In this document: in pieces, positions 1-34,354 of the stretch
Layout: every line of letters begins with the position of its first letter
How positions within the stretch are numbered: the first letter of the stretch is position 1
Origin: a virus
Direction: 5' to 3' (one strand)
IMG/VR virus record: IMGVR_UViG_3300031957_001692
Span: 1-34,354 of that record
Length of the DNA: 34,354 nucleotides
Translations under genes and position numbers: made by a program
The notes under the pieces: model-generated
Seen by the model: the letters and a program-made list of their open reading frames with translations, nothing else
What the model was told of the DNA's origin: nothing
The model's database searches: none

Positions 1-216
1 TATTACGATGAGCGTGGTCTTGATCGATATTTTGGTCTTCTTGAACTCGGTGAGATTGGCGGACTTTGGAAAAATGTAGCAGGTCGCTATGTAATGGGTG
101 ACAAAAAAGTCTATGCCAAACAGATTCTTAAAGAACCTGAAAAATACTTCACTGATGAAGTGATGCAACAACTTGATGAAATTGCTATGAAGGAGTTTTC
201 CTATGGAGAAAGTTGA
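1..216 (+). CDS. uvsX: UvsX RecA-like recombinase, C-terminal end (partial)
   Basis: Frame 1 is open from the window edge to a TGA at 214-216 and gives 71 residues beginning YYDERGLDRYFGLLELGEIG. This matches the C-terminal region of T4-type UvsX, the phage RecA homologue that drives strand invasion in recombination-dependent replication and repair. The 5' end, with the ATPase core, lies outside the window, so no catalytic motif can be checked. The stop overlaps the start of the helicase gene 41 by 14 bases, and uvsX followed by 41 is the usual T4-like order, which supports the call. Identification is from family memory and gene order. Confidence 0.85.
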   Translation, partial: YYDERGLDRYFGLLELGEIGGLWKNVAGRYVMGDKKVYAKQILKEPEKYFTDEVMQQLDEIAMKEFSYGES

Positions 217-1576
217 GATTCTAATTCTGAGGAATCTCATTCATAATGAAGTCTATGCTCGTAAGGTAATTCCATTCCTTAAGAAAGACTACTTTGAACT
301 AGAGTCTCAAAGAATTCTTTATGGTGAAATTTCGGAATTTGTTGAGCAGTACAATAAACTTCCTACAAAAGAAGTCTTACAAATTGAGTTGTCAAATCTG
401 ACAGATCTAACTCAAGAAACCTACAATCAAATATCACAGACTATTGACATCTTAGATGACATGCCGTCTGATACTGACTGGTTGATGGACACTACTGAAA
501 AGTGGTGTCGCGACCGTGCTATATACCTGGCACTCATGGAATCCATCCAACTTGCGGATGGTAATGACAGTACAAAAAACCGTGATGCTATCCCAGATAT
601 TCTTAAAGACGCACTTTCAGTGTCTTTTGACAATCATGTTGGGCACGATTACTTAGAGGACTATGAAGAACGCTACAACTTTTACCAACATGAAGAGGAA
701 AAGATTCCATTTGATCTCGACTATTTTAACAAAATTACCAAAGGTGGTTTGCCTAACAAGACTCTCAATGTCGCTCTTGCTGGCACAGGCGTCGGGAAAA
801 GTTTATTCATGTGCCATGTGGCTAGTGCCTGCCTCGCACAAGGGCGCAACGTTCTCTACATTACACTTGAGATGGCAGAGGAAAGAATTGCTGAACGAAT
901 TGACGCGAATCTTTTGAACGTCAATATCCAAGATATTGGTGATCTTCCTAAGGTTATGTTTGAAAACAAAATCAATAACCTATCAAAGAAGACTCAAGGT
1001 CAACTGATTATTAAAGAGTATCCAACTGCGAGCGCACATAGTGGACATTTTAGAGCACTTCTTAGCGAGCTTGCACTTAAGAAATCATTTAGACCTGATA
1101 TTATTTTCGTTGATTACCTTAATATATGTGCTTCCTCCCGCTATCGCGGAGGCGGCGCTGTCAATTCATATACAATTGTCAAATCTATTGCTGAGGAGCT
1201 TAGAGGGTTGGCTGTTGAAGCAAACGTCCCTATCGTTTCTGCCACGCAGACCACTCGTTCTGGTTATGGTAGCTCTGATGTTGACATTACTGACACTTCT
1301 GAGTCCTTTGGCCTCCCTGCTACTGCTGATCTTATGTTTGCCCTTATTTCTACTGAAGAACTCGAATCCTTGGGACAGATACTTGTGAAGCAGTTGAAGA
1401 ACAGATACAATGATGGCAATGTTTGTAAGAGATTTGTGATTGGTATTGACCGATCCAAGATGCGACTCTACGATTGTGAGCAAACAGCACAAGACGACAT
1501 CCTTGACAGTGCTCAGGATGCGGAGTATAATAACGAAGAAACCACAAAAGAAAAATTCTCTAGACTGAAATTCTAA
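203..1576 (+). CDS. 41: gp41-type replicative DNA helicase (primase-helicase)
   Basis: 457 aa, close to T4 gp41 (475 aa). It is the DnaB-family hexameric helicase that unwinds DNA at the fork and partners with the gp61 primase encoded at 8853. An N-terminal alpha-helical domain (about residues 1-150) precedes a RecA-like core. The Walker A motif is GTGVGKS at residues 194-200. A Walker B-like strand is IIFVDYLN near 295-303, and an ALISTEELESLGQ to RYNDGN stretch follows. The ATG at 203 overlaps the uvsX stop. The gene ends TAATG, sharing one base with the mazG start, so translation is probably coupled. No late motif lies in front, which fits an early/middle replication gene. Confidence 0.95.
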   Translation: MEKVEILILRNLIHNEVYARKVIPFLKKDYFELESQRILYGEISEFVEQYNKLPTKEVLQIELSNLTDLTQETYNQISQTIDILDDMPSDTDWLMDTTEKWCRDRAIYLALMESIQLADGNDSTKNRDAIPDILKDALSVSFDNHVGHDYLEDYEERYNFYQHEEEKIPFDLDYFNKITKGGLPNKTLNVALAGTGVGKSLFMCHVASACLAQGRNVLYITLEMAEERIAERIDANLLNVNIQDIGDLPKVMFENKINNLSKKTQGQLIIKEYPTASAHSGHFRALLSELALKKSFRPDIIFVDYLNICASSRYRGGGAVNSYTIVKSIAEELRGLAVEANVPIVSATQTTRSGYGSSDVDITDTSESFGLPATADLMFALISTEELESLGQILVKQLKNRYNDGNVCKRFVIGIDRSKMRLYDCEQTAQDDILDSAQDAEYNNEETTKEKFSRLKF

Positions 1577-1986
1577 TGACTTCCAACATCGATACCGAAA
1601 AGTACCTTGCATTTGTCAACGCTGTCACTAGTGAACCTAGCACTGACTTTGCTACCATGTTCCGTCGTCTTACAGAACTTGAGGCACAAGATGCTGATAT
1701 GCCTCGTCTTTTGACTGCTGCTGTTGGTATCACTGCAGAGGGTGGTGAGTTCACTGAGATTGTCAAGAAGATTGTTTTCCAGGGCAAACCATATGATGAG
1801 AGTAACATTGAGCACATGAAGATTGAACTTGGTGATGTCCTGTGGTATGTTGCTCAAGCGTGTATGGCACTGGATGTGACCTTTGAAGATCTCATGGAGA
1901 TGAACTTTAAGAAACTTTCTAAGCGTTATCCTGAAGGAACGTTTGACATCTATCGTTCTGAAAATCGTTCTGCTGATGACAGATAA
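1576..1986 (+). CDS. mazG: MazG-like nucleotide pyrophosphohydrolase
   Basis: 136 aa. The all-alpha NTP-PPase (MazG/dUTPase) fold is indicated by two acidic metal-binding motifs: EGGEFTE near residues 55-61 (ExxxE) and ELGDVLWYVAQ near 83-93 (ExxxD). Phage MazG hydrolyses noncanonical or (d)NTP substrates. In cyanophages it has been proposed to alter host (p)ppGpp or nucleotide pools, but the substrate cannot be read from this sequence. It starts at the shared base of the gp41 stop (TAATG) and ends the same way against the next small ORF, so it sits in a tight replication/nucleotide operon. Confidence 0.9.
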   Translation: MTSNIDTEKYLAFVNAVTSEPSTDFATMFRRLTELEAQDADMPRLLTAAVGITAEGGEFTEIVKKIVFQGKPYDESNIEHMKIELGDVLWYVAQACMALDVTFEDLMEMNFKKLSKRYPEGTFDIYRSENRSADDR

Positions 1987-2183
1987 TGTATAGTCTCTGG
2001 ATCCACTTACGAGCATTCTTTTCTGTTGTAGTGGTGAGTTGTTCTCATCCTGTCAATTGGAAGCATTGCTATCGGGTGGACCAGTGGCTCTTTCCAGAAA
2101 TTAAACAAGGATATGAGTTGTGGACAGGACAGACAACCCCCTACCAAAAAGAAAAGGATTTTCTAAATAGTGTTGATGAGTAG
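1986..2183 (+). CDS. Small hypothetical protein downstream of mazG
   Basis: 65 aa, not recognised. It begins at the TAATG junction with mazG, and this coupling is the main reason to accept it. The N-terminal third is hydrophobic (MYSLWIHLRAFFSVVVVSC) and could be a single membrane segment or a signal sequence ending in a lipobox-like VVVSC. The C-terminal half is polar with several aromatic residues. Its end overlaps the likely start of the next gene (2176). The function is unknown. Confidence 0.55.
   Translation: MYSLWIHLRAFFSVVVVSCSHPVNWKHCYRVDQWLFPEIKQGYELWTGQTTPYQKEKDFLNSVDE
2163..2169 (+). promoter_or_regulatory. T4-type late promoter motif CTAAATA
   Basis: CTAAATA, a variant of the T4 late -10 element TATAAATA recognised by gp55-directed host RNA polymerase. 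Transcription from T4 late motifs starts about 6-8 bases downstream, which would be at or next to the ATG at 2176. The mRNA would then be nearly leaderless, or translation would begin at the in-frame ATG at 2197. Confidence 0.5.
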
Positions 2184-3609
2184 TCAATTAGAAGAAATGT
2201 CAGGATCTGCAACAGAGACTTATTCAGAGGTTTTGGCTCAAGTCTGTTTAGCATACTCTATTGCAGAAAATAAAGCACTGACTTTGAAGGAGTTAGTCAG
2301 TGGCAATGAACTAAACAAAAAAGTCATTGATAAAATTAACAGGTATATTGTTACTCCCTCTTCTGTAAATCTTGTCGGTAAACGTATTACTGGAAGGTCA
2401 GTTTCTTATTCTGGTTTCGTTACCTATGTTAAGGGTAATGTGAGTGGAAAACTAAATTGGGTTGATGCTCAAGGAAGAAATATGCAAGAAGTTAAAAGAA
2501 GATTTAAAATTAATTCTCGACATAAAGTTTTTAATGATAAATTATTTGATACTAGATTAACTGCAGATAATCCATATACAGCATTCGTGAAATCTGTTGG
2601 CAGTGGTGCTAAAACTGATAAGTGGAATCCTGCTGATATTTGGGCGATGAATTTGAATGGTATAAGAGCACTTAATAAGTTAAACAAAAGAGTTATGGGT
2701 AGAAGTAAAGTATCGGTGGAGTATTGTAATCAATTTTTAGCCACGCAATTTGATGAAGGAAACATTATTCCAATCTCATTGAAGAAACCACAATCATCTC
2801 CGCATATTGATATTGTCAATAGTAATCAATATTTTAGTAGAGTTTCATTGAATGGAACTAACAATCCAACCATTGAATATACTTATGGAAACAAAGACGT
2901 AAAAATAAACTTTACAATAGAAACTGTTGAACTTGCAAAAGGTCAAAAAGCATCGACTGCTAGAAGAAATCCTGATGCTGCTAGAGGTAAAGTCGTTCCT
3001 GGATCACAAAAGCATATTCGATTGAAGTATCACGTTGATAATAAAAAAATGGAACTTGAATATTCTCAAACTGGAAAAGGTATGAATTATGCTGCAGCAA
3101 AGATGGGTAACATCGGTGCAGATAATTTTCAAACAATTATAAATCAAACTGCTGGTTCTGGTGTTAGAAAGTTAAATCAAATACAACGTAAATATTCTGA
3201 TATTGATATAAAAACTAGTCCTTGGTTCAATGGTAAACAACTTAAAGTAATAAAAGCAAGAAACCAAGAACAATTAATTGAACCACATATGGACAGGATT
3301 GCTGAATATGTTGGTGAAATGTGGAAAGAAATAAATGGAACTAATTTTGATCCATCCGAAAGGTCTATGAATAGTGCATCGGCAATTTGGAGTAAAGCAA
3401 GAGCTGGAGAAATGGGAATGTCAATCTCTGCTATACCTAATGATAGAGTTAGAAAAAGAGTAATTGAAAATTTATATCAAGCAGCTGCCTCTATTAGTTA
3501 CGTTACTGGATTGAATAAAGAAGAGAGAGCACTGGAAGAGAATATGTCGTCTCCCATAGGAACTAGATCAGTTTCTTTTAATGCTAGTGTCTATGTCAAG
3601 GTGTATTAA
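2176..3609 (+). CDS. Unidentified phage protein, possibly virion- or nuclease-related
   Basis: 477 aa from the ATG at 2176. A GTG at 2170 and an ATG at 2197 are alternative in-frame starts. The start is uncertain because the late motif lies only 7 bases upstream. No family is firmly recognised. The segment TDKWNPADIWAMNLNG (around residues 150-165) followed by NIIPISLKKPQSS (around 192-204) resembles the D...(x)K spacing of PD-(D/E)XK nucleases, but this is weak. The middle is rich in Lys and Asn. The gene is visibly richer in A/T at third codon positions than gp41 or the structural genes after it, which suggests a separate origin. The late promoter suggests late, possibly virion, expression. 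Confidence 0.8.
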   Translation: MSSQLEEMSGSATETYSEVLAQVCLAYSIAENKALTLKELVSGNELNKKVIDKINRYIVTPSSVNLVGKRITGRSVSYSGFVTYVKGNVSGKLNWVDAQGRNMQEVKRRFKINSRHKVFNDKLFDTRLTADNPYTAFVKSVGSGAKTDKWNPADIWAMNLNGIRALNKLNKRVMGRSKVSVEYCNQFLATQFDEGNIIPISLKKPQSSPHIDIVNSNQYFSRVSLNGTNNPTIEYTYGNKDVKINFTIETVELAKGQKASTARRNPDAARGKVVPGSQKHIRLKYHVDNKKMELEYSQTGKGMNYAAAKMGNIGADNFQTIINQTAGSGVRKLNQIQRKYSDIDIKTSPWFNGKQLKVIKARNQEQLIEPHMDRIAEYVGEMWKEINGTNFDPSERSMNSASAIWSKARAGEMGMSISAIPNDRVRKRVIENLYQAAASISYVTGLNKEERALEENMSSPIGTRSVSFNASVYVKVY

Positions 3610-3613
3610 TCCG

Positions 3614-3620
3614 CTAAATA
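3614..3620 (+). promoter_or_regulatory. T4-type late promoter motif CTAAATA
   Basis: CTAAATA lies in the 32-base gap before the ATG at 3642, giving a short leader of about 15 bases. The position just after the preceding stop and before a probable virion gene is what is expected of a phage late promoter. Confidence 0.65.
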
Positions 3621-3641
3621 AATGTATAGAGTCTGACAATA

Positions 3642-4859
3642 ATGAAGAACTTTCTCAACTTCTTATCTGAGGCGAAACTTTCTCGCGCTGTAGAAAAGGC
3701 AAAACGTCTTGGTCTTCAGTCGGATGGTCATGGAAACTGGTATGATAGAAGCGGTAAGTACGTTGCTCGCACATTGGACGGTGATCTAGAATTTGCTAAG
3801 GGTAGAGGTAAGGGCGGAGACGAGGCAGCTGCTAAGAAAGCAGCATCAGCAGAACCTCCAGCACCTGCTGCACCTGGACCTCAGGAACCAGCACCAGAAG
3901 ATTCAAAGGGTAAAGAGTCTGGGGAAGAAGGTGGAGACGAAGCAGAAGATAAGGGAACTGTAACTGTTGCTTTTGGTAGGTTTAATCCTCCTACAGTTGG
4001 ACATCAGAAATTATTGGATGCAGCTGCTTCACAATCTAGTGGTGGAGACTATAAAATCTACCCGTCACGTTCAGAGGATCCGAAAAAGAATCCTCTTGAT
4101 GCTGATACTAAAATTGAGTTCATGCGCGTAATGTTCTCCAAGCATGGAGAGAGAATCGTTAATGATCCTGATATGAAATCTATTTTTGATGTATTGAAAC
4201 GGGCAGATGAAGATGGATACTCCACGGTCAACATCATGGTTGGTTCTGACAGACAATCTGAATTTGAAAAACTCGCCAACAAATACAACGGAGAGTTATA
4301 TGACTTTGAGACGATTAACGTTGTGTCAGCAGGGGAACGAGATCCAGATGCTGAGGGCATCTCGGGAATGTCTGCGTCTAAAATGAGGGCAGCTGCCGCA
4401 GAAAATGATTTTGAAACTTTTAAAGGCGGTGTTCCAAACTCACTTGATGACGAGGTTACTAAAGATATTTTCAATACTCTTCGTCGTAAGATGAAAGTTG
4501 CTACTAAAGAGTCTTATCTATGGCAAATCGCTCCAAAGTTAGACTTCCAAACTTTGAGAGAGAACTATTATCTTGAGAAGATCTTTAGGATTGGTGACAT
4601 TGTTGAGAATCTAAACACAGGATTGATTGGTGAGATTGTTCGTAGAGGAACTAATCACTTGATCTGTGTCACTCCAGGTGGACAGATGTTTAAGTCCTGG
4701 ATTAAAGATTTGAATGAGGACTGTGGGTGTGATCATAGTAAAGAGAAGAAGAATCCTCCCTATGAAGTTGGTACTGACGAGTATCGGAAGTATGCTATGA
4801 GAATGACAGGCACTAAGCAGATCAAAAATTTCATAAATAAGTATAAGAAAAAGAAGTAA
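3642..4859 (+). CDS. Nucleotidyltransferase-domain protein with internal-head-protein-like N-terminus
   Basis: 405 aa. Residues 1-11, MKNFLNFLSEA, match the pattern of T4 internal head proteins (MKTYQEFIAE followed by A) and contain LSE-A, a consensus (L/I)xE|(A/G) site for the gp21 prohead protease. A short basic domain (about 12-55) and an Ala/Pro/Glu-rich linker (about 60-104) follow. Then comes a CTP-transferase-like Rossmann domain: FGRFNPPTVGH, with the T-x-G-H nucleotide-binding motif at 118-121, and ISGMSASKMR at 240-249, equivalent to ISxTxxR. Such domains transfer nucleotidyl groups (cytidylyl- or NMN-adenylyltransferases); the substrate is unknown. A small barrel-like domain (about 316-357) and a CGCDHS tail end it. 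A late promoter precedes it. Homologues are annotated as cytidylyltransferase in cyanophages. Confidence 0.85.
   Translation: MKNFLNFLSEAKLSRAVEKAKRLGLQSDGHGNWYDRSGKYVARTLDGDLEFAKGRGKGGDEAAAKKAASAEPPAPAAPGPQEPAPEDSKGKESGEEGGDEAEDKGTVTVAFGRFNPPTVGHQKLLDAAASQSSGGDYKIYPSRSEDPKKNPLDADTKIEFMRVMFSKHGERIVNDPDMKSIFDVLKRADEDGYSTVNIMVGSDRQSEFEKLANKYNGELYDFETINVVSAGERDPDAEGISGMSASKMRAAAAENDFETFKGGVPNSLDDEVTKDIFNTLRRKMKVATKESYLWQIAPKLDFQTLRENYYLEKIFRIGDIVENLNTGLIGEIVRRGTNHLICVTPGGQMFKSWIKDLNEDCGCDHSKEKKNPPYEVGTDEYRKYAMRMTGTKQIKNFINKYKKKK
4833..4839 (+). promoter_or_regulatory. T4-type late promoter motif ATAAATA
   Basis: ATAAATA inside the last codons of the upstream gene, about 31 bases before the ATG at 4870. 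Its placement matches the other late motifs of this structural block. Confidence 0.55.
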
Positions 4860-4869
4860 TTGCACCGTA

Positions 4870-6927
4870 ATGGATCATCACGATAGCAAGAAAGCTCTTG
4901 ATGAGCTGAATAAACTTTATGCTTCAGTTGCTGGTACAGCAGAAGTTTCTGAAAAGAAGCACGATTCATATCTTGAACCAGATATGAAGAAGCGTCAAAA
5001 GAATAATGAGAAGGCCCGTAAGGACATGGAGAAGGTTCCTAGTCAGAAGAACCCTCATTTTGAAGAGAAGCAGCAAGGACCAGATATTATAAAATCTCTT
5101 GTTGGTGCATACAAAGAAATGCATCAGAAAGAAGGATATGGTGCAGCACCTGGTTCAGGCGAAAAGGATATTGCAAGAACTCAATCATTCATGAAGAAGA
5201 AGGGAATGACGGGTGCTCCAGGTCTTGATGCTATGGCAGCAAGAAAGAAAGAGCACGAAGCAAAGAGAGGAGTAAAGAAAGAAGGACTTGATCCTGTAGG
5301 GCAGGAAGATGGTGATATCAATAATGATGGTAAGAAAGATAAAACTGATAAGTATCTTGCCAAACGTCGTAAGGCAATTGGTAAGGCAATTGCAAAAGAA
5401 GAAATCGAGAATGTAGAAGAACTCTACAAGGGTAAGCACGGTCAGACTGAGAAGCAGTATCAGGACAGCAGATCTGATGCAGGCAAGATGGTCTCTGGTG
5501 ACTCCAAAGGAAGTGGTGCAAACTACTCCTACAGAGCAAAGAACACTGGTTCTAATCCCGCTGGTGGTTCACAGAAACCTCAAGGTCAAGCCCGTATGGG
5601 TAAGAAAGATAGAGACTATCTTGCCTATCGTAAAGCAAATTTATCTAAAGAAGAACTAGAATTTGCTGAAGCAGAAGAGTCCAAGATTGGTGGCGGCAAC
5701 CTGAAGAAACTTGCTTCTAAAGCAAATAAGAGAATTGATGCTGACGTTGATGGTGATGTAGATACCCATGATCCTAAGTCTGGTGAGATGGGTGAGTTTG
5801 TTCCATCCGCAGATGGTAAGAAGAAACTTAAGACTAAGGTTCAGAGAGAGTCTTATCACAATTGGAGACAAGATCTGATTGAGATTATTGACACTGGCGA
5901 TATGCCACAGCAGAAGGTTAAAGAGAAGACCGTAAAGAACAAGGTTGATATTAATCCTACTGTAAAACTTGAATCTGCTTTTGAAGAAATGGGTGGCACC
6001 ATTCTTGAAGTCACCGAGATTGATGAGATTGATTATCTTGTCGGTAGCGTTTATGATGAACTTCTTGAGGAAGGATATGATGAGGATGTTATCGAAGAAG
6101 CACTTGAGTATGCTATTGAAGCATCAGTAACCATGGGTCATGACACTGAGGCTCCTAAGCGTGAAAGAAAGAGAGACAAACTGAAGAGCAAAGCAAAAGA
6201 GTTTATTGGTAAAGTTTCTGTCAAGGCATATAATAAGGCCAGAGAACTTAAGGTGAAAGCAACTCCCGCTGCTCAGAGAGCAAAAACCTCTGCAAAGCGT
6301 GGCATCAGAAAGATGGCACAGAAAGTTGTCGATCGTATGAGTGAGGAGACTGTTGACGAAGCAATGTCTTCATACGATAGGAACCGTAAGAGAGCAGCAC
6401 AAAGAGCAGCAGATAGAAATGCTGCCAGAGCTGCTGGTAAGACTGGTGTAGTCCCTGGTGTAGGTTATGTAACTCCTAGAAAGGAGAGAGAAACTTATAC
6501 TGACGAGAAAGGAACCGTCCGTCATAAGTCTGGTGCTAAGAATGAAGAATTTGTTAATGAGGAAGAAGCAGATCGACTGAGAGACCGCCGCATGGAGCGT
6601 GGTGGTGGTGATGGTAACACTCGTTACGACAGACCAGCTAGATCTGGTGGGACACAACCCAAGATGAAGGGTAAGACCCCTCTGCAGAAAGCAGCAGATA
6701 AGAAGTATGGTGCTGGCACCTCTGCACTTGACAGAGTAAAAGCAGATATCCGTGCCAAGCATGGTAAAGGTGCCATCAAAGAAGATGCTAAGATGGCAAA
6801 GCAGTCAGATGAAAAACTGGCAGCATTGCACAAGCAGGTGAGTGGTTCTGATCAGAGTCTTCCTTCTAATCAATTCATGTTGAAGAGGGTGAACAAAGAA
6901 ATGAATCGTAGGAAGAAAGCAACTTGA
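4870..6927 (+). CDS. Large charged protein with EF-hand/dockerin-like loops, probable virion protein
   Basis: 685 aa, dominated by Lys, Arg, Glu and Asp, with few hydrophobic stretches, so probably extended or disordered in part. Two calcium-loop-like motifs are visible: DINNDGKKDKTD at residues 149-160 and DADVDGDVDTHD at 290-301. Both fit D-x-(N/D)-x-D-G-x-x-D-x-x-D. A YHNWRQDLIEIID segment (about 331-343) resembles modules repeated in cyanophage structural proteins. An acidic helix (about 370-420) and a very basic C-terminal half with many KR-rich tracts follow. IEE-A near 417 is a possible prohead protease site. The late promoter and the neighbours suggest a virion or capsid-core role, but no catalytic function is recognised. 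Confidence 0.85.
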   Translation: MDHHDSKKALDELNKLYASVAGTAEVSEKKHDSYLEPDMKKRQKNNEKARKDMEKVPSQKNPHFEEKQQGPDIIKSLVGAYKEMHQKEGYGAAPGSGEKDIARTQSFMKKKGMTGAPGLDAMAARKKEHEAKRGVKKEGLDPVGQEDGDINNDGKKDKTDKYLAKRRKAIGKAIAKEEIENVEELYKGKHGQTEKQYQDSRSDAGKMVSGDSKGSGANYSYRAKNTGSNPAGGSQKPQGQARMGKKDRDYLAYRKANLSKEELEFAEAEESKIGGGNLKKLASKANKRIDADVDGDVDTHDPKSGEMGEFVPSADGKKKLKTKVQRESYHNWRQDLIEIIDTGDMPQQKVKEKTVKNKVDINPTVKLESAFEEMGGTILEVTEIDEIDYLVGSVYDELLEEGYDEDVIEEALEYAIEASVTMGHDTEAPKRERKRDKLKSKAKEFIGKVSVKAYNKARELKVKATPAAQRAKTSAKRGIRKMAQKVVDRMSEETVDEAMSSYDRNRKRAAQRAADRNAARAAGKTGVVPGVGYVTPRKERETYTDEKGTVRHKSGAKNEEFVNEEEADRLRDRRMERGGGDGNTRYDRPARSGGTQPKMKGKTPLQKAADKKYGAGTSALDRVKADIRAKHGKGAIKEDAKMAKQSDEKLAALHKQVSGSDQSLPSNQFMLKRVNKEMNRRKKAT

Positions 6928-6932
6928 AGAAT

Positions 6933-6968
6933 TCATAGCGGATATATATAGAATATAATCCGCTATGA
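6933..6968 (+). repeat. Perfect 11-bp inverted repeat (hairpin) in intergenic gap
   Basis: TCATAGCGGAT at 6933-6943 and ATCCGCTATGA at 6958-6968 are perfect inverted copies around a 14-base A/T-only loop. No T-run follows, so it is not a standard terminator. The loop contains TATAAT at 6954-6959 but no good -35 box. It lies just after the charged protein gene and 5 bases before the next ATG, so it could process or stabilise the mRNA or limit access to the start. Confidence 0.75.
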
Positions 6969-6972
6969 CATC

Positions 6973-7176
6973 ATGCTTTCATTTCTCTTACCATTAGCAT
7001 CTAAGATTATTTCTGATGCTGTCTCTAAGATCCCTGAAAATGAGGAACTTGGAGAAAAGTTGATTGACATTTGTTTGGTTATTCTTGGTAAGGCAGTAAA
7101 ACTTACCAAAACTGATATGGACGATCAATTACTAGAATCCGTAGCTAAGGCAATTAAAAACCGCGACGGTGAGTGA
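6973..7176 (+). CDS. Small amphipathic hypothetical protein
   Basis: 67 aa. The N-terminus (MLSFLLPLASKIISDAVSKI) is hydrophobic to amphipathic. A second hydrophobic helix, LIDICLVILGKAVKL, follows near residues 30-44, and the tail is charged. The composition would suit a small membrane-associated or helical virion protein. A holin-like role cannot be excluded but is not supported by its neighbours, which are structural. There is no clear Shine-Dalgarno sequence, and the start lies directly after the 6933-6968 hairpin. Confidence 0.65.
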   Translation: MLSFLLPLASKIISDAVSKIPENEELGEKLIDICLVILGKAVKLTKTDMDDQLLESVAKAIKNRDGE

Positions 7177-7185
7177 TATCGTTTT

Positions 7186-7193
7186 TATAAATA
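7186..7193 (+). promoter_or_regulatory. T4-type late promoter, full consensus TATAAATA
   Basis: TATAAATA is the exact T4 late consensus. It is 31 bases before the ATG at 7224, with an AGGA Shine-Dalgarno sequence in between (within 7212-7218). This is one of the two full-consensus late motifs in the window. Confidence 0.8.
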
Positions 7194-7223
7194 TAAACTA
7201 GGAACGTAATTTAGGAAAAAGAC

Positions 7224-7799
7224 ATGGCTCTTTGGGGAGATAGAGACAATTTTCAGTCGGTGGCCGTTGGTGTCGCTACTGTTGGGTTGTCTACAAATTC
7301 AATTGAGATTGAACCTGGACCTTTTGAAGCAGGCGTTGGAACTGATTCGCACTTCATCTATCTTGGTCTCGGAAATACTTGTGGTTTTGCACAGATTGTC
7401 AGTGTCTCTAGTACTAGTGTAGTCACTATTGCTAGCACCGATGCTCTAGTTACAGATGCCATTGGAGCAATTGCTGGTGTTGCTTATTCTCTGAGCACTG
7501 CTCCAAGATATCTTGAGGTAGATCCTCTGGCAACTCAGTATGCCTATGGTGGTAGTGGAGTATCAACCGTAACTTACTTTGGTGTAGGTTCAACTGCTCT
7601 TGCTGCTGGTCATGAGGACTTTGCACAAGGATCTGTTGGTCTTGCTTCAACCTCTGCATATCGTCCTGCTCACTCTGGTTGGGTTGGTGTTCAGACGTAT
7701 ACTGACAACCACGGCAATCTTCGTGTGAAGTCTGAGGTTCTGGTTGCTATGTCAGGTATTCAAACTGGCAACGCTCCATATCCTAACTACCAGGCTTGA
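7224..7799 (+). CDS. Small beta-rich virion structural protein (probable)
   Basis: 191 aa, beginning MALWGDRDNFQS. This start type is shared by cyanophage structural proteins. The sequence is rich in Gly, Ser, Thr and Val with alternating hydrophobic residues (for example IVSVSSTSVVTIAST), as expected for beta-sheets. A conserved-looking C-terminal end, SGWVGVQTYTDNHGNLRVKS, closes it. It has the full-consensus late promoter and a good Shine-Dalgarno sequence, in keeping with abundant late expression. It could be a capsid decoration or other virion protein. The exact role is unknown. Confidence 0.8.
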   Translation: MALWGDRDNFQSVAVGVATVGLSTNSIEIEPGPFEAGVGTDSHFIYLGLGNTCGFAQIVSVSSTSVVTIASTDALVTDAIGAIAGVAYSLSTAPRYLEVDPLATQYAYGGSGVSTVTYFGVGSTALAAGHEDFAQGSVGLASTSAYRPAHSGWVGVQTYTDNHGNLRVKSEVLVAMSGIQTGNAPYPNYQA

Positions 7800-7814
7800 T
7801 TAGTATAGTATGTC

Positions 7815-8210
7815 ATGCATTTATTTGATGAACTGAACGAAAAAAACTATGTCTTATTTGCTATTAGGCATTATGATAATCCATCTGCAGTAACCAGAGA
7901 GGATTTTTACGATGACTTAAAACGTTTCAAGTATGTGAAACGTTTGTTGAAGCGATATCAGAGAGGGGGAGAACTCAAAACACACTTAGTAATCAATCAC
8001 ATAATTGTTTTATACAATGTGTTTGGCGAATCTGCCACTCCTCTCATGTTTTTTAAACTCGATAACAGTCTTTGGAACACAACGAAATCATTCCTAATGT
8101 TCCTAAACAAATTACCTGAGTTCCCAAAGACAAAACTGCATGACATACAACCTGATATAAACGCACTTTCAATCCTTCAAAAAGAGTATTATGGAACGGG
8201 AAAAAATTGA
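7815..8210 (+). CDS. Conserved marine-phage hypothetical protein (DUF7207-like)
   Basis: 131 aa. The pattern MHLFDELNEKNYVLFAIRHY near the N-terminus, then FKYVKRLLKRY and LVINHIIVLYNVFG, resembles a small helical protein family found widely in T4-like marine phages (recalled as DUF7207). Its function is not known to me. It overlaps the next gene by 20 bases (8191-8210), so the two are likely co-translated. Confidence 0.75.
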   Translation: MHLFDELNEKNYVLFAIRHYDNPSAVTREDFYDDLKRFKYVKRLLKRYQRGGELKTHLVINHIIVLYNVFGESATPLMFFKLDNSLWNTTKSFLMFLNKLPEFPKTKLHDIQPDINALSILQKEYYGTGKN

Positions 8211-8469
8211 TAAGATTATTGATGCATTTCGTTCTGCGATGTATCATGAGTTCTCAGTTTCCGAAGATGTTCCAACTAATGCCGCTACTGGCGGCGGTGT
8301 AGCTGGTCTTCCTCCTGATCAACCTCCTGTTAGACTTGATGGTCGCAGGAAGTATGTCAAGAAATATCTTGATCAGTTGATGAAGAAGAAAAAGAAGCGA
8401 GAAGATAAAAAAGCAATGCGTAAAGTGATGGATTTCAACCCTTACTTTGCACCAAAAAATGGAAAATAA
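8191..8469 (+). CDS. Conserved cyanophage hypothetical protein
   Basis: 92 aa. The centre carries VAGLPPDQPPVRLDG, a stretch recognisable from many T4-like cyanophage genomes, followed by a strongly basic helix (KKYLDQLMKKKKKREDKK) and the end FNPYFAPKNGK. The basic tract suggests nucleic-acid or membrane-surface contact, but no function is known. It overlaps both neighbours (8191-8210 and 8459-8469), forming a three-gene coupled unit ahead of the primase gene. Confidence 0.75.
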   Translation: MEREKIDKIIDAFRSAMYHEFSVSEDVPTNAATGGGVAGLPPDQPPVRLDGRRKYVKKYLDQLMKKKKKREDKKAMRKVMDFNPYFAPKNGK

Positions 8470-8839
8470 CGGGAATCTTCAACTAGCAGTAGTAGAAGAA
8501 AAGATTAACTCCATTGAAAGATTAACAATAAAGTTAGATAATGCTATTGAAAAAATAAGTGAAGTAAATAATAATGTATCTCGGATGCTTGCCGTCCATG
8601 AAGAAAAACTCGCAAAACAAGAACAGGTTGACAACATATTGTTTGATAAAATCGACAAACTCCGTGATAAAATGGACAGCGATCATGACAGCGTTACTCA
8701 ACGAATCCGAGGACTTGAGAGAAAGGTTTGGGTCGGACTGGGAATACTGACCACAGTCATGTTCATTCTCAATATGCCAGGAACTTTTGATAAAGTCTTG
8801 CCATCTCAACAAACATCTGCTATGATGGTTGTGAGGTAA
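8459..8839 (+). CDS. Coiled-coil protein with C-terminal membrane segment
   Basis: 126 aa from the ATG at 8459; a TTG at 8447 would add four residues but is less likely. Residues 1-85 have heptad-like spacing (VEEKINSIERLTIKLDNAIE) typical of a coiled coil. A hydrophobic stretch, VWVGLGILTTVMFILNM (about 91-107), could cross the membrane. Similar coiled-coil plus membrane proteins occur near gene 61 in cyanophages (recalled as DUF7201). A spanin- or holin-like role is possible, but nothing here shows it. Confidence 0.7.
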   Translation: MENNGNLQLAVVEEKINSIERLTIKLDNAIEKISEVNNNVSRMLAVHEEKLAKQEQVDNILFDKIDKLRDKMDSDHDSVTQRIRGLERKVWVGLGILTTVMFILNMPGTFDKVLPSQQTSAMMVVR

Positions 8840-8852
8840 TGGTTTTTTGTGA

Positions 8853-9824
8853 ATGGATCTTATTGATTCAAAATTTATTGGTCTCCTATCCTCAAGATTA
8901 GAAAAATTTAAACGAGTCAAACAAGGACTGTATAATTTTCGGTGCCCTGTTTGTGGAGACTCTCAGAAGAATAAGAGTAAAGCTAGAGGATACATCTACG
9001 CTGTAAAGTCTAATGCGAACTTTAAGTGCCATAATTGTGGTGCTTCGATGTCACTTAACTCTTTCATCAAGAAATTAGATACCACTCTACATAAGCAGTA
9101 CACTCTTGAAAAATTCAAAGAGGGACATGCTGGAGGTAGGAACTTTGTAACCGATGAACCTAAATTTGTTTTTGAGAAACCTAAGTTTGTACAGAGGATC
9201 GTTCTTCCTTTATGCAGTGAGGTGGAAGTTGCTAGAACCTATCTTCAAAATCGTAAGATCGATCCCACCAAATTTTATTTTGCAGAAAACTTTGATGAGT
9301 TTGTGCGAACGTTCAAGGGTGTGGATTACTCGTATATGGGTAAAGAGTCTAGGATCATCATTCCATTATATTACAAAAAAAATCTCATCGGCTTCCAAGG
9401 CAGATCTGTAAAACCAAATAAGATTAAATATATCACTGTGATGTTGAATAACGATGCACCAAAAATCTATGGACTCGACACAATCACCACAAAGAGTCCA
9501 ATCTATATCGTTGAAGGACCCTTCGACTCCACGTTCGTGGAAAACTCTGTTGCTATGTGCGGGTCCGATGTTGATATTGGGTCGTTTGATTGGAGCAATT
9601 ATATTTGGGTTCTTGATAACGAACCACGTAACAGAGAAATCGTCAACCGAGTATCAAAACTCATCGATAGAGGACACAAGGTAGTAATATGGAGAAACGA
9701 TGTTGTTGAAAAGGATATAAATGATATGGTCATCGCTGGACATAACGTTCAGGATCTGCTAAGGTTAAACACCTACTCTGGTTTAGAAGCAAAACTCAAA
9801 TTCAATCTTTGGAAAAAAGTATGA
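8853..9824 (+). CDS. 61: gp61-type DNA primase
   Basis: 323 aa, near T4 gp61 (342 aa). It synthesises RNA primers for lagging-strand replication together with the gp41 helicase at 203. An N-terminal zinc ribbon has CPVCG (Cys31, Cys34) and CHNCG (Cys59, Cys62). A central domain leads to a Toprim fold with IYIVEGPFDS (the metal-binding Glu is in VEGP, near residue 218) and IWVLDNEPRN (Toprim DxD-like region, near 252). It ends ATGA, overlapping the nrdA start by four bases. There is no late motif upstream, consistent with early/middle replication use. Confidence 0.92.
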   Translation: MDLIDSKFIGLLSSRLEKFKRVKQGLYNFRCPVCGDSQKNKSKARGYIYAVKSNANFKCHNCGASMSLNSFIKKLDTTLHKQYTLEKFKEGHAGGRNFVTDEPKFVFEKPKFVQRIVLPLCSEVEVARTYLQNRKIDPTKFYFAENFDEFVRTFKGVDYSYMGKESRIIIPLYYKKNLIGFQGRSVKPNKIKYITVMLNNDAPKIYGLDTITTKSPIYIVEGPFDSTFVENSVAMCGSDVDIGSFDWSNYIWVLDNEPRNREIVNRVSKLIDRGHKVVIWRNDVVEKDINDMVIAGHNVQDLLRLNTYSGLEAKLKFNLWKKV

Positions 9825-12118
9825 GCAACGGTATCAAGGTTACAAAACGGGATGGTCGCATTGAACAGATCAACCTAGAAAAAATGCATGTGATGGTTGA
9901 GGAAGCCTGTAAAGATCTTGCGGGTGTTTCTGCTTCTCAGGTAGAAATTCAATCTGGTATTCAATTTTACGATAAGATCACCACTCAAGAAATTCAAGAA
10001 ATTTTAATTCGTTCTGCTTCTGACCTCATTAGTCTTGATCATCCTAACTATCAGTTCGTAGCAGCACGTCTTCTTCTCTTCTCTTTGAGGAAGCAATTGT
10101 ATGGGAAAATTTGGGAATCTCCATCACTTGTAGATCATATTACTAAATTATGTTATGATGATCTTTATGATAAAGCAATTTTCGGCAAATACTCTCATGA
10201 AGAAATTGAAAAAGCCGATACTTTCGTCGATCACGATCGTGATTTTATTTTTACTTACGCTGGTTTACGCCAGGTTTGTGATAAATACTTGGTGCAAGAC
10301 AGAAGTAATGGAGTGGTTTTTGAAACCCCTCAGTTTATGTACATGATGATATCTCTGACTATCTTTCAAGACTATCCTAAGGACACAAGACTTTCATATG
10401 TCAGAAGATACTACGACGCAATCTCAAAGCACAAAATCAACATTCCCACACCTATCATGGCAGGGGTGCGAACTCCACTTCGACAGTTTGCTAGCTGTGT
10501 TCTTGTTGATGTCGATGACACCCTCGATAGTATCTTTTCTAGTGACATGGCGATTGGCCGCTATGTTGCTCAACGTGCAGGAATCGGTATCAACGCAGGC
10601 AGAATCCGTGGCATCAACAGTAAAATCAGAGGCGGAGAAGTGCAGCACACAGGTGTTGTTCCATTCCTCAAAAAATTTGAAAGCACTGTCAGATGCTGTA
10701 CTCAAAATGGCATTCGCGGTGGATCAGCTACAGTACACTTCCCAATCTGGCACCAAGAAATAGAAGACATTATTGTTCTCAAGAATAATAAAGGCACAGA
10801 AGACAATCGGGTACGCAAACTTGACTACTCCATCCAGATTTCAAAACTTTTCTACGAACGTTTCATCCAGAATGGAGAGATTAGCTTATTCTCACCGCAT
10901 GACGTACCAGGTTTGTTCGATGCTTTTGGTACTGATACATTTGACGATCTCTATGTACGTTATGAATCAGATCAGTCTATTCCAAGAAAGACTATCGGGG
11001 CACAAGAATTAATTCTAGATATTCTGAAGGAGAGAGCAGAGACAGGTCGTTTGTATATCATGAACATTGACCATTGCAACTCACATTCTTCTTTCAAAGA
11101 TAAGGTCTATATGAGTAATCTCTGTCAGGAGATTACACTCCCTACCTACCCACTAAATCATATTGATGATGACTTCGCAGAGATTGCTCTGTGCATTCTT
11201 TCTGCCATCAATGTTGGTAAGGTTAGGTCCGATAGTGAACTAGAAGATCTTTGCGATCTTTCCGTTCGCAGTCTTGAAGAGTTGATTGACTATCAAGACT
11301 ATCCCGTAGAGGCAGCCAGAGTCGCCACCAAGGCGCGTAGATCATTGGGTATTGGGTTTATTGGTCTTGCACATTACTTGGCGAAACTGGGGTTTAAATA
11401 CGGCGATAAAGAAGCATGGGATGCAGTGCATGGACTTTCAGAATCTTTCCAGTTCTATCTCCTCAAATCCTCAAATCAGGTCGCCAAGGAGAAGGGTCAT
11501 TGCGAATACTTTGGTCGCACTAAATATGCAGATGGTATTTTACCAATTGATACATATAAAAAAGACGTTGATGAAGTTGTTTCTGTAGGATTAGAGCATG
11601 ATTGGGAGAGTCTTCGCGCATCTATCAATGAGTTCGGGTTACGACACTCAACATTGTCCGCACAGATGCCTTCGGAGAGCAGTTCCGTTGTGTCAAACGC
11701 AACAAATGGAATCGAACCACCAAGAGATTACTTGTCCGTTAAGAAGTCCAAGAAAGGACCTCTTAAGCAGATTGTTCCTGGATATCAACATCTGAAGAAC
11801 AACTATACTATTCTTTGGGACATGCCTGACAACTCTGGCTACATTAATATTGTTGCTGTGATGCAGAAATTCTTTGATCAAGCAATTTCTGGTAACTGGT
11901 CCTACAATCCAACTCATTTTCCAGACAATGAAGTACCAGTTTCGGTCATGGCAAATGACTTTTTGTCTACATATAAGTACGGTTGGAAGACTTCATACTA
12001 TCAGAACACCTACGACAACAAAAATGATGAAGTAGAGGAAAGTCCGACAGTGGATTCATTTTTAGATCAATACGAAAATTCAACAGAGGAGGGAGAGTGT
12101 GAATCCTGTGCAGTTTAA
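9821..12118 (+). CDS. nrdA: Ribonucleoside-diphosphate reductase class Ia, alpha subunit
   Basis: 765 aa from the ATG at 9821 (ATGA overlap with gene 61); an upstream TTG is less likely. It reduces ribonucleoside diphosphates to deoxy forms for phage DNA synthesis and works with NrdB encoded directly downstream. An N-terminal ATP-cone (about residues 5-90, KVTKRDGRIEQINLEK) is the allosteric activity domain. The catalytic barrel holds FASCVLVDVDDTLDSI, NAGRIRGINS and the SAQMPSESSSVVSNATNGIE active-site region. The C-terminus ends CESCAV, the redox cysteine pair that takes electrons from thioredoxin or glutaredoxin. The retained ATP-cone and C-terminal cysteines suggest a complete enzyme. Confidence 0.97.
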   Translation: MSNGIKVTKRDGRIEQINLEKMHVMVEEACKDLAGVSASQVEIQSGIQFYDKITTQEIQEILIRSASDLISLDHPNYQFVAARLLLFSLRKQLYGKIWESPSLVDHITKLCYDDLYDKAIFGKYSHEEIEKADTFVDHDRDFIFTYAGLRQVCDKYLVQDRSNGVVFETPQFMYMMISLTIFQDYPKDTRLSYVRRYYDAISKHKINIPTPIMAGVRTPLRQFASCVLVDVDDTLDSIFSSDMAIGRYVAQRAGIGINAGRIRGINSKIRGGEVQHTGVVPFLKKFESTVRCCTQNGIRGGSATVHFPIWHQEIEDIIVLKNNKGTEDNRVRKLDYSIQISKLFYERFIQNGEISLFSPHDVPGLFDAFGTDTFDDLYVRYESDQSIPRKTIGAQELILDILKERAETGRLYIMNIDHCNSHSSFKDKVYMSNLCQEITLPTYPLNHIDDDFAEIALCILSAINVGKVRSDSELEDLCDLSVRSLEELIDYQDYPVEAARVATKARRSLGIGFIGLAHYLAKLGFKYGDKEAWDAVHGLSESFQFYLLKSSNQVAKEKGHCEYFGRTKYADGILPIDTYKKDVDEVVSVGLEHDWESLRASINEFGLRHSTLSAQMPSESSSVVSNATNGIEPPRDYLSVKKSKKGPLKQIVPGYQHLKNNYTILWDMPDNSGYINIVAVMQKFFDQAISGNWSYNPTHFPDNEVPVSVMANDFLSTYKYGWKTSYYQNTYDNKNDEVEESPTVDSFLDQYENSTEEGECESCAV

Positions 12119-12131
12119 GGTTTCTACAAAC

Positions 12132-13289
12132 ATGAACATTGATTCAGCGGTCAAGGGTATGACCGTCTTTAATACAAATCAAACAGACTCAACGAAGCAA
12201 CCAATGTTTTTTGGTGCTCCATTGGGTCTTCAAAGATATGATCAGTATAAGTATCCTGTCTTTGATAAACTTACCACTCAACAACTAGGATACTTCTGGA
12301 GACCTGAAGAAGTTTCTCTTCAGAAAGACCGTGCAGACTATCAACTACTGCGTCCAGAACAAAAACATATCTTTACTAGTAACTTGAAGTATCAGGTTAT
12401 GCTAGATTCAGTTCAGGGTCGTGGTCCTGGTATGGCATTTGCCCCATACTGTTCTCTCCCCGAACTTGAAGCATGTATGAATGTATGGGAGTTTATGGAG
12501 ATGATTCATTCTCGCTCTTACACATATATTATTAAGAATGTATATTCTCAACCAACAGAAGTCTTTGATAAAATCCTTACTGATGATAGAATTCTTGAAA
12601 GATCTAGAACTGTTACTCAGTCCTATGATGACTTCATTAATTCTGCTCAAGAGTTTGGTAGTAGTCCACGTTGGAAACAGGCTCTAGAACAAGTACCCTC
12701 TGCAGAATATGATCTTTATGAAATTAAAAGAAAACTCTACAGAGCAGTTGCCAACGTCAACATCCTGGAAGGAATTAGGTTCTATGTTTCTTTTGCTTGT
12801 AGCTTTGCTTTTGGTGAACTTAAACTCATGGAAGGTTCAGCAAAAATTATCTCCCTTATTGCTAGAGACGAAAATCAACACCTGGCCATCACTCAGAATA
12901 TTCTGAATAAGTGGAAACAAGGTGATGATCCTGATATGGTAAAGATTGCCAAGGAAGAAGAGCAGTGGGTTTACGAAATGTTCCGTCGTGCAGTTAATGA
13001 AGAGAAGCGTTGGGCAGAGTATCTGTTCAAGGATGGTTCTATGATTGGTTTGAATGACAAACTGCTTAGTCAGTATGTTGAATGGATTGCAAATCGTCGT
13101 CTTAAAGCACTTGGTATGAAACCTCAGTATGATATTTCTGCAAAGAACAACCCATTGCCTTGGACTCAGCACTGGATCTCTTCCAAGGGTCTTCAGGTTG
13201 CACCACAAGAGACGGAAGTTGAGTCATATGTAGTGGGTGGTATCAAACAAGATGTCAAGAAAGATACTTTTAGTGGATTTAAACTATGA
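12132..13289 (+). CDS. nrdB: Ribonucleoside-diphosphate reductase class Ia, beta subunit
   Basis: 385 aa from the ATG at 12132, close to T4 NrdB (388 aa). The longest frame begins with GTG at 12099, and an ATG at 12159 (MTVFNTNQTD) is another option. The ATG at 12132 is chosen because of a TAAGG Shine-Dalgarno sequence about 11 bases upstream. This ferritin-like subunit makes the tyrosyl radical for NrdA. Diiron and radical-region signatures are visible: FTSNLKYQVMLDSVQGR, ELEACMNVWEFMEMIHSRSY, FGELKLMEG and ARDENQHLAIT, all closely following E. coli NrdB. Its stop overlaps the next small gene. Confidence 0.96.
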   Translation: MNIDSAVKGMTVFNTNQTDSTKQPMFFGAPLGLQRYDQYKYPVFDKLTTQQLGYFWRPEEVSLQKDRADYQLLRPEQKHIFTSNLKYQVMLDSVQGRGPGMAFAPYCSLPELEACMNVWEFMEMIHSRSYTYIIKNVYSQPTEVFDKILTDDRILERSRTVTQSYDDFINSAQEFGSSPRWKQALEQVPSAEYDLYEIKRKLYRAVANVNILEGIRFYVSFACSFAFGELKLMEGSAKIISLIARDENQHLAITQNILNKWKQGDDPDMVKIAKEEEQWVYEMFRRAVNEEKRWAEYLFKDGSMIGLNDKLLSQYVEWIANRRLKALGMKPQYDISAKNNPLPWTQHWISSKGLQVAPQETEVESYVVGGIKQDVKKDTFSGFKL

Positions 13290-13438
13290 TCAAAGAACCC
13301 CCAGAATGGAAAAAGAGAGCACTAGCAGATGTGCATCTGTCAGATAGGCATTGGTCTCTCTTACAATTGGGACCAAATAGTCTAGCAGAGGCTTTTATTA
13401 TGCAAGCTTTAAAGTTCAAGTACATGAGGTCTAAATAA
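13286..13438 (+). CDS. Small hypothetical protein (50 aa) behind nrdB
   Basis: ATG at 13286 overlaps the nrdB stop (ATGA) and the frame closes with TAA at 13436-13438. The product starts MIKEPPEWKKRALADVHLSD and ends FKYMRSK; it is charged and helical. It has no recognised domain, but the coupled start, the good codon use and the absence of any other gene in these 150 bases support it. The stop codon overlaps the CTAAATA late motif for the nuclease gene downstream. Confidence 0.7.
   Translation: MIKEPPEWKKRALADVHLSDRHWSLLQLGPNSLAEAFIMQALKFKYMRSK
13431..13437 (+). promoter_or_regulatory. T4-type late promoter motif CTAAATA embedded in a hairpin arm
   Basis: CTAAATA overlaps the stop of the preceding small gene and the left arm of the hairpin 13434-13457. 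Expected late initiation near 13443-13445 would give a message without that left arm, leaving the ATG at 13459 open. Confidence 0.6.
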
Positions 13439-13457
13439 CAGAAACAATTTTGTTATT
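13434..13457 (+). promoter_or_regulatory. Start-proximal hairpin, probable block to early translation
   Basis: AATAACA at 13434-13440 pairs perfectly with TGTTATT at 13451-13457. Inner pairs 13441-13443/13448-13450 (one G-U) extend the stem to 10 bp around the four-base loop ACAA. The stem ends one base before the ATG. Read-through (early) transcripts can fold it; a transcript from the late motif cannot. This is the arrangement known for T4 genes e, soc and 49. Confidence 0.6.
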
Positions 13458-13458
13458 G

Positions 13459-13794
13459 ATGAAACCTCAGAGTGCGAAAGCGAAAGGTAGAAATCTTCAG
13501 AAGTGGGTGAGAGAACAACTGATAGAACAGTTGGAAATTCACCCAGAAGATATTGAATCTCGTTCGATGGGAGCAGGTGGAGAAGATCTAATCATGGCTC
13601 GTGCTGCTAGAGCGAAGTTTCCTTTCTCTATTGAATGCAAAAACGTCGAAAAACTTAACGTATGGGAAGCATATGAGCAGGCAAAGGCAAATGCCAATTC
13701 ATATGAACCCATCGTTGTCATGAAAAAGAACCACAAGAAACCACTGGTGGTTCTAGATGCTGAATTTTTTATTAAGAACTTTAAGGGGGCTTGA
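13459..13794 (+). CDS. PD-(D/E)XK-type endonuclease, Holliday-junction-resolvase-like
   Basis: 111 aa from the ATG at 13459; a TTG at 13450 is disfavoured because it lies inside the hairpin arm. The N-terminus, AKAKGRNLQKWVREQL, is the helix seen in small phage resolvase-like nucleases. The active-site core reads GGEDLIMA (Asp43) and SIECKN (Glu59, Lys61), the D...ExK pattern of PD-(D/E)XK nucleases. A likely role is resolving branched replication DNA before packaging, as gp49 does in T4, though this fold is different. The late motif plus hairpin copies the control logic of T4 gene 49. Its TGA stop lies inside the TTGACA of the next promoter. Confidence 0.8.
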   Translation: MKPQSAKAKGRNLQKWVREQLIEQLEIHPEDIESRSMGAGGEDLIMARAARAKFPFSIECKNVEKLNVWEAYEQAKANANSYEPIVVMKKNHKKPLVVLDAEFFIKNFKGA

Positions 13795-13818
13795 CAAAGA
13801 GGTCTCATCTGCTATACT
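13791..13818 (+). promoter_or_regulatory. Host sigma-70-type promoter
   Basis: TTGACA at 13791-13796, a 16-base spacer, then TATACT at 13813-13818, 12 bases before the ATG at 13831. The -35 box contains the TGA stop of the upstream nuclease gene. It probably drives the lysozyme-like gene early in infection. Confidence 0.75.
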
Positions 13819-13830
13819 ATAGGGGAAGTT

Positions 13831-14430
13831 ATGAGAAAAATTTTGTATTCGACTGTATTGGGAAGTATTGCAGCTGCTGTTGCTGCCGTGTACATGGCAC
13901 CAGCACCGACTGCTACACCAGTAGTGGAAGCACCAGTAGTGGAAGAAGTGCCTACAATTAAGTACAATATAACCTGGAAGTGTCCTGACTGTACTCCAGA
14001 GGAGCAGTATGTTCTAGAAGAACTTCAGGAACAAACTAAAATTACCGATCGCAATGCCCTTGCCACACTGATGGGCAACATCAAGCAAGAGAGTAAATTC
14101 ATCCCTAACATCTGTGAGGGTGGTGCTCGCGTCTCCTACACCGAGTGTAAGAGTGGTGGGTATGGTTTGATCCAGTGGACTAGTATTGGACGATATAAAG
14201 GTCTTGGAAACTTCTGTGCTAAGTATGTTTGTGACCCCAGTAGTCTAGAAGGTCAGACTCGCTGGATGATAAACGAACCTATCTTCCAACGTGTCCTTCC
14301 ACAGTTTGAAGGCGGTGGACAAACTGTATCTTACTACATGAAACCTGCTTACTACTGGTTGGGTTGGGGTATCAAAGGCAACCGAGAGGTTTATGCCTGG
14401 GATTACACCAAAAAATTCGTGCTTGCTTGA
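13831..14430 (+). CDS. Lysozyme-like protein with N-terminal signal/anchor, putative endolysin
   Basis: 199 aa. Residues 1-22 (MRKILYSTVLGSIAAAVAAV) form a Lys/Arg start followed by a weakly hydrophobic Ala/Gly-rich segment, as in secreted or signal-arrest-release endolysins. A Pro/Val/Glu linker, with a tandem 15-bp DNA repeat at 13918-13947, precedes a catalytic domain (about 58-195) resembling the phage tail lysozyme family (PF18013). The signature is LATLMGNIKQESKFIPN with candidate catalytic Glu87, then SGGYGLIQWTSIGRYKGLGN. It probably cleaves peptidoglycan from the periplasm. The sigma-70 promoter in front implies early transcription, which is odd for a lysis protein. A role in entry, or regulated release of the anchor, are alternatives. 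Confidence 0.8.
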   Translation: MRKILYSTVLGSIAAAVAAVYMAPAPTATPVVEAPVVEEVPTIKYNITWKCPDCTPEEQYVLEELQEQTKITDRNALATLMGNIKQESKFIPNICEGGARVSYTECKSGGYGLIQWTSIGRYKGLGNFCAKYVCDPSSLEGQTRWMINEPIFQRVLPQFEGGGQTVSYYMKPAYYWLGWGIKGNREVYAWDYTKKFVLA

Positions 14431-14455
14431 CAGACCATCCTCAATGGTCTACAAT
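14427..14455 (+). promoter_or_regulatory. Host sigma-70-type promoter with palindromic spacer
   Basis: TTGACA at 14427-14432, a 17-base spacer, then TACAAT at 14450-14455. The stop codon of the lysozyme-like gene (14428-14430) lies inside the -35 box. The whole spacer is a dyad, GACCAT-CCTCA-ATGGTC (14433-14449), which could be an operator or, in read-through RNA, a hairpin. It probably drives the structured RNA and tRNA-Arg. Confidence 0.7.
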
Positions 14456-14460
14456 TACTG

Positions 14461-14547
14461 AGTTGAGAGGCAAGACAAACTGTTTCCGCCACACTCAACT
14501 GCTGTGACCCCCTTGCTAGTTCAGGGTTAGAGGCGATAGGAACTAGC
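14461..14547 (+). ncRNA. Candidate structured RNA upstream of tRNA-Arg
   Basis: This non-coding stretch holds two strong stem-loops. AGTTGAG at 14461-14467 pairs with CTCAACT at 14494-14500, with GGC/GCC inside. GCTAGTTC at 14515-14522 pairs perfectly with GAACTAGC at 14540-14547. It begins a few bases after the expected start of the 14427 promoter and ends four bases before the tRNA. It may be a separate small RNA, a tRNA leader for processing, or a decayed tRNA. No ORF of note is present and no Rfam family is recognised. Confidence 0.5.
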
Positions 14548-14551
14548 ACTT

Positions 14552-14623
14552 GGGCTCATAGTTAAACGGATATAACTACGCTCTTCTAAAGCGTTATTCT
14601 AGGTTCGATTCCTAGTGAGCCTG
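14552..14623 (+). tRNA. tRNA-Arg (anticodon TCT)
   Basis: A full cloverleaf can be drawn. The acceptor stem is 14552-14558 with 14616-14622. The D stem is GTTA/TAAC at 14561-14576. The anticodon stem is ACGCT/AGCGT at 14578-14594, with loop CTTCTAA and anticodon TCT at 14585-14587. The variable loop has 4 bases. The T stem is CTAGG/CCTAG with loop TTCGATT (14599-14615). The discriminator base is G at 14623, and CCA is not encoded. It reads AGA, a codon the phage uses often and which is rarer in higher-GC Synechococcus hosts. That preference is the usual explanation for phage tRNAs. Confidence 0.93.
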
Positions 14624-14641
14624 TTGTCCTTTCTACTTCTT

Positions 14642-14836
14642 ATGGGCAAATATGATTTTGGTGGTCTTGAGAAACATCCTGCTAACATACTAAGATTGAT
14701 TAGTGAGTTAGAAGGTTCATATCAACTCTGTAAATATATGGGGTTTGAAGATGATATGAATACTCTTGACGAAATAAAAAAACCATACTATAAACTCTAC
14801 TTCAAAACGAAGAAAGAGTATGAAAACCAATCTTAG
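14642..14836 (+). CDS. Small hypothetical protein
   Basis: 64 aa from the ATG at 14642. A longer frame beginning at 14615 would start inside the tRNA and is rejected. The product (MGKYDFGGLEKHPANILRLI and onward) is polar and helical with a Lys/Tyr-rich tail. It has no recognised domain. It sits between tRNA-Arg and the metallopeptidase gene and could be carried on the tRNA transcript. Confidence 0.6.
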   Translation: MGKYDFGGLEKHPANILRLISELEGSYQLCKYMGFEDDMNTLDEIKKPYYKLYFKTKKEYENQS

Positions 14837-14847
14837 GACATTAAATT

Positions 14848-15507
14848 ATGAAAAAATTACTGCTTATCTTAGCACTTCTCGGTTCTCCTGCCATGGCAGA
14901 TCCTATTGTAGAAGATGATTTCTATACAAATCACGCTATGGGATGTATGCTTTTACAAGAATGTACTGATGATGTAGAGGAGGTGATCTCCTTGCTTGAT
15001 GTCTCATCTCAATATGACAACACTGAATCATTCACTCCAGTGTCAAATGAGTTTAATAACATGCTTGTGTCGCTGAACCAAATCGGCGTCAAAGTATTTC
15101 TTGCAGATGAAAAGTATTTTCCTGTGGGACATCGTGGTGTCTATCACACTGTGAGTAATAATTTCTTTCTAAATAAAGCATTCATGGGTCGTCCAGGTGT
15201 ACTCATGAGTGTAATGCGTCATGAAGGATGGCACGTTGCACAAGATTGTATGGCAGGAACCATCGATAATAGTTTCATTGCTATCATCAAACCAGAAGAA
15301 GAAGTTCCAGCATTCTGGAAGGAGCTAGTAGAACGTACTTATCCCCCCTCTGCACGACAGTGGGAAGCAGAAGCAACTTGGGCAGGCAAAACTGAGGGCA
15401 TGACCCAAGCAGCACTGCAAGCATGTGCAGCAGGCAATATGTGGGAAGTCTATGAACCCACACCACTAACCAAAAAGTATCTCGTAGAAGAGGGATTTAT
15501 CAAATGA
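14848..15507 (+). CDS. Secreted HExxH zinc metallopeptidase (putative)
   Basis: 219 aa. A clear signal peptide, MKKLLLILALLGSPAMA, has a probable cut after AMA at residue 17-18. The mature part has HEGWH at 125-129, the HExxH zinc site. The acidic pair in RQWEAEATWAG (Glu173/Glu175) downstream suits the third ligand of a gluzincin. The conserved-looking FLNKAFMGRPGVLMSVMRHE and six Cys residues (possible disulfides) fit a periplasmic enzyme. It may trim host envelope proteins, help lysis or act on competing phage receptors; the substrate is unknown. Its stop overlaps the next gene (ATGA). I do not recognise a named family, so the protease call rests on the motif and the signal peptide. Confidence 0.75.
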   Translation: MKKLLLILALLGSPAMADPIVEDDFYTNHAMGCMLLQECTDDVEEVISLLDVSSQYDNTESFTPVSNEFNNMLVSLNQIGVKVFLADEKYFPVGHRGVYHTVSNNFFLNKAFMGRPGVLMSVMRHEGWHVAQDCMAGTIDNSFIAIIKPEEEVPAFWKELVERTYPPSARQWEAEATWAGKTEGMTQAALQACAAGNMWEVYEPTPLTKKYLVEEGFIK

Positions 15508-15704
15508 CACTTTCAACCTCCGTATCAACTTCAATTAACGAAGCATCTGGCGCACTCCGTAATGCTTTAGCATATGCAGCAAGACAGGAGAGACCAGTTG
15601 TATGTGCGGAGATTGCAGAGCTACTTAAAAAGTTAGAACAAATTGAGAAGTTTGATGATATTTTGGACACCCTAGATAGTTTGAGGCCAGATGAGTCATG
15701 TTAA
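15504..15704 (+). CDS. Small helical hypothetical protein
   Basis: 66 aa beginning at the ATGA overlap with the metallopeptidase gene. The sequence is Ser/Thr-rich at the start, then mainly helical and charged (EIAELLKKLEQIEKFDDILD), possibly a short coiled coil. It has no recognised domain. It overlaps the next gene by seven bases, so it belongs to the coupled small-gene chain 14848-16158. Confidence 0.65.
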   Translation: MTLSTSVSTSINEASGALRNALAYAARQERPVVCAEIAELLKKLEQIEKFDDILDTLDSLRPDESC

Positions 15705-15946
15705 AAGCAAGATGCAAATTGTGTAATACAGAACTGACGAGTACAAGTAAAGTTCAGTTCTGTGGTTGCTCAAACCAAATGAAAGTAGTAGACGATACTG
15801 TAGGGGCAATTGACTTAAGTCAAGTTGTGTTGATTGAACACGAAAAAAACATTAAATATGATGGAGTTCTAACACAAGAGGACTTGCAATACCAAGAGAA
15901 TCGACGCAGAAGAAAAGTTCGTAGACTTGATTTTGAGGAACGCTGA
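15698..15946 (+). CDS. Small zinc-ribbon protein
   Basis: 82 aa. The N-terminus has two cysteine pairs, CKLC (Cys6, Cys9) and CGC (Cys22, Cys24), spaced like a small zinc ribbon of a type common in cyanophages (recalled as DUF7695-like). A very basic tail, ENRRRRKVRRLDFEER, could bind nucleic acid. A regulatory role is possible but not shown. The start overlaps the upstream gene and the stop (TGATG) touches the next. Confidence 0.7.
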   Translation: MLKARCKLCNTELTSTSKVQFCGCSNQMKVVDDTVGAIDLSQVVLIEHEKNIKYDGVLTQEDLQYQENRRRRKVRRLDFEER

Positions 15947-16158
15947 TGCTTAATCTGGATGAACGTTATCTTTCCTACCTTCACACTGATAAATGCTTTC
16001 AAATTGATGGTAAGTGTGAACGAGTGACGGCGTATGGATTTAGATGCAATGGAACTGGTATCATTGGATACTATGTTCAAACAATAAACCATAAGTTATA
16101 TTATAATCTCGAAGAGCAATGTATTCGCAAGGAAGATTTTGGTAGAGTTACTTCCTAA
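15946..16158 (+). CDS. Small hypothetical protein
   Basis: 70 aa, starting at the TGATG junction with the zinc-ribbon gene. The sequence is rich in Tyr, Cys and Gly (YGFRCNGTGIIGYYVQTINH) and looks like a small beta-barrel or SH3-like fold, but no family is recognised. It ends the coupled chain that began with the metallopeptidase; a late motif follows at 16161. Confidence 0.65.
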   Translation: MLNLDERYLSYLHTDKCFQIDGKCERVTAYGFRCNGTGIIGYYVQTINHKLYYNLEEQCIRKEDFGRVTS

Positions 16159-16160
16159 TC

Positions 16161-16167
16161 ATAAATA
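16161..16167 (+). promoter_or_regulatory. T4-type late promoter motif ATAAATA
   Basis: ATAAATA lies directly after the stop at 16158 and 23 bases before the ATG at 16190, the usual late-promoter placement in this genome. Confidence 0.6.
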
Positions 16168-16189
16168 AACCAGCATTGATTCCAGACTG

Positions 16190-16393
16190 ATGTCATCAAG
16201 AGTTACATATTCTCAATTGATTAAGAATTTCTCTGAATATAAGTTGAGAATGGATAGTGGTGAAAAATTTATTATCGATGGTTTTGATTCTAAACCAGAA
16301 GATTACATTGCTCATACGGACAAGATCCCTGACATTGAATTTGCTGACCTGCAAATCAAGGGCATACACACCGACCATAATGAAGCTTCATAA
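16190..16393 (+). CDS. Small hypothetical protein with late promoter
   Basis: 67 aa (MSSRVTYSQLIKNFSEYKLR and onward). It is mixed charged with no recognised domain. The late motif at 16161 is its only functional hint and suggests late expression. The gap after it (16394-16458) holds the hairpin promoter at 16401-16436. Confidence 0.65.
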   Translation: MSSRVTYSQLIKNFSEYKLRMDSGEKFIIDGFDSKPEDYIAHTDKIPDIEFADLQIKGIHTDHNEAS

Positions 16394-16400
16394 ACTGTCC

Positions 16401-16436
16401 ACCCTCTTGACTTTTTAGGTCAGGAGGGTCTATAAT
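16401..16436 (+). promoter_or_regulatory. Sigma-70-type promoter overlapped by an 11-bp hairpin
   Basis: TTGACT at 16407-16412, an 18-base spacer, then TATAAT at 16431-16436. The -35 box and most of the spacer lie in an inverted repeat: ACCCTCTTGAC (16401-16411) with GTCAGGAGGGT (16419-16429). The stem has ten Watson-Crick pairs and one G-U around a seven-base loop. No T-run follows on this strand, so it is unlike a terminator and more like an operator or an mRNA end. Confidence 0.7.
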
Positions 16437-16458
16437 TACAAGGTCACTAAGCAAGGCA

Positions 16459-16668
16459 ATGTCTCTTTCAGAAAAGTTCGGTAAGTATCTTCCCATTCTT
16501 GAGCAAACTGCTGATGGTGAAGTATTTCTTGATCTAAAGAACCCCAAACTGTACAAAAAAATTGTACGTTACTATACCAATCAGGGTGTGAACTTCTACA
16601 ATGATCCGACCGAGGACTATCCGACCATCGTTCAACTCATTTCAGAAGATTTAGGTCGCGTAAAATGA
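16459..16668 (+). CDS. Small hypothetical protein
   Basis: 69 aa, starting MSLSEKFGKYLPILEQTADG. AAGG-type Shine-Dalgarno sequences lie upstream, and the gene is the first after the 16407 promoter. No domain is recognised. It overlaps the next gene by four bases (ATGA type), forming a three-gene unit with the 2OG oxygenase. Confidence 0.65.
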   Translation: MSLSEKFGKYLPILEQTADGEVFLDLKNPKLYKKIVRYYTNQGVNFYNDPTEDYPTIVQLISEDLGRVK

Positions 16669-16931
16669 ATACAATTACTAAACCAACAGTCATTCTCGAA
16701 CGTTCTCCATACCGTTACGTTGAGTGTGGTATTCTTGAAAATGGTTTTCCAGATTATCGGATTCAAAAATTCGATGAATGGACCAAGCGTTATAAAGACA
16801 TGTATCTTTGCGACAATAGTATGCAATTGGATACTGCTATGGAGGACTTTCAATACACTCTCTGGTTGGATCCTGATCCTGAAGTAGGTGCATACAGACA
16901 TCACGATATTGTTAGGAAACCTTATAAATGA
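16665..16931 (+). CDS. Small hypothetical protein
   Basis: 88 aa with many aromatic and acidic residues (for example FQYTLWLDPDPEVGAYRHH). It is unrecognised. Overlaps of four bases at both ends tie it to its neighbours, so it may work with the 2OG oxygenase encoded directly downstream. Confidence 0.65.
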   Translation: MNTITKPTVILERSPYRYVECGILENGFPDYRIQKFDEWTKRYKDMYLCDNSMQLDTAMEDFQYTLWLDPDPEVGAYRHHDIVRKPYK

Positions 16932-17422
16932 TAGTTGATGTATATGATGATGCGTTCTCCCCAGATCTGCATGAAGAAATATTAGAATACTGTCAGAGTC
17001 CTACATGTGGATATCTGTGTGGTGAAAGTGATGAAGTTGGTCTACCCCCAACTGGATTAGCACACTACCTTCCTGAAGATTCTTTTCTTCGTCTCAAAAT
17101 TTTGAATGAAATTTGGGATAAAGTTCCAGAGATGCAAAAATTAAAGTGCTATCAAGCATACTTTAATCTGTTTGTCCCTGGAGAAATTCCATTCTTTCAT
17201 CAAGACGATGATGAAGATGCCAATGGAATCACAGCATTGTACTATCCACAGGGTGATTGGAAACTTGATGATGGAGGAGAAACTCAATTCGTACTAAACA
17301 ATGCTATCAATGGCATTCCACCTATTACAAATCGTTTAGTTCTATTTGATGCTCACATTCTTCACCGTGCCACAAGTTTCCGTGACCGTCATCGATTTAC
17401 TCTTGCACTAAAGTTTCGATAA
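16928..17422 (+). CDS. 2-oxoglutarate/Fe(II)-dependent oxygenase
   Basis: 164 aa, a compact double-stranded beta-helix enzyme. The iron-binding facial triad is visible: FHQDDD (His91, Asp93) and LHRATSF (His146), with RHRFTLAL holding a likely 2-oxoglutarate-binding Arg (Arg156). Enzymes of this prolyl-hydroxylase-like type are common in cyanophage genomes and hydroxylate proteins or small molecules using O2 and 2-oxoglutarate. The substrate is unknown. It overlaps the gene before it and is followed by a late motif at its 3' end. Confidence 0.9.
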   Translation: MIVDVYDDAFSPDLHEEILEYCQSPTCGYLCGESDEVGLPPTGLAHYLPEDSFLRLKILNEIWDKVPEMQKLKCYQAYFNLFVPGEIPFFHQDDDEDANGITALYYPQGDWKLDDGGETQFVLNNAINGIPPITNRLVLFDAHILHRATSFRDRHRFTLALKFR

Positions 17423-17425
17423 ATA
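17419..17425 (+). promoter_or_regulatory. T4-type late promoter motif ATAAATA
   Basis: ATAAATA overlaps the TAA stop of the 2OG oxygenase (CGATAAATAG) and lies 25 bases before the ATG at 17451. It would transcribe the Ala/Pro-rich gene late. Confidence 0.6.
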
Positions 17426-17450
17426 GATTGAGACATTCCGCATGATAAAC

Positions 17451-17654
17451 ATGGCTACTAAAAAGTCGTACTCTGCCGCTAAACCTGCTGCTCCTTCAAC
17501 ACCAGCACCTGTAGCTGCTCCTTCTGCTCCCGCCGCCGCTGCCGCGCCTGCTGAAACTGCCGCTCCTGCATCGAGTGATTGCCCTAAGTGTGATGAACTT
17601 GAAGTAAGGCTTGCTAGAATTGAAAAGTATCTGGACAAGAAATTTGGTTTCTGA
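17451..17654 (+). CDS. Ala/Pro-rich small protein with C-terminal coiled-coil
   Basis: 67 aa from the ATG at 17451 (MATKKSYSAAK); an ATG at 17442 would add three residues. Residues 8-44 are nearly all Ala and Pro with a few Thr/Ser, as in flexible linkers. CPKC follows, then a short helix, ELEVRLARIEKYLDKKFGF, that could trimerise. The late motif upstream and the terminator downstream make it a single-gene late unit. A virion accessory protein, such as a linker or fibre-associated peptide, is plausible but unproven. Confidence 0.65.
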   Translation: MATKKSYSAAKPAAPSTPAPVAAPSAPAAAAAPAETAAPASSDCPKCDELEVRLARIEKYLDKKFGF

Positions 17655-17687
17655 TTTTTCCTAAAAATTAGTGGCGCGTCCCATAGG

Positions 17688-17712
17688 GGGGTTGTTTCAA
17701 CCCCTTTTTTTT
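17688..17712 (+). terminator. Rho-independent terminator
   Basis: GGGGTTG (17688-17694), loop TTT, CAACCCC (17698-17704), then eight T residues (17705-17712). It ends the Ala/Pro-rich unit and separates it from the sugar cluster. Confidence 0.9.
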
Positions 17713-17720
17713 GCTACAAT
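17692..17720 (+). promoter_or_regulatory. Sigma-70-type promoter inside the terminator, probable sugar-cluster promoter
   Basis: TTGTTT (17692-17697), a 17-base spacer, TACAAT (17715-17720), 22 bases before the ATG at 17742. The -35 box lies in the terminator hairpin and the spacer includes its T-run. No other promoter is evident before the 13.6-kb cluster, so this is the best candidate for it. Confidence 0.5.
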
Positions 17721-17741
17721 TGAATTATACTATTCGCTCAA

Positions 17742-18656
17742 ATGATTAAAGTACATAGTATTGTCATGACTAGAAATGACGATCTAATTATTGACCACTG
17801 GTTAGAAAAACACATTAATGTTTTTGATAACATTGCAGTTGTAGATGGATCTGATGGTGACTTTACAGAAAATCTGTGCAAGAAGTATGGAATTCTATAC
17901 ACTAGAGATCCAGAACCCACACCAGAAAGACCGTTTCATGAACAGTATCTGAGAGAAGCAGCTTTTAATCTGCTGGTTGATGCTGGTGTGATGGAAGTTG
18001 GTGACTGGGTGGTATGTTCTATGGCAGACGAATGGTATTACCATGATCCAAAGAAGATTGTCAATTCTGGGGTGGAGCCTTGGGCAAATGTCATCTCCTG
18101 GAATCAACTAAATATCTTGCCACACCCAAGTGAGAAAGAAACGTTTCTCTCTTGTGCTGGTGATTACAATCCAACAGAAATTTTTAAACACTTCTGGGTA
18201 AGAGACAATTATAAGACTTGTTTTGAACCTAGAATGTTCAAGTATACTGGCACGGAAGTTTGGACACACATGATTCCATGGTGTGATAATCCTGTTGCTG
18301 GTAGGATTGAACCACTATCTCATAATGTAAAGTCTAGTCTTGTACCGACTTACTTCCACTACAAGGTGTTTGACTTAGATCCAGAGAAATACAAAGACGA
18401 TGGATTCGGACACTTTGAAAAGAGTAGACTGAACACTGGTCTTGGATATGCCAAGGCAATGGCACCGAGAACCATTGAAACTGTTGACGATTTGTTTTTT
18501 GATGAAGATAACATCTATTGTAATCTTGGTCGCGACGATGATGGAGGAGAATATTTACATGGGTATTGTATTAAAATACCTGACGATGGTATACTAGAGT
18601 CATTCACTCCTTACAATAATTTTGCCAACACTCCTGATCTTTTGTTAACTGTCTGA
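17742..18656 (+). CDS. GT2-like glycosyltransferase (first gene of sugar cluster)
   Basis: 304 aa. The N-terminus, [20 protein letters not shown], and [14 protein letters not shown] resemble the nucleotide-binding half of GT-A enzymes of the Glyco_tranf_2_4/GT92-like type. [15 protein letters not shown] contains a D-E-W motif in place of a classical DxD. The C-terminal third, with [16 protein letters not shown], suits a family of phage and bacterial transferases acting on surface glycans. Donor and acceptor are not known. It starts right after the terminator/promoter at 17688-17720 and one base separates it from gmd. Confidence 0.75.
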
Positions 18657-18657
18657 T

Positions 18658-19731
18658 ATGAAAAGAGCACTTATTACTGGAATTACGGGTCAAGATGGAT
18701 CGTACTTAGCAGAACTACTTCTTGAAAAAGGTTATGAGGTTCATGGCATCAAGCGTAGAAGTTCTTCATTCAACACTGATCGTGTTAATCATCTCTTCAG
18801 TAAAAATCCCCACTTCCATCTACACTTCGGTGATCTTACCGACTCCACCAACATCATCCGATTGATTCAACTGATTCAACCAGATGAGATCTACAATCTT
18901 GGTGCTCAAAGTCACGTCAAAGTGTCATTTGAGACGCCAGAATACACTGCTAATAGTGATGCTATTGGCACTCTTCGTATCCTGGAAGCCATCAATCTGT
19001 TGGGTCTGACCAATAAGGTTCGGTTTTATCAAGCATCAACTTCCGAGATGTATGGTTTGGTGCAGGATGAATTGCAGAGTGAAACGACTCCGTTCTATCC
19101 ACGCTCTCCTTATGGTGTAGCAAAACTATATGCACATTGGATCACAAAGAACTACCGTGAGTCCTATGGTATCTTTGCTTGCTCTGGAATCTTGTTTAAT
19201 CATGAGTCTTTCCGACGTGGTGAGACGTTTGTGACCCGTAAGATTACCCGTGATCTATGCCGCGTCTCTCTTGGTAGATTAGAGACCCTTCAACTGGGCA
19301 ATCTAGAGGCAAAACGTGATTGGGGACATGCAAAAGATTATGTCCGCGCTATGTGGATGATGCTTCAGCAAGAAAAACCAGAAGACTATGTGATCTCTAC
19401 TATGCAACAGTATAGTGTTCGTTATTTTGTAGAACTTTCTGCAGAATATCTGGGCATGAATCTACGTTGGGAAGGTGAAGGCATGGATGAAGTTGGTATT
19501 GATGATAATACTGGCAAAGTCATTGTTAAAATCAGTCCTCGTTACTTCCGCGATGCTGAAGTGGATACTCTTCTTGGGGATTCTAGTAAAGCAAGAAGGG
19601 AACTTGGTTGGGAACCAGAGTATACTTTCAAAGATCTTGTAGGAGAAATGGTTTGCAGAGACATTACAATTGCTCGTAGAGAACAACTATTAGAAAATGA
19701 GGGGTATGGAAAATATGTCTATGAAGAATGA
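18658..19731 (+). CDS. gmd: GDP-mannose 4,6-dehydratase
   Basis: 357 aa (family about 345-375). It converts GDP-D-mannose to GDP-4-keto-6-deoxy-D-mannose, the branch point to fucose and colitose. The NADP-binding motif is [23 protein letters not shown] at the start of the extended SDR fold. STSEMYG supplies the catalytic Thr/Ser and Glu. [10 protein letters not shown] holds the YxxxK pair, and [18 protein letters not shown] is the family's substrate-loop signature. All the key residues I can place are present. Its 3' end overlaps the fucose-synthase-like gene, which uses its product. Confidence 0.96.
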
Positions 19732-20653
19732 AAAAATATATGTAGCAGGTCATAATGGTTTAGTTGGATCTGCTATCACTAGAGTTCTGAGAGAGAATGG
19801 ATACAAAAATGTTGTATTCAAATCAAGAACTGAATTAGATCTTCTCGATCGTGATGCAGTTAATGAATTTTTTAAGAAAGAAAAACCAGATCATGTTTTC
19901 TTGGCTGCTGCTAAATGTGGTGGCATCAATGACAATATCAAAAATCCTGTTCCATTCCTACTAGATAATCTTAGGATTCAGAATAATGTTATTGAGGCAG
20001 CACATAAGTATCATGTGAAGAAACTTATGTTCCTTGCTTCATCATGCATCTTCCCTAGAAACTCTGTTCAACCAATCAAGGAAGAATATCTTCTTACTGG
20101 TTCTCTTGAACCAACCAATCAGTATTATGCTGTCGCTAAGATTGCTGGTGTAAAACTATGCGAGGCATATCGAAAGCAGTATGGATGTAACTACATTTCA
20201 GTCAATCCTTGTAATGTGTATGGTCCAAAGGACAATTTCAGTAAAGAGACTGGGCACGTTATTGGTTCTTTGATTAGTAGATTTCATGATGCCAAGGAGA
20301 GAGACCTGAAGGAAGTTCAGTGTTGGGGTGCTGGCACTTCTATCAGAGAATTCATCTATGTTGAAGACTTGGCAGAGGCATGTATTCATATCATGGAGAA
20401 CTATAATGAAGCAGAAGTTATCAATGTTGGATGGGGCACTGGTATTACGATCAAGGACCTTGCAGACATCGTAAAAAATGTGGTAGAATATGAGGGCGAT
20501 ATTATCTGGGACACCAGTAAACCAGATGGAATGCCAAAGAAAGTCTTGTGCGTTGACAAACTAGATCAACTAGGATGGAGAGCACGAACAGACCTTGAAA
20601 CTGGCATCAAACTAACTTATGATTACTTTAAAGTAATGGAGACAAACAAATGA
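19715..20653 (+). CDS. fcl: GDP-L-fucose synthase or ColC-type epimerase/reductase
   Basis: 312 aa from the ATG at 19715. Other in-frame ATGs are at 19697, 19706 and 19721, and GAGGGG about 10 bases upstream favours 19715. The SDR enzyme ([16 protein letters not shown] motif, SSCIFP, YYAVAK with Yxxx[13 protein letters not shown] and GHV) matches GDP-fucose synthase, which epimerises C3 and C5 and reduces C4 of the Gmd product. The colitose enzyme ColC is a homologue acting on the 3-deoxy intermediate. The ColD-like enzyme directly downstream leaves both readings open. It overlaps gmd by 17 bases and the next gene by four. Confidence 0.9.
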
Positions 20654-21834
20654 ATCTTGACTGGCCTTTGATGAAAGATACGATCACGTTTAGAGATCGT
20701 TTGAAGATGGCAAAGTTTATTCTAACAACTTCTAGACTCACGAATGGACCTAGAGTTAAGAAATTTGAAAAGGAATGGAGTGAGTGGCTTGGTGCCGATC
20801 ACTCTTTGTTTGTCTCCTCTGGTAGCACAGCAAATTATCTCTTGCTCGCTGCTGTCAAAGAAAATTATGGTCTTCAAGATGGTGATAAAGTTCTTGTCCC
20901 CGCTTGTACTTGGATGACAAATGTAGCACCAGTCATTCAACTGGGTCTACAACCTATCTTCTGTGACATCAATCTCGAAAACTTTAGTTTTGATATCGCA
21001 GATCTAGACTATATCAAAGACTTACATCCAGATATTAAGGTTGTTTTTGTCTCTCATTTGCTTGGTTTCCCTGGAGACAATGAAATAATTGAGAGCATGT
21101 TTCCCAATGCATACATCCTTGATGATGTATGTGAATCCCATGGTTGTCTTGATCTTGATTTTGAAAAAGTAGGTAGCAATTCCATTGGTTCTACTTTTAG
21201 TTTCTACTTTGGACACCACATGACCACTATTGAGGGTGGTATGGTATCAACCAATAGTCCTTCTCTGTATGAATTGATGCGTATGAAGCGCAGTCATGGA
21301 CTTGCTAGAGAATCTTCTCCAGATAGGTTTGACATCTACAAAAATCAATATAAGGATGTTGATGACAAGTTTATGTTCGTGACTGATGGATATAACTTCC
21401 GTAATCATGAGGTATGTGCCGTTCTGGGTAGTTCACAATTAAAGAGACTGGATAAAATGATTGCTATCCGTCGTCAGAACTATGATTATTTCTTAGATAG
21501 ATTACAATGCCTTGATGATTTGTTTCATATGCCAGCACTGGACTTTGAAACAAATAGTAGTTTTTGTTTCCCACTGGTTGCAAAGGATCATGACACTTCT
21601 ATTCGTGTCAAGACAGTTCTTAATTGCTCTGGTGTAGAAAGTCGCCCAATTGTTAGTGGCAATCTTCTCCGTCACCCTTTCCTTAAGGGTTATTCCATAA
21701 CAACTGCAAAGCAAGACGGACTTCTCAATGTGGATATCGCTCATAACAACGGTGTCTATATGGGTAACAGTCATTTTGTAGACAAACGAATGATTGCTAG
21801 GTTGTTTGACGCGATCGAAGACAATGTTGTTTGA
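20650..21834 (+). CDS. ColD/RfbH-type PLP-dependent 3-dehydratase (Lys-to-His DegT family)
   Basis: 394 aa with the DegT/DnrJ/EryC1/StrS fold: SSGSTAN (phosphate contact), ILDDVCESHG (Asp contact to the pyridine), ESRPIVSGN and GVYMGNSH near the C-terminus. In the aminotransferases the motif S-F-x-x-x-K-N-x-T-T-G-E-G-G holds the Schiff-base Lys. Here it reads SFYFGHHMTTIEGG, with His189 at the Lys position (codon 21214-21216). This substitution is the hallmark of ColD (GDP-4-keto-6-deoxymannose 3-dehydratase) and RfbH-type enzymes, which deoxygenate C3 instead of aminating. With Gmd upstream, GDP-4-keto-6-deoxymannose is the expected substrate, leading to GDP-colitose-type sugars. Confidence 0.88.
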   Translation: MNLDWPLMKDTITFRDRLKMAKFILTTSRLTNGPRVKKFEKEWSEWLGADHSLFVSSGSTANYLLLAAVKENYGLQDGDKVLVPACTWMTNVAPVIQLGLQPIFCDINLENFSFDIADLDYIKDLHPDIKVVFVSHLLGFPGDNEIIESMFPNAYILDDVCESHGCLDLDFEKVGSNSIGSTFSFYFGHHMTTIEGGMVSTNSPSLYELMRMKRSHGLARESSPDRFDIYKNQYKDVDDKFMFVTDGYNFRNHEVCAVLGSSQLKRLDKMIAIRRQNYDYFLDRLQCLDDLFHMPALDFETNSSFCFPLVAKDHDTSIRVKTVLNCSGVESRPIVSGNLLRHPFLKGYSITTAKQDGLLNVDIAHNNGVYMGNSHFVDKRMIARLFDAIEDNVV

Positions 21835-22597
21835 TGTATCTACTACTGGTGGTCTAAAATCTGAAGGGCAGTATGAAAAAAAGGTTCATATTGCCTATGA
21901 TGATATTGGATATAGGTCTGAAGCAGATCTAAATGTTCTTGTTCAAATTGAACCACGGTCCATCCTGAATATACATGATAGTATCAAAATTAATCATGAA
22001 CTTTGGGATGTTATTCTAACCTGGGATGAAGAGCTACTCAAACTTCCCAATGCTTATCACTTTATATTTGGATCTTGCTGGATTGATTCAGAGACATACA
22101 CACCAAACAAACAAAAACACTGCTCTTTTATAACCAGTGATAAGTCTTATGCTCCAGGGCATAAGCTTAGGCAACAGGTATGGGATGGACTACAAGATGC
22201 TGAGTATTTGAATGGATTCTCTGTCATCAAACATAAATCTCCTCCTCGTATTCATAGCAAAAACTTCTTGTTTGAGACTGCTAAATATCACATAACTATC
22301 GAAAACGAGAAGACAAACAATTGGATTACTGAAAAGACAATTGATTGTTTCGCGTCTAAGACAGTTCCGATTTTGTGGGGCGCTCCCAACATCGGAGAAT
22401 ATTTCAACACAGATGGTATCATAATATTTGATACCATTGAAGATCTCAAGAATATACTTGACAATCTTGACGAATCATTTTATGATGAGAAGCAAGATGC
22501 TATTCAAGAAAATTATGAAAGGTCCAAAGCATACTGGGACTTTCATGCACGAGTAAGAACTTTTATTGAAACTTTTATTAGGAACAACAATGGCTGA
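21824..22597 (+). CDS. GT10-like alpha-fucosyltransferase
   Basis: 257 aa from the ATG at 21824, overlapping the ColD-like gene by 11 bases. The C-terminal half has the GT10 signature: HITIEN (157-161 region), WITEKTIDCFASKTVPILWG (about 167-186) and APNIGEYFN, matching the donor-binding region of alpha-1,3/4-fucosyltransferases. The N-terminal part is shorter than in eukaryotic or Helicobacter enzymes but ends in similar acceptor-domain patterns (HFIFGSCW). GT10 enzymes use GDP-L-fucose, and relatives tolerate GDP-L-galactose or GDP-colitose. All three donors could be made by this cluster. It is probably soluble or peripheral; no membrane segment is seen. Confidence 0.85.
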   Translation: MLFDVSTTGGLKSEGQYEKKVHIAYDDIGYRSEADLNVLVQIEPRSILNIHDSIKINHELWDVILTWDEELLKLPNAYHFIFGSCWIDSETYTPNKQKHCSFITSDKSYAPGHKLRQQVWDGLQDAEYLNGFSVIKHKSPPRIHSKNFLFETAKYHITIENEKTNNWITEKTIDCFASKTVPILWGAPNIGEYFNTDGIIIFDTIEDLKNILDNLDESFYDEKQDAIQENYERSKAYWDFHARVRTFIETFIRNNNG

Positions 22598-23633
22598 ACG
22601 ACAAAAGACTGCTTTGGTATGTGGTGCTGGTGGATTCATCGGTGGTCACATGGTTCGTCGTCTCAAAGCAGAGGGATATTGGGTACGTGGTGTTGATACC
22701 AAACGTCCTGAGTATTCTCAAACTGCTGCAGATGAGTTTATTACTGGAGACTTGACTGACATTCACTTGGTAGAACGTGTCACTAAGTTTTCTGGGTATC
22801 AAGGTAACTTCTATTACTCAACTCCTGAGACTATGAAGGAACCTTTCGATGAAATCTATCAGTATGCTGCTGACATGGGTGGTGCTGGATACATCTTCTC
22901 TGGAGAGAATGACTCTGAGGTGATGTTTAACTCTGCTACTATCAATCTTAACATCCTTCGTTGCCAACAACGTTTGAACGATCAGAAGAAAACAAATAAG
23001 ACCAAGATCTTTTACAGTAGTAGTGCTTGCATGTATCCTGAGTACGCTCAGGAAGAGACCGATTGTCCTGGACTGAGGGAAAGTGATGCTTATCCTGCTG
23101 GTCCTGACTCCGAATATGGTTGGGAGAAACTGTTCTCTGAGCGTCTGTATCTGACATACAATCGTAATCATGGTATCGATGTTCGTATTGCCCGATTCCA
23201 TAACATCTTTGGTCCTGAAGGAACTTGGTGTGGTGGTAAAGAGAAGTCTCCTGCTGCCATGTGCCGTAAGGTTGCTGAAGCTGCTGATGGTGGAGAGGTT
23301 GAGATCTGGGGAGATGGTGAACAGACTCGTTCCTTCCTCTATATTGATGAGTGTATCGAAGCTACCCGTCGCCTGATGGAGTCTGACTTCCTTGGACCTG
23401 TGAACATTGGTTCTGAAGAGATGGTCACTATCAATACTCTTGCTGAAACTGCTGCTAAGGTTGCTGGTAAGACTATTGTTAGAAAGCATATCGATGGTCC
23501 TTTGGGTGTTCGTGGTCGTAACTCTAACAATGATCTTATTAAAGAAAAACTTGGTTGGGAGTATACGATGACCCTTGAAGAGGGCATTCGTTACACCTAT
23601 CATTGGATTCAAGAGCAGATGGCAAACAAATGA
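22590..23633 (+). CDS. gme: GDP-mannose 3,5-epimerase
   Basis: 347 aa from the ATG at 22590, overlapping the GT10 gene by 8 bases. It resembles plant GME, which converts GDP-D-mannose to GDP-L-galactose (and GDP-L-gulose). The SDR motif is GAGGFIGG. SSSACMYPEY gives the catalytic Cys147, and YGWEK gives Tyr176/Lys180. FHNIFGPEGTWCGGKEKSPA holds Lys217. GDGEQTRSFLYIDEC, GSEEMVTIN and GVRGRNSNNDLIKEKLGWEY are near-copies of plant GME blocks. An extra stretch after the GDL motif (about 65-85) lengthens one loop. It is four bases from the next SDR gene (ATGA). Confidence 0.92.
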   Translation: MAERQKTALVCGAGGFIGGHMVRRLKAEGYWVRGVDTKRPEYSQTAADEFITGDLTDIHLVERVTKFSGYQGNFYYSTPETMKEPFDEIYQYAADMGGAGYIFSGENDSEVMFNSATINLNILRCQQRLNDQKKTNKTKIFYSSSACMYPEYAQEETDCPGLRESDAYPAGPDSEYGWEKLFSERLYLTYNRNHGIDVRIARFHNIFGPEGTWCGGKEKSPAAMCRKVAEAADGGEVEIWGDGEQTRSFLYIDECIEATRRLMESDFLGPVNIGSEEMVTINTLAETAAKVAGKTIVRKHIDGPLGVRGRNSNNDLIKEKLGWEYTMTLEEGIRYTYHWIQEQMANK

Positions 23634-24478
23634 AGGTTACAATTTTAGGTTCAAGCGGTCAGGTTGGAGCATATCTGACCGAATATCTTCGTAATAAGGG
23701 ACATGAAGTTACTGAGTATGATCAAGTTCTTGGTCCACAATATAACCTCACCGCTATTCCTAGCACATTTTTAGAATCAACTATCAAGAACTCTGATTTT
23801 GTTTTCTTTCTAGCGTTTGACGTTGGCGGTTCCAGATATCTGCAGAAGTATCAACACACTTACGAGTTCATCAACAATAATACTAGATTGATGGCAAACG
23901 CTTTTGATCAACTCCATAGATATAATGTTCCTTTCTTGTTTGCGTCATCTCAGATGAGCAACATGAGTTACTCTCCATACGGTGTGATGAAACGTGTTGG
24001 AGAACTGTACACGGAGGCAATGAAAGGTCTCATCGTTCACTTCTGGAACGTCTATGGTATTGAACATGACCCTGAAAAGTCACATGTAATCACTGACTTT
24101 ATTAGCAAAGGATTTGAGAGCGACACGGTTCAAATGTTGACCGATGGAACTGAGTCTAGACAGTTCCTCTACGCTGAAGACTGCTGTGAGGCATTAGAAA
24201 TTATCATGCTTAACTATCATGACTTGAAGACTCAAGATAAACTCCATGTCACCACACACAATTACGATACAATCAACGAGGTGGCTAGTGTCATCACTGA
24301 TTGTTTCAAGAGTATTGGAAAAGATGTAAAGTATCAACCTGCTGATACTGTGGACAGTGTTCAACTGGACAAGAAAAATGAAGCAGATCCATACATTCTA
24401 GACTGGTGGAAACCAAAAACCTCCTTGAGAGAGGGCATTGAAAAAGTATTCACGGAGATGAAAAATGCTAGGATTTAA
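23630..24478 (+). CDS. NAD-dependent epimerase/dehydratase (extended SDR), unknown substrate
   Basis: 282 aa from the ATG at 23630 (ATGA overlap with the gme gene). The Rossmann motif is GSSGQVGAYL. SSQMSNMSYSPYGVMK provides the catalytic Ser and the YxxxK pair. GTESRQFLYAEDCCEAL is the usual sugar-epimerase C-terminal signature. It is shorter and more divergent than Gmd, Fcl or GME. It may reduce or epimerise a product of those enzymes (for instance ColC's step), but nothing in the sequence fixes the substrate. Its 3' end overlaps the GT11 gene by 14 bases. Confidence 0.85.
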   Translation: MKVTILGSSGQVGAYLTEYLRNKGHEVTEYDQVLGPQYNLTAIPSTFLESTIKNSDFVFFLAFDVGGSRYLQKYQHTYEFINNNTRLMANAFDQLHRYNVPFLFASSQMSNMSYSPYGVMKRVGELYTEAMKGLIVHFWNVYGIEHDPEKSHVITDFISKGFESDTVQMLTDGTESRQFLYAEDCCEALEIIMLNYHDLKTQDKLHVTTHNYDTINEVASVITDCFKSIGKDVKYQPADTVDSVQLDKKNEADPYILDWWKPKTSLREGIEKVFTEMKNARI

Positions 24479-25325
24479 TGGACTAGGTAATAACGGCAGG
24501 TTGGGAAACCAGATGTTCCAGTATGCTGCTCTGAAAGGCATTGCAGCATATCATGACTATGGATATACTATTCCTCCTGGTGATATTGAAACGATCGATA
24601 ACTATGGGATTCATGAATGCTTCAAACTAACTAATGTTGGTGGGCATAACATTGGAATGCATCCTTCTAAACAATATGTTCAGGAAGGTCAGTTTCATTT
24701 CAATCAAGAATTGTTTGAGCGTTGTCCTGACAATGCAAATCTTTATGGATTCTTTCAAACGGATATGTACTTCCGTCATATTGAGAATGAAATCCGTCAA
24801 GACTTTGAATTTAAGAAAGGATATCTTGAACCATGTAAAGAGATGATTGATGGTCTTGATGAACGTCCCATCTTTCTTCATGTTCGCCGTGGTGATCCAA
24901 ACCTGGCCGACAAGCGTGGATTCAAATGGGCGTATGTGAATCTTCAGGATCAGCATCCTGTTCAACCTCTTGAGTATTATGAAGAAGCACTGAAGGAGTT
25001 TCCTGAGGATGTTCCTGTTATTGTATTCTCTGATTCTATTGAGTGGTGTAAAGAGCAAGAGTTCTTTGCTCCTGATAGGTTTATGTTCTCTGAAAGCACT
25101 GACACTCATGAGGATGGGGCTCTTCTGCCGTTTGTTGATCTCTGCCTGATGACACTGTGTGATGGTGGTATTACCGCCAACAGTAGTCTTTCTTGGTGGG
25201 GTGGATTTCTTCAGAAAGATCGCACCCGTAAACTTGTTTCTCCACAGATGTGGTTTGGTCCTGCATACGATAAGCATGACACAAAGGATCTGGTAAATGC
25301 TGATCGTAATTGGATTAGACTATGA
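24465..25325 (+). CDS. GT11 alpha-1,2-fucosyltransferase family
   Basis: 286 aa. The GT11 motifs appear in order: GRLGNQMFQYAALKGIA (residues 11-27), FLHVRRGD (about 137-144; the HxRRxD motif contacts GDP-fucose) and CDGGITANSSLSWWGGFL (about 232-249). YGFFQTDMYFRH and VIVFSDSIEWCKEQEFF complete the fold. GT11 enzymes form alpha-1,2-fucosyl links. The E. coli colitosyltransferase WbgN belongs to the same group, so a colitose donor is also possible here. It overlaps both neighbours (14 and 4 bases). Confidence 0.92.
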   Translation: MLGFNGLGNNGRLGNQMFQYAALKGIAAYHDYGYTIPPGDIETIDNYGIHECFKLTNVGGHNIGMHPSKQYVQEGQFHFNQELFERCPDNANLYGFFQTDMYFRHIENEIRQDFEFKKGYLEPCKEMIDGLDERPIFLHVRRGDPNLADKRGFKWAYVNLQDQHPVQPLEYYEEALKEFPEDVPVIVFSDSIEWCKEQEFFAPDRFMFSESTDTHEDGALLPFVDLCLMTLCDGGITANSSLSWWGGFLQKDRTRKLVSPQMWFGPAYDKHDTKDLVNADRNWIRL

Positions 25326-26017
25326 GTATTGCAATCCTTACTGCATCGATTGGAGCAAATGAGTTAGCAGAACCAACGAAAGATTTTCCTGGACATTACA
25401 GTGCAGACTATTATGCTTTTGTTGATGAATCAAAGATGGGTCAAGGGGGGATCTGGAACCGTCAGCTGGCATTCCAGTTTTCTTCTGACCCATCTTTTGG
25501 TAATAGGAGAAACGCAAAGATCTATAAGATCCTTCCTCACTTGTTTGTACCTGGATATGACTATTATATTTGGATCGACTCAACTCATCAAGTTGCCATG
25601 GATCCAAATCAAATCGTTAACACATATCTAAATGATTCTGATATTGCTCTCTTCAAACATCCTGAAAGAAACTGTGTAGCAGAAGAGGGAGAGTTGATCA
25701 AGCAGGTTAATTTTGATCATCATAATCTAGTACAGGAACAAATGGATTTTTACTTTGGATATGAAAAGTATCCAAGTAATAATGGACTCTATGAACTACC
25801 ATGCAGAGTGCAGCGTAACAGTAGAAAAATTCAAGAAGCAATGCTACTCTGGTGGGAACAGATCTGTATGTTCTCTTCTAGAGATCAGTTGAGTCTTCCA
25901 TATGTGCTATGGAAAAATGACATCAAACCTGCTATAATGCCAGGGAAGGCCAATGGTCTTTGGGAGAACGAGATTCTGCCACAATGTACAACATCGACAC
26001 ACTTGAGAAATGTGTAG
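25322..26017 (+). CDS. TOD1/MUCI70-like glycosyltransferase (DUF616)
   Basis: 231 aa. The stretches RRNAKIYKILPHLFVPGYDY, YYIWIDSTHQV, IALFKHPERNCVAEE and GLYELPCRVQRNS correspond to the conserved blocks of the DUF616/TOD1 glycosyltransferase-like family (PF04765). Its members in plants and bacteria act on surface or wall glycans. IWIDS may serve as the metal-binding DxD-like site. The sugar is unknown. It starts at the ATGA junction with the GT11 gene and overlaps the amidotransferase gene by eight bases. Confidence 0.8.
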   Translation: MSIAILTASIGANELAEPTKDFPGHYSADYYAFVDESKMGQGGIWNRQLAFQFSSDPSFGNRRNAKIYKILPHLFVPGYDYYIWIDSTHQVAMDPNQIVNTYLNDSDIALFKHPERNCVAEEGELIKQVNFDHHNLVQEQMDFYFGYEKYPSNNGLYELPCRVQRNSRKIQEAMLLWWEQICMFSSRDQLSLPYVLWKNDIKPAIMPGKANGLWENEILPQCTTSTHLRNV

Positions 26018-27335
26018 TTTTCTATTCACAAACAGAGATGCTTCAGATTTTCATTATGTAAACGAGTACATGGAAAAGCGTGGTCCTGATAAGACTACGA
26101 TTACTGAGGTGGGAGATCATACATTCGTCCACAATATCCTCAGTATTACTGGTGAGTTTAAACCACAACCATTTGTAAATCAAGAACGACAGATTGTTTG
26201 TGTTTACAATGGTGAGATCTATAATGCTGACAACTACTCTAGTGATGGTGAATCAATCATTCCTAGGTATCTTCAGTATGGATTTTTCTTTCCTATGCAT
26301 GTTGATGGTGAGTTTGCTATCTGTCTAGTAGACTATGCAAACAGAAAGATTCTTGTCACCACCGATACATTCTCTACCAAACCAATATGGATTGCTAGAG
26401 AAGATGGTGATATTGGCATCGCTTCCTATGAAAGTTCTCTTCTTCGTCTTGGATTTAAGAAACCTGAGAAGGTTCCTGCCAACACTAGGATGTTAATCGA
26501 CCTAGACACTTTTGAAACCAAAGACGTTGGCACTGTCTATAAATTTAAACTAGATCAAAACAAGAATACGTTTGATGATTGGAATGCTGCTTTTGCTGAG
26601 TCAATCAGAAAGAGAACTGCAAACCTAAGAGAACAATTGTTCATTGGTCTCTCTAGTGGATATGATAGTGGGGCTATTGCATGTGAACTTCTTAAGCAGA
26701 ATGTTCCACATAAAGCATATAGTCTGACAGGTACGGAGAACATGGATGTTCTTATGGATAGGAACTCTCTGTATAAGAAAGAATTTATTCATGACATCTC
26801 CACTCTTCCTGAACACAAACGTGCTCCACTGGTAAATCATATTGCCAGTTACGTTGAACCATTTAACAATACTATCCATTCCTCATCGTCTGATTACAAT
26901 GAGTATGGAACCACGATTGTTAATGATCATGGTGCAGGTTCTTTAGCATACATCTGCCTCAAGGCAAAGAAGGACAACAGGAAAGTATATCTTTCTGGGT
27001 CTGGTGCTGATGAAATCTTCTCTGACTATGGATTCAATGGTCAAAAAAAGTATGCACATAGCAACTTTGGGGGTCTTTATCCTGATGATCTATCTACTAT
27101 CTTCCCATGGGCATCTTTCTATGGTAGCTCTCAAGAAACTTACATTGCTAAAGAAGAACATGTTGCTGGATCTTATGGTCTAGAGACACGCTATCCATAC
27201 CTGGATAAATATGTCGTCCAGGAGTTTTTATCTTTAACTCCTGAACTCAAGAATTCAAAATACAAGTCGGTTCTTCATAATTACCTGACATTAAATCATT
27301 TCCCCTTCTCTGAAAACGAAAAAATTGGCTTCTGA
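26010..27335 (+). CDS. Asparagine-synthase-like glutamine amidotransferase
   Basis: 441 aa. The start MCSF gives Cys2 as the N-terminal nucleophile once Met1 is removed. VYNGEIYN and the following EFAICLVD complete a class II glutaminase domain (about 1-190). The C-terminal synthetase domain has a pyrophosphate loop, LSSGYDSGAIA, versus the usual LSGGLDSS, and GSGADEIFSDYGF. Asparagine synthetase makes Asn; homologues inside O-antigen clusters amidate uronic acids or other sugars. In a glycan cluster, sugar amidation is the better guess. The length is below the 500-600 aa of standard AsnB. It overlaps the DUF616 gene by eight bases. Confidence 0.88.
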   Translation: MCSFLFTNRDASDFHYVNEYMEKRGPDKTTITEVGDHTFVHNILSITGEFKPQPFVNQERQIVCVYNGEIYNADNYSSDGESIIPRYLQYGFFFPMHVDGEFAICLVDYANRKILVTTDTFSTKPIWIAREDGDIGIASYESSLLRLGFKKPEKVPANTRMLIDLDTFETKDVGTVYKFKLDQNKNTFDDWNAAFAESIRKRTANLREQLFIGLSSGYDSGAIACELLKQNVPHKAYSLTGTENMDVLMDRNSLYKKEFIHDISTLPEHKRAPLVNHIASYVEPFNNTIHSSSSDYNEYGTTIVNDHGAGSLAYICLKAKKDNRKVYLSGSGADEIFSDYGFNGQKKYAHSNFGGLYPDDLSTIFPWASFYGSSQETYIAKEEHVAGSYGLETRYPYLDKYVVQEFLSLTPELKNSKYKSVLHNYLTLNHFPFSENEKIGF

Positions 27336-27336
27336 T

Positions 27337-28146
27337 ATGGAAACTCTTACGCTTGGCGCTGAAATCCGCGATGGAAAATATGGTGGATGGAACTTCTCTA
27401 CTGAAGAGGAGTTTAGGTTTAGTAACCTAGGAACAAATATCTTCCACTTGGATCGAGTGATCCAAAAACTAGGTGAGAATAATACTTTTGTTGACCTAGG
27501 AGTTGACTATGGAGTATCTTCTCTCATCATGACCATGGATGCTGTTGAAAAAAACAACAAAGTCTATGGTGTTGACACACAATTTGGTCGCACTACGTTT
27601 GGTTTGTGGCAGTATCCCAACTACTTCATGATTCAAGGCGACAGTTCTAGTGTAGGTAAGTGTTGGGACACTGAAGAGTATGGTGAAGTTGATCTTCTGT
27701 TTGTAGATTCTATTCATGTTGCTCCACAAGTCTTAAGTGAACTGTATCATTGGTATCCTCACATCAAAGAAGGTGGTTATATCGTTTTCCACGATACTAA
27801 CTGGCCTACTGGGATGCATGACCTGACTTGGCATCCTGAAGTTAAGGAAAAAGATATTAAATGGGCACGTCCAGAGGAGGGTGTTGGTCGTTTCTTCCAA
27901 ATTGAAGATGCGTTTGAGCAGTCTGCTGGTAGTAAAGCATTTGTATTTGAAGATGATAATATTCGTGTTGAGCATCATCCTGAGTCTTGGGGTCTGACTG
28001 TTGTTCAAATTAAACAGAAAGTAGACTTCATTAATAACATCACTGACTGGGATCAAGTTTTTGAAGATCGCAATACAGTCTGTGGATACTTCAAGACTCC
28101 TGAAGAAACATTCATGCTCAATGATATTCGTGAGGAGGTTGAGTGA
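27337..28146 (+). CDS. SAM-dependent methyltransferase-like protein
   Basis: 269 aa from the ATG at 27337, one base after the preceding stop. NTFVDLGVDYGVSSLIMTMD matches motif I (glycine-rich SAM loop, with GVDYG in place of GxGxG). KVYGVDTQFG is the acidic motif II. VDLLFVDSIHVAPQVLSELY and LKEGG-like HIKEGGYIVFHDTNWP are motifs of the Methyltransf_24/cephalosporin-hydroxylase group. The likely role is O-methylation of a sugar in the glycan. The variation in motif I makes a non-methylating relative possible. It ends TGATG, sharing one base with the next gene. Confidence 0.8.
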   Translation: METLTLGAEIRDGKYGGWNFSTEEEFRFSNLGTNIFHLDRVIQKLGENNTFVDLGVDYGVSSLIMTMDAVEKNNKVYGVDTQFGRTTFGLWQYPNYFMIQGDSSSVGKCWDTEEYGEVDLLFVDSIHVAPQVLSELYHWYPHIKEGGYIVFHDTNWPTGMHDLTWHPEVKEKDIKWARPEEGVGRFFQIEDAFEQSAGSKAFVFEDDNIRVEHHPESWGLTVVQIKQKVDFINNITDWDQVFEDRNTVCGYFKTPEETFMLNDIREEVE

Positions 28147-29012
28147 TGCGTCACTTTCATGTATGCTGTGATGGTAGTTTTGGTAATAGATTGAGTGGAC
28201 TCATTGGTGGTCTCACTCTTGCCAGACTTGCTGGACTTCAACCAAAAGTAAGTTGGCCAAGCACTAACATGTGTCGAGCCCTGTTCCCTGACATTTTTGC
28301 CAGACCTTCTTTTGAAGTAGAGCATCATCGTCTCTCTCACTACTATGATCTTGCTGATAACTATGACTTTTTGTCTGTGAGTGATCAGCATATGGGTTTT
28401 TTTGGAAAAACATGCACTGATCCTGGTGGTATGGATGTCAACTCATTCAGACAGTGGATTAATGAACGAGAGAAGGATGTGTTTTACTACACTCCTCTGA
28501 TGTATGATTGGATTCCAGACGCAGAAGTTGATAAAACAATTCAACAAATTCAATATGATCAAAAGATCATGCTTAAACTTGCTTCATTCTTGAAGGAGAA
28601 TGAACTTGATGGTGGATACTATGGTATTCATATTCGCATGACTGACTTTGTGAACATTGAATCGTTTGATGTTGACAAATGGATTCACATCTGTAGAAAA
28701 AACTCTGATAAGAAGTTCTTTATTTGCTCTGATGATCCTGAGACAGAAGCAAGATTTGACGAAGTAGAAAATGCTTGCTATCTTAAGAAAGAGTTTAAGA
28801 CAGAGAAGCACATTCCAAATGGTGATTGGCATCATCCATACACTGATGGTGATGGAAGGCACTCTGTCTTTAATGTAGAGAGGGGTAGAGAGCATGTCCT
28901 AGAGGCAGTAATCGACTTCCTTCTACTCTCTATGTCTGATGCATTTAAGACTGGAGAGAAGAGTACATTTCTCAATATGGCAAGACGCATCGGAGAAGCG
29001 TACACAAAATGA
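28146..29012 (+). CDS. Possible fucosyltransferase-like protein (GT-B, HxR motif)
   Basis: 288 aa from the ATG at 28146 (the GTG at 28143 is less likely). FGNRLSGLIGGLTLARLAG at the N-terminus resembles the GNxL-type loop of GT11/GT23/protein O-fucosyltransferase enzymes. YYGIHIRMTDF corresponds to their H-x-R-x-x-D donor motif. KKFFICSDDPETEARF follows in the usual position. I infer GDP-sugar transfer; no exact family is assigned. The neighbours and the GDP-sugar pathway upstream support it. It overlaps the next gene by four bases. Confidence 0.6.
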   Translation: MRHFHVCCDGSFGNRLSGLIGGLTLARLAGLQPKVSWPSTNMCRALFPDIFARPSFEVEHHRLSHYYDLADNYDFLSVSDQHMGFFGKTCTDPGGMDVNSFRQWINEREKDVFYYTPLMYDWIPDAEVDKTIQQIQYDQKIMLKLASFLKENELDGGYYGIHIRMTDFVNIESFDVDKWIHICRKNSDKKFFICSDDPETEARFDEVENACYLKKEFKTEKHIPNGDWHHPYTDGDGRHSVFNVERGREHVLEAVIDFLLLSMSDAFKTGEKSTFLNMARRIGEAYTK

Positions 29013-29752
29013 AGTTTTCAATTGCAATTCCAACGTATGAAGCAAATGGGACTGGATCGGTTTTTTTAGAAGAACTGCTCCAGTCTATTCTTGCACAGAC
29101 ACTACAAGACTATGAAGTTGTTATCGCAGATCATTCCAAAGATGATAAGATTTTAAATCTGTGTGAAAAGTATTCAAGGAAGATGCGAATCAGATATGTT
29201 CGTAACTTCTATAACCGTGGCAATGGACCAGCAAATACAAACGTTGCTATTGCACATTGTACGGGTGACTACATAAAGATCATGTTTTCGGATGATCTCT
29301 TTGTCAGTAACAAAGCATTGGAACTCATCGCTGAGTGCCATGACAGCACGGGGGCTGGTTGGATTGTTACTGGATTTAATCATACATCTGATGGTAAAAA
29401 CTTTTACCGTCCGATGGTCCCTCGTTGGTCGGAGCATCTCCTGGAGGGTCAGAACTTTATGGGCGGACCCTCTATTGTCTCTATGAGACGAGAATCAGCA
29501 GAAATGTTTGATCCCAAATGTAGTATGTTGATGGATACAGATTTCTATCATCGTATGCGTATGAGAAATAAAATGCCTGTCATCTTAGAAGACATTCTAG
29601 TGTCAAGTCGTGAGGGTGACTATCGGGTTTCTGCTAACTTGAATATGAATATTGTTTGTGAACATGAAGAAGGAAACTGGGAAGCAAATGATAAAGAATT
29701 GGAGTATGTAACGACTAAACACGAAAACAGTAGAACTTATCCAGATGAATGA
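29009..29752 (+). CDS. Family 2 glycosyltransferase
   Basis: 247 aa with a classic GT2 start, FSIAIPTYEANGTGSVFLEE, then LLQSILAQTLQDYEVVIADH, YVRNFYNRGNGPANTNVAI and KIMFSDDLFV (the metal-binding D-D). GGPSIVSMRRESAEMFDP and LMDTDFYHRM supply the later acceptor-side motifs. It is soluble, with no membrane helix, so it acts in the cytoplasm on a glycan or lipid-linked acceptor. It overlaps both neighbours by four and eight bases. Confidence 0.92.
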   Translation: MKFSIAIPTYEANGTGSVFLEELLQSILAQTLQDYEVVIADHSKDDKILNLCEKYSRKMRIRYVRNFYNRGNGPANTNVAIAHCTGDYIKIMFSDDLFVSNKALELIAECHDSTGAGWIVTGFNHTSDGKNFYRPMVPRWSEHLLEGQNFMGGPSIVSMRRESAEMFDPKCSMLMDTDFYHRMRMRNKMPVILEDILVSSREGDYRVSANLNMNIVCEHEEGNWEANDKELEYVTTKHENSRTYPDE

Positions 29753-30569
29753 CTTAAGTAATGCTACGTTTATCATGCCTCTCAGGATTGAGAGTCAGGA
29801 TAGATTGCGAAATATTATTCTTAGTCTCAGTTACCTCTTGAATAATTTCAAGACGAATGTTATAATACAAGAGGTTGATACTGATTCAAAGTTTCAACAA
29901 TATGCTGCACCTGAATTGGAGAAACTAGTCCCTGACCTGTCTCCTATCACTCTTCTCTTTGAGGAGAGTGAAGAACCTATCTTTCATAGGACTAGGATTC
30001 TTAATGATATGCTGCTTGAAAGTAAGACTGATGTCGTTGTCAATTATGATACTGATGTCATCTTCCCAATCAACAGTTATCTTCAGGCATATAACATGGT
30101 CCTGAATCGGGGATATGATCTTGTCTATCCTTACGGTCAAGGTGAGTGGCAACAAAAAGTTCAACTGTATCCAGAGTTGATGAGTAAGTTTATTGAGTCT
30201 GGATACAAGTGGGAAGTTCTTAGTGAAGGAGAGCATAACGAACAGTCCACCTCAGATCATGGGTGGGCTCAGTTCTTCAATCGTAAGTCTTACATTGAAG
30301 GTGGTATGGAGAATGAAGAGTTTGTCTCTTATGGTTACGAGGACAATGAAAGAGTCTATAGATTTGAGACCTTAGGTTATAAGGTTGGTAGAGTCGATGA
30401 TCAAATCTTTCACCTTGAACATGCAAGAACATTTAACTCTTGGTTCAGCAATCCACACATCGGAAATAACAAAGATCTCTACGAAAAAATCAAGACTCTT
30501 AATAAAGAGAAACTAAAAGATTACTACAGTACAGTTGATTACATCAAAAACAGAAATGGAAAAGAATAA
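29745..30569 (+). CDS. GT2/GT7-like glycosyltransferase
   Basis: 274 aa. TFIMPLRIESQDRLRNIILS resembles the N-terminus of GT-A enzymes, and VVVNYDTDVIFP carries a DTD metal motif (about residues 98-109). The C-terminal end has EEFVSYGYEDNERVYRFETL-type sequence, as in the C-terminal domain of galactosyltransferases (Glyco_transf_7C), where the E-D-N-E region binds the acceptor. The donor is unknown; a galactose-type sugar is one option. It overlaps the next gene by 14 bases. Confidence 0.82.
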   Translation: MNDLSNATFIMPLRIESQDRLRNIILSLSYLLNNFKTNVIIQEVDTDSKFQQYAAPELEKLVPDLSPITLLFEESEEPIFHRTRILNDMLLESKTDVVVNYDTDVIFPINSYLQAYNMVLNRGYDLVYPYGQGEWQQKVQLYPELMSKFIESGYKWEVLSEGEHNEQSTSDHGWAQFFNRKSYIEGGMENEEFVSYGYEDNERVYRFETLGYKVGRVDDQIFHLEHARTFNSWFSNPHIGNNKDLYEKIKTLNKEKLKDYYSTVDYIKNRNGKE

Positions 30570-31368
30570 ATCAGCACCCAAACTCAAGGGATTTCCACAT
30601 GTTCTATGGATCAACCTAGACTCTCAGGCACATCGTCGAGAGTTTCAGGAAGAGCAGTTTGCTTATTGGGAAGTAGACAATACTAGAATATCTGGTATTG
30701 ATGGTAGAGATGATGATCCTTCTGTATATCTGAAGGGTACGATTCCTCCTAATGTGAATCAGGGAGAGATTGGTTGCTGCCTGTCTCATCTTAAAGCAAT
30801 CAAATACTTTATTGAGGAAACTGATTGGGATGAAGTGATCATCGCTGAAGATGATTTGATGCTAGACACGGTGAAGTTCTGGCCATTCTCTTGGAAAGAA
30901 ATTAGTGATTACTTCCCATACAACTTTGATTGTATGCAACTGTCTATCATTAATCCTGCTGCTGTCTACGCTGTCCTGCACAACAGATTTGTAAATGATT
31001 TTTCTGCTGCTGTTTATGTCATCACTCGTCATCATGCACAGAAAATCTATAAGCATCACATTCTAGGTGATAAGTACCGCATTGATCAGGACATCAGACC
31101 TCGTGCTGTGTCAGAAGACCTTGTATTTGAGAGCGGAAAGTGCTATGCTATGCCTCTATTTCTATATCGCTTGGACATGGGTTCATCAATTCATCCTGAG
31201 CATATTGAAATATTCCACAGAGCCAGTTACAATGGTGTTGCTCAGTTCTGGAACGAGTCAAACAAGATTGAAGATTGGAAATCGTTGATGAACTGGGATG
31301 CATACATGGGCAGACTTCCACCTGGGTTTGATGTAAACGGTCCTATTAAACAAGAGGAGCAACAATGA
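30556..31368 (+). CDS. GT25 LPS-type glycosyltransferase
   Basis: 270 aa from the ATG at 30556. The GT25 (LPS core/collagen galactosyltransferase-like) pattern is clear: VLWINLDSQAHRREFQEEQF, RISGIDGRDDD, GEIGCCLSHLKAIKYF and EVIIAEDDLML (DD metal motif). FSAAVYVITRHHAQKIYKH and VSEDLVFESGKCYAMPLFLY follow in the usual order. GT25 enzymes add galactose or similar sugars to LPS. It is the last enzyme of the cluster; its stop overlaps the small gene at 31365 (ATGA). Confidence 0.92.
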   Translation: MEKNKSAPKLKGFPHVLWINLDSQAHRREFQEEQFAYWEVDNTRISGIDGRDDDPSVYLKGTIPPNVNQGEIGCCLSHLKAIKYFIEETDWDEVIIAEDDLMLDTVKFWPFSWKEISDYFPYNFDCMQLSIINPAAVYAVLHNRFVNDFSAAVYVITRHHAQKIYKHHILGDKYRIDQDIRPRAVSEDLVFESGKCYAMPLFLYRLDMGSSIHPEHIEIFHRASYNGVAQFWNESNKIEDWKSLMNWDAYMGRLPPGFDVNGPIKQEEQQ

Positions 31369-31532
31369 AACGGAACATCGTAAAAAAGGAATTCAAAAAG
31401 ACTGATAAAAAAGGTCATGAAGAAACTTGGGAGTGGGATGAAACCCCAGAGGTTCGTGCTGCTCTCTTAGAGCTTCAAAAAACTATTAGTAAACTAGAAG
31501 CACAAGCACCTGATTACGGAGTTGGTAAATGA
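31365..31532 (+). CDS. Small hypothetical protein (55 aa)
   Basis: An ATGA overlap with the GT25 stop opens a frame ending TGA at 31530-31532. The product starts MKRNIVKKEFKKTDKKGHEE and ends LEAQAPDYGVGK: a very basic N-terminus, a WEWDETPEV patch and a short helix. It is unrecognised. Both ends are coupled to neighbours, and no other frame is better, so it is probably real. Confidence 0.7.
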   Translation: MKRNIVKKEFKKTDKKGHEETWEWDETPEVRAALLELQKTISKLEAQAPDYGVGK

Positions 31533-31828
31533 CACAACCACAACCAATTCAGGGACATCCATACCTTGGACCTGATCAAACGTATGAAAAAGCACGTCGC
31601 GACCGACTTGCTGATGTGATTGGTGAGTATCTTAATGATGAGAATTGTGATTCTCGTCAAATATATGAAGAGATTCTTACCGAAATCAATGATTGGAATG
31701 ACTATCACAACAGGTTTGCGAGGAAAAGTGAACAACTTCGTGAGTTCATGATGGGTAGTACGGTCTTTAATCTTGATGATATGGCTAAAGATTATTCGGA
31801 TATCCTCACGGGTCTTGACAACTCATGA
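31529..31828 (+). CDS. Small acidic hypothetical protein
   Basis: 99 aa (MTQPQPIQGHPYLGPDQTYE and onward). It is Asp/Glu/Tyr-rich and mainly helical, of a type common in cyanophages between operons. It has no recognised domain. Its start overlaps the 55-aa gene (ATGA). A TTGACA -35 box lies within its last codons (31815-31820), so a promoter for the downstream beta-barrel gene overlaps its 3' end. Confidence 0.75.
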   Translation: MTQPQPIQGHPYLGPDQTYEKARRDRLADVIGEYLNDENCDSRQIYEEILTEINDWNDYHNRFARKSEQLREFMMGSTVFNLDDMAKDYSDILTGLDNS

Positions 31829-31842
31829 GATTCAGGTATACT
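31815..31842 (+). promoter_or_regulatory. Composite promoter, sigma-70 part
   Basis: TTGACA at 31815-31820 inside the preceding gene, a 16-base spacer, then TATACT at 31837-31842. The -10 shares its last two bases with the late motif CTAAATA (31841-31847), so early and late start sites would be only a few bases apart. Confidence 0.7.
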
Positions 31843-31847
31843 AAATA
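31841..31847 (+). promoter_or_regulatory. T4-type late promoter motif CTAAATA overlapping a sigma-70 -10
   Basis: CTAAATA directly adjoins TATAC in TATACTAAATA. The same layout recurs upstream of psbA (TATTATAAATA). It would add late transcription of the beta-barrel gene through a leader of about 165 bases. Confidence 0.6.
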
Positions 31848-31874
31848 ACTGGACGTGACTACTGTTGCGTTTTA

Positions 31875-31936
31875 CAACAAGTTGAAGGTGCCTCAATTAA
31901 TCGCATCTCCTTGTTGACAGCATCCCCTAAAGGTGC
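31875..31936 (+). promoter_or_regulatory. Alternating stem-loops in the beta-barrel gene leader
   Basis: CAACAAG (31875-31881) pairs with CTTGTTG (31910-31916), enclosing GGTGC (31887-31891) with GCATC (31903-31907). A second GCATC (31920-31924) pairs with a second GGTGC (31932-31936). Each GGTGC can pair with either GCATC, so two mutually exclusive folds are possible, as in attenuators or riboswitches. No ligand family is recognised. Confidence 0.45.
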
Positions 31937-31942
31937 TAAACT
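31914..31942 (+). promoter_or_regulatory. Internal sigma-70-type promoter in the leader
   Basis: TTGACA at 31914-31919, a 17-base spacer, then TAAACT at 31937-31942. The spacer is exactly the second stem-loop (GCATC...GGTGC). It would yield a shorter leader of about 70 bases that keeps only the later hairpins. Confidence 0.55.
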
Positions 31943-31951
31943 AATTTCAAC

Positions 31952-31995
31952 GAGAGCAAGTCGAGCTCTCTCTCATCCGTGGGTTTAACTCCACG
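31952..31995 (+). promoter_or_regulatory. Two further leader hairpins before the beta-barrel gene
   Basis: GAGAGC (31952-31957) pairs with GCTCTC (31965-31970) around a seven-base loop. CGTGG (31978-31982) pairs with CCACG (31991-31995), and one G-U pair can extend it. They lie at the 5' end of a transcript from the 31914 promoter and could protect the mRNA. A TAAGG Shine-Dalgarno sequence follows before the ATG at 32017. Confidence 0.55.
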
Positions 31996-32016
31996 AGACA
32001 AATCTAAGGTACAAAA

Positions 32017-32388
32017 ATGTTTAAATCTGTATTCGCAGCATCTGCTGCTCTTTCACTCTCTGCTGGCGCTGCGTTTGCTGGCCCCTACGTTAACGTCGAG
32101 GCTAACTCAGGTTGGACTGGATCTGATTACTCTGGAACCGCAACGGACCTGCACCTGGGGTACGAAGGCGAACTCGGTGAGTCTGCTTCTTACTACGTTC
32201 AGGGCGGCGCTACTGTAGTCTCTCCTGACGGCGGCGAGAGCGACACCGTTCCTTCTGGTAAGGCAGGTCTGGGTCTTGCACTGACCGATTCCCTCGGTGC
32301 TTATGGTGAAGTCTCCTTCGTCGGTAGTGGCGATGAGGACATCGACCGTGGCTACGGTGCTAAGTTGGGTCTGAAGTACAGCTTCTGA
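32017..32388 (+). CDS. Small outer-membrane beta-barrel (porin-like) protein
   Basis: 123 aa. The signal peptide MFKSVFAASAALSLSAGAAFA has a cut site after AFA (about residue 21). The mature 102 residues alternate polar and hydrophobic side chains (YVNVEANSGW, THL-type TDLHLGYEGEL, SYYVQGGATVV, GYGAKLGLKYSF) and end in Phe, the terminal residue recognised by the BAM complex. This is about the size of an eight-stranded barrel. Codons are more GC-rich and uniform than in the neighbours, as in highly expressed host genes. It may alter host envelope permeability or receptor exposure. A TAAGG Shine-Dalgarno sequence precedes it and a strong terminator follows. Confidence 0.75.
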   Translation: MFKSVFAASAALSLSAGAAFAGPYVNVEANSGWTGSDYSGTATDLHLGYEGELGESASYYVQGGATVVSPDGGESDTVPSGKAGLGLALTDSLGAYGEVSFVGSGDEDIDRGYGAKLGLKYSF

Positions 32389-32410
32389 TAACCGCTCATA
32401 TGCTATGATT

Positions 32411-32437
32411 GGGGGGTCTTAGGACCCCTCTTTTTTT
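32411..32437 (+). terminator. Rho-independent terminator after the beta-barrel gene
   Basis: GGGGGGTC (32411-32418), loop TTAG, GACCCCTC (32423-32430; one G-U pair), then seven T residues (32431-32437). It ends the beta-barrel transcript; the next ORF begins with the ATG at 32438, flush against the T-run. Confidence 0.9.
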
Positions 32438-32647
32438 ATGAAAAAATACTTCATAAGATTCATAACGAATCCAGGAACGCTGACTTCCCTTCTAATGCTG
32501 GGAACGATAGTACTGATAGGGTCACTGCATAACCATGCTCACTACACAATGAATATGGATGCAGATAGTTACGTGAGACAGTGGTGTAGATCATCAGCAG
32601 AAAACAAAAAGACCTGTACCAGGTATGGCAGAAACAATGACTATTGA
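32438..32647 (+). CDS. Small membrane protein (putative)
   Basis: 69 aa. One hydrophobic helix, LTSLLMLGTIVLIGSLHNHA (about residues 15-34), follows a basic N-terminus, and a polar tail has two Cys residues (WCRSSAENKKTCTRYGR). It is unrecognised. Its ATG immediately follows the terminator's T-run and no Shine-Dalgarno sequence or promoter is visible, so expression would need read-through. An internal ATG at 32495 is possible but would cut the helix. It is kept because codon use and length look natural. Confidence 0.6.
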   Translation: MKKYFIRFITNPGTLTSLLMLGTIVLIGSLHNHAHYTMNMDADSYVRQWCRSSAENKKTCTRYGRNNDY

Positions 32648-32648
32648 C

Positions 32649-32677
32649 TTGACAGGATTTAATCTTTCCTATATAAT
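32649..32677 (+). promoter_or_regulatory. Strong sigma-70-type promoter for hli
   Basis: TTGACA at 32649-32654, a 17-base spacer, then TATAAT at 32672-32677: a full consensus. A GGAG Shine-Dalgarno sequence (32695-32698) lies before the hli ATG at 32705. It probably acts early in infection. Confidence 0.85.
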
Positions 32678-32704
32678 ATGTAAAGAAACATTACGGAGTG
32701 TAAC

Positions 32705-32923
32705 ATGACTGTAACAACAGAAGACGGTGGACGGACAAACATGTACGCCACTGAACCCAGAATGTATATCTCACAAACTGATGCAGAGCGTTACGGTTAT
32801 GAGTCATATGCAGAAAAAGCAGAGAAACTAAATGGACGCACTGCTATGCTTGGATTTGTTGCTGCTGTTGTTTCTTATGCTTTCAGTGGTAGCGTATTTT
32901 TCTTTGGTGTCTTCGGATTCTGA
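32705..32923 (+). CDS. hli: High-light-inducible protein (Hli)
   Basis: 72 aa. A polar N-terminal half precedes one membrane helix with the chlorophyll-binding Hli/LHC motif KLNGRTAMLGFVAAVVSYAF (Glu/Asn/Arg region about residues 40-60) and a Phe/Gly-rich end, SGSVFFFGVFGF. Such thylakoid proteins bind pigments, pair or dimerise, and protect photosystem II under stress. Phages carry them to keep photosynthesis running during infection, alongside psbA here. It has a consensus sigma-70 promoter and a GGAG Shine-Dalgarno sequence. Its stop TGA overlaps the next promoter's -35 region. Confidence 0.93.
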   Translation: MTVTTEDGGRTNMYATEPRMYISQTDAERYGYESYAEKAEKLNGRTAMLGFVAAVVSYAFSGSVFFFGVFGF

Positions 32924-32947
32924 CAACTGAAATATGTCTGCTATAAT
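32920..32947 (+). promoter_or_regulatory. Sigma-70-type promoter overlapping the hli stop
   Basis: CTGACA at 32920-32925, a 16-base spacer, then TATAAT at 32942-32947. The hli stop TGA (32921-32923) is inside the -35 box. It would drive the small gene at 32980 and the second hli. Confidence 0.65.
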
Positions 32948-32979
32948 AGTGGATAGATACTTCAGATATCAAAAACCAA

Positions 32980-33129
32980 ATGACAAATCCTAATGCTCTC
33001 TACCAGGACATGCAAAAACTGGATGACATGTATGAAGAACTTCTTTGGCATGTAGATGACGAGCTACAATTCTCTCATGATGGAGAGAAAATTATTATCA
33101 CCAACAAAACTTTGGAGCAAAACAAATGA
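32980..33129 (+). CDS. Small acidic hypothetical protein (49 aa)
   Basis: The frame from the ATG at 32980 to the TGA at 33127-33129 encodes MTNPNALYQDMQKLDDMYEE and onward. It has an acidic helix and a short IIITNKT strand. It has no known domain. It lies behind its own TATAAT promoter, and its stop overlaps the second hli (ATGA at 33126), so it may modulate Hli synthesis or simply share the transcript. Confidence 0.7.
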   Translation: MTNPNALYQDMQKLDDMYEELLWHVDDELQFSHDGEKIIITNKTLEQNK

Positions 33130-33233
33130 ACGAAAGAACAGAACGCATCAACGGTTGGGCAGCAATGCTTGGAGTCATTGCAGCAATGGGTGCATATGCA
33201 TCTACAGGTCAAATCATTCCAGGAGTGTGGTGA
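33126..33233 (+). CDS. hli: Short high-light-inducible protein (second Hli)
   Basis: 35 aa, starting MNERTERINGWAAMLGVIAA and ending GQIIPGVW. The ERINGWAAMLG stretch is the single-helix chlorophyll-binding Hli motif, and the ending GQIIPGxW is typical of short cyanobacterial and phage Hlips. It is among the shortest possible forms and was easy to miss. It overlaps the 49-aa gene by four bases (ATGA). It differs from the 72-aa Hli upstream, which has a long polar N-terminus and no GQIIPGxW end. Confidence 0.9.
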   Translation: MNERTERINGWAAMLGVIAAMGAYASTGQIIPGVW

Positions 33234-33248
33234 TTTAAAAATAAACTA

Positions 33249-33277
33249 TTGACAACATTGGTCCTATCATCTAAATA
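33249..33277 (+). promoter_or_regulatory. Possible promoter overlapped by a terminator hairpin
   Basis: TTGACA at 33249-33254, a 17-base spacer, then TAAATA at 33272-33277. CTAAATA (33271-33277) also fits the late motif. Both sit in the loop and left arm of the terminator 33260-33298. The -10 is weak, so the call is tentative. Confidence 0.4.
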
Positions 33278-33298
33278 TGGGTGGTAGGATCTTTTTTT
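33260..33298 (+). terminator. Rho-independent terminator after the second hli
   Basis: GGTCCTATCA (33260-33269) pairs with TGGTAGGATC (33282-33291; two G-U pairs), followed by seven T residues (33292-33298). The 12-base loop holds a CTAAATA motif. It lies just before the ATG at 33304. Confidence 0.75.
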
Positions 33299-33303
33299 GT
33301 ATT

Positions 33304-33468
33304 ATGTCAACAGGTAATGTAACTAAGGTTGATTTGCTAGCAAGAGTCTACAAATTAAAAACGTCTCTGTATGGCGAAGAGCATCAGGATAAAACAGGTC
33401 AGTGGCATGATGGTGCTCACGACTCACTCAATAAAGTTTTAGATTTTCTTAACGAGTTTGCTCAATGA
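33304..33468 (+). CDS. Small hypothetical protein
   Basis: 54 aa from the ATG at 33304. An upstream ATG at 33277 would place the start inside the terminator and is rejected. The product, MSTGNVTKVDLLARVYKLKT and onward, has a conserved-looking GQWHDGAHDSLNKVLDFLNEF end that resembles small cyanophage proteins of unknown function. Its stop overlaps the next gene (ATGA). Confidence 0.7.
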   Translation: MSTGNVTKVDLLARVYKLKTSLYGEEHQDKTGQWHDGAHDSLNKVLDFLNEFAQ

Positions 33469-33629
33469 TTCCAGAAGATCAAAAAGAAATGCAAAATGAA
33501 TTGCAATCAATAATCAACAGAATCAAACAGAAACCTCGTCCATACGAAGCGAACGAGAAGGACTGGAATGATTTCTGGTATGGTCCAGAACTTTCAGATG
33601 AATCATTGGATACGTGGTCAGGGGCTTGA
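33465..33629 (+). CDS. Small hypothetical protein ahead of psbA
   Basis: 54 aa, starting MIPEDQKEMQNELQSIINRI and ending DESLDTWSGA. The frame starts at the ATGA overlap with the previous gene. The aromatic patch KDWNDFWYGPEL is distinctive, but no family is recognised. The GCT TGA CA end places its stop codon inside the TTGACA of the psbA promoter. Confidence 0.7.
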   Translation: MIPEDQKEMQNELQSIINRIKQKPRPYEANEKDWNDFWYGPELSDESLDTWSGA

Positions 33630-33654
33630 CAGAACTGGGAAAATCGTGTATTAT
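33626..33654 (+). promoter_or_regulatory. psbA promoter, sigma-70 part
   Basis: TTGACA at 33626-33631, a 17-base spacer, then TATTAT at 33649-33654. The stop of the preceding gene (33627-33629) lies in the -35 box. The -10 overlaps a full-consensus late motif. Confidence 0.8.
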
Positions 33655-33659
33655 AAATA
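33652..33659 (+). promoter_or_regulatory. psbA late promoter motif TATAAATA
   Basis: The exact T4 late consensus, sharing three bases with the sigma-70 -10 (TATTATAAATA). Both start sites would give a leader of about 160 bases before the psbA ATG at 33824. Confidence 0.75.
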
Positions 33660-33702
33660 AGTCAGCAGGTTAAGGAACCAACACATTTCTTAACAAGACT
33701 TA

Positions 33703-33773
33703 ACACCCCTCAAACCAAGACCTATAGGGTGTCTAAAAACGTCTTTCATATCCTTGCCTTAGGGTGGCGAGGA
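33703..33773 (+). promoter_or_regulatory. psbA leader structures, PhotoRC-like candidate
   Basis: The leader 33661-33823 carries two hairpins. ACACCC (33703-33708) pairs with GGGTGT (33727-33732). TCCTTGCC (33751-33758) pairs with GGCGAGGA (33766-33773) around the loop TTAGGGT (one G-U). Cyanophage psbA leaders are known to hold conserved PhotoRC RNA motifs. This position and strength fit, but I cannot confirm the family by eye. Confidence 0.55.
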
Positions 33774-33823
33774 AATAGTAAAACCATCATTTCCCTGATG
33801 ATCTTACTTTTTTGTTCAAAACA

Positions 33824-34354
33824 ATGGCTTCAACTCTTTCAAGACAACAAACCTCGCCGTGGAATGATTTCTGCGAGTGGGTCACAAGCACCAACAACCG
33901 TCTGTATGTTGGTTGGTTCGGAGTCCTCATGATTCCAACACTGCTTGCTGCTACAATTTGCTTCATCGTTGCATTCGTTGCTGCTCCCCCTGTGGACATC
34001 GACGGCATCCGCGAACCAGTTGCTGGTTCCCTGATGTATGGTAACAACATCATCTCTGGTGCTGTTGTCCCAAGTTCAAATGCAATTGGTCTTCACTTCT
34101 ACCCCATCTGGGAAGCTGCCTCACTCGATGAGTGGCTTTACAATGGCGGACCATTCCAATTGGTAGTCTTCCACTTCCTTATCGGCATCTATGCTTATAT
34201 GGGACGTGAGTGGGAACTTTCTTACCGTTTAGGTATGCGCCCATGGATCTGTGTTGCTTACTCCGCACCAGTCGCTGCTGCGAGTGCAGTATTCCTCGTC
34301 TATCCTTTCGGTCAAGGTTCTTTCTCCGATGCTATGCCTCTTGGTATCTCTGGT
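33824..34354 (+). CDS. psbA: Photosystem II D1 protein (partial, N-terminal 177 codons)
   Basis: The frame from the ATG at 33824 is open to the window edge. It encodes [13 protein letters not shown] and then the near-invariant D1 sequence: [17 protein letters not shown] (helix A), [32 protein letters not shown], helix B with His117 (accessory chlorophyll ligand, His118 in most numbering), and Tyr160 (TyrZ). One residue is missing at the N-terminus relative to Synechocystis. Position 129 is Glu ([11 protein letters not shown]), equivalent to Glu130 of the high-light D1 form. Phage D1 replaces damaged host D1 and keeps energy flowing during infection. The rest, including possible intron sites, lies outside the window. 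Confidence 0.98.

Follow-up and report, generated by a model that had tools for sequence, protein, structure and literature searches.

A putative L-sugar and glycosyltransferase operon in a T4-like cyanophage fragment, with a possible role in virion glycosylation

Described systems and the present locus

Clusters of nucleotide-sugar epimerases and many glycosyltransferases lie near hli and psbA in the cyanomyoviruses P-SSM2, S-SSM7 and S-SM2, where they go by the name of 'LPS' clusters. Their use has long been unproven, and even 'stuffer DNA' has been left open in print. Synechococcus phage S-SCSM1 has a cell-wall cluster for which GMD, Fcl, GME and three fucosyltransferases have been described. 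Chlorovirus PBCV-1 glycosylates autonomously: it has its own GMD and GMER, and its capsid protein carries fucose and O-methylated rhamnose.

How does the present locus compare? The window, a complete IMG/VR record of 34,354 bases, is a fragment of a T4-like cyanophage. It ends inside psbA, so arguments from absence were checked in larger related records. In its nrdB to psbA region, as in the cyanomyovirus LPS or glycan clusters, 15 adjoining and mostly overlapping ORFs of 231-441 aa run along the + strand from 17742 to 31368 (Table 1). A sequence-only reading had proposed these 15 as one contiguous cluster, and every ORF was confirmed. The cluster type is already known (P-SSM2, S-SSM7, S-SCSM1); the version in the window is unusually rich. 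P-SSM2 and S-SSM7 resemble it in kind and in the GT25 homologue that ends their clusters as it does that of the window, but the P-SSM2 stretch compared gave no ColD or GME match, unlike the window, and that of S-SSM7 no ColD, GMD or Fcl match. S-SCSM1 shares homologues of GMD, Fcl, GME, GT11, GT2, GT-A, TOD1-type, Asn synthase, NodZ and GT25, whereas its 32 kb gave no match to ColD, GT10, the short SDR (T4-GC 254) or the genes at 17742 and 27325. In Synechococcus phage ACG-2014f, GMD, Fcl and ColD stand between nrdB and psbA in the order of the window; its ColD, annotated as an aminotransferase or hypothetical protein, is 59% identical to ours, but 47 kb gave no match to GME, GT10, the short SDR, TOD1 or Asn synthase. 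With the colitose pathway of E. coli, presumably the source of the ColD structures 2gms and 3gr9, the window has in common ColD homology and the active-site His; unlike that pathway, its 15 proteins lack the Wzx, Wzy and GDP-mannose synthesis families. PBCV-1 brings GDP-fucose enzymes and glycosyltransferases of its own and has methylated sugars, as predicted here, but it is a eukaryotic virus with a glycosylated capsid protein, and the present phage has no known glycoprotein.

Table 1. Features of the operon and of the bases just upstream
Feature	Position	Strand	Evidence
Possible degenerate wcaG RNA-like leader	17605..17685	+	RF01761 22.3 bits, gathering score 42
Intrinsic-terminator-like hairpin and T run, just 5' of operon	17685..17712	+	weak alone
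GT2-type glycosyltransferase, weak match	17742..18656	+	PF13704 E 9.5e-5, 23.3 bits, cut-off 27.5
GDP-mannose 4,6-dehydratase (GMD)	18658..19731	+	NCBIfam equivalog TIGR01472 560 bits, cut-off 415
GDP-L-fucose synthase / ColC-type epimerase-reductase	19697..20653	+	NF047922 435 bits, cut-off 500; PDB 1bws E 7e-96
ColD-like PLP 3-dehydratase, candidate colitose branch	20650..21834	+	PDB 2gms E 7e-53; CDP-type 3-dehydratase E 3e-33
GT10 fucosyltransferase family, likely ATG 21824	21794..22597	+	PF00852 30.5 bits, cut-off 23.9; PDB 2nzw E 3e-12
GDP-mannose 3,5-epimerase (GME), likely ATG 22590	22566..23633	+	PDB 2c59 E 2e-90
Short SDR oxidoreductase (T4-GC 254), likely ATG 23630	23603..24478	+	PF01370; Y126 and K130 in 40/40
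GT11 fucosyltransferase family	24465..25325	+	PF01531 65.7 bits; phrog_2644; matches in 101 phage records
TOD1/MUCI70-type glycosyltransferase	25322..26017	+	PF04765 75.4 bits
Asparagine-synthase-like amidotransferase, N-terminal Cys kept	26010..27335	+	PF00733 and PF13537
Methyltransferase (Methyltransf_24 / CmcI-like), likely ATG 27337	27325..28146	+	PF13578 52.6 bits
NodZ-like (GT23-type) fucosyltransferase by predicted fold, likely start 28146	28143..29012	+	model pLDDT 71, pTM 0.73
GT2 glycosyltransferase	29009..29752	+	PF00535 66 bits
GT-A-fold glycosyltransferase (phrog_15655)	29745..30569	+	model pLDDT 90.6, pTM 0.90; PF02709 19.3 bits, cut-off 23
GT25 glycosyltransferase, likely ATG 30556	30535..31368	+	PF01755 40.8 bits

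Layout and conservation of the operon

Pfam gathering cut-offs are passed by 12 of the 15 proteins; those at 17742 and 29745 match below them, and 28143 has no match at E 0.01. Several TTG start calls probably lie a few codons too far upstream (likely ATGs in Table 1). A simple hydropathy scan found no transmembrane segment in any of the 15. Other viral contigs have the ordered cluster at this locus too: L029, L033 and L034 keep the full set in order (L029 and L033, 95-100% identical, count as one lineage), L086 and L088 have 14 of the genes, without a 17742 homologue and with one extra GT11 before GT25, and L037 has 14, counted up to the end of the available stretch. This conservation argues that the cluster is not a chance assembly. 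The first gene has an orthologue in 5/154 deduplicated viral loci; GT25, the last, is the 3'-most match to the 15 families in 23/23 GT25-bearing loci.

Predicted nucleotide sugars

Which sugars would such an operon make? Branches from GDP-mannose to GDP-L-sugars had been suggested for it, and the GMD, Fcl-type, ColD-like and GME families with their retained residues support this. Host GDP-mannose would be drawn into GDP-L-fucose by GMD and fucose synthase, into GDP-colitose by GMD, ColD and an Fcl/ColC-type reductase, and into GDP-L-galactose (or L-gulose) by GME. The fucose synthase scores below its NCBIfam equivalog cut-off, yet it retains the catalytic Y, K and H, present in 68/68 relatives (the Cys in 65/68). 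GME has its catalytic Cys, Tyr and two Lys by alignment with 2c59, at the positions of the plant enzyme; C155, Y184, K188 and K227 are found in 101/101 relatives.

In the ColD-like protein the PLP Lys of the DegT fold gives way to an active-site His, which aligns with the position mutated to Asn in structure 3b8x. It is present in 91/91 relatives of at least 50% identity and equally in 27/27 more distant homologues, and thus marks a 3-dehydratase and not the GDP substrate. Standing at the lysine position, it leaves the aminotransferase annotation of ACG-2014f unsupported. Less likely is a 3-dehydratase of CDP type (RfbH/E1), the RfbH model reaching 192 bits against a cut-off of 423 and the PDB match being weaker than that to ColD. 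A single Fcl/ColC-type enzyme would serve both the fucose and the colitose branch, no separate ColC having been identified, and with one reductase for two branches their joint operation is unproven; among 66 viral loci that have both GMD and ColD, 17 lack an Fcl-type gene at 40% identity or more within the stretch available. Is the short SDR the missing ColC? This is unsupported: it occurs in 0/60 ColD loci without GME and tracks GME instead, being found (50% identity) in 38 of the 154 deduplicated viral loci, every one of which has GME, although ColD and GME served as the queries that retrieved the 154, a bias towards SDR-GME/ColD pairings. P-SSM2 is an exception to the pairing, having the SDR and no GME match. 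A quick tree separates the ColDs of phages from most of those of cells. The predicted products are GDP-L-fucose, GDP-L-galactose and, probably, GDP-colitose; a literature search for colitose in cyanophages gave no paper, and among the matches listed in a wider one, judged on titles, abstract starts and term counts, none treats a cyanophage colitose pathway.

Glycosyltransferases and decoration enzymes

Two of the fucosyltransferase families proposed earlier, GT10 and GT11, are clear by Pfam. The suspected third, at 28143, is likely a fucosyltransferase too, judging from its predicted fold. As had been suggested, these enzymes may accept all three GDP-L-sugars as donors. Its model (pLDDT only 71) has a GT-B fold nearest NodZ/FUT8, with VIA-align ranks 1-43 all GDP-fucose transferases (Z 13.2-10.1); NodZ itself gives Z 13.2, rmsd 4.6 and 234 aligned residues, and E 3e-7 with TM 0.50 in Foldseek. 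PF10250 is matched below cut-off (E 0.022). At the site of the NodZ/GT23 motif H-x-R-R-x-D it reads H163-x-R165-M-T-D168, the second Arg being Met; R165 is invariant in 7/7 rows. As a single query against viral contigs this protein retrieved no relative, but orthologues do occur in loci fetched by other queries. The 29745 model resembles chondroitin polymerase (E 1e-10, TM 0.60). To call the cluster 'dedicated' to L-fucose-like sugars, as had been done, is too strong, for the short SDR and the GT2, TOD1-type, GT-A and GT25 enzymes belong to families that are not fucose-specific.

Methyl- and amidotransferases had been named as further decoration enzymes, and both have their Pfam families (PF13578; PF00733 and PF13537). 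The amidotransferase begins MCSF in 8/8 homologue ORFs compared, two of them from the same contig. A 2OG-Fe(II) oxygenase at 16928, considered for a tie to protein glycosylation, was rejected: the flanks of seven syntenic loci examined had no orthologue.

Signals upstream of the operon

Many relatives have a wcaG RNA at the operon start, and 22/35 records scanned exceed the RF01761 gathering cut-off; the window falls below it. Its leader-like segment retains the 3' hairpin (about 17648-17672) and has mostly lost the 5' one. The match has E 9.6e-4 when that family alone is scanned in the window record. When 421 bases are run against the whole library its E is 0.049, and two unrelated families also appear, at 22.8 and 22.3 bits; a 20 kb scan of the window had no wcaG RNA at E 1. 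Terminator-like sites number 16 in the scanned region, where shuffles give 11.9 (sd 3.5). Late promoters carry the motif CTAAATA or TATAAATA, neither of which occurs between 17442 and 17742. As a timing clue the motif was rejected, since the 9 matches to CTAAATA, all on the + strand, are reached by 9/100 shuffles; TATAAATA was counted twice in the promoter scan. A published transcriptome study, searched by terms, gave nothing on the LPS genes of phages.

Where would the glycan go?

Eight soluble glycosyltransferases, three of GDP-fucose-type families, would assemble a short glycan in the cytoplasm, and the methyltransferase and amidotransferase would decorate it. What the sequences show is the gene families and the selection on them; the pathway products we infer from the families, and the destination is a further inference. 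Its target would most likely be a newly made virion protein, an autonomous virion glycosylation like that of PBCV-1; we give this whole route, from host GDP-mannose through L-sugars to the decorated glycan, nearly even chances. Between virion protein and host LPS we lean slightly towards the former, since all virion proteins are made after entry while outer-membrane LPS is beyond the reach of cytoplasmic enzymes. Against it stand the published readings of such clusters as modifiers of host cell surface, LPS or O-antigen, the naming of the GT25 Pfam family for LPS biosynthesis, and the lack of any cyanophage virion glycan among the matches listed (titles, abstract starts); a search for phage-encoded glycosyltransferases together with virions gave no match. 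More doubtful is the general claim that some marine T4-like cyanophages are self-glycosylating, their operon, led by wcaG RNA in many relatives, making GDP-fucose, GDP-colitose and GDP-L-galactose for a phage-specific oligosaccharide on new virion protein; this would be, among bacteriophages, what the capsid glycan is to chloroviruses.

Alternatively, the glycan could be built in the cytoplasm on new host LPS, either lipid A-core or an intermediate linked to lipid, and leave through host machinery, altering the cell surface to the disadvantage of grazers or, as superinfection exclusion, of other phages; we see this as a serious candidate whose chances fall short of even. Core-type glycosyltransferases act in the cytoplasm and depend on host MsbA, and soluble enzymes can extend the LPS core. 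Cytoplasmic core extension fits the same gene list. Host LPS is also the published reading for P-SSM2-type clusters, for which superinfection exclusion is already in print; resistance to S-PM2 accompanies an LPS change (personal communication cited in a review), and wcaG RNA has been linked in print to exopolysaccharide genes. Three Prochlorococcus single-cell genomes (L201, L225, L237) have ColD-like genes of their own, so that host glycans may contain sugars of this type, but in the quick tree these genes lie apart from the phage ColDs, which argues against a recent acquisition of the phage gene from those hosts. Further, only LPS made after infection could presumably change.

Export genes also bear on this alternative. 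Flippase, polymerase, initiating transferase, GtrA and sugar nucleotidyltransferase were sought as nine Pfam families in 6-8 related phage records and none was found (PF01943, PF04932, PF02397, PF04138, PF00953 and PF01061 in 0/6; PF00483, PF02706 and PF13440 in 0/8). The phage thus seems to borrow host GDP-mannose and to bring no known export system, and the earlier statement that export and polymerisation genes are missing is borne out for eight Pfam families (0/6 or 0/8 related records). The locus is no Wzx/Wzy O-antigen cluster, with flippase, polymerase and Wzz missing from the 15 proteins and from the related records (0/6 or 0/8), nor a Gtr serotype-conversion system, with GtrA in 0/6 related records and no membrane-spanning protein in the cluster. 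These absences count against host LPS, but that of the flippase fails to separate virion protein from LPS core, as core-type enzymes, too, are cytoplasmic and rely on host MsbA. The predicted fucose, colitose and L-galactose are exact mass-spectrometry targets on virions and host LPS, which makes the old question of cluster use directly testable.

Could the product instead be a small glycoside that diffuses, or a secondary metabolite? A secondary-metabolite reading has been published for a different cyanophage cluster, and the operon includes both an amidotransferase and a methyltransferase, but eight glycosyltransferases, and 15 proteins without a carbamoyltransferase or halogenase family match, make it improbable. 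Selection bears on whether the operon works at all: dN/dS is 0.00-0.15 in 15/15 genes for the pair L029/L033 and 0.04-0.14 in 14/14 for L086/L088. That the cluster is non-functional 'stuffer DNA' filling a large head, which Sullivan et al. 2010 did not rule out and which is in keeping with the occurrence of such clusters in larger cyanophage genomes, is hardly credible and is rejected, being contradicted by the dN/dS of each gene, far below 1 in both close pairs tested, by catalytic residues almost fully invariant across 40-101 relatives, by conserved gene order and by the RNA leader of many relatives. Taken together, the retained residues, the low dN/dS and the shared gene order argue that the operon works.

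Gene content and conservation of the cluster

Cyanophage glycan clusters are already known as a kind, and the fucose and L-galactose genes of phage S-SCSM1 have been described (PMC9602691). Added here are the conserved 15-gene order and the selection test, together with structural support for a third transferase and a search for export genes. The ColD branch is a further addition; the literature searched held no cyanophage paper on it. S-SCSM1 has much of the window's cluster but lacks ColD; ACG-2014f shares GMD-Fcl-ColD with the window.

The window, 34,354 bases long, spans one complete IMG/VR virus record. In it, T4-like genes (gp41-, gp61-, nrdA- and nrdB-like in the translations inspected) and a tRNA-Arg are followed by the cluster, the PhotoRC-II RNA and the start of psbA, with GC of 0.37-0.43 window-wide against 0.38-0.42 in the cluster. 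In a nucleotide search, 15000-34354 matched 386 phage records, almost every one of which bears a Synechococcus, Prochlorococcus or cyanophage name; the top matches listed extend over only 7% of that stretch, at the psbA end. The two hairpins flanking the cluster fit a single transcription unit; predicted promoter-like sites (68 against 55.7, sd 6.8, in shuffles) and terminator-like sites (16 against 11.9, sd 3.5) barely exceed chance.

Features of the window in and around the cluster
Feature	Position	Strand	Remarks
2OG-Fe(II) oxygenase	16928-17422		adjoins cluster upstream
wcaG match	17605-17685		22.3 bits; 3' hairpin retained
wcaG-type hairpin, then close terminator-like hairpin and T run	17648-17712		before operon
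Terminator-like hairpin ahead of cluster	17685		
15-ORF cluster	17742-31368	+	single strand; ends mostly overlapping
Terminator-like hairpin after cluster	32411		
PhotoRC-II RNA	33691-33786		75.7 bits; upstream of psbA; known from other cyanophages

How widely is this arrangement conserved? Scans of viral contigs gave 247 stretches related to ColD and, for GME, at least 599; the best 80 of each were used. Three contigs (L029, L033 and L034) carry 15/15 genes in the window's order at 55-81% identity; L029 and L033, being near-identical, count as one lineage, and L087 duplicates the L034 contig. Contig L037 has 14 genes as far as the examined stretch extends, and L036 resembles it and stops after seven genes. 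Contigs L086 and L088 also have 14 (46-80% identity), without 17742 and with an additional GT11 ahead of GT25. GT25 is the 3'-most match in all 23 loci carrying it; GT11 and GT25 find matches in 101 and 97 phage records. The phage genes flanking the cluster are common to the syntenic relatives; an orthologue of the adjoining oxygenase was absent from their flanks.

Part of PMC3037559 (Sullivan et al. 2010) raised the possibility of 'stuffer DNA'. The low dN/dS speaks against it: Nei-Gojobori counts gave point estimates of 0.00-0.15 for 15/15 genes of L029/L033, where dS is small in many genes, and of 0.04-0.14 for 14/14 genes of L086/L088. The divergence of pairs with the window is too great for a reliable dS.

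Sugar-nucleotide enzymes and the ColD branch

The GMD is certain by its score (560 bits against a cut-off of 415). The next gene is of the fucose-synthase type, at 435 bits below the equivalog cut-off of 500 and close to GDP-fucose synthetase (PDB 1bws). The DegT-family gene is ColD-like by sequence: its nearest solved structures are ColD, and it retains the His in place of the PLP lysine. That His occurs in 91/91 relatives at ≥50% identity and in 27/27 distant homologues, and thus marks a 3-dehydratase; that the substrate carries GDP is inferred from the similarity as a whole and from the adjacent GMD. Gene 22566 is a GDP-mannose 3,5-epimerase (E 2e-90) whose catalytic Cys, Tyr and two Lys are found in 101/101 relatives, duplicates counted. 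Gene 23603 encodes a short SDR, to which no solved structure is closely related (best match E 3e-8), and the amidotransferase retains its N-terminal Cys.

Co-occurrence was counted over 154 viral loci, five duplicates removed, which were picked by ColD and GME queries and hence are non-random. GMD is present in 66 of the 72 ColD loci having 3.5 kb of upstream sequence, and in 42 of the 72 it ends ≤1.5 kb upstream on the same strand. A Fcl-type gene is present in 49/72, and was not found in the stretch examined of 17 of the 66 GMD and ColD loci. All 38 loci with the short SDR have GME. In two contigs, L008 and L016, the glycan cluster includes GMD-ColD-GME but, within the stretch examined, no Fcl-type gene; it also has a second ColD-like protein (443 aa) and, on inspection, an ORF resembling a TPP-dependent enzyme; perhaps this set would make branched 3,6-dideoxy sugars.

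GTDB genomes gave 376 ColD relatives. Among the best 80, those on the three MAG contigs L165-L167 have 50-59% identity and sit within or beside the phage group, and the remaining 77 reach at most 43%. A quick tree (113 rows, 33 selected phage rows) separates phage ColDs from three Prochlorococcus ColDs, with two changes of label and a long-branch warning. L165, a 16 kb contig of a Crocinitomicaceae MAG (GMD 69, ColD 59 and Fcl 49% identical to the window), may represent phage DNA that was binned with a bacterial MAG. The three Prochlorococcus ColDs set apart in the tree are host-side ColD-like genes of single cells L201, L225 and L237 (37-38% identity).

Glycosyltransferases

The GT10 and GT11 assignments are clear. 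Is there a third fucosyltransferase, as the sequence-only reading had suggested? For 28143, Pfam gave nothing at E 0.01 (O-FucT lies below threshold, E 0.022) and a PDB sequence search nothing at E 5. Its AlphaFold model (pLDDT 71, pTM 0.73; remaining four models pLDDT 47-56) has NodZ as top match (Foldseek E 3e-7, TM 0.50; VIA-align Z 13.2, rmsd 4.6, 234 aligned), and VIA-align ranks 1-43 are GDP-fucose transferases throughout, so that the model makes a third fucosyltransferase family likely. In the fucosyltransferase motif, Met stands for one Arg. A confident predicted structure gives 29745 as a GT-A glycosyltransferase.

Export genes and destination of the glycan

Six related records (four isolate genomes, one 194 kb and one 84 kb contig) had no match to flippase PF01943, Wzy_C PF04932, initiating transferases PF02397 and PF00953, GtrA PF04138 or ABC-2 membrane proteins PF01061, nor had eight to NTP_transferase PF00483, Wzz PF02706 or a second flippase family, PF13440. 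Run on 14 control genomes, the same searches each matched in 7 to 14; the absence concerns these nine families in the related records. A simple hydropathy scan predicted transmembrane segments in 0/15 cluster proteins. The phage thus seems to bring the enzymes for sugar branching and transfer and to rely on its host for GDP-mannose and for whatever export there is.

Where does the glycan go? The gene list fits virion-protein glycosylation and cytoplasmic LPS extension about equally well. Passages of PMC7824862 and PMC2984593 favour a change of the host surface, and part of PMC4691112 offers PBCV-1 as precedent for glycan on the virion. We lean towards virion protein, since all of it is made after entry and exported LPS is out of reach.

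The wcaG leader

That wcaG RNAs precede cyanophage exopolysaccharide genes is already published (in part of PMC2864571). In L029 such an RNA (64 bits against a gathering score of 42) ends 16 bases ahead of the first gene. Among 35 selected records (the window, 30 other contigs and four isolates), 28 have a match at E 10 and 22 exceed the gathering score; 9/14 controls match, 0/14 above the cut-off. None of the four isolates exceeds it: S-SCSM1 (37.2 bits) and ACG-2014f (30.7 bits) have matches near the cluster start, and P-SSM2 and S-SSM7 reach ≤12.5 bits. Of the 22 RNAs above the gathering score, 14 are directly followed, counting ORFs of ≥150 aa, by a homologue of a window cluster gene (one at 25% identity); five have such a homologue as second or third ORF, and three lie outside the stretch examined for neighbouring ORFs.

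The window's own leader, judged by position and relatives, is at best a degenerate wcaG copy, because two unrelated families reach similar scores there and the match is absent at E 1 from a 20 kb scan. RNA folding gave the window leader a z-score of -2.2, compared with -0.55 in L029 and -3.6 in L086. L086 (5946-6090) has the same succession of wcaG-type and terminator-like hairpins before the operon as the window, and transcription attenuation is possible in both.

Follow-up and report, generated by a model that had tools for sequence, protein, structure and literature searches.

Sequence comparison leads us to conclude that the leader of the cyanophage gene gp222 represents a new family of cis-acting RNAs, a putative gene-control element that has not been described. 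The conserved core of the leader is 44 nt long (31952-31995) and consists of two hairpins, H1 and H2, with extensive compensatory changes. This fold is conserved at the RNA level, on the coding strand, and the element is linked exclusively to the gene of a Phage_OMP family protein. The DNA analyzed here (the window), a virus record 34,354 bases long, is a fragment of a marine T4-like cyanophage genome. It carries a high-light-inducible gene, and its end is occupied by psbA, preceded by a PhotoRC-II RNA (33691-33786, 75.7 bits, the only match to RF01717 in the window). A tRNA gene is located at 14552-14623 (Rfam RF00005, 62 bits).

Organization of the gp222 locus

The initial annotation of this locus listed two promoters, GGTGC/GCATC elements (31887-31907 and 31920-31936), two further hairpins, a Shine-Dalgarno sequence and a terminator, all of which are present:

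31815-31847, + strand: P1, predicted sigma70-like promoter, TTGACA (31815-31820)-16-TATACT (31837-31842), 11/12
Overlapping P1 (31815-31847), + strand: predicted late-type TATACTAAATA (T4-late-like) sequence motif
31853-31870, + strand: 5'-terminal hairpin of the P1 transcript, ACGTGAC-TACT-GTTGCGT, predicted fold
31887-31907, + strand: H0 hairpin, GGTGC-CTCAATTAATC-GCATC, with a conserved 11-nt loop and a covarying stem
31914-31942, + strand: P2, predicted promoter, TTGACA-17-TAAACT, 10/12, extended -10 (TGn)
31920-31924 and 31932-31936, + strand: H0b dyad, GCATC and GGTGC, within the -35/-10 spacer of P2
31952-31970, + strand: H1 hairpin, GAGAGC, loop AAGTCGA, GCTCTC; covarying stem, GUCG of the loop nearly invariant
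31971-31977, + strand: linker TCTCATC, with CAUC invariant in 96 of 96 aligned loci
31978-31995, + strand: H2 hairpin, CGTGG(G)...(T)CCACG; covarying stem, followed by an invariant AG
32006-32010, + strand: Shine-Dalgarno sequence AAGGT, 6 nt 5' of the ATG at 32017
32017-32388, + strand: Phage_OMP gene (PF24653, PHROG 417), 123 aa, signal peptide and six beta strands
32411-32430, + strand: intrinsic terminator, GGGGGGTCTTAGGACCCCTC followed by T7

The late promoter motif is found upstream of the gene in 82 of 95 relatives, compared to 6.6 in shuffled sequences, and a terminator follows the stop codon in 91 of 94 (46 of 900 control windows), so that the Phage_OMP gene appears to be mostly an independent transcription unit. 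Accordingly, what had been viewed as an unusual phage accessory gene is instead a widespread, independently transcribed gene of cyanomyoviruses. A -10 box lies directly 5' of H1 in 31 of 95 relatives (7.9 in shuffles). The Shine-Dalgarno sequence is absent in 39 of 96 relatives, including nearly all leaders of the P-type (Prochlorococcus-phage type, represented by P-SSM2/P-SSM7/P-TIM68/P-RSM6), and is not sequestered in the predicted leader fold.

Alignment of the upstream regions of many relatives reveals a distal part that varies in modules and a proximal part represented by the conserved hairpin pair. Hairpins of the GTAAC/GTTAC type that resemble the one at 31853-31870 can be recognized by eye in relatives. 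The GGTGC/GCATC elements had been interpreted as a nested set able to form alternative stems. The first pair indeed forms a real hairpin, H0 (arms 31887-31891 and 31903-31907, loop consensus CUCAAYUAMUC), the arms of which covary: 23 distinct arm pairs form 3.43 contiguous base pairs, compared to 2.02+-0.18 after permutation (0 of 5000). The second pair, however, lies inside P2, and although cross-pairing of H0 with H0b is possible in the window, the stem letters of the two differ in most relatives, so that the alternative pairing is not conserved. An inverted repeat in the P2 spacer is retained by relatives with other letters, such as CACCCC/GGGGTG and ACTACC/GGTAGT (by eye). In window-type leaders, base pairing between the H0 loop and H2 was also considered and rejected, given that cognate combinations are no better than non-cognate ones (-8.49 and -8.91, respectively; P 0.97).

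Conservation and distribution of the H1-H2 fold

Both parts of the leader fold more stably than shuffled sequences, with z of -2.3 for 31949-32016 and -2.8 for 31848-31950. When 52 leaders are aligned with MAFFT without regard to structure, 89.6% of the H1/H2 cells are paired, double changes occur in 10 of the 12 pairs, and the covariation score is 0.620, compared to 0.268+-0.016 for shuffled alignments and at most 0.246 for slid ones. In an alignment of 96 loci, which was fitted to the covariance model, 92.2% of the cells are paired, with 339 double-change cells (116+-13 in the control) and a covariation score of 0.734 against 0.288. The shuffles ignore relatedness whereas the slides do not; the compensatory changes exceed the composition, relatedness and register controls alike, as is characteristic of a conserved structured RNA. 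Thus, the search for conserved pairing in relatives, which could have undermined the initial annotation, yielded strong covariation, but the structured element is the proximal H1/H2 pair rather than the nested GGTGC/GCATC set. Across the H1/H2 pairs, 111 cells are G-U and 31 are A-C, and one pair is exclusively GU or GC; this excess of G-U points to RNA of the + (coding) strand. Three unpaired motifs, GUCG of the H1 loop, CAUC of the linker and AG 3' of H2, are nearly or fully invariant, and the distance between H2 and the ATG is 16-28 nt in all 96 loci.

The covariance model R1, built on 52 relatives, matches the core in the window with 70 bits and finds no other convincing match there. In the relatives of P-SSM7, a second clade among the IMG/VR loci that was left out of the model building (although it drew on a few named phages of this type), the upstream sequence is long enough at 75 loci, of which 74 match; in the sole exception, the element is visible by eye, with one linker base changed. 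All 100 further loci match as well, a few duplicates of the training phages among them. One strong match is present in 15 of the 20 phage genomes searched, in each case 5' of the OMP gene. The cyanomyoviruses P-TIM40 and ACG-2014f and three podoviruses carry the OMP gene without the element, which is therefore not indispensable. The only additional match in these genomes is a weak second one in P-SSM7 (NC_015290.1, 167792-167833; 20.6 bits, E 0.005).

In gene-blind scans of IMG/VR with exact patterns, 64 of 80 and 51 of 82 matches precede the OMP gene; those that do not are chance matches without hairpins, plus one at a contig end. Full elements were detected in these scans only 5' of Phage_OMP, save for the latter case, where the contig ends. 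A search of plasmids found none, and a scan of genomes for cellular homologs identified a single contig, binned as a Rhodobacteraceae MAG (NZVE01000057.1), in which the OMP gene with a complete leader occupies 2932-3369. Its presence in this bin probably reflects cyanophage contamination.

Known cyanophage RNAs and the encoded protein

Cyanomyoviruses rank among the most abundant viruses of the sea and, to our knowledge, their known regulatory RNAs are few, namely CfrI, PhotoRC-II, manA, wcaG and glnA. A comparison of 4227 Rfam 15 families with the leaders of the window and 16 relatives reveals none that reaches the gathering score, the best match for the leader region of the window having an E of 0.62. 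A close parallel is PhotoRC-II (RF01717), which likewise forms the structured 5' leader of a membrane-protein gene in cyanophages. By eye, its hairpins with a short linker resemble those of the gp222 leader (UUUCAUAUCC compared to UCAUC), and a UUUCAU..CC stretch is shared with the gp222 linker. However, R1 does not match PhotoRC-II even with the filters off, nor does RF01717 give a hit in the gp222 leader, which is not a member of that family. The manA (RF01745) and wcaG (RF01761) RNAs are orphan cis-regulatory candidates of T4-like cyanophages (PMC2864571), but are associated with different genes and match the gp222 leader neither in sequence nor in structure. The glnA/Downstream-peptide glutamine riboswitches of cyanobacteria and cyanophages are also small cis-acting RNAs of the same virus-host system, yet give no Rfam match to the leader. 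A literature search found no paper describing the H1-H2 leader; the comparison covered motifs with an Rfam model, which leaves outside those of PMC2864571 that have none, such as Ocean-VI.

The product of the ORF at 32017-32388 is a full-length member of Phage_OMP (PF24653): residues 1-123 align to positions 1-122 of the 122-position profile with 176.2 bits, above the curated cut-off of 27 bits. It is also assigned to PHROG 417, and the family appears in records as gp222, DUF680 or T4-GC 241; the family records cover the protein only, not the leader. By tblastn, the gene is detected in 460 phage records, each from a cyanophage or of marine origin. The GC content of the ORF is 55%, compared to 40% for the whole window. 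A profile search of PDB sequences found nothing meaningful. An AlphaFold model based on 39 relatives (pLDDT 77, low confidence at the N-terminus) shows six strands, compared to eight in OmpA and OmpX; its best structural neighbors are the OprF, OmpA, NspA, OmpW and OmpX barrels, with Z of about 10 (10.6 to OprF and 10.2 to OmpA), and the best E in a Foldseek search is 0.013. Family membership and the model are thus consistent with the outer-membrane barrel proposed initially, here modeled as a small OmpA/OmpX-like one.

A DUF680 gene was lost in phages evolved on Synechococcus WH8102, which the authors read as a sign of cost (PMC6224464), and a virion proteome lists a DUF680 protein (PMC9146016). 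In some phages, a second gene annotated as DUF680 adjoins pstS (e.g., 1942-2358 in S-8S56), and the R1 model detects no element at this gene in S-8S56. These two reports may therefore concern the paralog: whether the S-TIM4 gene of PMC6224464 is orthologous to gp222 is uncertain, and PhCOG173 of the phosphate literature may be the pstS-adjacent gene rather than gp222.

Candidate modes of action

The function of the H1-H2 RNA is most likely to control the translation or stability of a late mRNA via a factor that reads the invariant loops. The mRNA would be made from P1 and, in some phages, also from P2, the transcript of which would start 2-3 nt before H1. A trans-acting factor, which could be the ribosome itself or an RNA-binding protein of the phage or the host, would recognize the unpaired GUCG, CAUC and AG and thereby set translation initiation and/or mRNA lifetime; the 16-28 nt between H2 and the ATG, together with the lack of a Shine-Dalgarno sequence in 39 loci, fits an effect on initiation. 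The outcome would be the correct dose of a membrane protein that can reduce phage fitness, a cost suggested by the loss of the DUF680 gene on WH8102 (PMC6224464). In P-type leaders, an upstream strand would pair around H1 at the expense of H2, providing an additional on/off step. We assign a probability of about 55% to this account as a whole, that is, a cis-acting RNA of its own family, a late mRNA, recognition in trans, dosage of the OMP and the P-type step.

The P-type step is based on a conserved stretch between the late promoter and H1, which ends with AACCCUGYG(UA)GAUG and is complementary to CAUCCGCAGGGUU of the linker and H2. The duplex energy is -14.1 kcal/mol, compared to -7.2 kcal/mol with shuffled upstream sequence; cognate strands pair better than non-cognate ones; and in 86 P-type leaders 87.7% of the cells are paired, compared to at most 47% after sliding. 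The predicted ensembles are split between two states (mean 0.56/0.40). Covariation of the alternative helix is weak (0.085 versus 0.071) because the strands hardly vary. These observations are suggestive of a helix exchange in P-type leaders, whereas in window-type leaders no excess of upstream complementarity to the linker and H2 was found (z 0.05). Hence the switch-like character originally attributed to the leader does not hold for the GGTGC/GCATC elements, and a switch-like alternative helix is seen in another clade only. Possibly, though doubtfully, the P-type leader is a phage-specific bistable switch that would sense a host or infection signal and decide on the synthesis of the outer-membrane protein, with a CGA..UCG upstream hairpin, the H1-wrapping anti-H2 helix and H2 in competition.

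Factor-mediated control has to be weighed against simpler and more specialized roles. The 5' stem-loops of the ompA mRNA shield it against 5'-end-dependent decay, and the hairpins of the late mRNA might act in the same way as passive stabilizers with no partner. H1 would start 2-3 nt from the P2 start, and other hairpins are located near the P1 start in relatives; however, the invariant GUCG, CAUC and AG are unnecessary for a passive stem, and H1 and H2 are not 5'-terminal on P1 transcripts, which makes this role unlikely. A riboswitch for a metabolite or ion, in which H1, the linker and H2 would form the aptamer and the helix swap the readout, is compatible with invariant unpaired bases between covarying stems and with the P-type pairing and split ensembles. 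Nevertheless, the element serves one gene in one virus group, with no metabolic association; its core is small, neither a Shine-Dalgarno sequence nor a terminator is gated, and the alternative helix is missing from window-type leaders, so that we consider a riboswitch improbable.

The leader might also be the target of a small RNA, encoded by host or phage, that base-pairs with the H0 loop or the GUCG loop. Conserved loops of hairpins typically serve as sites of such pairing, and the host small RNA Yfr1 reportedly acts on mRNAs of porins; yet four-base cores are short, and complementarity to the motifs taken for Yfr1 and Yfr2 is not enriched in the leader (z -0.76 and 0.07, respectively), which leaves this mechanism a low probability. 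Of the control by a metabolite, small RNA or protein envisaged initially, post-transcriptional regulation, as predicted from sequence, is well supported by the covariation, and the Yfr1/Yfr2 motifs are not. An operator at the DNA level, where the inverted repeats would bind a repressor or activator, is very improbable: H0b does lie inside the P2 spacer and H1 directly after the -10 box, but the stems change sequence freely as long as they remain paired, they contain many G-U pairs, and CAUC and AG are outside any dyad.

With its well-delimited 60 nt, the H1-H2 leader lends itself to probing and pull-down experiments with cultured phages. Protein identity falls to about 40% among relatives that share the covarying leader, and the persistent link of this RNA to one gene over such divergence suggests strong selection on the dose of a putative membrane protein of unexplained role.
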